Shown: positions 1 to 44,609, counted from the first letter of the stretch. The stretch: DNA of 44,609 nt from Acidobacteria bacterium Ga0077522 (GCA_001464065.1 LNDN01000014.1:1-44609); one strand, 5' to 3'. The notes: generated by a model not told the origin, from the sequence alone. Translations and numbers: made by a program.

Positions 1-759
1 CGTGCCATTGATGCAGAGCGCGTTGGCCACGGCCTCCTCGCCCTCGGGCACGACCACCGTGGCCAGCCCCGGAAACAGCCCGGCGTCGGCGACGGCGCGC
101 GTCGCGAGCACGGTCTCGTCATCCAGCAGGGAGCACCCGGTCTTGAGATGCAGGACGCCGGGCGGCGGCGTGACGATGACCGCACGCCGACCGAGGGAGG
201 CGAGAATCCGCGCGAGACGGGTGGCGCCCGCGAGATCGGTCCGGGCAGACAGGCCGATGTACACCGCATCGCACGTCAGCAGCACGTCGCCGCCGTCGGC
301 GAACCCGACGTCGCTGTCTCGGCTGGGCTCGGGGCGTCCACCGGTCCCACTGTCGGCGCTGCCGTGGCGGCCTTCCATCTCGCCCTCGCTGCCCCCGCTG
401 CCCTCGCCGTGCTCGCCGCCCTCGCCCAGCGCCCGCACCTGCGCGAATCGCGACCGCAGCACAGGCTCGAGCGCCGCCGTCTCGCCGAGTCGCGACGGCG
501 CCCCGGGGCGCAGCAGGATGGCCGCCTCGGGAAAGACGAGCGCCGGGTCCTCGACGAACACGCTGTCGGGATGGGCCTCGAGCGGATCGAGGACGTCCAC
601 GGTCAGGCCGAGGCGAGTCAGCGTGTCGACGTAGGCCGCGTGTTCGCGGCGGAGCGCCGCGACGTCCGGTGCGCCGCGATCCACCGTACGCAAGCCGTCG
701 ACGGCGGACTCGGCAGGGCGGCGGACAATGGCATGGGTGAATCGGGTCGCGGACGTCAT
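1..759 (-). CDS. Dimethylargininase (DDAH), 3' end outside the window
   Basis: Predicted to hydrolyse N-omega-methylated arginines to citrulline and methylamines, a cytosolic reaction of the amidinotransferase/pentein fold. The 253 visible residues carry the family's FVEDPA motif (residues 68-73), a GGDVL strand (156-160), the YIGLSART segment (167-174) and the catalytic-His region LHLKTG with His204. The catalytic Cys near the C-terminus lies beyond base 1, so the enzyme is cut, not broken. The ATG at 759 gives a normal start upstream of all motifs. Residues about 112-150 are a Gly/Glu/Ser-rich low-complexity insert before the GGDVL strand that makes it longer than usual (ordinary family members are about 255 residues in total). 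It is divergent from the hydrolase gene at 856. Family assignment is confident; substrate (dimethylarginine versus arginine deiminase-like) is inferred. Confidence 0.85.
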   Translation of the reverse strand, partial: MTSATRFTHAIVRRPAESAVDGLRTVDRGAPDVAALRREHAAYVDTLTRLGLTVDVLDPLEAHPDSVFVEDPALVFPEAAILLRPGAPSRLGETAALEPVLRSRFAQVRALGEGGEHGEGSGGSEGEMEGRHGSADSGTGGRPEPSRDSDVGFADGGDVLLTCDAVYIGLSARTDLAGATRLARILASLGRRAVIVTPPPGVLHLKTGCSLLDDETVLATRAVADAGLFPGLATVVVPEGEEAVANALCINGT

Positions 760-855
760 CGGGGCGCTCGCAGTATCGACCTCCCGGACGCGCCGACGCA
801 ACGGCAGCGCCGCACGCGCCTTGACAGCACCACCACGCCCGAGGAACGCTGCCCC

Positions 856-1968
856 ATGCTGCACCGCCCCGGTCGACGCGCCTTCCTCGCCGCAGCCGCG
901 GCATCCTCGGTGCTGCGCGCCGCACTGGCGCAGGCGCACCAGGCGCCGCCGCGCCGTCTCGACCGCCTGAAGCTGCTGCAATACCGCGACGCCCAGGGGG
1001 CGGTGCACCCCGTGACCACCACGGCGCAGTGGAGACACCGCCGCGACGAGATTCTGCGCGGCATGCAGCAGGTGATGGGCCCGTTCCCCGGCGACGACCG
1101 CCGCGTGCCGCTGGCGATGGCGGTGACCGCCGAGGTCGACTGCGGCAGCTATCTGCGGCGCACGATCACCTACACCGCCGAGCCCGGAGGACGCACCCCG
1201 GCCTACCTGCTCGTGCCGAAACGAGCGCTGGCGCCGGGGGCGCGCGCGCGCGCCGTGCTGTGCCTGCACCCGACCGAGCACACCATCGGCTACGACGTCG
1301 CGGTCGGCCTCGGCGGCAAACCCAATCGCGCCTACGCGGCGGAGTTGGCCGAGCGCGGCTTCGTCACGCTCGCGCCGTCCTATCCGCTGCTCGCGGCGTA
1401 CCAGCCCGACGTCATCGGTCTGGGGTACGCGAGCGGGACGATGAAGGCGATCTGGGACAACGTCCGCGGCCTCGACCTCCTGGCGTCGCTGCCCTTCGTG
1501 TCGCCAGCGGGTTTTGGCGCGATCGGCCACTCCCTCGGCGGACACAACGCCGTGTACACCGCCGCCTTCGACGATCGCCTGCGCGTCATCGTCTCGAGCT
1601 GCGGCCTGGACCTCTACACCGACTACTACGGCGGCGACCCGAAGGTGTGGCAGCCCGAGAAGGGGTGGTGTCAGCTGCGCTACATGCCACGCCTGCTCGA
1701 CTACGCCGGTCGTCTCGACGACATCCCGTTCGACTTTGCGGAGATGGTCGGGACGCTGGCGCCTCGCCGGTGCTTCATCAGCGCCCCCCTGCGCGACGCC
1801 AACTTCAGATGGCAGAGCGTGGACCGCATCGTCGCGGCGGCACGCCCGGTCTATGGCCTCCTGGGCGCGCCGGATGCCCTCACCGTGGAGCATCCGGACA
1901 GCGACCACGACTTCCCCAACGCCATGCGGCAGCAGGCCTACGCGCTCTTCGATCGGTACCTGTCATGA
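856..1968 (+). CDS. Exported alpha/beta hydrolase
   Basis: A 370-residue serine hydrolase of the alpha/beta fold. The nucleophile elbow is GHSLGG at 224-229 (Ser226), and a C-terminal HPDSDHDFP segment supplies the probable acid/His region. The N-terminus begins with a GRRAFLAAAA stretch, a twin-arginine-like signal followed by a cleavage region near ALAQA, so export is likely. I chose the ATG at 856 because the signal peptide starts there and a GAGG ribosome site lies at 841-844. A TTGACA hexamer at 821-826 could be a -35 element, but no good -10 follows. The enzyme looks like large acetyl-xylan/glucuronoyl-esterase-type hydrolases, but the substrate cannot be read from sequence. The gene precedes the Smr protein by 16 bases. 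Confidence 0.85.
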   Translation: MLHRPGRRAFLAAAAASSVLRAALAQAHQAPPRRLDRLKLLQYRDAQGAVHPVTTTAQWRHRRDEILRGMQQVMGPFPGDDRRVPLAMAVTAEVDCGSYLRRTITYTAEPGGRTPAYLLVPKRALAPGARARAVLCLHPTEHTIGYDVAVGLGGKPNRAYAAELAERGFVTLAPSYPLLAAYQPDVIGLGYASGTMKAIWDNVRGLDLLASLPFVSPAGFGAIGHSLGGHNAVYTAAFDDRLRVIVSSCGLDLYTDYYGGDPKVWQPEKGWCQLRYMPRLLDYAGRLDDIPFDFAEMVGTLAPRRCFISAPLRDANFRWQSVDRIVAAARPVYGLLGAPDALTVEHPDSDHDFPNAMRQQAYALFDRYLS

Positions 1969-1984
1969 GCGGGAGGTCGCGGTC

Positions 1985-2515
1985 GTGACGTCCCCACGCG
2001 CGTACGTCCCGGGGGAGGCCGTGCTGGTGGTCGCGCTCAAGCGGCGCGGCGCGATCGTCGAGCGACGGGGCCGCGCCTATCGCGTGGCCGTCGGCGGGCT
2101 CACCATCACCTGTCGCGACGACGAGTTGCAGCGCGTGGTCGTGCCGGCGCGCGGCCGAACACCGCAGACGGTCGTGCCACCCCGGCGCCCGACACGCACG
2201 GGAACGACCGACACGCCGGGGGGCGCCGCACGCCAGACACCCGTGCCCGGACGCGCGAGCGCGCCACGGCCGAAGGGAGAGGATGCCGTGTCGTCCATCG
2301 ACCTGCACGGCTTCACGACGCTCGAGGTCCGCGAGGCCCTGCTCACCCACCTCGATGCCGCGATCCGCGCCGGCCACGCCGTCGTCGAGGTCGTGCACGG
2401 CATCGGCACGGGCAAGGTGCGCGCGACGGTGCTGGCCGAACTGCAACGGCTGCCGGTGGTACGCGAGATTCGCCGACATCCCACCAACCGCGGCGTCACG
2501 CTCGTGTTCCTGTGA
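1985..2515 (+). CDS. Stand-alone MutS2-tail protein (KOW-like + Smr domain)
   Basis: A 176-residue protein corresponding only to the C-terminal part of MutS2. Residues about 8-50 form a small beta domain of the kind that precedes Smr in MutS2 (VPGEAVLVV...GGLTITC). A Pro/Thr/Arg-rich linker follows, and then an Smr domain from about 100 to the end with the IDLHG motif and the HGIGTGKVR loop. Smr domains bind or nick branched DNA, or act as RNA endonucleases. The MutS ATPase and clamp are absent, so this is not a full mismatch or ribosome-rescue MutS2. The GTG start at 1985 is supported by GGGAGG at 1971-1976, eight bases upstream. It is probably co-transcribed with the hydrolase. Function is inferred from the domain only. 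Confidence 0.85.
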   Translation: MTSPRAYVPGEAVLVVALKRRGAIVERRGRAYRVAVGGLTITCRDDELQRVVVPARGRTPQTVVPPRRPTRTGTTDTPGGAARQTPVPGRASAPRPKGEDAVSSIDLHGFTTLEVREALLTHLDAAIRAGHAVVEVVHGIGTGKVRATVLAELQRLPVVREIRRHPTNRGVTLVFL

Positions 2516-2528
2516 CGCCGGCCTTCAG

Positions 2529-2588
2529 CCTTGGGCCTTGGGCCTTGGGCCTTGGGTCTTGGGTCTTGGGCCTTGGGCCTTGGGCCTT
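2529..2588. repeat. Heptanucleotide tandem repeat (CCTTGGG)n
   Basis: Eight complete tandem copies of a 7-bp unit (six CCTTGGG and two TCTTGGG) followed by a partial unit. The array lies in the spacer just after the Smr gene stop and before the 3' end of the opposite-strand amidase gene. It does not code and has no spacers, so it is not a CRISPR array. Confidence 0.95.
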
Positions 2589-2600
2589 AACCCTTCAGCC

Positions 2601-2632
2601 TTCGGCATTCGGCATTCGGCATTCGGCATTCG
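2601..2632. repeat. Second heptanucleotide tandem repeat (CATTCGG)n
   Basis: About four and a half tandem copies of a different 7-bp unit, CATTCGG, twelve bases after the first array. The period is the same but the sequence is unrelated. Confidence 0.95.
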
Positions 2633-2650
2633 ACCAAGGCCCGCCCCGCA

Positions 2651-2678
2651 CTGCATTGTGAATTCTGCATTGTGAATT
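2651..2678. repeat. 14-bp direct repeat, two copies
   Basis: Two adjacent copies of CTGCATTGTGAATT. The second copy runs into the stop codon (2677-2679) of the amidase gene on the minus strand, so the repeat defines where that protein ends. The region is AT-rich compared with its surroundings. Confidence 0.95.
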
Positions 2679-3468
2679 ACAGGGGATACGCAATGTATCC
2701 CTTGTTGATCGCCGACAGCTTGCGGCGCAGCTCGTAGACGCCACCGCCCTCCCGGGTGCGGCTCGCGTCGGTGTTGCCCTCGATGGTGTGGATGAACCCA
2801 CCCTCGACGCCCTGCACGAATCCCGTGTGCCCCTTGCCGGCGCCGTAGTCCATCACGAAGACCATGCCGGGCACGATGAGCGCGGGGTCGGCGGCGGCAC
2901 GGGAGCCGACCACCCGGGTGGCGCCGCGGCTGACGGCGCGGTTCCAGTGATCGAGGCAGCCGGCGGTGCGCACCATCGGGTTGGCGAGGCCGTGTGCGGT
3001 GGCGACCTCGTCGAAGCACCAGTACACGAAGGCACAGCACCACGGCTTGCTCCTGGCCGGCAGGGTCAGCGAGACGCCGACGCGCGAGAGATACCGGTCC
3101 ACCTCAGGCCCGCTGTTGGAATTGACCGGCACTTCCCGGACGTGCAACTGGGAGCGGGCCTTCTCGAGCAGCGCCGCGAAGAACGGCGAGGACGGCCTCG
3201 TCGTCTCCGGCACGGCGTGATCGCCGAACAGCGCCGCCCAGGTATGCGGGCCGACCTTGCCATCGGCCTTCAGCGGCTGCCCAAGGCGGTCGACGTGCTG
3301 GGCCTGGAACAACTTCACCGCCGCGACGGTCTCCGGGCCGAAGACGCCGCTCTCGGCCGGCACCGTGTAGGCCAGCGCCTTGAGTCGCGCCTGCACCGCG
3401 CGAACCATCGCGGCATCCGTCTCGCCTGCCTTGATCGTGCGTCCCGGGTATGTCCGTGTCGTGGTCAC
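2677..3468 (-). CDS. Peptidoglycan-binding, CHAP-like amidase/endopeptidase
   Basis: A 263-residue protein with a PG_binding_1 domain at about residues 18-80 (VQARLKAL...GVFGPETVAAVKLFQ...GKVGPHTWAAL). A C-terminal NlpC/P60- or CHAP-like cysteine peptidase domain follows. Its probable catalytic Cys sits in PWCCAFV, its His in KGHTGFVQG, and a polar residue in IEGNTD. Such domains cut cell-wall peptides. No signal peptide is visible, so export would need a partner or lysis. The GTG at 3468 is chosen because it starts directly before the first domain; reading upstream would enter the preceding gene in another frame. It lies 37 bases after the DUF2235 lipase gene on the same strand, suggesting one transcript. 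Exact bond specificity is unknown. Confidence 0.8.
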   Translation of the reverse strand: MTTTRTYPGRTIKAGETDAAMVRAVQARLKALAYTVPAESGVFGPETVAAVKLFQAQHVDRLGQPLKADGKVGPHTWAALFGDHAVPETTRPSSPFFAALLEKARSQLHVREVPVNSNSGPEVDRYLSRVGVSLTLPARSKPWCCAFVYWCFDEVATAHGLANPMVRTAGCLDHWNRAVSRGATRVVGSRAAADPALIVPGMVFVMDYGAGKGHTGFVQGVEGGFIHTIEGNTDASRTREGGGVYELRRKLSAINKGYIAYPL

Positions 3469-3505
3469 GTCGCGTTCCAGTCCTTTCGGTCGTCGAGGGC
3501 CGCGG

Positions 3506-5938
3506 TCACTGCTCGCAGGTCGACCACGGGCGCAGCGGCGCGCCCGGCGGCGCGTCGGCCCGGGTGATGCGCACGGTCGCGGGGCCACCGGCGTTGTTGC
3601 GATAGAAGCAGTCCCAGCCGAGGCAGGGGAAGATGACGTCGTTGACCCAGATGGACAGCGGACCGTCCTGCCCGGCCAGGAAGGTCCCCTCCGGCACGGG
3701 GATGCGCAGTGGGTTGGTCGAGCCGATCTCGACGACGGGAACGAGCCAGTTCGCCGTGATCTCGCGCCGCAACGGCACGGCAAGCGTCAGCAGTGCCTTC
3801 TGCACGGCCGAGGCACCTGGCGCATGCAGCGAGGAGAACCCGGACGTGCTCGTCACCGGCATCGTCCAGTCCGTCCACGCGCCGGTGCGTCGCGTCGTCG
3901 CCGACAGCGCGGCCTCCGTGGTACTGCACGCCTCGGGCAGCGTGATCTCGACCCGGTAGCGCTGTCCCTTCTCCACCGTCACGCCGGTCGCGTTGCACAG
4001 GAGGTGCGGCCACAGCGCGAACGTGTCCCGCTCGCCGTCACGGCGCGTCGGCTCCGCCTGACTGCACGTGGAGGCCTGCAGCACGCCGGCACGACTGCGA
4101 ATCTCGAACGCCGTGCGCAGCGGCAGGACGCCCGCCAGCAGCACCAGCAGGGCAATGCCGAAGACGTGCGGCAACAGATGGTACGAGACGAAGTGGAAGG
4201 TGCGTCGATAGGCGCCACTCGTACGCAGGCGATAGACCCAGTCGGTCGGCGAGCTGACCGGCGGCACGGGTCTGGCCCGCATGCCGTGGTCCAGGAAGAC
4301 GGCCCGCATGTGGTCGACGGCCGCCACCTTGAGTCGCAGGCTCCACGCGATGAGCGCCAGGATGAAGACGGCGCCCGTGAACAACTGGAAGGGCCGCTGC
4401 TGGTAGTACTGGAGCCAGGGCGCCAGCGCGCCGGGCAGGATGGTGTCGAGCAGACCGACCAGCGACGCCAGCGTGGCCTGCGGCGCACCGAGCCAGGTGA
4501 GACGCTCACGGGCCGGGCACAACGGGATCAGCAGCAGCACCAGCGTCGCGGCCACCGTGAGGAAGTAGGCGATGCGCCGCCACCACACCGCGTTGAGGGC
4601 GCGCTCCTGGCGCAGCCGCCTGGCATGCCGCTGCGTGGGGTGCTCGAACGGGTTGGCGGCCACCGACGCTCCTGGGTCGTCGTCGTCTCCGTCGTGCAGG
4701 ATTCGTCCGTCCGTCGTGACCACCGCGTAGCGCTCCGGCAGGATCGGGGGCGCGTAGCCATCGACGTTCTGGCGAATCCGTTCCAGCACGCTCTCGTGAA
4801 TCTTGGGGCGGTCGACGTAGACATCGGCGTGACGGTCGTGACACAGGCGCTCCACCGGGCGCGGATGATAGCGGTAGTAGACGCCGAGCCCTCGCCGCGA
4901 ATCGTGCATCGGCGCGGCGACGATGCCGCGATCGATCCAGTCGACGGGAATGCGGCCCTGGGCACCGCACAGGCTGGGCCTGAAGCGGAGTCCCTTCTTC
5001 CAGGCCTCCTCGGCCATCCATCGCAGCGGCGTGTGCGCGAGCGTGTCGTCCGGATAGCCGCCGCCGACGTTGGAGTGCATCCCGGCGAACCACACCTGCG
5101 ACACCCGCTCCTGGTCGAGACTCGTGGAGGTGAGGTTCTGCGGCTCCTCCTGCTCGGTCCACAGCAGCGGAAAGAACGTCTGCCGCTCATCGTCGAGCGC
5201 CAGGGCGTGGCAGGCGCGGCGCACGCGATCGGAGACGCGGCGGTCCTTGGGCAGCATCGGCCAGATCCAGGCCTCCCACCCGCGCGTCAGTTCGTCGACC
5301 GGCAAGCCGTACGCCGCGACCGTGTCCCACACCCCGAGGAACTCGATCTCCGCCTTGAGCGTGCGCGAGGCATCGAATCGCGTCTTGCCCCACGCCCAAT
5401 CCCAGCCCCGCAGGACCAGATCGCGCGCCAGGCGGCCAAGCCGCACCGGCCACGAGTGGGGAAAGCGGTCGGCACGATACTGCCGATAGGCCCACAGCGA
5501 CAGCCGGCGGAGTTCGGCCTCGGAGTCGGTCTGCACCAGGCCGACGCGGGCCACCAGCGCGGCGAGGATACGGGCCGTGTAGGCGCCTCGACTGAAGCCG
5601 AACGCGAAGATGCGATCGGTGTGCGCCGGATTGTCGGGATCGACCGCGTAGGCCCGACACAGGAACATGTAGAGGTCCAGGACGTTGCGCTTCAGGCCGT
5701 AGCCGAAGGCGCCCCCGAGCACCGCGATCGGCTTGAACGACGCCGTGCCGACGCCATCGTCGTAGAGCGCCACCTGTGCGCCCGACGCCAGGTCGAGCGC
5801 CTCGTACAGGCGCCAGACGTTGGTCTTCTGCAGCTTGGCGGCGCTGTTGCCGGTGCCATCGGAGAGGACGACGAGGTTGCGCGGCACGAAGGGAGTGCGA
5901 GGCGAGGTGGGCATGGGGGGCTGCAGGGGACAACGCAT
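3506..5938 (-). CDS. DUF2235 (Tle1-like) alpha/beta hydrolase with membrane segments
   Basis: An 810-residue protein. Residues 20-420 form the DUF2235 hydrolase fold, with LVVLSDGTGN at 22-31, the nucleophile elbow GFSRGAY at 114-120 (Ser116), GVWDTV around Asp205 and the HSNVGGGYPD segment at 288-297. This family includes type VI secretion phospholipase effectors of the Tle1 class. The C-terminal half has three hydrophobic segments (about 455-474, 519-534, 591-608) and then a soluble domain of unknown type, so the protein probably associates with membranes. An alternative start is the ATG at 5914; neither start has a clear ribosome site. It heads a two-gene unit with the peptidoglycan amidase. 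Lipase activity is a family inference; no VgrG, PAAR or T6SS gene is present nearby. Confidence 0.8.
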   Translation of the reverse strand: MRCPLQPPMPTSPRTPFVPRNLVVLSDGTGNSAAKLQKTNVWRLYEALDLASGAQVALYDDGVGTASFKPIAVLGGAFGYGLKRNVLDLYMFLCRAYAVDPDNPAHTDRIFAFGFSRGAYTARILAALVARVGLVQTDSEAELRRLSLWAYRQYRADRFPHSWPVRLGRLARDLVLRGWDWAWGKTRFDASRTLKAEIEFLGVWDTVAAYGLPVDELTRGWEAWIWPMLPKDRRVSDRVRRACHALALDDERQTFFPLLWTEQEEPQNLTSTSLDQERVSQVWFAGMHSNVGGGYPDDTLAHTPLRWMAEEAWKKGLRFRPSLCGAQGRIPVDWIDRGIVAAPMHDSRRGLGVYYRYHPRPVERLCHDRHADVYVDRPKIHESVLERIRQNVDGYAPPILPERYAVVTTDGRILHDGDDDDPGASVAANPFEHPTQRHARRLRQERALNAVWWRRIAYFLTVAATLVLLLIPLCPARERLTWLGAPQATLASLVGLLDTILPGALAPWLQYYQQRPFQLFTGAVFILALIAWSLRLKVAAVDHMRAVFLDHGMRARPVPPVSSPTDWVYRLRTSGAYRRTFHFVSYHLLPHVFGIALLVLLAGVLPLRTAFEIRSRAGVLQASTCSQAEPTRRDGERDTFALWPHLLCNATGVTVEKGQRYRVEITLPEACSTTEAALSATTRRTGAWTDWTMPVTSTSGFSSLHAPGASAVQKALLTLAVPLRREITANWLVPVVEIGSTNPLRIPVPEGTFLAGQDGPLSIWVNDVIFPCLGWDCFYRNNAGGPATVRITRADAPPGAPLRPWSTCEQ

Positions 5939-6057
5939 CAGCGCGGGCGACCGTACACGCGCCCCGCGAATCCCTGCGATTGGCGACCATTCCGGTCCTC
6001 TTCCTCTAGTGTCTTGGGAGAATGGCGCCGCGACTCATCCGGGGCTATAGTGCGCGC

Positions 6058-7692
6058 ATGGCCGACGGCGATCACGACCTGACGCACCTCCCTGACCTTC
6101 GGCAGAAGCCGCAACATGGTCCGGTCCGCAGCAGGCGGCCCATCTACCAGGACCTGCTCCCGCCGTGCAACCATGCGTGCCCGGCGGGAGAGCCGATACA
6201 AGGCTGGCTCGATCATGCGCAAGCGGGCAGGTACCGCGAGGCCTGGTCCCTGCTGGTCCAGGCCAATCCCTTCCCCGCCATCCACGGCCGCGTCTGCTAC
6301 CACCCCTGCGAATCCTCCTGCAATCGCACCAGACTCGACGGCGCCGTCAGCATCCACTCGGTCGAACGCTTCCTCGGTGACATGGCCCTCGCAGAGGGCT
6401 GGCCGCTGCCGGCTGGTGCCCCGCCCTCGGGGCAGTCGGTGCTCGTCGTCGGAGCCGGGCCGAGCGGCCTGTCGGCCGCCTATCATCTGCGTCGCCTCGG
6501 CCACGACGTGCTGGTGCGCGACGCCGGTCCGGTTGCCGGCGGCATGATGCACTTCGGCATTCCGGCCTATCGGCTGCCCCGCGCCGTGCTCGACGCCGAG
6601 GTTCAGCGCCTGGTGGACATGGGCGTGCGGTTCGAGTTCACCCACAAGGTCACCGACCTCGAAGCGGAATGGCAGGAGGGGGGATTCGCCGCCGTCTTCC
6701 TCGCCGTCGGCGCGCATATCGGCAAGCGGGCCGGCATCCCCGCCCGCGATGCGGGACGCATGCTCGATGCGCTGGCGTTTCTCAAGGACGTCGAGGCCGG
6801 GGCGCCGCCGAAGCTCGGACGTCGCGTGGCCATCTACGGCGGTGGCAACACGGCGATGGATGCGGCGCGCACCGCGGTGCGCCTCGGGCACGAGCCGCTG
6901 ATCATCTACCGTCGCGACCGCGACCACATGCCGGCGCACGCCGAGGAAGCCGACGATGCCCTCGAGGAGGGCGTGAAGATCCACTGGCTGCGGTCGATCA
7001 CCGCGATGGAGGGCGACGCCCTCACCGTCGAAGTGATGGCGCTCGACGACAAGGGGCGGCCGCGCGGGACCGGCGTGTTCGAGACCATCGAAGCCGACGC
7101 GCTCATCCTCGCGCTGGGTCACGACACCGATACCGGCTTCCTGAAGACGGTCGCCGGCGTCACGCTGGCCGACGACGGCAGCGTGATCGTCGACGCGGCG
7201 ATGATGACGGGACGCGCCGGCCTGTTCGCCGGCGGCGACATGATTCCCGCCGAACGCACCGTGACCTACGCCACGGGCCACGGGCGCCGGGCCGCCACGC
7301 ACATCGACGCCTGGCTGCGACAGCAGGCGTACCACGCGCCTGCCGTCCAGGAGATCGCGACGTTCGAGAAGCTGCACCTCTGGTTCTACACCGACGTGTC
7401 GCACCGCCCGCAGCCGCGTCTCGGCGCGGAGGACCGCAAGGGCACGTTCGGCGAGGTGGTGGCCGGTCTCACGGAGCCGGAGGCGCAGCACGAAGCCGCG
7501 CGCTGCCTGTCGTGCGGCACCTGCTTCGAATGCGATGGCTGTTATGCGGCCTGCCCCGAGGACGCCGTGATCAAGCTCGGGCCCGGCAGACGCTACGAGT
7601 ACGACTACACGAAATGCACCGGCTGCGCCGTGTGCTTCGAGCAGTGTCCCTGCCACGCCATCTCGATGGTGCGCGAGCCCGACGCACAGTGA
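6058..7692 (+). CDS. GltD-like NAD(P)H:ferredoxin-type Fe-S flavoprotein
   Basis: A 544-residue oxidoreductase related to the glutamate synthase small subunit. The N-terminal Cys-rich part (CNHACPAG, then CYHPCESSCNR) matches the two Fe4S4 motifs of GltD. FAD and NAD(P) Rossmann motifs follow (GAGPSGLSAA and GGGNTAMDAA), then a GGD motif near LFAGGD. Unlike GltD it ends in a two-cluster ferredoxin domain (CFECDGCYAACPEDAV and CTGCAVCFEQCPC). No gltB is present, and the next gene, 8 bases on, is pyruvate:ferredoxin oxidoreductase. It therefore probably passes electrons between NAD(P)H and that enzyme or ferredoxin rather than making glutamate. The ATG at 6058 is preferred to one at 6022, whose upstream GGGAG lies too close. 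Confidence 0.85.
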   Translation: MADGDHDLTHLPDLRQKPQHGPVRSRRPIYQDLLPPCNHACPAGEPIQGWLDHAQAGRYREAWSLLVQANPFPAIHGRVCYHPCESSCNRTRLDGAVSIHSVERFLGDMALAEGWPLPAGAPPSGQSVLVVGAGPSGLSAAYHLRRLGHDVLVRDAGPVAGGMMHFGIPAYRLPRAVLDAEVQRLVDMGVRFEFTHKVTDLEAEWQEGGFAAVFLAVGAHIGKRAGIPARDAGRMLDALAFLKDVEAGAPPKLGRRVAIYGGGNTAMDAARTAVRLGHEPLIIYRRDRDHMPAHAEEADDALEEGVKIHWLRSITAMEGDALTVEVMALDDKGRPRGTGVFETIEADALILALGHDTDTGFLKTVAGVTLADDGSVIVDAAMMTGRAGLFAGGDMIPAERTVTYATGHGRRAATHIDAWLRQQAYHAPAVQEIATFEKLHLWFYTDVSHRPQPRLGAEDRKGTFGEVVAGLTEPEAQHEAARCLSCGTCFECDGCYAACPEDAVIKLGPGRRYEYDYTKCTGCAVCFEQCPCHAISMVREPDAQ

Positions 7693-7700
7693 GCCCCCTC

Positions 7701-10700
7701 ATGTCCTCGTCTCCGACTCCCGAAGCGCCCGTGCTGGCCACCGTCGATGGCAACGAGGCGGCGGCCAGCGTCGCCTACCGTCTCAACGAGGTCTGCGCGA
7801 TCTATCCGATCACGCCGTCGTCCACGATGGCCGAACTCGCCGACCAGTGGTCGGGCGAGCGACGTCCGAACATCTGGGGCGACATCCCGACGGTGGTCGA
7901 GATGCAGAGCGAGGGCGGCGCCGCCGGAGCCGTGCACGGCGCGCTGCAGGGCGGAGCGCTCACGACGACGTTCACGGCGTCGCAGGGCCTGCTGCTGATG
8001 ATTCCGAACATGTACAAGATTGCCGGCGAGCTGACGCCGGCGGTCTTCCATGTCGCGGCCCGCGCGCTGGCGTCACATGCGCTCTCGATCTTCGGCGACC
8101 ACCAGGACGTGATGGCGGTGCGCGCCACCGGGTTCGCCCAGTTGGCCTCGGCGTCCGTGCAGGAAGCACACGACCTGGCCGCCATCGCGCAGATGGCCAC
8201 CCTCGAGTCGCGGGTGCCGTTCGTGCACTTCTTCGACGGCTTCCGCACCTCGCACGAGATCACCCGCATCCAGATGCTCTCGGACGACGACCTGCGGGCG
8301 CTGATCGACACCTCGCTGATCACGGCGCATCGGCAACGGTCACTCAGTCCCGACCACCCGTTCATTCGCGGCACGGCCCAGAACCCCGACGTCTACTTCC
8401 AGATGCGCGAGGCGGCCAATGCCATCCACGCCCGCGTGCCGGCGGTGGTCGAGGCGGCGATGGCCCGCTTCGCCGCACGGACGGGACGCGCCTACCACCT
8501 CGTGGAGTACCACGGCGCACCCGACGCGGAACGCGTCATCGTGCTCATGGGCTCCGGCGTCGGCGCGGCCGCCGAGGCGGTCGAGGCCCTGGTGGCACGC
8601 GGCGCGAAGGTCGGCGTGCTGCACCTGCGGCTGTATCGCCCCTTCCCCGCGGCCAGACTGCTCGAGGCGTTGCCGGCCAGCGTGCGGACCATCGCCGTGC
8701 TCGATCGCACCAAGGAACCGGGCGCCAACGGCGAACCGCTCTACCTCGACGTCGTGGCCGCCCTGGCCGACGGTGTGGCGCGGGGCCTGCGGCCGACGAT
8801 GCCGCGCGTGGTCGGCGGCCGGTACGGCTTGTCGTCCAAGGAGTTCACCCCGGCCATGGTCGCGGCCGTGTTCGACGAGATCGCACGGCCGCAGCCGCGA
8901 TCCGGGTTCACCGTCGGCATCACCGACGATGTCAACGGCACCAGCCTGGCGGTGGACGACACCTTCACCACCGAGCACGAGGATGTGTTCAGGGCGGTGT
9001 TCTACGGGCTCGGCGCCGACGGCACGGTGGGCGCCAACAAGAACACGATCAAGATCATCGGTGAGGACCCGGACGTCCACGTCCAGGCGTACTTCGTCTA
9101 CGACTCCAAGAAGTCCGGGTCACAGACGGTGTCGCACCTGCGCTTCGGACCGCGGCCGATCCAGTCCACCTACCTCGTGCGCGAGGCGCAGTTCATCGGG
9201 TGCCACCAGTTCCAGTTCATCGAGAAGGTGGACGTGCTGACGCTGGCCGCCAGGGGCGCCACGTTGCTGCTCAACAGCGTGCACGACGCGGCGACGGTCT
9301 GGGAGTACCTGCCGCGCGAGGTGCAGGACCGGATCGTCGAACGCGGCATGTCGGTGTGGGTGATCGACGCCAACAAGGTCGCGCGCGCCGTCGGCCTCGG
9401 CGGCCACACCAACAGCGTGCTGCAGACGTGCTTCTTCGCCGTGTCGGGCGTGCTGCCGCGCGAGCGGGCCATCGAAAAGATCAAGAAGGCCATCGAGAAG
9501 ACCTACCGCAGCAAGGGCGCAGAGGTCGTGCGCAAGAACTTCGAGGCCGTCGATCGCACGATCGAGGCCCTGGCGCGGGTGGACGTGCCGATGCACGCCT
9601 CCGGCACCCGCCGCATGCTGCCGATCGTCGCCGCTGGCGCCCCGGCGTTCGTCACCGACGTTGTCGCCGAGATGCTGGCAGGGCGAGGCGATCAGCTGCC
9701 GGTGAGCGCGTTCCCCATCGACGGCACCTTCCCGAGCGCGACCTCACGCTGGGAGAAGCGCGGCATCTCCGACACGGCGCCGGTGTGGGAGCCCTCGCTG
9801 TGCATCCAGTGCGGCAACTGCTCGTTCGTGTGTCCGCACGCGGTGATCCGCACGCGGGTGTACGGCGCGAACAGGCTCGAGGGCGCGCCCGAGGGCTTCA
9901 GGAGCGCACGCATCGAGGCCCGAGGCTTCCCCGACAGCCGCTACACCCTGCAGATCTACGAGGAGGACTGCACCGGCTGCACGCTGTGCGTCGACGTCTG
10001 CCCGGTGAAGGATCCGTCCGAGAGCGGCCGACGCGCCATCAACATGGCGACCCGCGCCCTCGACCCCGCCCCGGCCCGCGCACAGGTGGCCTTCTTCGAG
10101 ACGCTGCCGGTGACCGAGCGCGGCCACGTGGACTTCTCGACAGTGCGTGGCACACAGCTGCTCGAGCCGCTGTTCGAGTTCTCCGGCGCCTGTGCCGGCT
10201 GCGGCGAGACACCGTACCTGAAGCTGGTCTCGCAGCTGTTCGGCGATCGCATGGTGGTGGCCAACGCGACTGGCTGCTCGTCCATCTACGGCGGCAACCT
10301 GCCGACGACGCCGTGGGCGACCAACCACGAGGGCCGCGGTCCGGCGTGGGCCAACTCGCTGTTCGAAGACAACGCCGAGTTCGGGCTCGGCATGCGGCTG
10401 GCCGCCGACCACCAGCTCGCGGCCGCGCGGCGCCTGCTTGCGGTGCTGCGGCCGCAGATCGGCGAGGACCTGGTCGACGACCTGATCAACGCCCCGCAGC
10501 GCACCGAGTTCGACATTCGCCAGCAGCGGGGCCGGGTGGCCGAGCTGCTCGATCGCCTGGGCGCCGTGCAGCACGCGCTGGTGCCGACCCTCGCCGCGGT
10601 GGCGGGGCAACTGGTGCGGCGCAGCGTCTGGATCATCGGCGGCGACGGCTGGGCCTACGACATCGGATCGGGAGGCCTCGATCACGTCCTGGCCAGCGGA

Positions 10701-11264
10701 CGCGACGTCAACGTCCTCGTGCTCGACACCGAGGTCTACTCCAACACGGGCGGACAGGCCTCCAAGTCGACGCCGCTCGGTGCGGCCGCCAAGTTCGCGA
10801 GCGCCGGCAAGCAGACCGAGAAGAAGGACCTCGCCATGCAGGCGATGGCCTACGGCCATGTCTACGTGGCTCGCGTCGCCATGGGCGCCAACCCGCAACA
10901 GACGCTCGATGCGCTGCGCGAGGCCGAAGCCTACGAGGGACCGTCGCTCGTGCTGGCCTATTCGCACTGCATCGCGCACGGCATCGACATGACGCAGGGC
11001 CTGCACCAGCAGGACCGCGCCGTGCACTCGGGCTACTGGCCGCTCGTGCGGTACAACCCCGAGTTGCGCGCCGCCGGCGAACGTCCGTTCACGCTCGACT
11101 CGGTGCGCCCGACGATCCCGTTCCGGACCTATGCCGAGCAGGAGCTGCGCTATCGCATGCTGCTCCTGAGCGACCCCGTCCGCGGCGAGGCCCTGCTCCG
11201 CCAGGCGCAGGAGGCCGTGACCCGCAAGTGGAAGCAGTACGAAGACCTCGCGGAGTTGAGGTAG
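7701..11264 (+). CDS. nifJ: Pyruvate:ferredoxin (flavodoxin) oxidoreductase
   Basis: Single-chain, 1187-residue PFOR that interconverts pyruvate + CoA and acetyl-CoA + CO2 with a low-potential carrier. It has the YPITPSS pyrimidine-domain motif at about residue 35. Two ferredoxin clusters follow: CIQCGNCSFVC from Cys701 and CTGCTLCVDVC from Cys757. The third-cluster cysteines include CAGCGE (from Cys831) and Cys1090 in YSHCIAHG. The TPP-binding region begins with GGDGWAYDIG near 980 and includes a TEVYSNTGGQ loop. Length and domain order match NifJ. The ATG at 7701 begins just before the first conserved strand. It is followed after three bases by the dihydroorotate-dehydrogenase-like gene, so all three genes form an operon. 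NifJ here need not be nitrogen-fixation related. Confidence 0.95.
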   Translation: MSSSPTPEAPVLATVDGNEAAASVAYRLNEVCAIYPITPSSTMAELADQWSGERRPNIWGDIPTVVEMQSEGGAAGAVHGALQGGALTTTFTASQGLLLMIPNMYKIAGELTPAVFHVAARALASHALSIFGDHQDVMAVRATGFAQLASASVQEAHDLAAIAQMATLESRVPFVHFFDGFRTSHEITRIQMLSDDDLRALIDTSLITAHRQRSLSPDHPFIRGTAQNPDVYFQMREAANAIHARVPAVVEAAMARFAARTGRAYHLVEYHGAPDAERVIVLMGSGVGAAAEAVEALVARGAKVGVLHLRLYRPFPAARLLEALPASVRTIAVLDRTKEPGANGEPLYLDVVAALADGVARGLRPTMPRVVGGRYGLSSKEFTPAMVAAVFDEIARPQPRSGFTVGITDDVNGTSLAVDDTFTTEHEDVFRAVFYGLGADGTVGANKNTIKIIGEDPDVHVQAYFVYDSKKSGSQTVSHLRFGPRPIQSTYLVREAQFIGCHQFQFIEKVDVLTLAARGATLLLNSVHDAATVWEYLPREVQDRIVERGMSVWVIDANKVARAVGLGGHTNSVLQTCFFAVSGVLPRERAIEKIKKAIEKTYRSKGAEVVRKNFEAVDRTIEALARVDVPMHASGTRRMLPIVAAGAPAFVTDVVAEMLAGRGDQLPVSAFPIDGTFPSATSRWEKRGISDTAPVWEPSLCIQCGNCSFVCPHAVIRTRVYGANRLEGAPEGFRSARIEARGFPDSRYTLQIYEEDCTGCTLCVDVCPVKDPSESGRRAINMATRALDPAPARAQVAFFETLPVTERGHVDFSTVRGTQLLEPLFEFSGACAGCGETPYLKLVSQLFGDRMVVANATGCSSIYGGNLPTTPWATNHEGRGPAWANSLFEDNAEFGLGMRLAADHQLAAARRLLAVLRPQIGEDLVDDLINAPQRTEFDIRQQRGRVAELLDRLGAVQHALVPTLAAVAGQLVRRSVWIIGGDGWAYDIGSGGLDHVLASGRDVNVLVLDTEVYSNTGGQASKSTPLGAAAKFASAGKQTEKKDLAMQAMAYGHVYVARVAMGANPQQTLDALREAEAYEGPSLVLAYSHCIAHGIDMTQGLHQQDRAVHSGYWPLVRYNPELRAAGERPFTLDSVRPTIPFRTYAEQELRYRMLLLSDPVRGEALLRQAQEAVTRKWKQYEDLAELR

Positions 11265-11267
11265 CTC

Positions 11268-12263
11268 ATGCCGGATCTCTCCACCACCTATCTCGGCCTC
11301 CCGCTGCAGCACCCGATCGTCGCCTCGGCGGGACCGATCTCGCAGTCGCTCGACGGCATCCGCCGCCTCGAGGACGGCGGCGCCGCCGCCATCGTGCTCT
11401 TCTCGCTGTTCGAGGAGCAGATCCGTCTCGAGAACGCTGCCATCGACCGCCTGATGGCCGTCGGCGCCGACAGCTCCGGCGAGGCCAGCAGCTACTTCCC
11501 CCCGATGGGCGACTTCGCTGCCGGCCCGGAGGCGTACCTGACGATCGTCCGGCAGGCGCGCCAGGCCGTCCGCGTGCCGATCATCGCCAGCCTCAACGGC
11601 TCCACGCCCGATGGCTGGGTCGACTACGCGCGGCAACTGCATGACGCCGGCGCGCACGCCATCGAGCTGAACCTCTTCCACATCCCGGCGGACCTCGACG
11701 CGACGGGCCGTGACGTCGAGCAGCGCTACGAAGACGTCGTGCGCTCGGTCTGCAGCGCCGTGCCGATCCCGGTGGCGGTGAAGATCAGCCCCTACTTCAG
11801 TGCGCTCGGCGAGATGGCTCGCCGTTTCGTGCAGGCGGGCGCGCGTGGGCTGGTGCTCTTCAATCGCTTCTACCAGCCGGACTTCGATCTCGATCGGATG
11901 GAGGTGACGCCGTCGCTCGAGCTGAGCGCCCCGACCGAGATCCGCCTCCCGCTGCTCTGGCTGGCCGTCCTGCGCGGGCGGCTCGAGGCGTCGCTGGCCG
12001 CCACCACGGGCGTCCACTCGCACCTCGAAGCGGCCAAGTATCTGCTGGCCGGCGCCGACGTGGTGATGACGACATCGGCGGTGCTCAAGCACGGGCCAGG
12101 TCACCTCGCGGTGATCCGAGCCGACCTCGATCGGTGGATGGACTCGAAGGGGTTCGCCTCGGTCGCGCAGATCCGCGGCTCGATGAGCCAGCAGCACGTC
12201 GCCGACCCGACGGCGTTCGAGCGGGCCAACTACATCAAGATTCTTCAGAGCTGGCGGGCGTAG
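11268..12263 (+). CDS. Dihydroorotate dehydrogenase-like flavoprotein
   Basis: A 331-residue TIM-barrel protein of the class 1 dihydroorotate dehydrogenase superfamily. It starts with the LGLPLQHPIVASAGP strand and has ASLNGS, ELNLFHIP, VAVKISPY and a C-terminal phosphate-binding region (TGVHSHLEAAKYLLAGADVVMTTSA), consistent with FMN binding. The usual catalytic Cys/Ser loop of PyrD is not evident, and the gene sits in a PFOR operon rather than with pyrimidine genes. It is therefore probably a redox partner or has another substrate. GAGG at 11258-11261 serves as its ribosome site inside the end of nifJ. Its 3' end overlaps that of the convergent phosphatase gene by 29 bases. Confidence 0.85.
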   Translation: MPDLSTTYLGLPLQHPIVASAGPISQSLDGIRRLEDGGAAAIVLFSLFEEQIRLENAAIDRLMAVGADSSGEASSYFPPMGDFAAGPEAYLTIVRQARQAVRVPIIASLNGSTPDGWVDYARQLHDAGAHAIELNLFHIPADLDATGRDVEQRYEDVVRSVCSAVPIPVAVKISPYFSALGEMARRFVQAGARGLVLFNRFYQPDFDLDRMEVTPSLELSAPTEIRLPLLWLAVLRGRLEASLAATTGVHSHLEAAKYLLAGADVVMTTSAVLKHGPGHLAVIRADLDRWMDSKGFASVAQIRGSMSQQHVADPTAFERANYIKILQSWRA

Positions 12264-13143
12264 GGCGGGCCTGGTCGCCGAGCGGGCCGTCGGTCGGCAG
12301 CGGCCGGATGTCGCCTGCGGGCCGTGGCGCCCACGAGCCGAGCCGGTTGCGCAGGACGTGCCACAGGGCCGGCCCCGGCGGTGCGTCCACGACCTCCGCC
12401 ACGAACAGACTGACGTCGTCGTGCGTCAGCACCGACGACCCCGTGTGCGCGACCAGACCGGCACGCAGGTGGTCGACCAGGGCCGCGTGGGGGCCCTCGA
12501 ACTCGCCGAGCAGCCGGGCGAGTCCCGCCTGCCCGAGTTCCTCGCCGTCTGGCGACGTCGCCTCGAGCACCCCGTCGGTCAGCAACAGGAGGCGGTCGCC
12601 CTGGCTCGTCGGGATGCGGCGACGCGTGAACCCCGGGGCCAGCCCCGTGCCGAGCGGCAGGCCGACCGGCCCGCGCGACGACGACCGCGCCGGCTCAGGA
12701 TCGATGGGGGCCCACGTCCCGGAGGCTGCGGTGTAGAGCCAGGCCGGGGGATGGCCCGCGTACGACACCGTCAGCCTACGGCTCGGCGGGTAGTAGGTGA
12801 CCATGACCGCCGTGGTGATGGTGGCCAGCGGGGTCGTGCTGACGCGACGGTCGATCGCGCGCAGCACCCGGCGCTCGTCCATCGTGTCGACGCTACGGCG
12901 CAACTGGCCGTACATCTCGCGCCCGACGGCGGCCACGGCGTCGCCGTGGCCCGCCACATCAGCCAGGCACACGCGCGTCAGCAGGCCCGACCCGCACACC
13001 GAGAGGTAGTGGATGTCGCCGCCGTGCGGCCCGTCACAGGCGCTCGAGTACAGCGTGCCTTCGAGGCCGGGCAGGTCGATGGCGGCATGCACCACCTGGT
13101 TGCCACCCCGCACCTCGCCGCACGCCAGTCCGGTGTTTCCCAC
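12235..13143 (-). CDS. SpoIIE-type PP2C serine/threonine phosphatase
   Basis: A 302-residue stand-alone SpoIIE-like phosphatase. Metal-binding motifs typical of the family are visible: CDGPHGGDIHYL near the N-terminus, CLADVAGHGDAVA, a central VSYAGHPPAWLY strand, LLLLTDGVLEA, and a late HDDVSLFV. Such proteins dephosphorylate anti-sigma-factor antagonists or other phosphoproteins; no sensor or kinase domain is fused here. The start is a GTG at 13143; a shorter GTG start about 15 codons in is possible. It is the last gene of a co-oriented set after the SGNH-DUF1080 gene (gap 66 bases). No anti-sigma antagonist (STAS) gene is next to it, so the substrate is unknown. Confidence 0.85.
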   Translation of the reverse strand: MGNTGLACGEVRGGNQVVHAAIDLPGLEGTLYSSACDGPHGGDIHYLSVCGSGLLTRVCLADVAGHGDAVAAVGREMYGQLRRSVDTMDERRVLRAIDRRVSTTPLATITTAVMVTYYPPSRRLTVSYAGHPPAWLYTAASGTWAPIDPEPARSSSRGPVGLPLGTGLAPGFTRRRIPTSQGDRLLLLTDGVLEATSPDGEELGQAGLARLLGEFEGPHAALVDHLRAGLVAHTGSSVLTHDDVSLFVAEVVDAPPGPALWHVLRNRLGSWAPRPAGDIRPLPTDGPLGDQARPTPASSEES

Positions 13144-13209
13144 GTTGGTTTGATGCCCCGTGCCCCCGTGGCGTTCCCACGCGGCGGTGGGTCTGGCGGG
13201 AGCGTCTGC

Positions 13210-14598
13210 CTACCTGCCCGACGCGAGACGGATGCGCCGGTACTCCATCTGGCCGCGGTCGGCTTCGAGCCCGATGCCGCCGCTTGGCGGCACCTTGAAC
13301 GCCTTCTCGATGACCTCGCCATTGCAGGTGACGACGGCCGTCTCGCCGGTCACGGTGATGACGAGTTCGTTCCACTCCTGCGGCCGGTAGCTGGCCAGCG
13401 TCGTGTACGGGCCCGACAGGCGATAGTCGCGGACCTGCAGCTGCGGGCCGCGCAGGAAGACGCCGCCATCGGCGTACGGCGTGGCCCGGAACTCCAGTTT
13501 CAGCACGAAATCGCCGTCGAAGGTCTTCGTCGTCCAGAGCTGCTGCACCTTGCGACCTTCCGGCGGCGTGACCGCCACGATGTGGTCGCCGATGACGCGC
13601 CAGCGCTGGTCCACACTCGACGTCCGGCCATCGAAGGACACCGGCGCGTCGACGAAGGGCCACAGCGCCGCGTTGGGATCGGAGGCCTGCCACTTCGCCG
13701 CGACCGCCTTCTCCTGCTCGGTGGTCGCTCGATAGCCCCAGCCGGTGAGATCGCGCCCGTTGAACAGGGCCGTGAAGCCGTCCTCCACCGCGAACGTGCC
13801 GGGCACCGGCGCGAGCAGACCCGTGGCCTCGAGCACCGGACGCAGCGCCGCCGCCCATCGGGCGTAGCCGGCGTCGTTGAGGTGCAACAGGTCGGGAAAC
13901 TCCGCGATCGGGGCATCGCCCTCGGCGTCGGCCCAGAGTCGCCACGTGTCGACGGGCGTCACCTGCGGGTCGTTCTTCACGAGCGCCAGCAACCGCGCGT
14001 TGGTCTCCTTGATCAACGGCGACGGCCGCTTCATCTTCGCCGAGCTCGGGAACACCTGGCAGAGGATGATCGGCAGCCGCGGGTTGTGGTTGCGCAGGGC
14101 CGACAGGATCGACCGCACGTTGCTCTCGACGACGTCCGGACGGGCGCCCTCTTCCAGATCGTTGGTGCCGATGAGCAGCACCACCCCACGCGGGTTGAGC
14201 GCGATCACATCGTCCTGCAGGCGCAGCAGGACGCCGCGCGTGGTGTCGCCGCTGATGCCGCGGTTGGCCACCTTCATGCCTGGAAAGGCCTGCGGCAGGC
14301 GGTCGTTCCAGCCCTGGGTGATCGAGTCGCCGAGCAGGACGACCGCGCCCTGATCGGCCGCCACGTTGGTCGCCCATGCCGTGCGCTTGTCATGCCAGAG
14401 CTTGCGGAACCAGGTGTAGCGACGCAACGGCCCCACGCCGGGCAGACCATCGTCGTTGGCCGGGATGTCGAGCCGATCGACTGGCGCCGCCGCAGCCGTC
14501 GTGGTCTGCGCCCGTGCGGTCGGCGCGAGTGCCGGTGCCACGAGCAGGGCGCCCAGGGCGAGAGAGACGACGGGACCTGACCACCGGCTGGTGCGCAT
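13210..14598 (-). CDS. Secreted SGNH/GDSL hydrolase fused to a DUF1080 domain
   Basis: A 462-residue exported protein. A signal peptide (about residues 1-31, ending TARAQ) is followed by an SGNH esterase domain with GDSITQG at 90-96 (Ser92), an N-G block (NRGISGD), GTND at 144-147 and the DLLHLND catalytic Asp/His block. From about residue 255 a DUF1080 (3-keto-disaccharide hydrolase, concanavalin-like) domain begins with FTALFNGRDLTGW and contains FDGDFVLKLEFR and GGVFLRGPQLQV. The combination suggests removal of an ester group plus sugar cleavage or binding on one polysaccharide. The ATG at 14598 is preferred over a GTG two codons upstream. It lies 21 bases after the tail-sheath gene. Confidence 0.85.
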   Translation of the reverse strand: MRTSRWSGPVVSLALGALLVAPALAPTARAQTTTAAAAPVDRLDIPANDDGLPGVGPLRRYTWFRKLWHDKRTAWATNVAADQGAVVLLGDSITQGWNDRLPQAFPGMKVANRGISGDTTRGVLLRLQDDVIALNPRGVVLLIGTNDLEEGARPDVVESNVRSILSALRNHNPRLPIILCQVFPSSAKMKRPSPLIKETNARLLALVKNDPQVTPVDTWRLWADAEGDAPIAEFPDLLHLNDAGYARWAAALRPVLEATGLLAPVPGTFAVEDGFTALFNGRDLTGWGYRATTEQEKAVAAKWQASDPNAALWPFVDAPVSFDGRTSSVDQRWRVIGDHIVAVTPPEGRKVQQLWTTKTFDGDFVLKLEFRATPYADGGVFLRGPQLQVRDYRLSGPYTTLASYRPQEWNELVITVTGETAVVTCNGEVIEKAFKVPPSGGIGLEADRGQMEYRRIRLASGR

Positions 14599-14619
14599 GG
14601 CCACAGAGGATACCGGATG

Positions 14620-15837
14620 CTAGCGACGGTGGCGCACGCGCACCGTGAGCACGACGAACTCGGCCGGCCTGAGCGGCGCCACGCCGATCACCAGGTGGGT
14701 CACGCCCTGGTCGACGTCGTCCTGCGTGGTGGTGGAGGCATCGCAGCGGACGAAGCAGGCCTCGGCAGGGGTGCGGCCCTGCAACGCGCCGCGGCGGAAC
14801 AGCTCGATCAGGAACATCTCGACGTCGAGTCGCAGCGCCTGCCAGAGCCGGGGTCCGGACGCCTCGACGCTGGCCCACTGCACCCCGCGCGTGACACTCG
14901 CCTCGATGAACAGCGCCAGCCGGCGCACCGGCACGTACTTCCACTCGGAGGCGAGGGCATCGGCGCCTCGCAGCGTTCGGGCGCCCCACACGACGTGGCC
15001 GCCCGGGAAGGTGCGCAGCCCGTTGATGCCGGCCACGTTGAGCAGCGACTGTTCCGCGTCGTCCAGACGCACCGAGAGCGCGTCCACCCCCTCGAATCGC
15101 GCCTCGAGCCCTGCTGGGGCCTTCCACACGCCACGATGCGCGTCGATGCGGGCATAGATCCCCGCCACCGCACCGCTCGGCGCGAAGGTCGCCACCGCGC
15201 CCGGCGTCAGGGGATCGGGACAGCGCAGGCGCGGAAAGTGCAACACGGCGTTGGCGCACGCGTCATGTGGCGAGACGAGCGCCTCGAGCGCGGCGGGCGA
15301 CCGTGCCTCGGCGATGCCCCATGTCTCGGGCGGGTCGACGAGGACCATCGCCCCCCGCTGGAAGGCGTAGGCGATGGCGGCATCCCAGGTCGCGCGATCG
15401 ACGTCCACGCCGAACCGGAACGGCGGGATGCAGATCAGGTTCACGTCGTCGCACGCGTCGAGCATCCACAGGCCGCGCCGGCCGGCCTGGAGCGTGGGGT
15501 CCGACACGTGGAGCGCCTCGAGCGGACGCCCGTCGGTGTCGATGTTGCAGATGACGGCCTGGCGGCCGCCGTTGCGGAAGAAGTGCAGCACCGCGACGCC
15601 CAGCGGGCTCTCCGTCCACGGCCCGCCGTAGATCTGGACGAACTCCTGCGCCGACCGCACCACGCCCGGCACGCCCGTCGGACCGGTCCGGCACCGACCG
15701 ATGAAGGCGGTGACGTCGGTGGACACACCGGTGATCGGACCACGGGGTGGTGGCTGCTCGACGACAACCTCGGGGTGCTCTTCGTGTGCTGGAATCGCCG
15801 CCTCCCGCCCGCGGACCGCATGCGCAGGCTCATGCAT
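14620..15837 (-). CDS. Contractile tail-sheath protein (phage/eCIS type), orphan
   Basis: A 405-residue member of the phage tail-sheath family that forms the contractile outer tube of myophages, R-tailocins and extracellular contractile injection systems. The N-terminal part has the sheath opening GPITGVSTDVTAFIG (about residues 33-47). The middle has an NAVLHFPRL strand and FAPSGAVAGIYAR. The C-terminal domain has WKAPAG, GLRTFPGGHVVWGARTL, WKYVPVRRLALFIE and GVAPLRPAEFVVLTV, all strongly sheath-like. The ATG at 15837 is chosen because residues upstream of it look non-coding and would reach the divergent methyltransferase start. No tube, baseplate, spike, AAA+ or terminator gene is near; the following gene is an SGNH hydrolase 21 bases on. 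Family call is firm; role is open. Confidence 0.85.
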   Translation of the reverse strand: MHEPAHAVRGREAAIPAHEEHPEVVVEQPPPRGPITGVSTDVTAFIGRCRTGPTGVPGVVRSAQEFVQIYGGPWTESPLGVAVLHFFRNGGRQAVICNIDTDGRPLEALHVSDPTLQAGRRGLWMLDACDDVNLICIPPFRFGVDVDRATWDAAIAYAFQRGAMVLVDPPETWGIAEARSPAALEALVSPHDACANAVLHFPRLRCPDPLTPGAVATFAPSGAVAGIYARIDAHRGVWKAPAGLEARFEGVDALSVRLDDAEQSLLNVAGINGLRTFPGGHVVWGARTLRGADALASEWKYVPVRRLALFIEASVTRGVQWASVEASGPRLWQALRLDVEMFLIELFRRGALQGRTPAEACFVRCDASTTTQDDVDQGVTHLVIGVAPLRPAEFVVLTVRVRHRR

Positions 15838-15944
15838 GAGAACGCCCGGCGTCGAGCCACCGCACAACGGCCCGGCCCGCCGTGCCGCCAGCCACCGATG
15901 CGGGCGATACTCTCCGTCGGGCGCAGGCGTCCGGGGGAGTCCTG

Positions 15945-16784
15945 ATGACATGGAGTGACGTGCGGAAGGCCGTGGTGGCCGGGGTGGTGGCGCTCGTGCT
16001 GCCGTCGATGGCCGCGGCGCAGGCCACGCAGACGTTCGAGCCGCAGTTCGCGCAACCGGGCAAGGATGTCGTGTGGGTGCCGACGCCCGAGGCCATGGTG
16101 GAGGTGATGCTCGACATGGCGACGGTCACGTCACGGGACGTCGTCGTGGACCTCGGGTCCGGCGACGGCCGCCTGGTGATCGCCGCCGCCAAGCGCGGCG
16201 CGCGCGCCCGCGGCGTCGAGTACAACCCGGACATGGTGCAGCTGTCCCGGCAACGAGCCCGCGAGGCCAGCGTGCACGGCCTGGCGACCTTCGTCGAAGG
16301 GGACATGTTCGAGGCCGAGGTCGGCGACGCCACGGTGATGGTGGTCTTCCTCCTCACCGAGAACATGCGTCGCCTGCAAACCCGCTTCCTGGCCCTGCGG
16401 CCTGGCACGCGCATCGTCTCCAACACGTTCGGCATCCCGGAATGGCCAGCCGACGCCCGTGTGACGCGGCCCGATTGTTCGTCCTGGTGCACGGCCCTGC
16501 TGTGGGTCGTGCCGGCGCAGGTCCACGGCGAGTGGCAGGTCGACGAGGGCCCGCGCCTGGTGCTCGATCAGCACTTCCAGAAGGTGTCGGGCATGTTCAC
16601 TGGCCCGATTGGCAGCAGCCCGATCCAGGGTGGGTCGATCACGGGTCCGACCGTCACGTTCGCCGTGGGCGAGGCGACCTATGCCCTGCGGCTCGAGGAC
16701 GACCGCCTCGTCGGCACGCGCACGGAGGGCGGGCGGTCGACGCCGTGGCGCGCGACACGCGTGCGCGGCACACCGCGACCATAG
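15945..16784 (+). CDS. SAM-dependent methyltransferase with a signal peptide
   Basis: A 279-residue class I methyltransferase. Motif I is DLGSGDG at 69-75, followed by the acidic end of strand 2 (GVEYNPD) and an EGDMFE segment. Before it lies a clear signal peptide (basic start MTWSDVRK, hydrophobic core, cleavage near MAAAQA at 22-27), which is odd because SAM is cytosolic. The last 90 residues form a beta-rich tail (GGSITGPTVTFAVG, YALRLEDDRLVG). The start at 15945 has GGGGGAG just upstream and is the only start that gives an intact signal peptide. It is divergent from the sheath gene (107-base gap). The methylated substrate is unknown. Confidence 0.8.
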   Translation: MTWSDVRKAVVAGVVALVLPSMAAAQATQTFEPQFAQPGKDVVWVPTPEAMVEVMLDMATVTSRDVVVDLGSGDGRLVIAAAKRGARARGVEYNPDMVQLSRQRAREASVHGLATFVEGDMFEAEVGDATVMVVFLLTENMRRLQTRFLALRPGTRIVSNTFGIPEWPADARVTRPDCSSWCTALLWVVPAQVHGEWQVDEGPRLVLDQHFQKVSGMFTGPIGSSPIQGGSITGPTVTFAVGEATYALRLEDDRLVGTRTEGGRSTPWRATRVRGTPRP

Positions 16785-16796
16785 ACCGGCCGTGCG

Positions 16797-17729
16797 TCAG
16801 TGACAGAGGTCCGCGCCGGAGTCGACGATGCCGTCCACGGTGTGGAAGTCCCAGCGGTAGGTCCCTGGCAGGAGCGTGAACCTGATCACCCCCCAGGCCA
16901 CGACCTTCGCTTCCGTCGTCGATCGCAGGCTGCTCGACGGGTACAGCGTGGCGCCGCCGGTGCCAACCGTGAACAGACGCGCGCCGCGCGTCGCGGGGCG
17001 TCCGTCCTGGTCGATGCGTGCGTGACGCTCGTACAGGTGGTCGTGCCCGGAGATGACGATGTCGGCCCCGGCCTCGACGAGGGCGCGCCAGAGTTCGCGC
17101 ACCTGCGGGTTGTCGCCGTTGGGCCCCGAGCTCACGAGGGGGTGATGGATGATGGCCGCCACGCAGGGCACGCGCGACCGCTGCAGGTCGGCGCGCAGCC
17201 ACGCCAGCTGCGGCGACCCCTCGCCCATCGGCACGTTGCTGTTGAGCGAGATCACGTGCCACGCGGCCAGGTCGTACGAGTAGTAGCCGAGGCCGTACGG
17301 ACCGGCCCGCTCGCCGAAGTACTCGAAGTAGGCTGACGCGCCCGGCGACTCGTAGTCGTGGTTGCCCGGCGTGGCATACGTCCGGCCGCGGTGGCGCCCC
17401 CAGGTGCGCTGATAGCACTGGAAGTCCGCAGCGCTGCCGTGCATGTAGGCGTTGTCGCCGGCTGTGAACACCGTGCCGCTCAACGTGTCCAGCAGGGTTG
17501 CCGTGACGGAGGCCCCCGGTTCGCCGCACATGTTGATGTCACCCGCGCCCACCAGTACCGCCTCCGCGCTCGACGCGGGGGGCGCGATCGGCGCGACCGG
17601 CAGACTGGGCGACGTCGGCGTCGATTTCGTGTCGCAGCCAGCCACCGCCAGGAACACGGCCAGTCCCAGGCGAGGCGCGAGGTGGCGCCCACGGCAGCGC
17701 CGCGCGACGAGCGCAGACCGGTTGGCCAT
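16797..17729 (-). CDS. Lipoprotein metallophosphatase
   Basis: A 310-residue calcineurin-like phosphoesterase. The N-terminus ends in a lipobox (LAVAGC), predicting a lipid-anchored envelope protein. The dinuclear metal motifs are present in order: GAGDINMCG, TAGDNAY, PGNHDY, IHHPL and SGHDHLYERH. A short beta-rich C-terminal segment follows, as in purple-acid-phosphatase-like enzymes. The start codon overlaps the stop of the preceding TPR gene in a TGATG arrangement, suggesting translational coupling. Substrate unknown; phosphomonoester or diester cleavage outside the cytoplasm is the family expectation. Confidence 0.85.
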   Translation of the reverse strand: MANRSALVARRCRGRHLAPRLGLAVFLAVAGCDTKSTPTSPSLPVAPIAPPASSAEAVLVGAGDINMCGEPGASVTATLLDTLSGTVFTAGDNAYMHGSAADFQCYQRTWGRHRGRTYATPGNHDYESPGASAYFEYFGERAGPYGLGYYSYDLAAWHVISLNSNVPMGEGSPQLAWLRADLQRSRVPCVAAIIHHPLVSSGPNGDNPQVRELWRALVEAGADIVISGHDHLYERHARIDQDGRPATRGARLFTVGTGGATLYPSSSLRSTTEAKVVAWGVIRFTLLPGTYRWDFHTVDGIVDSGADLCH

Positions 17730-19336
17730 CACATGCCCACCTGAGCGATGAGTTCCTGGAAGTCGGGCGACTGACGAATGGCGGCAAACACGGGATGGAC
17801 CTTCAGTGCGCAGGCCAGTTGCGTGCGCGCCTGCACGGCCGCGCGCGCCACGTCGAGCAACCCGCGCGTGTCGTCGAGCGCCACCGCGAAGCGGGCTTCG
17901 GCCGCCAGCGACCTCGGCCCTGGCAACGCGCGCGCCGTCACGAGATGGCGGGCCGCGTCGGCGCGGTTGCCCGCCCGGGCGGCGGCGTCGGCGAGCACGG
18001 ACAGGCGCTGGTCGGCCAGCGCCGCGTCGCGCACGGGGTCGGCCATGGTGGCGGCGTCCCGCGGACGCTCCTGCTCGAGGAGGACCGACGCCAGCATCAG
18101 GCGCGTGACGCCGGACGTCGGGTCGAGCGCCAGCGCACGCCGCAGGGCCGCTTCGGCCTCGGCGAGGCGCCCGGCGTAGAGGGCGACGAGTCCGGCCGTC
18201 CGGTGCACGGGCGCGGCATGGGGATCGAGGGCGATGGCGCGGGTGGCGTGCTGGTGCGCCTCGGGATGCCGGCCCTGCTCGGCGAGGAAGATCGAGTACC
18301 ACTGGTGCGCCGTGGCATGGCTCTCGTGGAGTTCGAAGGCACGCGTGAAGGCGCGCTCGGCCTCCGCCCACTTCCAGTCGCGACGATGACGCACCATGGC
18401 GATCGCCAGGTGGGCCTCGGCACTGGCCGGAGAGAGGCGGAGGGCGGTGGCAGCGGCCGTCTCGGCCTGGTCCAGGGCCTCGCGCGCCGCCACGGCCCCG
18501 AAGGCGTCGAGGGCGCGCAGGCACCACGCATCGGCGAGGGCCGCGTGCGCCGGCGCGAAGGTGGGCGCGCGCGCCACCACCTGCGCCAACTGCGTCGTCG
18601 CCTCCACCAGGTCGTCCGGCGATCGTCGATGCAAGGCCTGTCGGCCTTGCACGTAAGCGTCGTACGCTGCCGGATCGAGGCCGGCGGCGCGTGCCAGCTG
18701 CCGTTCCTGCCGCGGCGTGATCGCCGCGTGGAGTTCGTGCGCCATGGCGCGCGCGACCTCGGCCTGGAGGGTCAGGATGTCGCGACTCGTGCGGTCGTAG
18801 GTGCCGGACCAGACGTGCGTGTCCGACGCCGGGTCGATCAGCTGCACGGTGACCCGCACACGCGACGCCTCGCGGACCACCGATCCCTCCACGACCAGAT
18901 CGGCCGCCAGTTCACCGGCCACGACCGGCAGGGTCTTCGTGGTGCCCTTGTAGGCCATCGACGACGTGCGCGAGATCACGCGCAGGTCGTCGATGCGTGA
19001 CAGGTCGGCGATGAGCGCTTCGGTGAGGCCGTCGCTGAAGGCGTCGCCGTCGCTGGTCGGCGAGAAGGCGCGGAACGGGAGGACGAGCAGGGTGGGCAGG
19101 GCACCTGGCGTCGTGGCCGCGGGCGGCGCCGCGCCAGGGGTGACGGTTGCGGATGGCGCCGTTCGATGCGCGCCCCAGGTGCTCACCACGTAGACGCCGA
19201 GGACGACCGTGGCCGCCGCACCGATCAACTGCGCGAGGATGCGACCGGCAAAGGCGATCCAGGCCGCACGCATCTTGTTGCGCTTGCGCTCGAGCCTGGT
19301 GGGGTCGGGGGGCGACGCGTCCGGGACGTCTGCCAT
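17729..19336 (-). CDS. Membrane-anchored FlgO-like/TPR protein
   Basis: A 535-residue protein with one N-terminal membrane segment (about 27-50). A FlgO/TolB-N-like domain follows (LLVLPF, FSDGLTEALIADLSRI, VISRTSSMAYKGTTK, YVVEGSV-type strand, THVWSGTYDR), then at least five TPR units to the C-terminus. The same module forms the C-terminal half of many adenylate cyclases, DNA-binding regulators and Ser/Thr kinases in Acidobacteria, including the two kinases later in this window. Here no enzymatic or DNA-binding N-terminus is present. It is likely a periplasmic scaffold or sensor. It is 97 bases downstream of the ThuA gene and overlaps the metallophosphatase gene. Confidence 0.8.
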   Translation of the reverse strand: MADVPDASPPDPTRLERKRNKMRAAWIAFAGRILAQLIGAAATVVLGVYVVSTWGAHRTAPSATVTPGAAPPAATTPGALPTLLVLPFRAFSPTSDGDAFSDGLTEALIADLSRIDDLRVISRTSSMAYKGTTKTLPVVAGELAADLVVEGSVVREASRVRVTVQLIDPASDTHVWSGTYDRTSRDILTLQAEVARAMAHELHAAITPRQERQLARAAGLDPAAYDAYVQGRQALHRRSPDDLVEATTQLAQVVARAPTFAPAHAALADAWCLRALDAFGAVAAREALDQAETAAATALRLSPASAEAHLAIAMVRHRRDWKWAEAERAFTRAFELHESHATAHQWYSIFLAEQGRHPEAHQHATRAIALDPHAAPVHRTAGLVALYAGRLAEAEAALRRALALDPTSGVTRLMLASVLLEQERPRDAATMADPVRDAALADQRLSVLADAAARAGNRADAARHLVTARALPGPRSLAAEARFAVALDDTRGLLDVARAAVQARTQLACALKVHPVFAAIRQSPDFQELIAQVGM

Positions 19337-19433
19337 GGTGTGTGCGCCGCGCGCAAGTCGCGCACGGCGCCCTGTCCCTACTCTACTCCCAACGCTCGTC
19401 CGTGGACAGTCCGCCGGACGGCCCTGGCGACGC

Positions 19434-20387
19434 CTATTTCGGCGGGGCGTCGAGCGCGTTGAGTCCCCGCGCGTAGTTCGGGTCGAGTGCCGCGAGATCG
19501 GCGCGGTAGCTGACCGTCGTGGCCGTCGGAAACGTCGTCGGCACCTTCTGCGTGACGGCGCCCGTGGCCGCCCACTCGGTCGCGCGCTGGAGCGTGACGA
19601 CGAATCCCACGCAGCTCATCGCCACGATGTCGTGGCCGAGCACGGTGTGGAAGACGCGCCCCTTGCCGAAGGTGCTGGTCATCAGGATCGGCTCGTCACG
19701 CCCGGTGCCGTTGTTGGCCGGATCGGCGAAGGCGGTGGCCAGAATCGTCATGGTCGTGCCGGGACCGCGCAGATGTGCGTAGAGCTCGTCGCCCTGGTGC
19801 ATCCACACCGCCGGGAGACCGCGGGTGATCGGATGGTCGGCGACCCGCGTGCGGATGGCGTACGGCGTGCGGCGGCCGTGCGAGGCGCCGGGACCGTCCG
19901 ACGGGTCCTTCACGAGCGTGTCGTCCTTGTAGTACCAGTACGGCCCCGAGGCCACCGTGCGCCCACGCCAGCCGCCCACGCCGATCATCTCGTTCCAGGC
20001 CTTCCAGCCCGAAAAGGCATTGTCGGCCGCGTGCACGACGACGGCGCCTCCACCCGACGACACGTACTGCTCGAACGCCGTGCGCAACGGCGCCGGCCAG
20101 CGCTCGTCGGGCGCGTCGTAGTTGAAGACCACGGCCTGATAGGCCGAGAAGTCGGGGAGGAAGCCGTCGAGCACGCCCGTGGCGGCCGGTGCCGTCACCA
20201 CCGTCACGTCGAACCGGCCGGTCTCCTCGAGGGCCCGCTCGATGAGCGGCGTGGTCAGCTGCCACTTGTGATACGGGCCGCCGCTCTCGCCGTCGAGCAA
20301 CATCACCTTGATGCGTGTCGGGCCTTGCGCCACCACGGTGACGGCGACGACGATGGTCGCCAGCAGGCCGATGAAGAACTGTTGCAT
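19434..20387 (-). CDS. Exported ThuA-domain protein
   Basis: A 317-residue ThuA-like protein (glutamine-amidotransferase-like fold) with a signal peptide ending near VVAQG at 17-22. Typical elements are visible: VMLLDGESGGPYHKWQ, DFSAYQAVVFNYD, a GGGAVVVHAADNAF strand-turn at the nucleophile-elbow position, DHPITRGLP, and GKGRVFHTVLGHD near the C-terminus. ThuA proteins are tied to 3-keto-disaccharide/trehalose use. An AGGAG ribosome site lies five bases before the ATG. It is divergent from the large cytochrome c gene at 20483, with a shared 95-base promoter region. Confidence 0.85.
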   Translation of the reverse strand: MQQFFIGLLATIVVAVTVVAQGPTRIKVMLLDGESGGPYHKWQLTTPLIERALEETGRFDVTVVTAPAATGVLDGFLPDFSAYQAVVFNYDAPDERWPAPLRTAFEQYVSSGGGAVVVHAADNAFSGWKAWNEMIGVGGWRGRTVASGPYWYYKDDTLVKDPSDGPGASHGRRTPYAIRTRVADHPITRGLPAVWMHQGDELYAHLRGPGTTMTILATAFADPANNGTGRDEPILMTSTFGKGRVFHTVLGHDIVAMSCVGFVVTLQRATEWAATGAVTQKVPTTFPTATTVSYRADLAALDPNYARGLNALDAPPK

Positions 20388-20482
20388 GCGTACTCCTGGT
20401 CGAGGGAACGAGCTGTATGGTAGCCGAGCCGCCGGGCTGGGCCCCTGGCGTGCCCACCCGTGATAGAAATCTAGGACTTTCC

Positions 20483-23400
20483 ATGCAACGACGTTGGCCG
20501 CACCTTGCCGTCCTGCTCGGGTTGTCCCTCGCGTCCAGCGTGCTGCTGCGCGGAGCCCAACCTTCGTCCCGTCCCACGCTCGTGCCCGGCGAGACCACGC
20601 GTCTCGAGAAGGCCGAGGCCGCGCGCATCGCCACCGAGACGCGGGCGAAGCTGTCGGTCGAACTGGCCGAGGGCGTCGACCTCTCGCTGTGGGCGCCCGA
20701 GCAGCTGATCGTCGATCCGGTGGCCATCGATCTCGCCCCCGACGGCACGCTGTATGCGACGAGCACCATGCGCAACAACATGCCGCTCGACATCCGCGGG
20801 CATCAGGACTGGATGCCGACGGTGCACACGCTGCGGTCGATGGCCGATCTGCGCCGCTTCTACCGCACGGTGATGGCCCCGGCCAACAGCGACCGCAACG
20901 CGTGGATCACCGACCTGAACAAGGACGGATCGCGCGACATCCGCGACATGGAGGAGTACAAGGAGCGCGTCTACCGCCTGCGTGATACCGACGGTGACGG
21001 CCGCGCCGACGAGTCGCGCCTGGTGTACGAAGGGTTCAACGAGGATCCCGCGTTCGACATCCTCGGCGGGGTGATGGCGCACGAGGGCGACCTGATCGTC
21101 GGCGTGCCGCCGGGCGTGTACCGGCTGCACGACAGCAACGGCGACGGCATCCTCGACCAGCGCACGACGATTGGCGAGGGCTTCAACACGCACCCGGCGT
21201 TCGGCGGGCACGGCGTCTCGGGCGTGACGATCGGGCCGGACGGGCGACTGTACTGGGAGGTCGGCGACATCGGCCTGCACGTCGTCGACAAGGGCGGCCG
21301 CACCTGGACCCTGCCGAACCAGGGCGCCGTGATGCGGTCGGAGCTGGACGGGTCGAGTTTCGAGGTCTTCGCGACCGGCATCCGCAACCTGCAGGAGTTC
21401 TCGTTCGACGACCGGGGCAACCTGATCTCGGTGGACAACGATGGCGACCATGCCGGCGAGAAGGAACGCCTCGTCTACCTGCCCTACGGGTCCGACAGCG
21501 GCTGGCGCTCGAACTGGCAGTACGGCAAGTACACCGACGCGAAGAACAACCGCTACAACGTCTGGATGCGCGAGTCGCTCTTCAAGCCACGGGAAGAGAA
21601 TCAGGCCGCGCACGTGCTCGCGCCGATCGAGAACTGGTATGCCGGCCCGTCGGGCATGGCCTACAACCCGGGCACGGCGCTGTCGGACGCCTGGAAGAAC
21701 TACTTCTTCGTGTCGAGCTTCCCCGGGGCCGCCCCCAACGCGCGGGTCTACGGCTTCACGCTGGCCGCCGACGGGGCTGGCTTCAGGAAGGCCGACGAGA
21801 AGGTCCTGACCAAGGGCGTCCTCGTCGTGGGGATGAAGTTCGGCGCCGACGGTGCGCTCTACCTCACCGACTGGGTGACCGGCTGGGACTCGAAGAACAA
21901 CGGCCGGCTGTGGAAGCTCGACACGCCGGCCACCGCGGGCTCGACCGTGCGCAAGGACGTGCAGTCCCTGCTCCAGGCGACCTTCGCGGACCGGCCCGTC
22001 GGGGAGATCGCCGCGCTGCTGCGCCACGCCGACATGCGCGTGCGCCAGAAGGCGCAATTCGACCTCGTGCGTCGCGGCGACGTCCAGGCACTGCTGTTCG
22101 CGGCGCGCGACCGCGGCAGTCTGCACGCGCGCCTGCACGGGTTGTGGGGGGTCGCGCAACTGGCACGGCGCGAGGCGGCCCAGGCCGCCGCGCTGACGCC
22201 GTTCCTTGCCGATGACGACGCGGAGATCCGCGCCCAGGCGGCACGCCTCATCGGCGACGTGCGGTACGCCGCCGCAGCCGACCAGGTGATGCCGCTGCTG
22301 AAGGACCCAACGCCGCGGGCCCGCTTCTTCGCCGCCGAGGCCCTCGGCCGCCTGGCTCATCGCCCGGCCGTGCCGGCCATCGTGGCGATGCTGGCCGCCA
22401 ACGAGAGCAACGACCAGTGGCTCCAGCACACCGGAGCGGCGGCGCTGGCCACCATCGGTGACGTCGACGCCCTCGCGGCCCTCGACTCGCACCCGTCCCC
22501 CCGGGCGCGCAGTGCCGCGGTCGTCGCGCTGCGGCGCCTGCGTGCGGCCGGCGTGGCGAACTTCCTCGCCGATACGGACGTCCGCATCGTGACCGACGCC
22601 GCCCGGGCCATCAACGACGACGGCGGTATCGCGGGTGGGGTGCCACGCCTCGCGGCGCTGCTCGCGACCGCGCCGGTGAGCAACGAACCGCTCGTGCGGC
22701 GCGCGCTCAACGCCAACCTGCGGCTCGGCACGCCCGATGCGGTCGCGCGGCTCGAGGCGTTCGCGCGCAGCGCGGCAACGCCGTCGGAACTCCGCGTGGA
22801 AGCCATTGCGGCGCTCGGCGTGTGGGGCGCTCCCTCACCGATGGACCGCGTCGACGGCTTCTACCACGGCAGCGTCACCGTCACGGCGGTCAACGCCGAC
22901 CGGCAGCCGCCGAACGCCGCCGGACCGGCGGCGAACGTCGAAGGCCCACGGATGGCGCTCGCCAGCACGGGGCAGCCGGCGCGGCGCGGGGCGACAGCCC
23001 CCGCCCCGGCAGCCACGCCGAGCCGCGACGCGACGGCGGCTCGCGCCGCGGTCGAACGCCTCGTGGCCGAGGCGACGTCGGCCGCCTCGCCAGACGTCGA
23101 CGTCAAGGTCGCGCTGGCCGAGGCCGCGGGTCGGCTGGACGCGAGAGGCGCCGCGCCAGTGCTGCAGACGCAGCTGGCGAGTGACCCCTCCGTGATGGTG
23201 CGCACGGCGTCGCTGCGCGGGCTGCAGACGATGAAGGCCGGCGACATGAGCGCGCTGATGCAGACGGCCCTCGCCGACAAGGACCCGGTCGTCCGCCGGG
23301 CGGCACTCGCGCTGTTGCCCGGCCTGCCGATCACGCCGGCCGCCAAGGCCACGCATCTGTCGACGATCCTGAAGGCGGGCAGCGTCGCGGAACAACAGGG

Positions 23401-24046
23401 CGCCCTCGAGGTGATGGGCACGCTGAAGTCGGCCGAGTCGCGCCGGCTGCTGGCCAGCGCCCTCGACGCGCTCGACGCGGGTACGCTCGCGCCAGTCCTG
23501 CACATCGACCTGGTCGACGCCGTCCAGGCCGACGGCGCACCGGGACTCCAGCGGCGACTCGAGGCGTACCAGCGCAAGCAGCAGGCCGACGCCCTCATCA
23601 AGGCCTTCCGCGCCGGCGCCATCACGGGCGGGGACGCGCGCAAGGGTCAGCAGGTGCTGATGCAGAATCCCCTGGCCGAGTGCACGCGGTGCCACGCCAT
23701 TCGTGGACGTGGGGCCGACGTCGGTCCCGACCTCACGCGCATCGGCGCGACGCTGACCCGCGATCAGTTGCTCGAGGCCATGGTCGAACCCAACAAGCGC
23801 ATCGCGCCCGGGTTCGGCACCGTCGGCATCACGCTGAAGAGTGGCGATCGCATCGACGGCACGCTGCGCGAGGAGACCGACAGCGAACTCGTCGTGCTCA
23901 CGGGCACGCCGGCCGAGGCCCGACGCATCAGGAAGGCCGATGTCGCCGAGCGCACCGACCCGGTCTCGGCCATGCCGCCCCTGGGCCTGATCCTGAAGCC
24001 GCGCGAGGTGCGCGACCTGGTCGAATTCCTGAGTGGGTTGCGGTAG
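20483..24046 (+). CDS. Exported propeller/HEAT/cytochrome c protein (PVC-type)
   Basis: A 1187-residue periplasmic protein. After a signal peptide (about 1-29) comes a sorbosone-dehydrogenase-like beta-propeller of the membrane-bound dehydrogenase type (about 45-490). It contains calcium-site-like DTDGDGRAD and DSNGDGILD repeats. A HEAT-repeat array occupies about 500-1020, interrupted near 815-870 by an Ala/Pro-rich linker. The C-terminal cytochrome c domain carries CTRCH (Cys1067, Cys1070, His1071) and the DVGPDLTRIG and LILKPREVRDLVEFLSG elements. Such proteins oxidise sugars or other substrates and pass electrons to heme c; the substrate is unknown. AGGA at 20473-20476 supports the ATG at 20483 over one 22 codons upstream, which would bury the signal peptide. 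Confidence 0.85.
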   Translation: MQRRWPHLAVLLGLSLASSVLLRGAQPSSRPTLVPGETTRLEKAEAARIATETRAKLSVELAEGVDLSLWAPEQLIVDPVAIDLAPDGTLYATSTMRNNMPLDIRGHQDWMPTVHTLRSMADLRRFYRTVMAPANSDRNAWITDLNKDGSRDIRDMEEYKERVYRLRDTDGDGRADESRLVYEGFNEDPAFDILGGVMAHEGDLIVGVPPGVYRLHDSNGDGILDQRTTIGEGFNTHPAFGGHGVSGVTIGPDGRLYWEVGDIGLHVVDKGGRTWTLPNQGAVMRSELDGSSFEVFATGIRNLQEFSFDDRGNLISVDNDGDHAGEKERLVYLPYGSDSGWRSNWQYGKYTDAKNNRYNVWMRESLFKPREENQAAHVLAPIENWYAGPSGMAYNPGTALSDAWKNYFFVSSFPGAAPNARVYGFTLAADGAGFRKADEKVLTKGVLVVGMKFGADGALYLTDWVTGWDSKNNGRLWKLDTPATAGSTVRKDVQSLLQATFADRPVGEIAALLRHADMRVRQKAQFDLVRRGDVQALLFAARDRGSLHARLHGLWGVAQLARREAAQAAALTPFLADDDAEIRAQAARLIGDVRYAAAADQVMPLLKDPTPRARFFAAEALGRLAHRPAVPAIVAMLAANESNDQWLQHTGAAALATIGDVDALAALDSHPSPRARSAAVVALRRLRAAGVANFLADTDVRIVTDAARAINDDGGIAGGVPRLAALLATAPVSNEPLVRRALNANLRLGTPDAVARLEAFARSAATPSELRVEAIAALGVWGAPSPMDRVDGFYHGSVTVTAVNADRQPPNAAGPAANVEGPRMALASTGQPARRGATAPAPAATPSRDATAARAAVERLVAEATSAASPDVDVKVALAEAAGRLDARGAAPVLQTQLASDPSVMVRTASLRGLQTMKAGDMSALMQTALADKDPVVRRAALALLPGLPITPAAKATHLSTILKAGSVAEQQGALEVMGTLKSAESRRLLASALDALDAGTLAPVLHIDLVDAVQADGAPGLQRRLEAYQRKQQADALIKAFRAGAITGGDARKGQQVLMQNPLAECTRCHAIRGRGADVGPDLTRIGATLTRDQLLEAMVEPNKRIAPGFGTVGITLKSGDRIDGTLREETDSELVVLTGTPAEARRIRKADVAERTDPVSAMPPLGLILKPREVRDLVEFLSGLR

Positions 24047-24051
24047 AGGCC

Positions 24052-24107
24052 CAGGGCTCAGGGCTTTGGGCTCAGACGGAAGGGCTCAAGGCTCAAGGCT
24101 CGGGGAA
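24052..24107. repeat. Degenerate heptanucleotide repeat (NAGGGCT/CAAGGCT)
   Basis: Eight consecutive 7-bp units related to CAGGGCT and CAAGGCT, starting five bases after the stop codon of the cytochrome c gene. The period equals that of the arrays at 2529-2632 but the unit differs. Confidence 0.85.
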
Positions 24108-24115
24108 CGGAACGG

Positions 24116-24156
24116 CGCGGCGCGTGCGTCCGGACAGCCCGGGCGCACGCGCCGCG
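24116..24156. terminator. Probable bidirectional transcription terminator hairpin
   Basis: A perfect 13-bp inverted repeat (CGCGGCGCGTGCG at 24116-24128 and its complement at 24144-24156) encloses a 15-base loop between two convergent genes. There is no T-run on either side, so an intrinsic terminator of the classical kind is not shown. The position and stability fit a hairpin that stops or protects both transcripts. Confidence 0.6.
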
Positions 24157-24178
24157 TCTCACTGGAGCGGCTGGCCGG

Positions 24179-24559
24179 TCACTGCGGATCGGCCATCGGG
24201 GTCGCCCCCTGCCCGCCCGCGCCCGCGTTCGCGCGGCCCCCGCGGGTCGGCTGCACCGTGATGCGCTCGGCCACGCGACGGGTGCCGTCGGTGGCGTACC
24301 GGATGACGAGACGCTGGCCAAGGCCAGACGCGAGTTCGGCGGTGGGCACGGTCTTGCGGCCCTGCTTCACTTGCGCCGTGGAGGCCAGTTCGTAGACCAG
24401 TTCTTCCGCGCCCTGACGGACGTGGATGACGTTCTTCTCTGTATCGACACGAAGCAGCTCGCCACCGCCCCACGTGGACGTCATCTTGGCGTCAGACGCG
24501 ATCACGGGCGAGGCCACGAGCAGAGCTCCGAACAGGGCAGACAGGATGGAGCGACGCAT
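24179..24559 (-). CDS. Small exported protein of unknown function
   Basis: A 126-residue protein with a signal peptide (MRRSILSALFG..., cleavage near VIASDA at 20-24). A compact beta-rich domain follows (LLRVDTEKNVIHVRQG, LVYELASTAQVKQG, LVIRYATDGTRRVAERITV), and then a Gly/Ala-rich tail. The pattern of short strands with an R-V-D-x-x-x-N-x-I start resembles small periplasmic OB- or DUF5666-like domains, but I do not recognise a family. Upstream reading frame beyond the ATG at 24559 lacks a signal peptide start and is Arg-rich, so it was left out. The gene is divergent from the membrane protein at 24706. Confidence 0.7.
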   Translation of the reverse strand: MRRSILSALFGALLVASPVIASDAKMTSTWGGGELLRVDTEKNVIHVRQGAEELVYELASTAQVKQGRKTVPTAELASGLGQRLVIRYATDGTRRVAERITVQPTRGGRANAGAGGQGATPMADPQ

Positions 24560-24705
24560 GATGTGTTCTTCACTCCCGCCGCGCTGGGAAACGGAGGACG
24601 CCGGCGCGGCAGCGACCGTCCTCAAGAAAACGGACGCACGAGGTCGGGTGTTGGTTTCGCACTGACGTGAGGACATGGCGGGAGGCCTCGGGCGTGGGGA
24701 CGGCA

Positions 24706-26103
24706 ATGCGACTGGTACTGGCGGGAGCCGCGGCGGGGGCCATGGGCTGGGGCATCCGCGGGCAGTACGGACACGAGACCGGCGCGATGATTGCCGGCCT
24801 GCTCGTGTCGCTGGTGATCGTCCTCGGTATCCGTCCCGACGCGAGTCGGCACGCGGCACTCCGAGCGGTCGCCTTCGGGACGATCGGCGTCGGCTTCGGC
24901 GGCGCGATGACCTACGGCCAGACGCTGGGGCTGTCACACGATCCGGCACTGGTCGGGCACTGGGACGCCCTCCGCTGGAGCCTCCTCGGCGTCGCCCTCA
25001 AGGGCGCCGTGTGGATCGGGTGGTTCGGCGCCTGCCTCGGCATGGGGCTGAGCCCGGTGCGCTATCGCGCCCGCGAGATGGCGCTCCTGATGCTCGCGCT
25101 CGTGGGCGCCACCTTCGTCGGCACGTGGCTCTTCAACGCCCCGTTCGACCCCGACGCGCGCGTGCTGCCTCACCTCTACTTCTCCGCCGACTGGCACTGG
25201 CAGCCTGACGCGCCGTCGCTGACGCCGCGCCGCGAAGTCTGGGGTGGACTGCTCGTGGCCCTGGTCGCCCTCGCCGGCTACGTCCGCGTCGTCCGTCGTG
25301 ATGCCGCGACGCTCCGCCTGCTGCGCTGGGGGGTGGTCGGCGGCGGCCTCGGGTTTCCCCTCGGGCAGAGCCTGCAGGCCTGGCATGCGTGGAACCCCGA
25401 GATGTTCGCCTCCGGCGTGTGGGCCAGCCTGGACCCGCACATCAATTGGTGGAACACGATGGAGACGACCTTCGGCGCCGTGATGGGGGCCGCGGTCACC
25501 TGGGGCGCCTGGCGCCATCGCCACGCGTGGGCCCCCATGACGACGCCCGCCGTGACGTCGCTGCCTGCCGGATTCGAATGGGTCGGGATCACGACGCACG
25601 TCGTGCTGCTGGTGCTGGCCGAGTTCACCGACGTCCCGGTCCTCGGTCGCTACGCCGACATCACGCTCCTGATGGGGGTGCTGCCGCTCGTCCTGGTCGC
25701 CGAGGGACGATGGGCGCCGGCGGTGCTGGCGTTGCCGGGGACGCTGCTCCCGATCGCCGGCAAGACGGTGCGTCGTCTCGTGTACGAGGAACAGGCCATC
25801 GCTCCCCTGGCCGGATGGTTGCTGTACGCGGTGGTGCCCCTGGCGCTGATGGGCGCCGCGGCGTGGTGGCTGACGCGGCGGCGAGACCTGGAAGACGAGA
25901 CCGGGCGGGGCGCCCGCCGTGACGTCCGCCGGGCCCTGCTGCTGGCGACCTGGACCTGCGTCGCGCTCAACTTCGCGTTCTTCGCGTATCCGTGGCCCTG
26001 GGCGCCCTGGACGACCCGGACGCTGCACGCGCTGGTGTTCTTCGCGTGTGCCGGGGTGGTGACGTGGGTGTCACGGGACGGCGAGTTCCTCCACCCAGGG
26101 TGA
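24706..26103 (+). CDS. Polytopic membrane protein of unknown function
   Basis: A 465-residue protein with about ten to twelve hydrophobic segments spread along its length and short charged loops, so it is an inner-membrane protein. The N-terminus has a Gly-rich opening (AGAMGWGIRGQYGHETGAM) repeated in spirit at GGGLGFPLGQSLQ. A conserved-looking HINWWNTMETTFG loop lies mid-protein. I cannot assign a transport or enzyme family. The ATG at 24706 is preferred, with GGGGA five bases upstream; a GTG at 24667 is possible but lacks a ribosome site. Its 3' end overlaps the convergent anti-sigma gene by 33 bases. Confidence 0.75.
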   Translation: MRLVLAGAAAGAMGWGIRGQYGHETGAMIAGLLVSLVIVLGIRPDASRHAALRAVAFGTIGVGFGGAMTYGQTLGLSHDPALVGHWDALRWSLLGVALKGAVWIGWFGACLGMGLSPVRYRAREMALLMLALVGATFVGTWLFNAPFDPDARVLPHLYFSADWHWQPDAPSLTPRREVWGGLLVALVALAGYVRVVRRDAATLRLLRWGVVGGGLGFPLGQSLQAWHAWNPEMFASGVWASLDPHINWWNTMETTFGAVMGAAVTWGAWRHRHAWAPMTTPAVTSLPAGFEWVGITTHVVLLVLAEFTDVPVLGRYADITLLMGVLPLVLVAEGRWAPAVLALPGTLLPIAGKTVRRLVYEEQAIAPLAGWLLYAVVPLALMGAAAWWLTRRRDLEDETGRGARRDVRRALLLATWTCVALNFAFFAYPWPWAPWTTRTLHALVFFACAGVVTWVSRDGEFLHPG

Positions 26104-26973
26104 GGCGCCTTCGATCGCACGCAGACGGGCGAGGGCGCGCTGCACGGCCGCGTCGTCGCCGTCGAGCATCGCCACTCTGGCGAGATTGAACCAGCCTTCG
26201 GGGCGAGAGGCATCGGCCGCCGTGGCGCGCTCGGCGAGGCGCCGCGCTTCCTGCCGGGCCTGGACGTCGCTGGTGGTCTGCGCCTTCTGCAGCCAGGCCG
26301 CGGCGGCGTCGTTGAGGACGGCGACATCGTCCGGCCTCGCGGCGACGGCCTGGGACAGGACCGTGATGGCGCCGTCGATGTCGCCAGCCACCAGCAGCGC
26401 CACGCCGTAGGCATGCCGGCTGGCCGCGTCGGTGCGCTCGCGACGGGCCGCCTCGACGGCGGCGGCGGCGTCGAGCAGGGACAGGGAGGCGTCCGACGAC
26501 GCCGGGCCGCCCGAGCGCGTGGTCGGCGGCTCAGGTGCGTGCCCGAAGCTCGTCAACCGGCCGTGCACGGGGCGCACGTCCACGTGTGCGGCACGCAGGG
26601 CCTCGAGCCCGGGGCCGGCATCGCGCCACTGACGCAGCGCCGCCGCACCGCCGATGACGACCACCAGTGATGCGGCCACCGGGACCATCCAGCGCATCAG
26701 TTGGCGCGGCCGGACAGGTGGCGGCTCCACGGGGGCGGGAGGAGCGGGAAACGGGAGGGGGGCGCCGCGCCCCTCCACCAACGCGGGGTCCGGCAGGTCA
26801 GGGACGATCGCGGCGAGCAGTTCGACGCACGCGTCGCAGTCGGCCATGTGCGTCTCGACGCGCGCCCGCTCTTCGACCGACAGCTGGTCGTCGAGGTAGG
26901 CCGCCATCTCCTCGTCGCTCGGACAGGCCGTGGCGCCGAGCGTCCCGCGATCGTGTTCCCTGCCTATCGTCAT
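26071..26973 (-). CDS. Zinc-finger anti-sigma factor with TPR-like output domain
   Basis: A 300-residue membrane protein. The N-terminal cytosolic part holds the anti-sigma zinc-finger motif HMADCDAC (H-x3-C-x2-C) preceded by the EEMAAYLDDQLS helix typical of these factors. A Pro-rich linker, one membrane segment (about 94-113) and an extracytoplasmic part with TPR-like helices (HAYGVALLVAGDIDGAI, EGWFNLARVAMLDGDD) follow. It probably holds the sigma factor encoded just upstream and releases it on an envelope signal. Its ATG overlaps the sigma gene stop (ATGA), a usual arrangement for such pairs. Confidence 0.85.
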   Translation of the reverse strand: MTIGREHDRGTLGATACPSDEEMAAYLDDQLSVEERARVETHMADCDACVELLAAIVPDLPDPALVEGRGAPLPFPAPPAPVEPPPVRPRQLMRWMVPVAASLVVVIGGAAALRQWRDAGPGLEALRAAHVDVRPVHGRLTSFGHAPEPPTTRSGGPASSDASLSLLDAAAAVEAARRERTDAASRHAYGVALLVAGDIDGAITVLSQAVAARPDDVAVLNDAAAAWLQKAQTTSDVQARQEARRLAERATAADASRPEGWFNLARVAMLDGDDAAVQRALARLRAIEGASPWVEELAVP

Positions 26974-27821
26974 CCTGTCACCGGCCCGGGTCCGTCCGGG
27001 CGCCTGTTGGAAGAGACGTCCCGTTGCTCGTCATTCTCAGGGGGATCGTCGGAAGCGTCCAGCGGCAGCCCGGCCACCTCCTGCACCTGCACGGCCGAGA
27101 CGCCGCGGTCTTCGAGGGCGCGTCGCAGGCCGGCGAGCAAGCGATCGAGGTGGCGATAGAGGGGCTTCTGCTCCTCACGCAGGGCACGGGAGATGTTGGC
27201 CACGGTCATGCCCTGTTCGTAACGCATCCGGAGCAACAGACGGTCGCGTGCCGGAACCGTCGCCATGATGTCGCGCAGCGCGGCGGCGATCGTCGTGGCC
27301 AGATGGGCCGCGTCCGCCGCCGCCAGCTGTTCGTCGGGCGCGAGTCCGGACGCCGGCAGCGTGGACAGCACGGCGTCGTCCACGAGGCGACGTCCCGTCA
27401 CCCGACGCGGCAGCCGTGCCGCGAGGGCGCGGAGGTGTTCGTCGTCGAGCGTGGCGTCGCGCGCGCGCAGGGTCTCGATGGCTTCCTCGAGCCCCAGACG
27501 CTGGCGCTCGAGCAGGCGCTCCAGCGCCACCGCCGTCGGGCCGAGGCACACGGCATCGGCCGACGGCCGCCATCGGCCCCACGCCTTCACGCGCTGGTCG
27601 AGGAACAGCCGGGTGATGACCGTGCGCAGGTAGGTCGGCAGGCTGCTTCGCCCTTCGAAGCGGCGCAGCACCGCGTAGTCCTGCTCGATCAGGCGCTCGG
27701 TCACGACGCCAGCGAAATCGTCCTGCTCATCGCGCGACAGGTGATACCGGCGACCGAGATCGCGGATCACGGCGGCGATGACGGATTGGGCGTCGAGGAA
27801 CTGCTGGGCGTGCGCCGACAC
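26970..27821 (-). CDS. Sigma-70 family (ECF-like) RNA polymerase sigma factor
   Basis: A 283-residue sigma factor lacking region 1. Region 2 is visible at about 15-80 (VIRDLGRRYHLSRDEQDDFAG, FEGRSSLPTYLRTVITRLFLDQ). Region 4, near 185-240, ends in a helix-turn-helix (VPARDRLLLRMRYEQGMTVANISRAL). Regions 2 and 4 are separated by a long Arg/Leu-rich linker of about 90 residues, longer than in most ECF factors. The GTG at 27821 with AGAGAG just upstream was chosen; the frame stays open 56 codons further but that part looks non-coding. It is co-transcribed with the anti-sigma gene. Confidence 0.85.
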   Translation of the reverse strand: MSAHAQQFLDAQSVIAAVIRDLGRRYHLSRDEQDDFAGVVTERLIEQDYAVLRRFEGRSSLPTYLRTVITRLFLDQRVKAWGRWRPSADAVCLGPTAVALERLLERQRLGLEEAIETLRARDATLDDEHLRALAARLPRRVTGRRLVDDAVLSTLPASGLAPDEQLAAADAAHLATTIAAALRDIMATVPARDRLLLRMRYEQGMTVANISRALREEQKPLYRHLDRLLAGLRRALEDRGVSAVQVQEVAGLPLDASDDPPENDEQRDVSSNRRPDGPGPVTG

Positions 27822-28054
27822 AGGCTCTCTGGAATGCCGCGGCTCTCGAGCACCCGGACCGGGTCGCGCTGCGCGAATCCCGGCGGTGATGTGCGTGAAC
27901 TCCGGCAGTATCGGCGAACTGTCCGGCCGGACACAAGCGACGGCCGCGTGAGCGGAGACGACGGGGAGCGCGGGAGGAATCGAGGCCATGTCGGGTCGTC
28001 CGGAGGGACGGACAGACCTCGCGCGATTCGCAGGGGGCTGCGTATCATGAGGCC

Positions 28055-28999
28055 ATGCGACTCCTTCCCACTCTCCTGGTGGGCGTCGCGCTGCTCCTTG
28101 GCGGCGCCGCCCACTCGCTGGCCGACACGAAGGCCTTCGTCGGCCGCTGGAACATCCAGCCCACCGATGGCACGCCGGGCGTCTACTGGCTCGAGGTGAC
28201 CGACGCGGGCGGCGCCCTCGAAGGCAGGTTCCTCAATCGCGGCGGCAGCCCCGTGAAGCTGGCCTCGGTCGTCGTCGCCGGCAACGAGCTGCGCTTCACG
28301 ACGGCCGCGGCGGGCACCACCCCCGGCCAGACCCATACGGCCACGGTCAAGGACGGCACGCTCGTCGGTTCGGTGACGCTCGGCGACCGCACCGTGAAGT
28401 GGGTGGGCACGCGCCCGCCGACCTGGGCCCCGGCCAACGCCAACGGGGCACACACCTTTGGCACTCCCGTCGTGCTCGTCGATGGCACGTCGCTCGAGGG
28501 CTGGAAGGGCCAGCGCGCCAACCAGCCGCTCAACTGGGTGGCCGACGCCGGCGCCCTCACCAACGGGGAGAAGGCCAACAACCTGGTCTCGACCCGGACC
28601 TTCAGGGACTTCCGGATTCAGGCCGAGTACAAGGTCGCCGAGAAGAGCAACAGCGGCATCTACCTGCGCGGGCGCTACGAGCTGCAGGTGCTGGATGATT
28701 TCGGCAAGGCGCCCGAAGAGCACCAGCACATGGCGATCTACGCGTGGACCAAACCGGCCGTCAACGCCAGCAAGCCGGCCGGCGAATGGCAGACGATGGA
28801 GGCGACGATCGTCGGCAACAAGGTGACGGTGGTGCTCAACGGCACGACCGTGCACGACAACGCCACCATCCAGGCGATCACCGGTGGCGCGCTCGATGCC
28901 CACGAGGACCAGCCGGGCCCGATCATGCTGCAGGGCGACCACGGCAAGGTGTGGTTCCGCAAGGTGGTCGTGACCCCGATCACGAAGGCCGGACGCTAG
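28055..28999 (+). CDS. Secreted DUF1080 (3-keto-disaccharide hydrolase-like) protein
   Basis: A 314-residue exported protein with a signal peptide (about 1-23, HSLA-D). An N-terminal beta domain of about 100 residues (FVGRWNIQPTDG, YWLEVTDAGG) is followed by a DUF1080 domain starting near VVLVDGTSLEGWKG. That domain has FRDFRIQAEYKV, SNSGIYLRGRYELQVLDD, WQTMEATIVGNKVTVVLNG and GPIMLQGDHGKVWFRKV, the canonical run of the family. It probably acts on 3-keto-glycosides in the periplasm. The convergent pseudokinase gene ends in the same CTAG tetranucleotide (28996-28999), so the two stop codons overlap. Confidence 0.9.
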   Translation: MRLLPTLLVGVALLLGGAAHSLADTKAFVGRWNIQPTDGTPGVYWLEVTDAGGALEGRFLNRGGSPVKLASVVVAGNELRFTTAAAGTTPGQTHTATVKDGTLVGSVTLGDRTVKWVGTRPPTWAPANANGAHTFGTPVVLVDGTSLEGWKGQRANQPLNWVADAGALTNGEKANNLVSTRTFRDFRIQAEYKVAEKSNSGIYLRGRYELQVLDDFGKAPEEHQHMAIYAWTKPAVNASKPAGEWQTMEATIVGNKVTVVLNGTTVHDNATIQAITGGALDAHEDQPGPIMLQGDHGKVWFRKVVVTPITKAGR

Positions 29000-31806
29000 A
29001 GGGAGGCGCGCAGGGCGTCGCGTTCGCGGCGGGCCGCCGCCGCGAGCGTGAGCGACGCGTCGGCGCCGGCCCACCAGTCGAGCAGCACGTCGTAGGCCTG
29101 TGCCGCACCGGCACGGTCGCCGGAGGCGGCCAGCGCGCGCGCCAGGCCGAGCTGGGCCAGCGGCACCAGTGGCGAGAACGGGTCCGTGCCGCGGTGGTCC
29201 ACGAGCTGCCGGAACGTCCGGGCGGCTTCGGCATGGGCGCCGGCCTGCGCATACGCCTGCCCTTCCAGGTACGTCGGCGCCAGCGCCGCGATGACGCCGA
29301 ACTGATAGGGCGCCGCGGGCCGCAGCGCCTCGACCGCTTCGGCCGGACGCTGGCGCGCCAGCGCGATGGCCGCCGTCGCCACCGGCAGGTAGGCGAGGCG
29401 CAGGAACGTGTCCTCGGGGCGCACGGCGCGACGGCGGTCCACCACGGCCGCCGCGTCCTCCGGCGCCCCGGCGAGGGCCAGCGCGAACGCGGCGCGCAGC
29501 GCGGGCTCCGGGGCCGTGGAGGTGGCGGCCACCGCCCGTGCCTGCGACAGGGCGAGGCCGCGGTTGCCGTACAGCGCGTCGGTCAGCGCCAGCCACGCGC
29601 CGTACCCCGAGGCGATCTGCGGAAACTTCTGCACCTCCGCCGCCTCGACCACCTCGGCGAACAACTGACGCGCCTCGTCGAGTCTGCCGTGGAACGCCGC
29701 GTCCTGGGCCCGCGCGCCGACCATGTCGAAGCCACGGGCCCGGCTCGTCGCCCACGCCACCTGCTGCTCCGCAGCCGCGTCATCGCCGAGCACTCGCAGC
29801 ACCTGATACAGCAGCCGTCGCATCGGGACGGTCTCGAGCCGCTGGGCGATGGCCTGCTCGGCGACCACCCGGGCGTCGGCGTACCGCCCTTGCCCACGTC
29901 GCGCATGCGCGAGGTTGGAGTAGGGGAACGCGTGGGCGGGATTGCGACGCCGCGCGTCCTCGGCCTGGGCCGCCGCCCCCTCGAAATCGCCGAGCCGGTT
30001 CAGCAGCACCGCGAGCGCATTGGGGGCGCGGTAGTCACGCGGGTACGTGCGGCTCCACACCTCGAGCGCTTCCCTCGCCTGCAGCTGATCGCCCGTGACG
30101 CGGTCGTGGTACTGGTACGTGATGAAGAAGCGTTCGCGTTCGCTGACGCGCAAGCGCTTCTCGTAGGCGAGCCTGGCGTACTCCTCGCTGCGGCCGGTCT
30201 CGCCGAGGCCGCCGTACGCACTGGACAGCGTGGTGTAGGCCAGCGCGAAGCCCGGATCGGCGCGAATGGCACGTTCCAGCCAGCGGATGCCCTCCATCTC
30301 CTGGCCGGAGGCCCGGCGCGCCGCCGCCTCCGTGTAGGCCTTGAGTGCCTCCAGCGACGGTGTCGTCGCCGCTTCGATCGGCACGTTGTGCGCCGACAGC
30401 GTGGTGCGCGGTTCACCGAGCGCGGTGCGCACCGACGCCGTCAGCTCGCCGAGCACCCGCAGCACGTCTTCCTTGCGCTGCACCTCTCGCTGCTCGCGAG
30501 CGATGGTCGTGCCGTTCTCGCAATCGGTCGCCACCAGCGCGATGGCCATGCTGCGCCCGACCGACGAGACACTGCCCTCGAGCATCGCCTGCACCCCGAG
30601 CCGCTGGCAGAGCTCCGCCGCCACGTCGTGCGTCAGCGCCGAATCCGTCTGGCGCCCCATCATCTGGAGTCCGTCGCGCAGTCGTTCATCCGACACGAGA
30701 TCGAGATACGGAGATTGCCCGAGATAGACGCTGACGGCCTGGCGCAACGTGCCCTGGAAATCCGGATCGGGCGTGCCGTTGAGGATGTCGCTCAGCAGCA
30801 CGGTGTTGCGGGGGCGCGCGGCCGCAGGCCCCCCGGGCCGCCAGCCCAGCCACCAGGCCAGCACGCCGGCGCCGGCCAGCACGACGCACACACCGGCGAT
30901 GGCGGCGAGACGCGACCATGCGCCGGGCCGCCACCGACTCGAGGCGTGACGACGGACGTCGCGCAGCGCATCGAGCAGGTCCTGCGCGGAGCCGTGCCGC
31001 TGATGGGGATCCTTGGCGAGCGCCCGGTCGATGAGCGCTGCCAGGGGTGACGGCACACGACGGTTGAGGCGACGCACCGGCGTCGGCGTCGATGTCAGGA
31101 TCGCCTTGGCCAGCTCGGGCGCCGTGGCGCCGCCAAACGGCCGCACGCCCGTGGTCATCTCGTACACGACCACGCCTGTCGCGAAGACATCGCTGGCCGC
31201 GACCGGTGGATGGCCGGCCACCTGCTCGGGTGACAGGTACGGATCGCCCTCCAGGGGCGCGCCGTCGGGCGCCGACGTCTCGATGTCCACGGCCGTCGTC
31301 GCGAAGGCGCCAAGGTCGGGCGCGGAGGCGGACGCGTCCACCACGGCCGTCCCGAGTCCCAGCAGCTTGACGTGGCCGTCGGCCGTCACGCGGACGTGGC
31401 TCGGCCGCACGTGCCCATGCACGAGTCCGCGCCGGTGCACGGCGCACAGGGCGCCGGTGAGCTGGGTGGCGAGCTCGAGGGCGCGGTCGACCGTGACCGG
31501 TCCCTCGGTCAGCAGTTCGTCCAGGCGTCGTCCCGAGAGCAACTCGCGGACGACGTAGGGATGGCCGTCCTCCTCTCCCCAGTTGTGGACGGCACAGATG
31601 TGGGGGTGGGTCACCAGCGAGGCCACGTGCGCCTGCCGGCGGAAGCGATCCACCGCCTCCTGCGTCGTGTCCGGAAGCCGACGCAGGATCTGCACGGCGA
31701 CGGTGCGCTGCAGACGACTGTCGCGCGCGCGCCAGGTCTCGATCGGGCCGTCGCGTCCGATGAGCTCCAGCAACTGGTAGTGCGCGATGTGGGTGGGCGG
31801 GGTCAC
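28996..31806 (-). CDS. Predicted pseudokinase with FlgO-like/TPR tail
   Basis: A 936-residue protein with the same layout as its upstream neighbour: kinase fold (1-275), membrane segment (about 312-332), FlgO-like domain, TPR array. The kinase fold is kept (HPHICAVHNWGEEDG, LSPEQVAG, SDVFATGVVVYEMTTG) but the catalytic residues are lost. The VAIK lysine is Gln39 (AVQ), HRD is H130-G131-H132, and DFG is G150-L151-G152. The Gly-rich loop is also degraded (LIGRDGPIE). Sensor-half motifs remain very close to the neighbour's (VSERERFFITYQYHDRVTG). The reading frame is intact. It starts at a GTG that overlaps the kinase stop by four bases (GTGA), implying coupled translation. Likely a non-catalytic partner; ATP binding is doubtful. 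Confidence 0.85.
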   Translation of the reverse strand: MTPPTHIAHYQLLELIGRDGPIETWRARDSRLQRTVAVQILRRLPDTTQEAVDRFRRQAHVASLVTHPHICAVHNWGEEDGHPYVVRELLSGRRLDELLTEGPVTVDRALELATQLTGALCAVHRRGLVHGHVRPSHVRVTADGHVKLLGLGTAVVDASASAPDLGAFATTAVDIETSAPDGAPLEGDPYLSPEQVAGHPPVAASDVFATGVVVYEMTTGVRPFGGATAPELAKAILTSTPTPVRRLNRRVPSPLAALIDRALAKDPHQRHGSAQDLLDALRDVRRHASSRWRPGAWSRLAAIAGVCVVLAGAGVLAWWLGWRPGGPAAARPRNTVLLSDILNGTPDPDFQGTLRQAVSVYLGQSPYLDLVSDERLRDGLQMMGRQTDSALTHDVAAELCQRLGVQAMLEGSVSSVGRSMAIALVATDCENGTTIAREQREVQRKEDVLRVLGELTASVRTALGEPRTTLSAHNVPIEAATTPSLEALKAYTEAAARRASGQEMEGIRWLERAIRADPGFALAYTTLSSAYGGLGETGRSEEYARLAYEKRLRVSERERFFITYQYHDRVTGDQLQAREALEVWSRTYPRDYRAPNALAVLLNRLGDFEGAAAQAEDARRRNPAHAFPYSNLAHARRGQGRYADARVVAEQAIAQRLETVPMRRLLYQVLRVLGDDAAAEQQVAWATSRARGFDMVGARAQDAAFHGRLDEARQLFAEVVEAAEVQKFPQIASGYGAWLALTDALYGNRGLALSQARAVAATSTAPEPALRAAFALALAGAPEDAAAVVDRRRAVRPEDTFLRLAYLPVATAAIALARQRPAEAVEALRPAAPYQFGVIAALAPTYLEGQAYAQAGAHAEAARTFRQLVDHRGTDPFSPLVPLAQLGLARALAASGDRAGAAQAYDVLLDWWAGADASLTLAAAARRERDALRASL

Positions 31807-34670
31807 GGCAGTGGGCGACGGGTCAGGCGGTCGTACTCGTCCTGCGCCGCGCGCCGCGGCGGGAAGTCGCTGTCGGCCGCGCGCCACAGGGACAGCGCCA
31901 TCTCGTACGACGTACGGCTGGCCGTGATGTTCCCCGTGGCGGCTCTGACACGGGCGAGGCCGAGCCAGGCCAGCGGCACCATCGGCGCGTACGGGTCCGT
32001 GCCGCGATGCTGGATCAGGCGCTCGTACTCTCCGGCCGCCTGCTCCCACGCCTGCTGGGCCCGATACGCCTCGCCACGCAGATAGAGCGGCACCAGCGCC
32101 GCAAGACCGCCGGTTTCCGTCTCACGCGCTGGCTCCAGCGCCGCGACGGCGTCGGCCGCCCGGCCCGCGTGCAAGGCGAGGCCAGCCCGGATGACCGGCC
32201 CGAGCACGGTGCGGACGTAGGTCGACTCGGGCGCGTCACGCTCCGCCGTCGCGAGCAGGGCCAGCACCTCGGCCCGTCGCCCCGCCAGGGCCAGGGCGCC
32301 CAGCGCCCGGAAGCGGCTCGAGGACGCCGCCGCGTCGGTGCGGGCCGCGAAGGCCATCATGCGCTTGACGCGATCGCCGAGGTCGGGACCTGGACGGCAG
32401 ATGGCTTCCAGCCAGGCGAGATGCGCCACCTGCCCGGCAGCGTTGCCCGGGAGCCCTCGCGCCAGCGCCAGTTCGGCGGCCTGCCGATAGAGTGACTCGC
32501 CCTCGCGCCACCGCCCCTCGAACATCGCGATCTGGCCCTGCGCCGCCATGAGGTCGAACTCGCGCGGTTGCCCGCGTCCCCAGGCCAGCTGCTGTGACGC
32601 CGTCGGGTCGCCCGCCATGACGGCCAGCTGGTACAGCAGGCGCCGGGTCGGCATCGTCGCGGCATCGGCGGCCACGCCGTCGGCCGCCGTGCGCCGTGCG
32701 TCGTCGTACCGGCCGAGCCCACGGTACGCCACCACGAGGTTGGAGATGGCGAACGGGTGATTCGGGCTGCGTCGCAGCGCCTCCTGGCCGGCGGCCAGCG
32801 CCTTGTCGTACTGTCCGAGCCGGTTGTAGACGACGGCGAGCGCGTTGGCCGGGACGAAATCGCGGGGATAGGCGACCTGCCAGGCCTGCAGGGTCTCGAC
32901 CACGGCGGCCTGATTGCCGGTCACGCGATCGTGGTACTGGTAGCGGATGAAGAGACGTTCGCGTTCGCTGACGCGATTCTGGTGCGCGTAGGCCTCGCGC
33001 GCGTGTTGCTCGCTGCGATCGATCTCCCCCATCACGCCGTACACGGTGCTCAACGTCGCATGCGCCTGGGCGAAATCCGGGTCCAGCGCGATCGCCTGCT
33101 TGAAGAAGGCGATCGACTCGAGCTCGCGGCCGCGGCGGCGCTCCTCGAGGCCGAGCGCGTAGGCCTTCAGCGCCGGGAGCGACGGCGTCGTCGCATCGGC
33201 CACCGGCGTGTCGAAGCGCGTGATGGATGGCAGCGACTCGCCGAGCTGCGTGCGCATCGTCGAGGCAATGCGACCGAGTTCGACGAGGACGGCCTCGCTG
33301 TCGGCGGCTTCGGCCTGGGCCTGCGCGAGCGTTTCGCCCGTGCGACAGTCGGTGGCCGTCACCGTGAGCACGTACTGGCGGCCGAACGGCGCCAGCCCGC
33401 CGTCGATCATCGCCTTGACGCCCAGCCGCTGGCAGGTCTCGCGCGCCACGTCGTGCGTCAACCGCTCGTCGGCCGGTCGCCCCATCAGGCGCAGCGTCGC
33501 CGCGATGCGGGCATCCGGGACGATGTCGAGGAAGGGCGACTGGCCCAGCTGCACCTTCAGGGCCGTGACGAGCGTGTCGTCGAACACCGGGTTGCCCGTC
33601 GTGTTGTCGAACACGCCGACCACGAGGCTGTCGCGGTCGGTGAGCGCGGGCGCGCGCCGCGTATACCAGCCGTAGCCCAGACTCCCGGCCACCAGCAGCA
33701 GTGACGCCCCCAGCGCCGCCCAGCGCCCGGCGGCACCGGGTCGGCCAGCCGGACGCGACGGACCGACGAGCGCGCGAGGCGTGGCGCCGCTCGGCGCGTC
33801 GGCCCGCGAGAGATCGGCCAGCAGGTCGCTGGCACGCTGGTAGCGCGTCGCCGGATCGGAGGCCAGCAACTTGACGATGATGGCGTCGAGCGCACGGGGC
33901 ACCTCCGGCTGCAGCGATCGCGGCGGCACGAACACGCCGTGCGTGATCTTGCCGAGCACCTGCGCGATGTCATCGCCCTCGAAGGCGCGCCGACCGGTCG
34001 CCATCTCGTAGAGCACGCTCCCGAGCGAGAAGAGATCCGTGCGGGCATCGAGCGCGCCGCCACTGGCCTGCTCGGGCGACATGTAGAACACGGTGCCCAT
34101 CGCCATGCCCGTCTGGGTGAGATGCAGCGGACGCGCGCCAGAGGCCGCGGTGGCGCTGGTGGCCACGGGACCGGACGCCGGGGCGCCGACCATGTCCTCG
34201 CCGGTGAGCCGCGCGAGCCCGAAGTCGAGCACCTTGACGTGGTCGCCGTCGGTGACGAAGAGATTGGCCGGCTTGATGTCGCGGTGGATGATGCCGCGGC
34301 GATGGGCCGCATCGAGGGCATCGGCCACCGGGCGGGCGAGGTGCACGACGCGCCACGGCGGCATCGGCCCCTCCTCGATCAGTTCGCGGACGGTGACGCC
34401 CTCGAGTCGCTCCATGACGATGAAGGCCTGGCCGTCGTGCTCGCCGAGCTCATGTATGGTGCAGATGTGCGGGTGCTGGAGGGCGGAGGCCAGGCGGGCC
34501 TCGCGCCGGAATCGGCTCAGCCATTCCTTCGACGCGGCGGCCTCGGGGTGGAGGATCTTGATCGCGACCTCGCGCCGCAGGCGCGTATCTTCGGCGCGGT
34601 AGACCTCGCCCATGCCACCCACCCCGAGCAGGCCGAGGAGGCGATAGTGCGACAGGTAGGATGCAACCAT
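31803..34670 (-). CDS. Membrane Ser/Thr protein kinase with FlgO-like/TPR sensor
   Basis: A 955-residue Hanks-type kinase. The catalytic domain (about 9-275) has the Gly-rich loop GVGGMGEVY, VAIK with Lys38, HRDIKPAN with Asp131, DFG at 149-151, and the YMSPEQ and DLFSLGSVLYEMATG motifs, so it should be active. A membrane segment (about 323-340) leads to an extracytoplasmic FlgO-like domain (GVFDNTTGNPVFDDTLVTALKV...) and a long TPR array. The GTG of the pseudokinase overlaps its stop. A TACAAT hexamer at 34715-34720 (minus strand) could be a -10 element but no -35 matches. Substrates are not evident. Confidence 0.95.
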   Translation of the reverse strand: MVASYLSHYRLLGLLGVGGMGEVYRAEDTRLRREVAIKILHPEAAASKEWLSRFRREARLASALQHPHICTIHELGEHDGQAFIVMERLEGVTVRELIEEGPMPPWRVVHLARPVADALDAAHRRGIIHRDIKPANLFVTDGDHVKVLDFGLARLTGEDMVGAPASGPVATSATAASGARPLHLTQTGMAMGTVFYMSPEQASGGALDARTDLFSLGSVLYEMATGRRAFEGDDIAQVLGKITHGVFVPPRSLQPEVPRALDAIIVKLLASDPATRYQRASDLLADLSRADAPSGATPRALVGPSRPAGRPGAAGRWAALGASLLLVAGSLGYGWYTRRAPALTDRDSLVVGVFDNTTGNPVFDDTLVTALKVQLGQSPFLDIVPDARIAATLRLMGRPADERLTHDVARETCQRLGVKAMIDGGLAPFGRQYVLTVTATDCRTGETLAQAQAEAADSEAVLVELGRIASTMRTQLGESLPSITRFDTPVADATTPSLPALKAYALGLEERRRGRELESIAFFKQAIALDPDFAQAHATLSTVYGVMGEIDRSEQHAREAYAHQNRVSERERLFIRYQYHDRVTGNQAAVVETLQAWQVAYPRDFVPANALAVVYNRLGQYDKALAAGQEALRRSPNHPFAISNLVVAYRGLGRYDDARRTAADGVAADAATMPTRRLLYQLAVMAGDPTASQQLAWGRGQPREFDLMAAQGQIAMFEGRWREGESLYRQAAELALARGLPGNAAGQVAHLAWLEAICRPGPDLGDRVKRMMAFAARTDAAASSSRFRALGALALAGRRAEVLALLATAERDAPESTYVRTVLGPVIRAGLALHAGRAADAVAALEPARETETGGLAALVPLYLRGEAYRAQQAWEQAAGEYERLIQHRGTDPYAPMVPLAWLGLARVRAATGNITASRTSYEMALSLWRAADSDFPPRRAAQDEYDRLTRRPLP

Positions 34671-34736
34671 GGGGGCCAGGCACGCGTGCGCGTGCGCTGC
34701 CGCGAACGGCGGTGATTGTACAGCAGCCGACCGGCG

Positions 34737-35012
34737 TCAGCCTGCCGCGAGCCGAGGGCGTGTGCCGGCCTCCGACGACAGCGCATGGCGCACGTGGGCG
34801 AGCAGCGTGGTCGGGGTGAACGGCTTGCGCAGCAGGACGACCAGCGGTCGCGTGTCGGCGGTGGCATGCGCGGCCGGCGTGGCGGGCGTGGCCGGCGGCG
34901 CCAGCCCCTGGGCGGTCGCACGCACGCCTGTCCACACGCCGAGAACCACGCATGCCGCCGTGAGGCCCACGACGGCTCGTGGGCGGTGACCGGACGCGAA
35001 GGTCAGCAGCAC
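34737..35012 (-). CDS. Small exported/membrane protein ending in a receiver-like tail
   Basis: A 91-residue ORF with codon use like its neighbours. Residues 15-34 form a hydrophobic signal or anchor segment ending in ATAQG. After an Ala/Pro/Thr linker the last 35 residues (LVVLLRKPFTPTTLLAHVRHAL) match the final strand, conserved Lys-Pro and last helix of a response-regulator receiver domain. The phospho-Asp and the rest of the fold are missing, so it cannot be a working receiver. It may be a chimeric remnant or a small protein in its own right. It is 66 bases upstream of the kinase gene on the same strand. Low confidence that it is expressed. Confidence 0.4.
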   Translation of the reverse strand: MLLTFASGHRPRAVVGLTAACVVLGVWTGVRATAQGLAPPATPATPAAHATADTRPLVVLLRKPFTPTTLLAHVRHALSSEAGTRPRLAAG

Positions 35013-35081
35013 GCCCCGACTGTACGCGCGGGGCGGGGGACCGCAAGCCGCGCCCTGCCACCCTCAAGCGGTCGCCGCCGG

Positions 35082-35768
35082 TCAGGGACGCGAGGTCAGG
35101 GCCCCGTCCCACCAGCGCGAGAGATTGCCCTGCGGCGAGCGCTGGTGATGGGCGTAGTGCGACGTGTCGTTGAACAGCATCAGGCGGGCGCGCACGGCAT
35201 CGCGGAAGTCGAGCACGTTGAGGCAGGCTGGCGCCTGATCGAGGCGGTCACGGTAGCCGCGCGCATCGAAGCCGAGCAGGCTGCTCAGCAGGATGCGGAT
35301 GGTGGCCTTGTGCGAGATCACGGCCACGCACTCGCCGTGATGGCGGGTGACGATCTCGCGGATGACGGGCAGCGCGCGGGCCAGCACCGCCACGCCCGAC
35401 TCGCCGCCCTCGGGCGCGAACGTGAACGGGTCTTCTTCCCACGCCGCGTACTCGTCGCCGAACTGCGCCTCGACCTCGGCCCGCGTCAGTCCCTCCCAGC
35501 GGCCGTGACTGATCTCGGCGAGGCCGTCACGCGTGATGGGCTCGAGGCCGAACGTCTTGCCGATGATGGTGGCGGTCTCGATGGTGCGCGACAGCGGGCT
35601 GCTGTAGATGGCCGAGACCGGATCGTGCCGCAGTCGCTCGCCGAGCTTCGCGGCCTGCCAGCGGCCCTCATCGGACAGGTCCACCCCGACCGCGCCCGAG
35701 AAGCGGTTCTCGGCGGTCAGCTGCGTGGCCCCGTGACGCACGAGGAAGAGGCGTGTGGTCGTAGACAC
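35082..35768 (-). CDS. Histidine phosphatase (phosphoglycerate mutase-like) family protein
   Basis: A 228-residue branch-1 histidine phosphatase. The phospho-His motif is LVRHG (His12). Further core residues lie in SSPLSRTIETA, the acidic EISHGRWEGLT block and VISHKATIR (second His). This matches cobalamin-phosphatase/GpmB-like broad-range phosphatases rather than glycolytic dPGM. The start is a GTG at 35768. The next gene upstream, the rhodanese-methyltransferase, is divergent. The substrate is not evident. Confidence 0.85.
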   Translation of the reverse strand: MSTTTRLFLVRHGATQLTAENRFSGAVGVDLSDEGRWQAAKLGERLRHDPVSAIYSSPLSRTIETATIIGKTFGLEPITRDGLAEISHGRWEGLTRAEVEAQFGDEYAAWEEDPFTFAPEGGESGVAVLARALPVIREIVTRHHGECVAVISHKATIRILLSSLLGFDARGYRDRLDQAPACLNVLDFRDAVRARLMLFNDTSHYAHHQRSPQGNLSRWWDGALTSRP

Positions 35769-35860
35769 GCGGACATCTTACTGCCGGACCGAGGCGCCGC
35801 CGCTGACGGCCGGCTCGGAGAGCCGGCCCTGCCCGACGCCACTGCCGATACCATTGACGC

Positions 35861-36709
35861 ATGCAACTCGACCCGTCGTACGACCGGAAGGTCAGGCAGG
35901 TGGCAGGCGCCGACGCCGTCGCGCTCGTGGAGACAGGCATCCGGGTGCTGGACGTGCGCACGCCGGGCGAGTTCAGCGGCCTCGGCCACATTCCCGGCGC
36001 CACGCTGTTGCCGGTGCAGCTCATCGCCAGCGCACCTGCCGTGCTGGGCGACGTCGACACGCCCGTGCTGGTGACGTGCGAGCACGCGGTGCGCAGCAAG
36101 GTCGCGACGCGCCTGCTCGCGCAGGCCGGCTTCACGCAGGTGTACGAGCTCGCCCACGGCATGGCGCTGTGGGACGGGCCGCGCGCGCATGAGTCACAGG
36201 CGATGACCGGGCCGTCCCCCTGGCTGTTCGAGTGCGGGGACCTGATTCCGCGCAGCGGCCGGGCGCTCGACGTCGCCTGCGGGCGCGGCCGGCACGCCCT
36301 GCTGCTGGCGTCGACTGGCCTCGACGTCACCGCGATCGACCGCGACGCCGACGCCCTCGCCCGCCTCCAGGATCAGGCCGATCGCCTGGGCCTCGCCGTC
36401 CAGACCCGGGTCACCGACCTCGAAACCAGCGACGTCGACCTCGGGGAGCCCGGGTACGACCTCGTCCTCGTGACCAGGTATCTGCACCGGCCACTGATGC
36501 CGCACCTGCTGCTGTCGCTGGCACCGGGAGGCGTGCTGCTCTACGAGACCTTCCTGACGCGGCAGGCCGAGACCGGCCATCCGAAGAACCCCGCGTTCCT
36601 GCTGGCGCCAGGCGAACTGCTCGACCTGGTACGACCGCTGGAGGTGCTGCGCCAGTTCGAGGGCGAGTTCGACGGCCACTGGATCGCGGCCGTCGCGGCC
36701 CGGCGATAA
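35861..36709 (+). CDS. Rhodanese-methyltransferase fusion protein
   Basis: A 282-residue fusion. Residues 1-107 form a rhodanese domain with the DVRTPGEF motif and active-site Cys73 in the loop CEHAVRS. Residues about 118-282 form a class I SAM methyltransferase with motif I DVACGRGRH (137-145), AIDRD at strand 2 and GGVLLYETF near strand 5, close to TehB-like methyltransferases. Such a fusion suggests that sulfur, selenium or tellurium carried on the Cys is methylated and released; this is inference. No other sulfur gene is adjacent. A stable hairpin lies eight bases after the stop. Confidence 0.85.
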   Translation: MQLDPSYDRKVRQVAGADAVALVETGIRVLDVRTPGEFSGLGHIPGATLLPVQLIASAPAVLGDVDTPVLVTCEHAVRSKVATRLLAQAGFTQVYELAHGMALWDGPRAHESQAMTGPSPWLFECGDLIPRSGRALDVACGRGRHALLLASTGLDVTAIDRDADALARLQDQADRLGLAVQTRVTDLETSDVDLGEPGYDLVLVTRYLHRPLMPHLLLSLAPGGVLLYETFLTRQAETGHPKNPAFLLAPGELLDLVRPLEVLRQFEGEFDGHWIAAVAARR

Positions 36710-36717
36710 GCCGTCAC

Positions 36718-36738
36718 GGCCCGCTCGGCGAGCGGGCC
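36718..36738. terminator. Hairpin after the rhodanese-methyltransferase gene
   Basis: A perfect 9-bp stem (GGCCCGCTC / GAGCGGGCC) with a 3-base loop, eight bases past the stop codon. It could be a transcript-end hairpin; the following bases are C-rich, not T-rich. Confidence 0.5.
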
Positions 36739-36753
36739 CTCCCCCACCTGTAG

Positions 36754-36775
36754 CCGTCGACCTTCAGGTCGACGG
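36754..36775. repeat. REP-like palindrome, copy 1 (intergenic)
   Basis: Perfect 10-bp inverted repeat CCGTCGACCT-TC-AGGTCGACGG, preceded by TGTAG at 36749. It lies between two convergent genes. Two related copies are inside the mutB coding sequence (41906-41927 and 41947-41968), and all share the GACCT-TC-AGGTC core. Confidence 0.85.
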
Positions 36776-36798
36776 TCAGTGATCTCGCGCGGAACCCG

Positions 36799-37593
36799 TC
36801 ATGGCAGGGTCTTGACGAGGCGCCGGCCGAGCGCCGAGGTCAGGACGTCGTCCTTCGGGAAGGCGTGCCCCCGATACGGCACGAATCCTTCGGCATGCGT
36901 CACGGACCGCTTGCCGAACGCGCGTGCCCGCTCGGCGCCGACCCGGCGCATCCAGTGGAGATACTCGTCCTCGCCGTGCTGTTCGTGCAGCCACGCGCGC
37001 TGCGAGGCATGGGCGGCCAGCATCGCCGCCTTGCGCTCCAGCACCGCCGAGATGTCGACAACGACGTGCGCGGCGGCGCGGGTGCCGTCGGGCGTGGCCA
37101 GGTCGATGGGATCGGCGTACAGGAGCGACGGCAGCGCCGCGCAGGGCGGCGCTGCGCGGCGCGCGCGGGTCCCCACGGGTGGCAGCGCCTTCCAGTTGGG
37201 GATGGTCGATCCGAAGGCGGCGTCGCGCGCCAGGTACGACGTCTGCTCGTGGTCGGCCATGTAGTCGACCGGCGGATGGGTGATGAGCACGTCAGGCCGC
37301 ACCGCGCGCAGCAATCCGGTGACGATGCGCTTCTGCCGCTCGGTGTGCGCGATCGTCAGGTCCTCGATGCCGAGGCAGGTGTAGCCGGCGCCGAGCAGGG
37401 CGGCCGAGGCCGCCGCTTCCTTGCGGCGGACGCGCGCGATGGCCGCGGCCGACAGGGTGGACGACCCGAGGTCGCCAGCCGTCATCGTGGCCAGGTGCAC
37501 GTCCCATCCCGCGTCCTTGAGCAGGAGGAGCGTGCCCGCGCAGGTGATCTCGATGTCGTCGGGATGCGCCATCAGCGCGAGCACGCGTGGCAT
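36799..37593 (-). CDS. PIG-L/LmbE family deacetylase
   Basis: A 264-residue zinc-dependent N-deacetylase-like protein. The AHPDD metal motif sits at 9-13, a second block is THPPVDYMADHEQT (HPxDxxxDH-like), and a third metal-site His may be in HASQRAW. Family members deacetylate GlcNAc derivatives. Here the gene follows a Gfo/Idh/MocA oxidoreductase by four bases, suggesting action on the same sugar or glycoside. It is the last gene of the long minus-strand run. Confidence 0.9.
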   Translation of the reverse strand: MPRVLALMAHPDDIEITCAGTLLLLKDAGWDVHLATMTAGDLGSSTLSAAAIARVRRKEAAASAALLGAGYTCLGIEDLTIAHTERQKRIVTGLLRAVRPDVLITHPPVDYMADHEQTSYLARDAAFGSTIPNWKALPPVGTRARRAAPPCAALPSLLYADPIDLATPDGTRAAAHVVVDISAVLERKAAMLAAHASQRAWLHEQHGEDEYLHWMRRVGAERARAFGKRSVTHAEGFVPYRGHAFPKDDVLTSALGRRLVKTLP

Positions 37594-37597
37594 GGCG

Positions 37598-38635
37598 CTA
37601 CGCGAGCTCCGACAGCGTCACCGGCACGCCGCGCTGCACCGACAGGTCGGCCGCATAGGCGACGCGGTGGCTCTCGAGGGCCGTGTCGAAGTCGGTCAGC
37701 GGCATGGTGGTGCCCGCCAGCGTGCTGTCCACGAAGGCCTGGAACTGCGGCTGGTACGGGTGATCGCTGACGTCGCCCGAGTCGATCGGATGCGTCGCGA
37801 GCTCGCTCCACCGCGTCTTGATCATCCCCGGCAGCCTGGTCGTGTGCAGCTTGGTGTCGAGCAGCGTCCCGTGGCTGCCGACCAGGTGCGAGTGGAAGTA
37901 GTAGGGCTGCAGGCAGTCGATGCACGAGGTGACCTTGCCGACCTGCCCCCCGGCGAACTTGAGCAGGCTGATCGTCGTGGTCGGGTACTCGTACGGCGTG
38001 AAGTGCTCGCTCGACGACGTCGTCCCGTAGGCCGTCACTTCCTCGACGGGCGAGGACATCAGCATCAGCAGGATGTCCATGGCGTGGATGCCGGCCGTCA
38101 GCAGGCTCGACGCGCCCATGTCCTTCTTGATGTTCCAGCCGTACTGGCCGTACCACGGCCCGATGCCATGGTAGTAGTCGACCTCACCGAAGTGCAGGTC
38201 GCCGAGCAGCCCCTGCTCCACCACCGACCGGGTCAGCGTGAACTGGGCGCTGTAGCGCACCTCGAGGCACACCATCGCCTTGACGCCGTTGGCCCGAATC
38301 GCCGCCTGCACCCGCCGTGCGTCCTCCCACGACAGGGCGATCGGCTTCTCGATGATCAGGTGCTTGCCGGCGTTGGCCGCGGCGATCGCCTGCTCGGCGT
38401 GATAGGGATGCGGCGTGCAGATGTCGATGGCATCGATGTCGGGATCGGCCAGCATGTCGGCGTAGTCGCGATAGGCCTTGAGCGGCTGCCCGTACTGCGC
38501 CTGCAGGGCCGCGGGCGTGAGTTCCCGCCGCGAGCACACGGCAGTCACGCTCGCGCCCGTCACGTGCTTGAACGTCTCGATGTGCGCCCCGGCCACCCAG
38601 CCGAGGCCGACGATCCCGATCTGCAATTCACTCAT
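37598..38635 (-). CDS. Gfo/Idh/MocA family NAD(P)-dependent oxidoreductase
   Basis: A 345-residue sugar oxidoreductase. It has the N-terminal Rossmann motif [12 protein letters not shown], the EKPIALS motif with the conserved Lys, and the C-terminal sheet domain ([20 protein letters not shown]). Members oxidise or isomerise sugars and cyclitols, often giving 3-keto forms. No signal peptide is visible. The start overlaps the end of the meaB reading frame by eight bases. Its 3' neighbour is the LmbE deacetylase, four bases away. Confidence 0.9.
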
Positions 38636-39773
38636 TGGCTGCGAGGCTCCGATGGCGCAGGCGACGGCCTGCCGCTTGCGGGCTACAGCCTACAACGGGA
38701 ATGCCGCCATGCCGGAATGCTGGAATGCCGGATCTCGAACGCCGGCAACATGTCCGGACGTGGGGCACATGCCGCCGAAGACAGGCGCATCTACGGAGCA
38801 ACGCGCGGGCGGCGGCAAACGCCGTGGTGTGGCCCTCGCCGACGGCCGACTCCAGCACCGGCAGGGCCGCGGCGACGGCCGGGTCGGCGCGGAAGGCCCG
38901 CTGCAACCCCTCCGTCACGAGCTCGCGCATCCAGGCCAGGGCCTGCTGCCGACGACGCAGCGCGAACTGACCGGCGGCGTCCATGTGGGCACGATGGGCG
39001 ATGACGACGTCCCACAGGCCAGCGATGCCGTCGTGCGTGATCGCCGAGCAGGTCACGACCGGCGGCATCCAGCCATCGGCCGGCGCCGGAAACAGGTGCA
39101 GCGCCGCGCGGTACTCCCCGCGGGCCCGCTCGGCGCGCGCCTTCATCTCGCCATCGGCCTTGTTGATGGCGATGGCATCGACCATCTCGATGATGCCGCG
39201 CTTGATGCCCTGCAGTTCGTCGCCCGCCCCGGGCAGCATCAGCAGCAGGAAGAAGTCGGTCATCGACCGCACGGCCGTCTCCGACTGCCCGACGCCGACC
39301 GTCTCGACGAGAATCGTGCCGAAGCCGGCGGCCTCGCAGAGGAGGATCGTCTCGCGCGTGCGCCGCGCCACACCGCCGAGGAAGCCGCGCGACGGCGACG
39401 GCCGGATGTAGGCCGCCTCTTCGAGGGACAGGCGCTCCATCCGCGTCTTGTCGCCGAGGATGCTGCCGCCAGAAATCGGACTGGAGGGATCGACGCTCAG
39501 GACCGCGACGCGCTCGCCGCGGTCCCGCACGAGGTGCATGCCGAGCGTGTCGATGAAGGTGCTCTTGCCGACGCCGGGGACGCCGGTGATGCCGACGCGC
39601 AGCGATCGACCGGCGTGCGGCAGCACCGCGTCGAGCAGCGCGGCGGCCGGCTCGGCATCGGCGGGGCGCTCGCTCTCGACGAGCGTGATGGCGCGCGCGA
39701 GCACCGCGCGATCCCCGCGCAACACGCCATCGACGTACGCGCCGACCGTGAGCCGCCCGCGCGCGGAGGTCAC
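38628..39773 (-). CDS. meaB: Methylmalonyl-CoA mutase-associated GTPase MeaB with odd C-terminal tail
   Basis: A 381-residue G3E-family GTPase that protects and reloads the B12 mutase. The P-loop is GVPGVGKS (64-71), followed by [20 protein letters not shown], the ETVGVGQSE switch motif and the base-recognition NKAD. The family's usual end is near residue 329. The remaining about 52 residues are Cys/Arg-rich and unlike MeaB; they are encoded by a repeat-like stretch (38631-38786) containing several GGAATGC/GGCATTCC units. The start is a GTG at 39773. It lies 52 bases after the mutase large-subunit gene and overlaps the next gene by eight bases. Confidence 0.9.
38697..38736. repeat. GGAATGC repeat cluster inside the meaB reading frame
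   Basis: Imperfect repeats of the word GGAATGC(C), with 8-bp spacing between the best two copies. Read on the minus strand they give GGCATTC words, which also make up the array at 2601-2632. They fall within the atypical tail of meaB. Confidence 0.6.
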
Positions 39774-39825
39774 GGTGCGTGCCCTGAGCGACGTCTGGGC
39801 CGCGGGCCGCGGCGGAGTCGAAGGG

Positions 39826-42003
39826 TCATGCGGCGCGGGTACTGCCGAGCGCCTCGAGGATCTGCTGGGCGCACAGCGGGATCACGCTGCCGGGACCGAA
39901 CACGGCCGTGACGCCGGCCTCGTGCAGGAACGCGTAGTCCTGCGGCGGGACGACGCCGCCGACCACCACGAGGATGTCGCCGCGCCCCAGTTCGCGCAGG
40001 GCGGCGATGACGTCGGGCACCAGGGTCTTGTGTCCCCCCGCCAGGCTGGACACACCGAGGACGTGCACGTCGTTCTCCACCGCCATGCGGGCGGCCTCCC
40101 GCGGCGTCTGGAACAGCGGCCCGACGTCGACGTCGAACCCGAGGTCGGCAAACGCCGTGGCGATCACCTTGGCGCCGCGGTCATGACCGTCCTGCCCGAG
40201 CTTGGCCACCAGGATGCGCGCCCGCCGCCCCTCCTCGGTCGCGAAGCGCTCGGCCATCGCGCGCGCCTTCTGGAACTCCGGGTCCTGCTCGCTCTCGGAC
40301 GAGTACACGCCGGAGATCGTACGACTGACGGCCTGATAGCGTCCGAAGACCTTCTCGAGGGCATCCGAGATCTCGCCGAGGGTCGCCCGCACGCGCGCCG
40401 CCTCGACCGCCAGCGCGAGCAGATTGCCCGTGCCGGCGCTGGCCGCCTCGACCAGGGCCTCGAGCGCCCGCGTGACCGCGGCGCCATCACGCGCCGCCCG
40501 CACCTGCGCCAGCCGGCGCAACTGCGACTCCCGCACGGCCTTGTTGTCCACCTCGAGCACGTCGATGGGCGTCTCGTGATCGAGCCGGTACTTGTTGATG
40601 CCGACGAGGACTTCGCGTCCGGCATCGATCCGCGCCTGCCGTCGGGCCGCGGCTTCCTCGATGCGCATCTTCGGCAGGCCGGTCTCGATGGCCCTGGCCA
40701 TGCCACCGAGGCTCTCGACCTCCTGGATGTGCGCCCAGGCCTTCTGCATCAGCTCGTGCGTGAGGCGCTCCACATAGAAGCTGCCCGCCCACGGGTCGAC
40801 GACCTTCGTGATGCCGGTCTCCTCCTGGAGATAGATCTGCGTGTTGCGGGCGATGCGCGCCGAGAAATCCGTCGGCAGGGCAATCGCCTCGTCGAGCGCG
40901 TTGGTGTGCAGCGACTGGGTGTGGCCGAGCGCAGCCGCCATCGCCTCGACGCACGTGCGCGTGACGTTGTTGAAGACGTCCTGCGCCGTCAGGCTCCAGC
41001 CCGAGGTCTGCGAGTGGGTGCGCAGCGCCATCGACTTCGGGTTCTTCGGCTGGAAGTCCTTCACGAGCCGCGCCCACAGCGCGCGGGCCGCGCGCAGCTT
41101 GGCGATCTCCATGAAATGGTTCATGCCAATCGCCCAGAAGAAACTCAGGCGCGGCGCGAACTCGTCGATGTCCAGGCCGGCCGCGATGCCGGTCCGGATG
41201 TACTCGAGCCCGTCGGCCAGCGTGTACCCGAGCTCGATGTCGGCCGTCGCCCCGGCCTCCTGCATGTGGTAGCCGCTGATCGAGATGCAGTTGAAGTGCG
41301 GCATCTGCTCCGAGCAGAAGCGGAAGATGTCGCCGATGATCCGCATCGAGGGCGCCGGGCCGTAGATGTACGTGTTGCGGACCATGAATTCCTTGAGGAT
41401 GTCGTTCTGGATCGTGCCGGTGAGCTGCCCGGGCGTCACGCCCTGCTCCTCCGCGGCGACGATGTAGAACGCCATGATCGGCAGCACGGCGCCGTTCATG
41501 GTCATGGAGACCGACATCTGGTCGAGCGGGATCTGGTCGAAGAGGATCTTCATGTCCTCGACCGAGTCGATGGCCACGCCGGCCTTGCCGACGTCGCCGA
41601 CGACGCGCTCGTTGTCGGAGTCGTAGCCGCGGTGCGTGGCGAGGTCGAAGGCGACCGACAGCCCCTTCTGTCCGGCGGCCAGATTGCGCCGGTAGAACGC
41701 GTTGGACTCCTCGGCCGTCGAGAAGCCGGCGTACTGCCGGATCGTCCACGGCTGCATCGCGTACATCGTCGAGTACGGGCCGCGCAGATAGGGCGGGATG
41801 CCGGCGGCGTAGTCGAGATGCTCGAGATCCGCGAGGTCGTCGGCGGTGTAGGCCGGCTTCACCGCGATGTGCTCGGCGGTCATCCACGGCGCGGCGGGAG
41901 CGGTCCCGCCGACCTGAAGGTCGGCGGCTACACCTTCGTGACGTAGGCGTCGACCTTCAGGTCGACGCGCATACGTGATCTTCGAGAAGTCTGGCCGGCT
42001 CAT
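39826..42003 (-). CDS. mutB: Methylmalonyl-CoA mutase large (catalytic) subunit
   Basis: A 725-residue B12-dependent mutase that converts (R)-methylmalonyl-CoA to succinyl-CoA. The barrel is near-canonical ([70 protein letters not shown]). The C-terminal domain has the cobalamin motif DGHDRG and a GGVVPPQD strand. Residues about 12-33 ([22 protein letters not shown]) are not mutase-like; they are encoded by two inverted REP-like palindromes at 41906-41968, translated in frame. Its ATG overlaps the small-subunit stop (ATGA), which fixes the start. The partner gene order is mce-mutA-mutB-meaB. Confidence 0.95.
41906..41927. repeat. REP-like palindrome, copy 2 (inside mutB)
   Basis: Perfect inverted repeat CCGCCGACCT-GA-AGGTCGGCGG followed by CTACA. 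It is the reverse-complement orientation of copy 1 and includes the same TGTAG tag on the other strand. Confidence 0.9.
41947..41968. repeat. REP-like palindrome, copy 3 (inside mutB)
   Basis: Perfect inverted repeat GCGTCGACCT-TC-AGGTCGACGC preceded by a GTAG tag. It is inverted relative to copy 2 and 19 bases away, so the two form a BIME-like pair. Confidence 0.9.
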
Positions 42004-43451
42004 GACGTCATCCCCAGGCGGTCCTGCCACTGCGTCAGCACCTGCACGGCATCGCTCTGGACGTGCACGAACCCCTGCACGCCCGCGGCCGTGAGCGCTT
42101 CGATGTGATCCTTCGGATGGCCCGCGACGAGCACCGGCACCGACACGGCCGGCACGACCGCCGCGGCGAGGGCGAGGTACTCGGCATCCGCACTGCACAG
42201 GACGAGCAGGTCGGCCGACGTCGGCAGCGCCTCGCCCTGCGTGACGGCGAAGCCGGCGCAGCCGAAGAAGTTCAGGCAGAAATTGGCCCTGGCGCCGCGC
42301 ATCCTGACGTCGCCGCGCGTCAGCAGATGCACGACCGGCGCGCGGCCGATGCGGGCCGCATGGCGGGCGCTGCGCGCGCGCATCGCCTCGAACGGCGCGG
42401 CCAGGGCCAGGGGCGTCAGCGGACCGTCGCCCTCGGGCTCCGGAAACGGGCCAGCCGCCGGCGTCGTCGCCGTCAGGTCGGGATAGTTGTTGCTGCCGAC
42501 CAAAGTCCGTCGTCGCGACGAGACCGCCTTCTCGCGGGAGGCGCGCGCCGACGCCATCGCGGCGTCGAGCTGGCCGGCCCTGACGGCGGCCGCGTGGCCG
42601 CCTGCCGCCTCGATGGCCTGGACCTGCGTCCACGCCTCGCGGGCGAGCGCGTCGGTGACGGCCTCGATGTAGTACGCCCCGCCTGCGGGGTCGGCGACGG
42701 CGTCCAGGCGTGCCTCCTCGGCGAGGATGCGCTGGACGTTGATGGCGAGGTGGGGCTCGTAGCCCTGCGGCTCGACCAGCAGGGTGTCGGCGCCGCCGAT
42801 GGCCGCGGCCATCGCCTCGGTGGTGGCGCGCAGCAGGTTCGTGTAGGGATCCCAGGTGCCCTTGTTCGACCGCGCCGTCCGCACGTGCAGCCGCATCGCC
42901 CCTGTCGCGGGCGAGGCGGGCCCGAAGGCACCGACGGCCGCGGCCCAGAGCCCGCGGGCGGCCCGCAACTTGGCGATCTCGAGGAAGTAGGTCGATCCCA
43001 CGGCGAAGACGAACGCGATCGAGGCGGCCGGCCCGTCCACGGGCGTGCCGTCCGCCGTGGCACCGGCGAGACGATCGACGCCCTCGGCGATGGCCCACGC
43101 GAGTTCCTGCACGGCGGTCGCGCCGGCGTCGTGCAGAAGGTCGGCGCGAATGGCGTCGGTCGGCCAGGCGGCCTCCTCGACGGCCTGCCAGGGGCTGGCA
43201 TCACCGCGCACCGAGGGCAGCGCGCCGGGCACGGCCATCACCTGGGCGTCGAGCCCGTCGAGATCCTCGCGCCGATAGAACGGCTTGATCGCGATCCCTT
43301 CGTCGGTGCGCCAGATCAGGCGCTTGTCGTAGTCGGCGCCCTTGAGATCCTTGCGGGCGAGGGCATCCCAGTCGGCGGTGGCCACTGGCGGAAACGATGC
43401 CCGCAGGGCCAGCGGTGGCATGCCTGGCGTGTCCTCGGCGGCATCAGCCAT
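42000..43451 (-). CDS. mutA: Methylmalonyl-CoA mutase small subunit
   Basis: A 483-residue non-catalytic partner of MutB. It has the mutase-family barrel ([64 protein letters not shown]) but no DxHxxG cobalamin motif in its C-terminal domain ([17 protein letters not shown]...), as expected for this subunit. It is shorter than the about 600-residue actinobacterial form. Its ATG at 43451 overlaps the end of the epimerase gene by eight bases, and its stop overlaps the mutB start. Confidence 0.9.
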
Positions 43452-43911
43452 GGTGGAGTCCCTCCTGCACGACTTCGAGGATGTAGCCGAATGCCGCGTG
43501 CTCGGTGGTCTTGGGATGGACGAAGAACACCGTCGTCCCACGCGACCCCTTGCGGGGCGCCGCATCGATGATCTTGAACCCCTTGGCCTTGAGATCGTCG
43601 AAGGCGGCCTGGATGTCGGTGACGCGCAGCGCGACGTGCGCCAGGCCACCGCGACCGCCGTTCTTCTCGATCTGCTTCGCGACCGGCGAGTCCGGCGTGA
43701 GGGGTTCGAGCAGTTGCACGAGGTTCGGTCCATCGCCCACCTGCAGCAGCACTTCGCGCACCTGGTCGGTGCCGAGCACCTCCTCGCGATGGACCTCGCT
43801 GAAGCCGAGCGCCCGATACGCCTGCACGTGCGCCTCGAGTTCGCCCGGGAGGACCGCGATGGCGACGTGATCGAAACAGATGAATCCGGGAACCTGCGCC
43901 GCGTCCGTCAT
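43444..43911 (-). CDS. mce: Methylmalonyl-CoA epimerase
   Basis: A 155-residue vicinal-oxygen-chelate protein that converts (S)- to (R)-methylmalonyl-CoA. Metal-ligand positions are visible in FDHVAIAV, the LVQLLEPL strand, GLAHVALRV and the final FGYILEVVQ Glu. Length and spacing match the family. It sits between the biotin carrier gene (TGATG overlap) and mutA, as expected for the pathway. Confidence 0.95.
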   Translation of the reverse strand: MTDAAQVPGFICFDHVAIAVLPGELEAHVQAYRALGFSEVHREEVLGTDQVREVLLQVGDGPNLVQLLEPLTPDSPVAKQIEKNGGRGGLAHVALRVTDIQAAFDDLKAKGFKIIDAAPRKGSRGTTVFFVHPKTTEHAAFGYILEVVQEGLHHG

Positions 43912-44306
43912 CAGTCGAGCTCCACGACGACCTGGTTGGCCTTGACGCCGTCACCGGCGTTCACCGTGATCGCCTTGACCCTGCCCTCGATGGGCGCCGT
44001 GATGTTGGTCTCCATCTTCATGGCCTCGAGCACGAGCAGGATGTCGCCCGGCTGGATGGCCTGCCCCGGTTGCGCGACGAGGCGCACGACGGTGCCGGTA
44101 ATCGGGCTGCGACACACCCTGGACTCGTCCACGGGGTCGCTGTCGGTTGGCGCGGCGGGCGCCGTCGGCGCGGCGGGTACGCGCGCCTGCGACGGCATCA
44201 CCATGAACGCCTGGGGGTGGCGCACCGGCTCCTCGGCCACCTCGACATCCACCTCGTACGTCTTGCTGTCCACCGTGATCTTGAGCTTCACGTCAATGTC
44301 CTTCAC
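43911..44306 (-). CDS. Biotin carboxyl carrier protein of an acyl-CoA carboxylase/decarboxylase
   Basis: A 131-residue biotin carrier. After a short N-terminal beta region (LKITVDSKTYEVDVEV) and a Pro/Ala linker comes the biotinyl domain with EAMKMET (biotinylated Lys97) and the second half NITAPIEGRVKAI. It should serve a propionyl-CoA carboxylase whose large subunits lie past the right edge. The start is a GTG at 44306 and its stop overlaps the epimerase ATG. Confidence 0.9.
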   Translation of the reverse strand: MKDIDVKLKITVDSKTYEVDVEVAEEPVRHPQAFMVMPSQARVPAAPTAPAAPTDSDPVDESRVCRSPITGTVVRLVAQPGQAIQPGDILLVLEAMKMETNITAPIEGRVKAITVNAGDGVKANQVVVELD

Positions 44307-44334
44307 GCAGGGCCTGCGGGCGGCAGGCGACCGC

Positions 44335-44589
44335 CTATCTGTGGAGTGTGTGCGACGCCTGCACCGTCACGCGGCCTTGCTGGCCCCACGCCTGCGAGCT
44401 GATGAGACGAATCTGCCGCACGTGCGCGCGCTCACCGAGATACGCCGCCACGGCGGCCGCGATGGCCAGGACGACGCCGGGCTCGAGCGCGTCGTCGACG
44501 GGCGGAGCGGGGGCGACGCCAGCCACGTCGGGCGCCTCCGGCGTGGGCCGGCTGGCGGTGATGCCCACCAACGCCTCGAGGGACGCCAT
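44335..44589 (-). CDS. OadG/MmdD-like accessory subunit of the biotin carboxylase complex
   Basis: A small protein of at least 84 residues with an Ala/Pro linker, then an AIAAAVAAYLGE helix, IRQIRLISS, and an ending WGQQGRVTVQASHTL. This pattern resembles the soluble C-terminal part of sodium-pump decarboxylase gamma/delta subunits, which bridge transferase and carrier. The reading frame stays open to the window edge (another about six codons, a Leu/Glu-rich helix), so the true start may lie outside. It is just upstream of the biotin carrier gene. Role inferred from context and weak similarity. Confidence 0.65.
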   Translation of the reverse strand: MASLEALVGITASRPTPEAPDVAGVAPAPPVDDALEPGVVLAIAAAVAAYLGERAHVRQIRLISSQAWGQQGRVTVQASHTLHR

Positions 44590-44609
44590 GCGCGCCTCGA
44601 GCGCGGCGA

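Follow-up and report, generated by a model that had tools for sequence, protein, structure and literature searches.

A tandem gene pair encoding a Hanks-type kinase and a putative pseudokinase paralogue in two families of one bacterial order

What is a kinase-like gene without catalytic residues doing beside an intact paralogue? The question is raised by a stretch of DNA from Acidobacteria bacterium Ga0077522 (GCA_001464065.1, LNDN01000014.1:1-44609), 44,609 nucleotides long and referred to here as the window. Two consecutive genes of the same layout, A and B, encode an N-terminal Hanks-type kinase domain, a probable transmembrane (TM) segment and a TPR-rich sensor half. Below, we ask whether B is a decaying duplicate, a protein with a function of its own, or a partner subunit of A.

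Gene layout and catalytic residues

The features of the locus are as follows, with αC and β3 denoting the usual kinase elements.

34670-31803, minus strand: gene A, Hanks-type Ser/Thr kinase with a TPR-rich C-terminal half (ATG start, 955 aa, one TM segment)
33801..34652, minus strand: kinase domain of A, about aa 7-290, with VAIK K38, αC E57, HRDIKPAN D131, DFG D149 and SPEQ
33669..33725, minus strand: probable TM segment of A, about aa 316-334; hydropathy weak in the window copy, stronger in several orthologues
31821..33638, minus strand: sensor half of A, an α/β domain (aa 345-480) and then TPR (aa 490-950)
31803..31806, minus strand: GTGA, 4-nt overlap of the A stop (TGA) and the B start (GTG)
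31806-28996, minus strand: gene B, putative pseudokinase paralogue of A with the same layout (GTG start, 936 aa)
30952..31785, minus strand: putative pseudokinase domain of B, about aa 8-285, with GRDGPIET, VAVQ, αC Gln, HGHVRPSH and GLG; SPEQ retained
31690..31692, minus strand: Gln39 of B, at the position of the ATP-binding β3 Lys
31411..31413, minus strand: His132 of B, at the position of the catalytic HRD Asp
31357..31359, minus strand: Gly150 of B, at the position of the metal-binding DFG Asp
30847..30909, minus strand: probable TM segment of B, about aa 300-320
29011..30810, minus strand: sensor half of B, with the layout of that of A and 44-45% identical to it
28055-28999, opposite strand to B: 3-keto-disaccharide hydrolase gene downstream of B, overlapping its end by 4 nt

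The two window proteins are 42% identical overall, with a modest contrast between the kinase half (39.5%) and the sensor half (44-45%), and by codon-position composition both look like real genes. PF00069 (Pkinase) matches A with 145 bits and B with 78 bits, TPR repeats are found in both, and the best PDB matches, even those of B, are chains of the PknB family. The preliminary description of this DNA had named Lys38, Asp131 and Asp149 as the catalytic set of A, which we confirm and extend by αC Glu57; its three substitutions in B are equally correct and lie at Gln39 in VAVQ, His132 in HGH and Gly150 in GLG, and SPEQ is kept in both proteins along with a YEM(A/T)TG block. Window B is in addition devoid of the αC Glu (Gln58) and of the glycine loop, which reads GRDGPIET.

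To place these substitutions, we searched the genus (5 genomes), the order (162), the class (193) and a phylum sample (396). B was recovered from eight genomes only, four of genus g1 in family f1 (G000-G003) and four of family f15 (G029, G061, G062 and G063). Alignment of adjacent kinase pairs at their catalytic residues, as the preliminary description had suggested, places a catalytically intact A next to B in all eight. The residue comparisons cover nine A and eight B proteins. All nine A proteins carry the full catalytic set (β3 Lys, αC Glu, HRD Asp and DFG Asp). Orthologues of B that retain the Lys/Asp/Asp set were also looked for, and none of the eight has either Asp: the HRD motif reads HGH, HGQ, HGN, HGG or HAN, the DFG motif reads GLG, SLG or ELG, and the glycine loop is degraded to G[RQ]DG. 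The HRD His and an APE-type motif are kept in all eight and the DFG Phe is replaced by Leu, features that are compatible with a folded, active-like shape. The activation segment is about 50 residues long, with SPEQ in place. Judged by its residues, B is predicted to be a catalytically dead pseudokinase that has kept the fold and lost the catalytic machinery.

The remaining residues differ between the two families. B proteins of family f15 still have the β3 Lys (Arg in G062), the αC Glu and the catalytic-loop Lys and Asn, with Glu in place of the DFG Asp, whereas those of genus g1 have lost all of these together with any acidic residue at the DFG position. The simplest reading of the alignment would be a loss in two steps, with both Asp residues going first and the nucleotide-binding residues later in g1; on the simplest reading, too, the Asp loss predates the split of the two families, or else the transfer of the pair between them. 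That the β3 Lys and αC Glu are kept in one family and lost in the other suggests that ATP binding became dispensable. B might alternatively have acquired another catalytic activity, such as the AMPylation or glutamylation for which SelO and SidJ provide precedents, and the β3 Lys (or Arg), αC Glu, catalytic-loop Lys and Asn and DFG-position Glu of the f15 proteins would suit such a role; yet the g1 proteins are left without a recognisable ATP or metal ligand, and we regard this explanation as very improbable.

Conservation, ancestry and selection

In every genome that has B, the gene immediately upstream, on the same strand and at most 34 nt away, is A. One of the eight pairs is cut by contig ends. 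The fragmented assembly of G062 has a frameshift in A and divides B between two contigs sharing 42 residues. The ninth A gene, in G004, is cut by the end of a 4177-base contig, and its B was not found. The GTGA overlap noted earlier is present in the window; it is no general feature of the family, because strict overlap occurs in two of the eight pairs (the window and G063) and the others have gaps of 3-34 nt, so that translational coupling is something we infer. No clear Shine-Dalgarno sequence was noticed, and a search for sigma-70-like promoters and terminators near the pair found none, a result that is uninformative at 71% GC. Loci within the genus partly share their neighbours (a His_Phos_1 gene and a HEAT/DUF7133 gene), whereas between the f1 and f15 loci no common neighbours besides A and B were identified; since the flanking genes differ, the A-B pair is itself the conserved unit. 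The neighbouring genes gave no hint of a substrate.

Searches of G005, G006 and several f15 genomes, among others, did not recover the pair, which is patchy in both families, a pattern that losses and transfer fit alike. The homologues in family f6 (G011, G042 and G033) are canonical, with one copy each in the stretches read. G313 holds a tandem kinase pair of 71% identity with both copies canonical, showing that tandem duplicates also arise in which neither copy has lost activity. Because the genomes searched commonly contain tandem kinase genes with no pseudokinase among them, adjacency alone is weak evidence for a joint function. The loci outside the two families that score well against B (G163, G313, G280, G270, G216, G360 and G400) all proved to be canonical kinases, so that B is found, among the genomes searched, in f1 and f15 only. 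A scan of genome contigs returned one distant kinase only.

Trees were built for the sensor halves and the kinase halves separately, and in both of them the A proteins form one clade and the B proteins another, with supports of 100 for both in the sensor tree and of 99 and 100 in the kinase tree; on this topology, the two genes descend from one old duplication. The stem leading to genus g1 in the kinase half is 0.69 for B versus about 0.28 for A, and the sensor-half stems are alike (0.25 versus about 0.34). Within the genus, the codon model gives omega values of 0.036 for the A kinase half, 0.062 for the B kinase half, 0.060 for the A sensor half and 0.069 for the B sensor half; pairwise dN/dS ranks the kinase halves in the same order (0.12-0.30 for B, 0.11-0.19 for A), and since dS is near saturation in the genus comparisons, the dN/dS values are comparative rather than absolute. 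The preliminary description held that the sensor half had been constrained while the kinase half of B was let go. This contrast is not supported, as the omega of the B kinase half (0.062) is about that of the sensor halves (0.060-0.069). Rather than being relaxed, the constraint on the kinase half of B shifted and was then renewed.

These data also bear on whether B is a functionless, decaying duplicate, that is, a local pseudogene. Such decay would account for the missing catalytic residues and for the faster evolution of the kinase half on the g1 stem. Relaxed selection and frameshifts in B were therefore looked for; instead, the kinase half is under purifying selection (omega 0.06) and the B reading frame is open over the recovered stretch in all eight genomes. 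The loss of both Asp residues is moreover common to the two families, and within the genus B is 74-77% identical to the window copy, against 76-79% for A (in G029, the value is 56% for either protein). The eight orthologues and the low omega rule out local decay, to which we assign next to no probability.

Sensor halves and a possible two-subunit receptor

The sensor halves were described earlier as FlgO/TPR sensors. The TPR part stands, and the FlgO label is not supported, for neither sensor half has a FlgO Pfam match even at E<=10. The predicted order of secondary structures, β-α-α-α-β-β-α, is FlgO-compatible, with pLDDT mostly under 50. In AlphaFold models of the window sequences, made from a two-row alignment (mean pLDDT 46 and 60), the TPR helices of the A sensor are modelled with fair confidence and its α/β domain with low confidence. 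The VSERER...YQYHDRVTG signature is found in A and B, as reported before, but is not a sign of the pair: it recurs in the single-copy f6 homologues and, weaker, in distant kin, and is thus a motif of the wider family. Both sensor halves also match the sensor part of TIGR04510, a family of peptide-modification cyclases, below its cut-off of 400 bits (A 203, B 181), which suggests a module that is probably common to other signalling outputs. In those A and B proteins that were checked, the sensor follows a single hydrophobic segment, weakest in window A, and by this arrangement it would be extracytoplasmic.

How would a dead kinase with such a sensor act? The conserved adjacency, the old and complete loss of both Asp residues and the present-day constraint on the dead domain point to B having a role that is not catalytic and that requires A. 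A heteromeric receptor would be the most economical form of such a role, since dimerisation goes together with activation in the kinase class to which A and B belong by descent. It has been reported to activate live members of this class, with PknB as the example (PMC6428115). Speaking against such a receptor, the PknB-type dimer contacts are preserved only in part: the equivalent of L33 (PknB numbering) is conserved in both A and B, and the equivalents of R10 and D76 mostly are not. We propose that a receptor kinase was duplicated in tandem to give A and B, and that B would then have lost catalysis in steps while retaining the fold, the membrane anchor and the sensor. Co-produced with A, it would bind A by way of the parts that are homologous (sensor, membrane or kinase). 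The occupied or empty state of B, set by a putative ligand, would determine the kinase activity of A, which would either be kept within an active dimer or be kept from forming one; the sequence data suit an activating and an inhibiting B alike. That A and B form one such signalling unit, with B as the dead partner subunit controlling the active dimer of A, is a proposal to which, on the sequences, we give an even chance.

The two-subunit receptor has to be weighed against two other readings. As a dominant-negative or ligand-sequestering decoy, an inhibitory version of the heteromer, B would take up the ligand or dimer site that A uses and lower signalling, with no allosteric contact between the kinases being required; a sensor laid out as in A and strongly constrained, joined to a dead kinase, would suit a decoy. 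A pure decoy needs no kinase fold, however, and the kinase half of B is open and under purifying selection of sensor-like strength, which leaves the decoy improbable.

The main rival is a scaffold without a dimer: B would be a stand-alone receptor whose sensor detects a signal and whose dead domain recruits cytoplasmic partners, possibly once phosphorylated by A, and the operon would secure its supply. MviN, whose pseudokinase domain is phosphorylated by PknB, offers a precedent (PMC12599244), the kinase halves of A and B are just 39.5% identical, and a Thr-containing stretch of the activation loop, PDLGAFATTAVDI, is conserved in B within genus g1. The activation loop of B differs between the families, though, and this stretch is not conserved in f15; nor does a scaffold by itself account for the paralogous sensor and layout or for B never occurring without A. 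We consider the scaffold rather unlikely.

The presumed partner of B is pointed out by the genome: it is the paralogue encoded next door, present wherever B is. From f15 to g1, the B versions form a natural series running from residual nucleotide-binding residues to none, so that a two-gene system becomes available for testing if ATP is required when a dead kinase regulates a live one.

Comparison with known kinase systems

A resembles the PknB/StkP kinases in its full kinase core, single TM segment and C-terminal sensor half, and departs from them in that the sensor of A and B is built of TPR rather than PASTA domains and the partner gene encodes a putative pseudokinase. In keeping with this difference, assignment to the PASTA-domain kinases was rejected, with NCBIfam NF033483 scoring 304 bits for A and 185 bits for B against a cut-off of 450.

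Bacterial Hanks-type pseudokinases have been catalogued, their functions being largely unknown (PMC12599244), and B was compared with ActPs1-3, GLW, CP1, DYD and DLHK by the features described in that 2025 review, from which the terms TPR, tandem and Acidobacteri are absent. ActPs2 has a β3 Arg, Asn for the HRD Asp, a deleted DFG and an activation-loop insert of about 250 aa, against VAVQ, HGH, GLG and a short loop in B. In the GLW family, GLW replaces HRD, where B has HGH, HGN, HGG, HGQ or HAN; CP1 proteins have no TM segment and a linked COG3899 ATPase domain, unlike B with its TM segment and TPR; the DYD family has a β3 Arg and a DYD motif, where B has Gln and GLG; and the DLHK family keeps the HRD Asp and has no TM segment, the reverse of B. 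ActPs1 is actinobacterial, often without helix G and commonly with a PQQ domain (PMC12599244); B has TPR and no PQQ match, and although these ActPs1 features are common rather than obligatory, B is unlikely to be an ActPs1 member. In MviN/ActPs3 of M. tuberculosis, a dead Hanks-type domain works with live PknB, and back-to-back dimers have been reported (PMC12599244). B is likewise a putatively dead Hanks-type membrane protein, with a C-terminal TM feature in common, but it is not within an MviN protein, it is the tandem paralogue of its presumed partner, and it is set apart from ActPs3 by description, as the activation-loop deletion of that family is absent in B. None of the described bacterial pseudokinase families compared appears to fit B, with ActPs1 an unlikely candidate.

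A further bacterial parallel is offered by the histidine kinases DivL and CckA, which are not known to be an adjacent tandem pair. In Caulobacter, the DivL pseudokinase feeds a signal to the live CckA pathway (PMC5361649), a bacterial dead kinase acting on a live one as proposed for B and A, but with a histidine-kinase rather than a Hanks-type fold. Regulation of a live by a dead kinase is therefore already known for bacterial histidine kinases, whereas a conserved, adjacent kinase-pseudokinase receptor pair of the Hanks type was not found described in our literature search, which was mostly outside subscription journals. The TIGR04510 cyclases probably share the sensor module, with matches below cut-off, and differ in that the catalytic half of A and B is a kinase, not a cyclase.

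In eukaryotes, HER3 with HER2 or EGFR, and the pseudokinase domains of JAK, exemplify a design that joins a dead receptor kinase to a paralogue or domain that is live. The likeness to A and B is one of design only, and the sensor domains differ. Whether A and B correspond in bacteria to HER2-HER3, as an obligate receptor of a live and a dead Hanks-type TPR kinase that stayed together while two families diverged and in which the dead subunit, its residues lost in steps, allosterically switches the live one, we hold, from sequence comparison, to be somewhat less than an even prospect.

Genes flanking the A–B pair

A 3-keto-disaccharide hydrolase gene is convergent with the gene of pseudokinase B and overlaps its end by 4 nt, and a small-protein gene lies downstream of the pair formed by B and the intact kinase A:
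window 28055-28999 (+), 3-keto-disaccharide hydrolase (PF06439)
window 26071-26973 (-), small protein that combines TPR repeats and a zinc finger of the anti-sigma type (zf-HC2)

In G061, a family f15 genome carrying B, another canonical kinase gene adjoins B on the opposite strand:
L098, 12240-14498 (-), canonical kinase ORF

Canonical kinase clusters and pairs

TPR-type kinase genes of G002, a genus g1 genome, are grouped in clusters of two to four neighbours each, and every kinase in these clusters has canonical catalytic residues. G313, a genome outside families f1 and f15, carries a tandem pair of the receptor-kinase class of A and B; its two kinases are 71% identical to each other and both canonical. 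Judged from sequence, this pair is an independent duplication with catalysis retained in both copies.
G002 C1:1615000-1623000 and 1914500-1940000, TPR-type kinase clusters L119, L120 and L121
G313 C36:about 9200-15000, tandem kinase pair L110

Degenerate kinases and a two-domain kinase protein

The window's own genome, G000, encodes two further degenerate kinases besides the L008 protein:
L024, C167:606-1358, VVVR, HGLLSPDN, DFG absent
L026, C53:6062-6778, HGAIHPRD, GVG

The L008 protein, strongly conserved in three genus g1 genomes, carries a canonical and then a degenerate kinase domain in a single polypeptide; the latter has VAIR, with ICGITPLT replacing HRDxxxxN and SGG replacing DFG.
L008, 1249-3162 (G000 C270:about 3600-5320), two-domain ORF
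L117, 1905-3899 (-), two-domain ORF
L118, 1923-3821 (-), two-domain ORF

This protein, encoded in the window's own genome, is a predicted JAK-like live-dead tandem.
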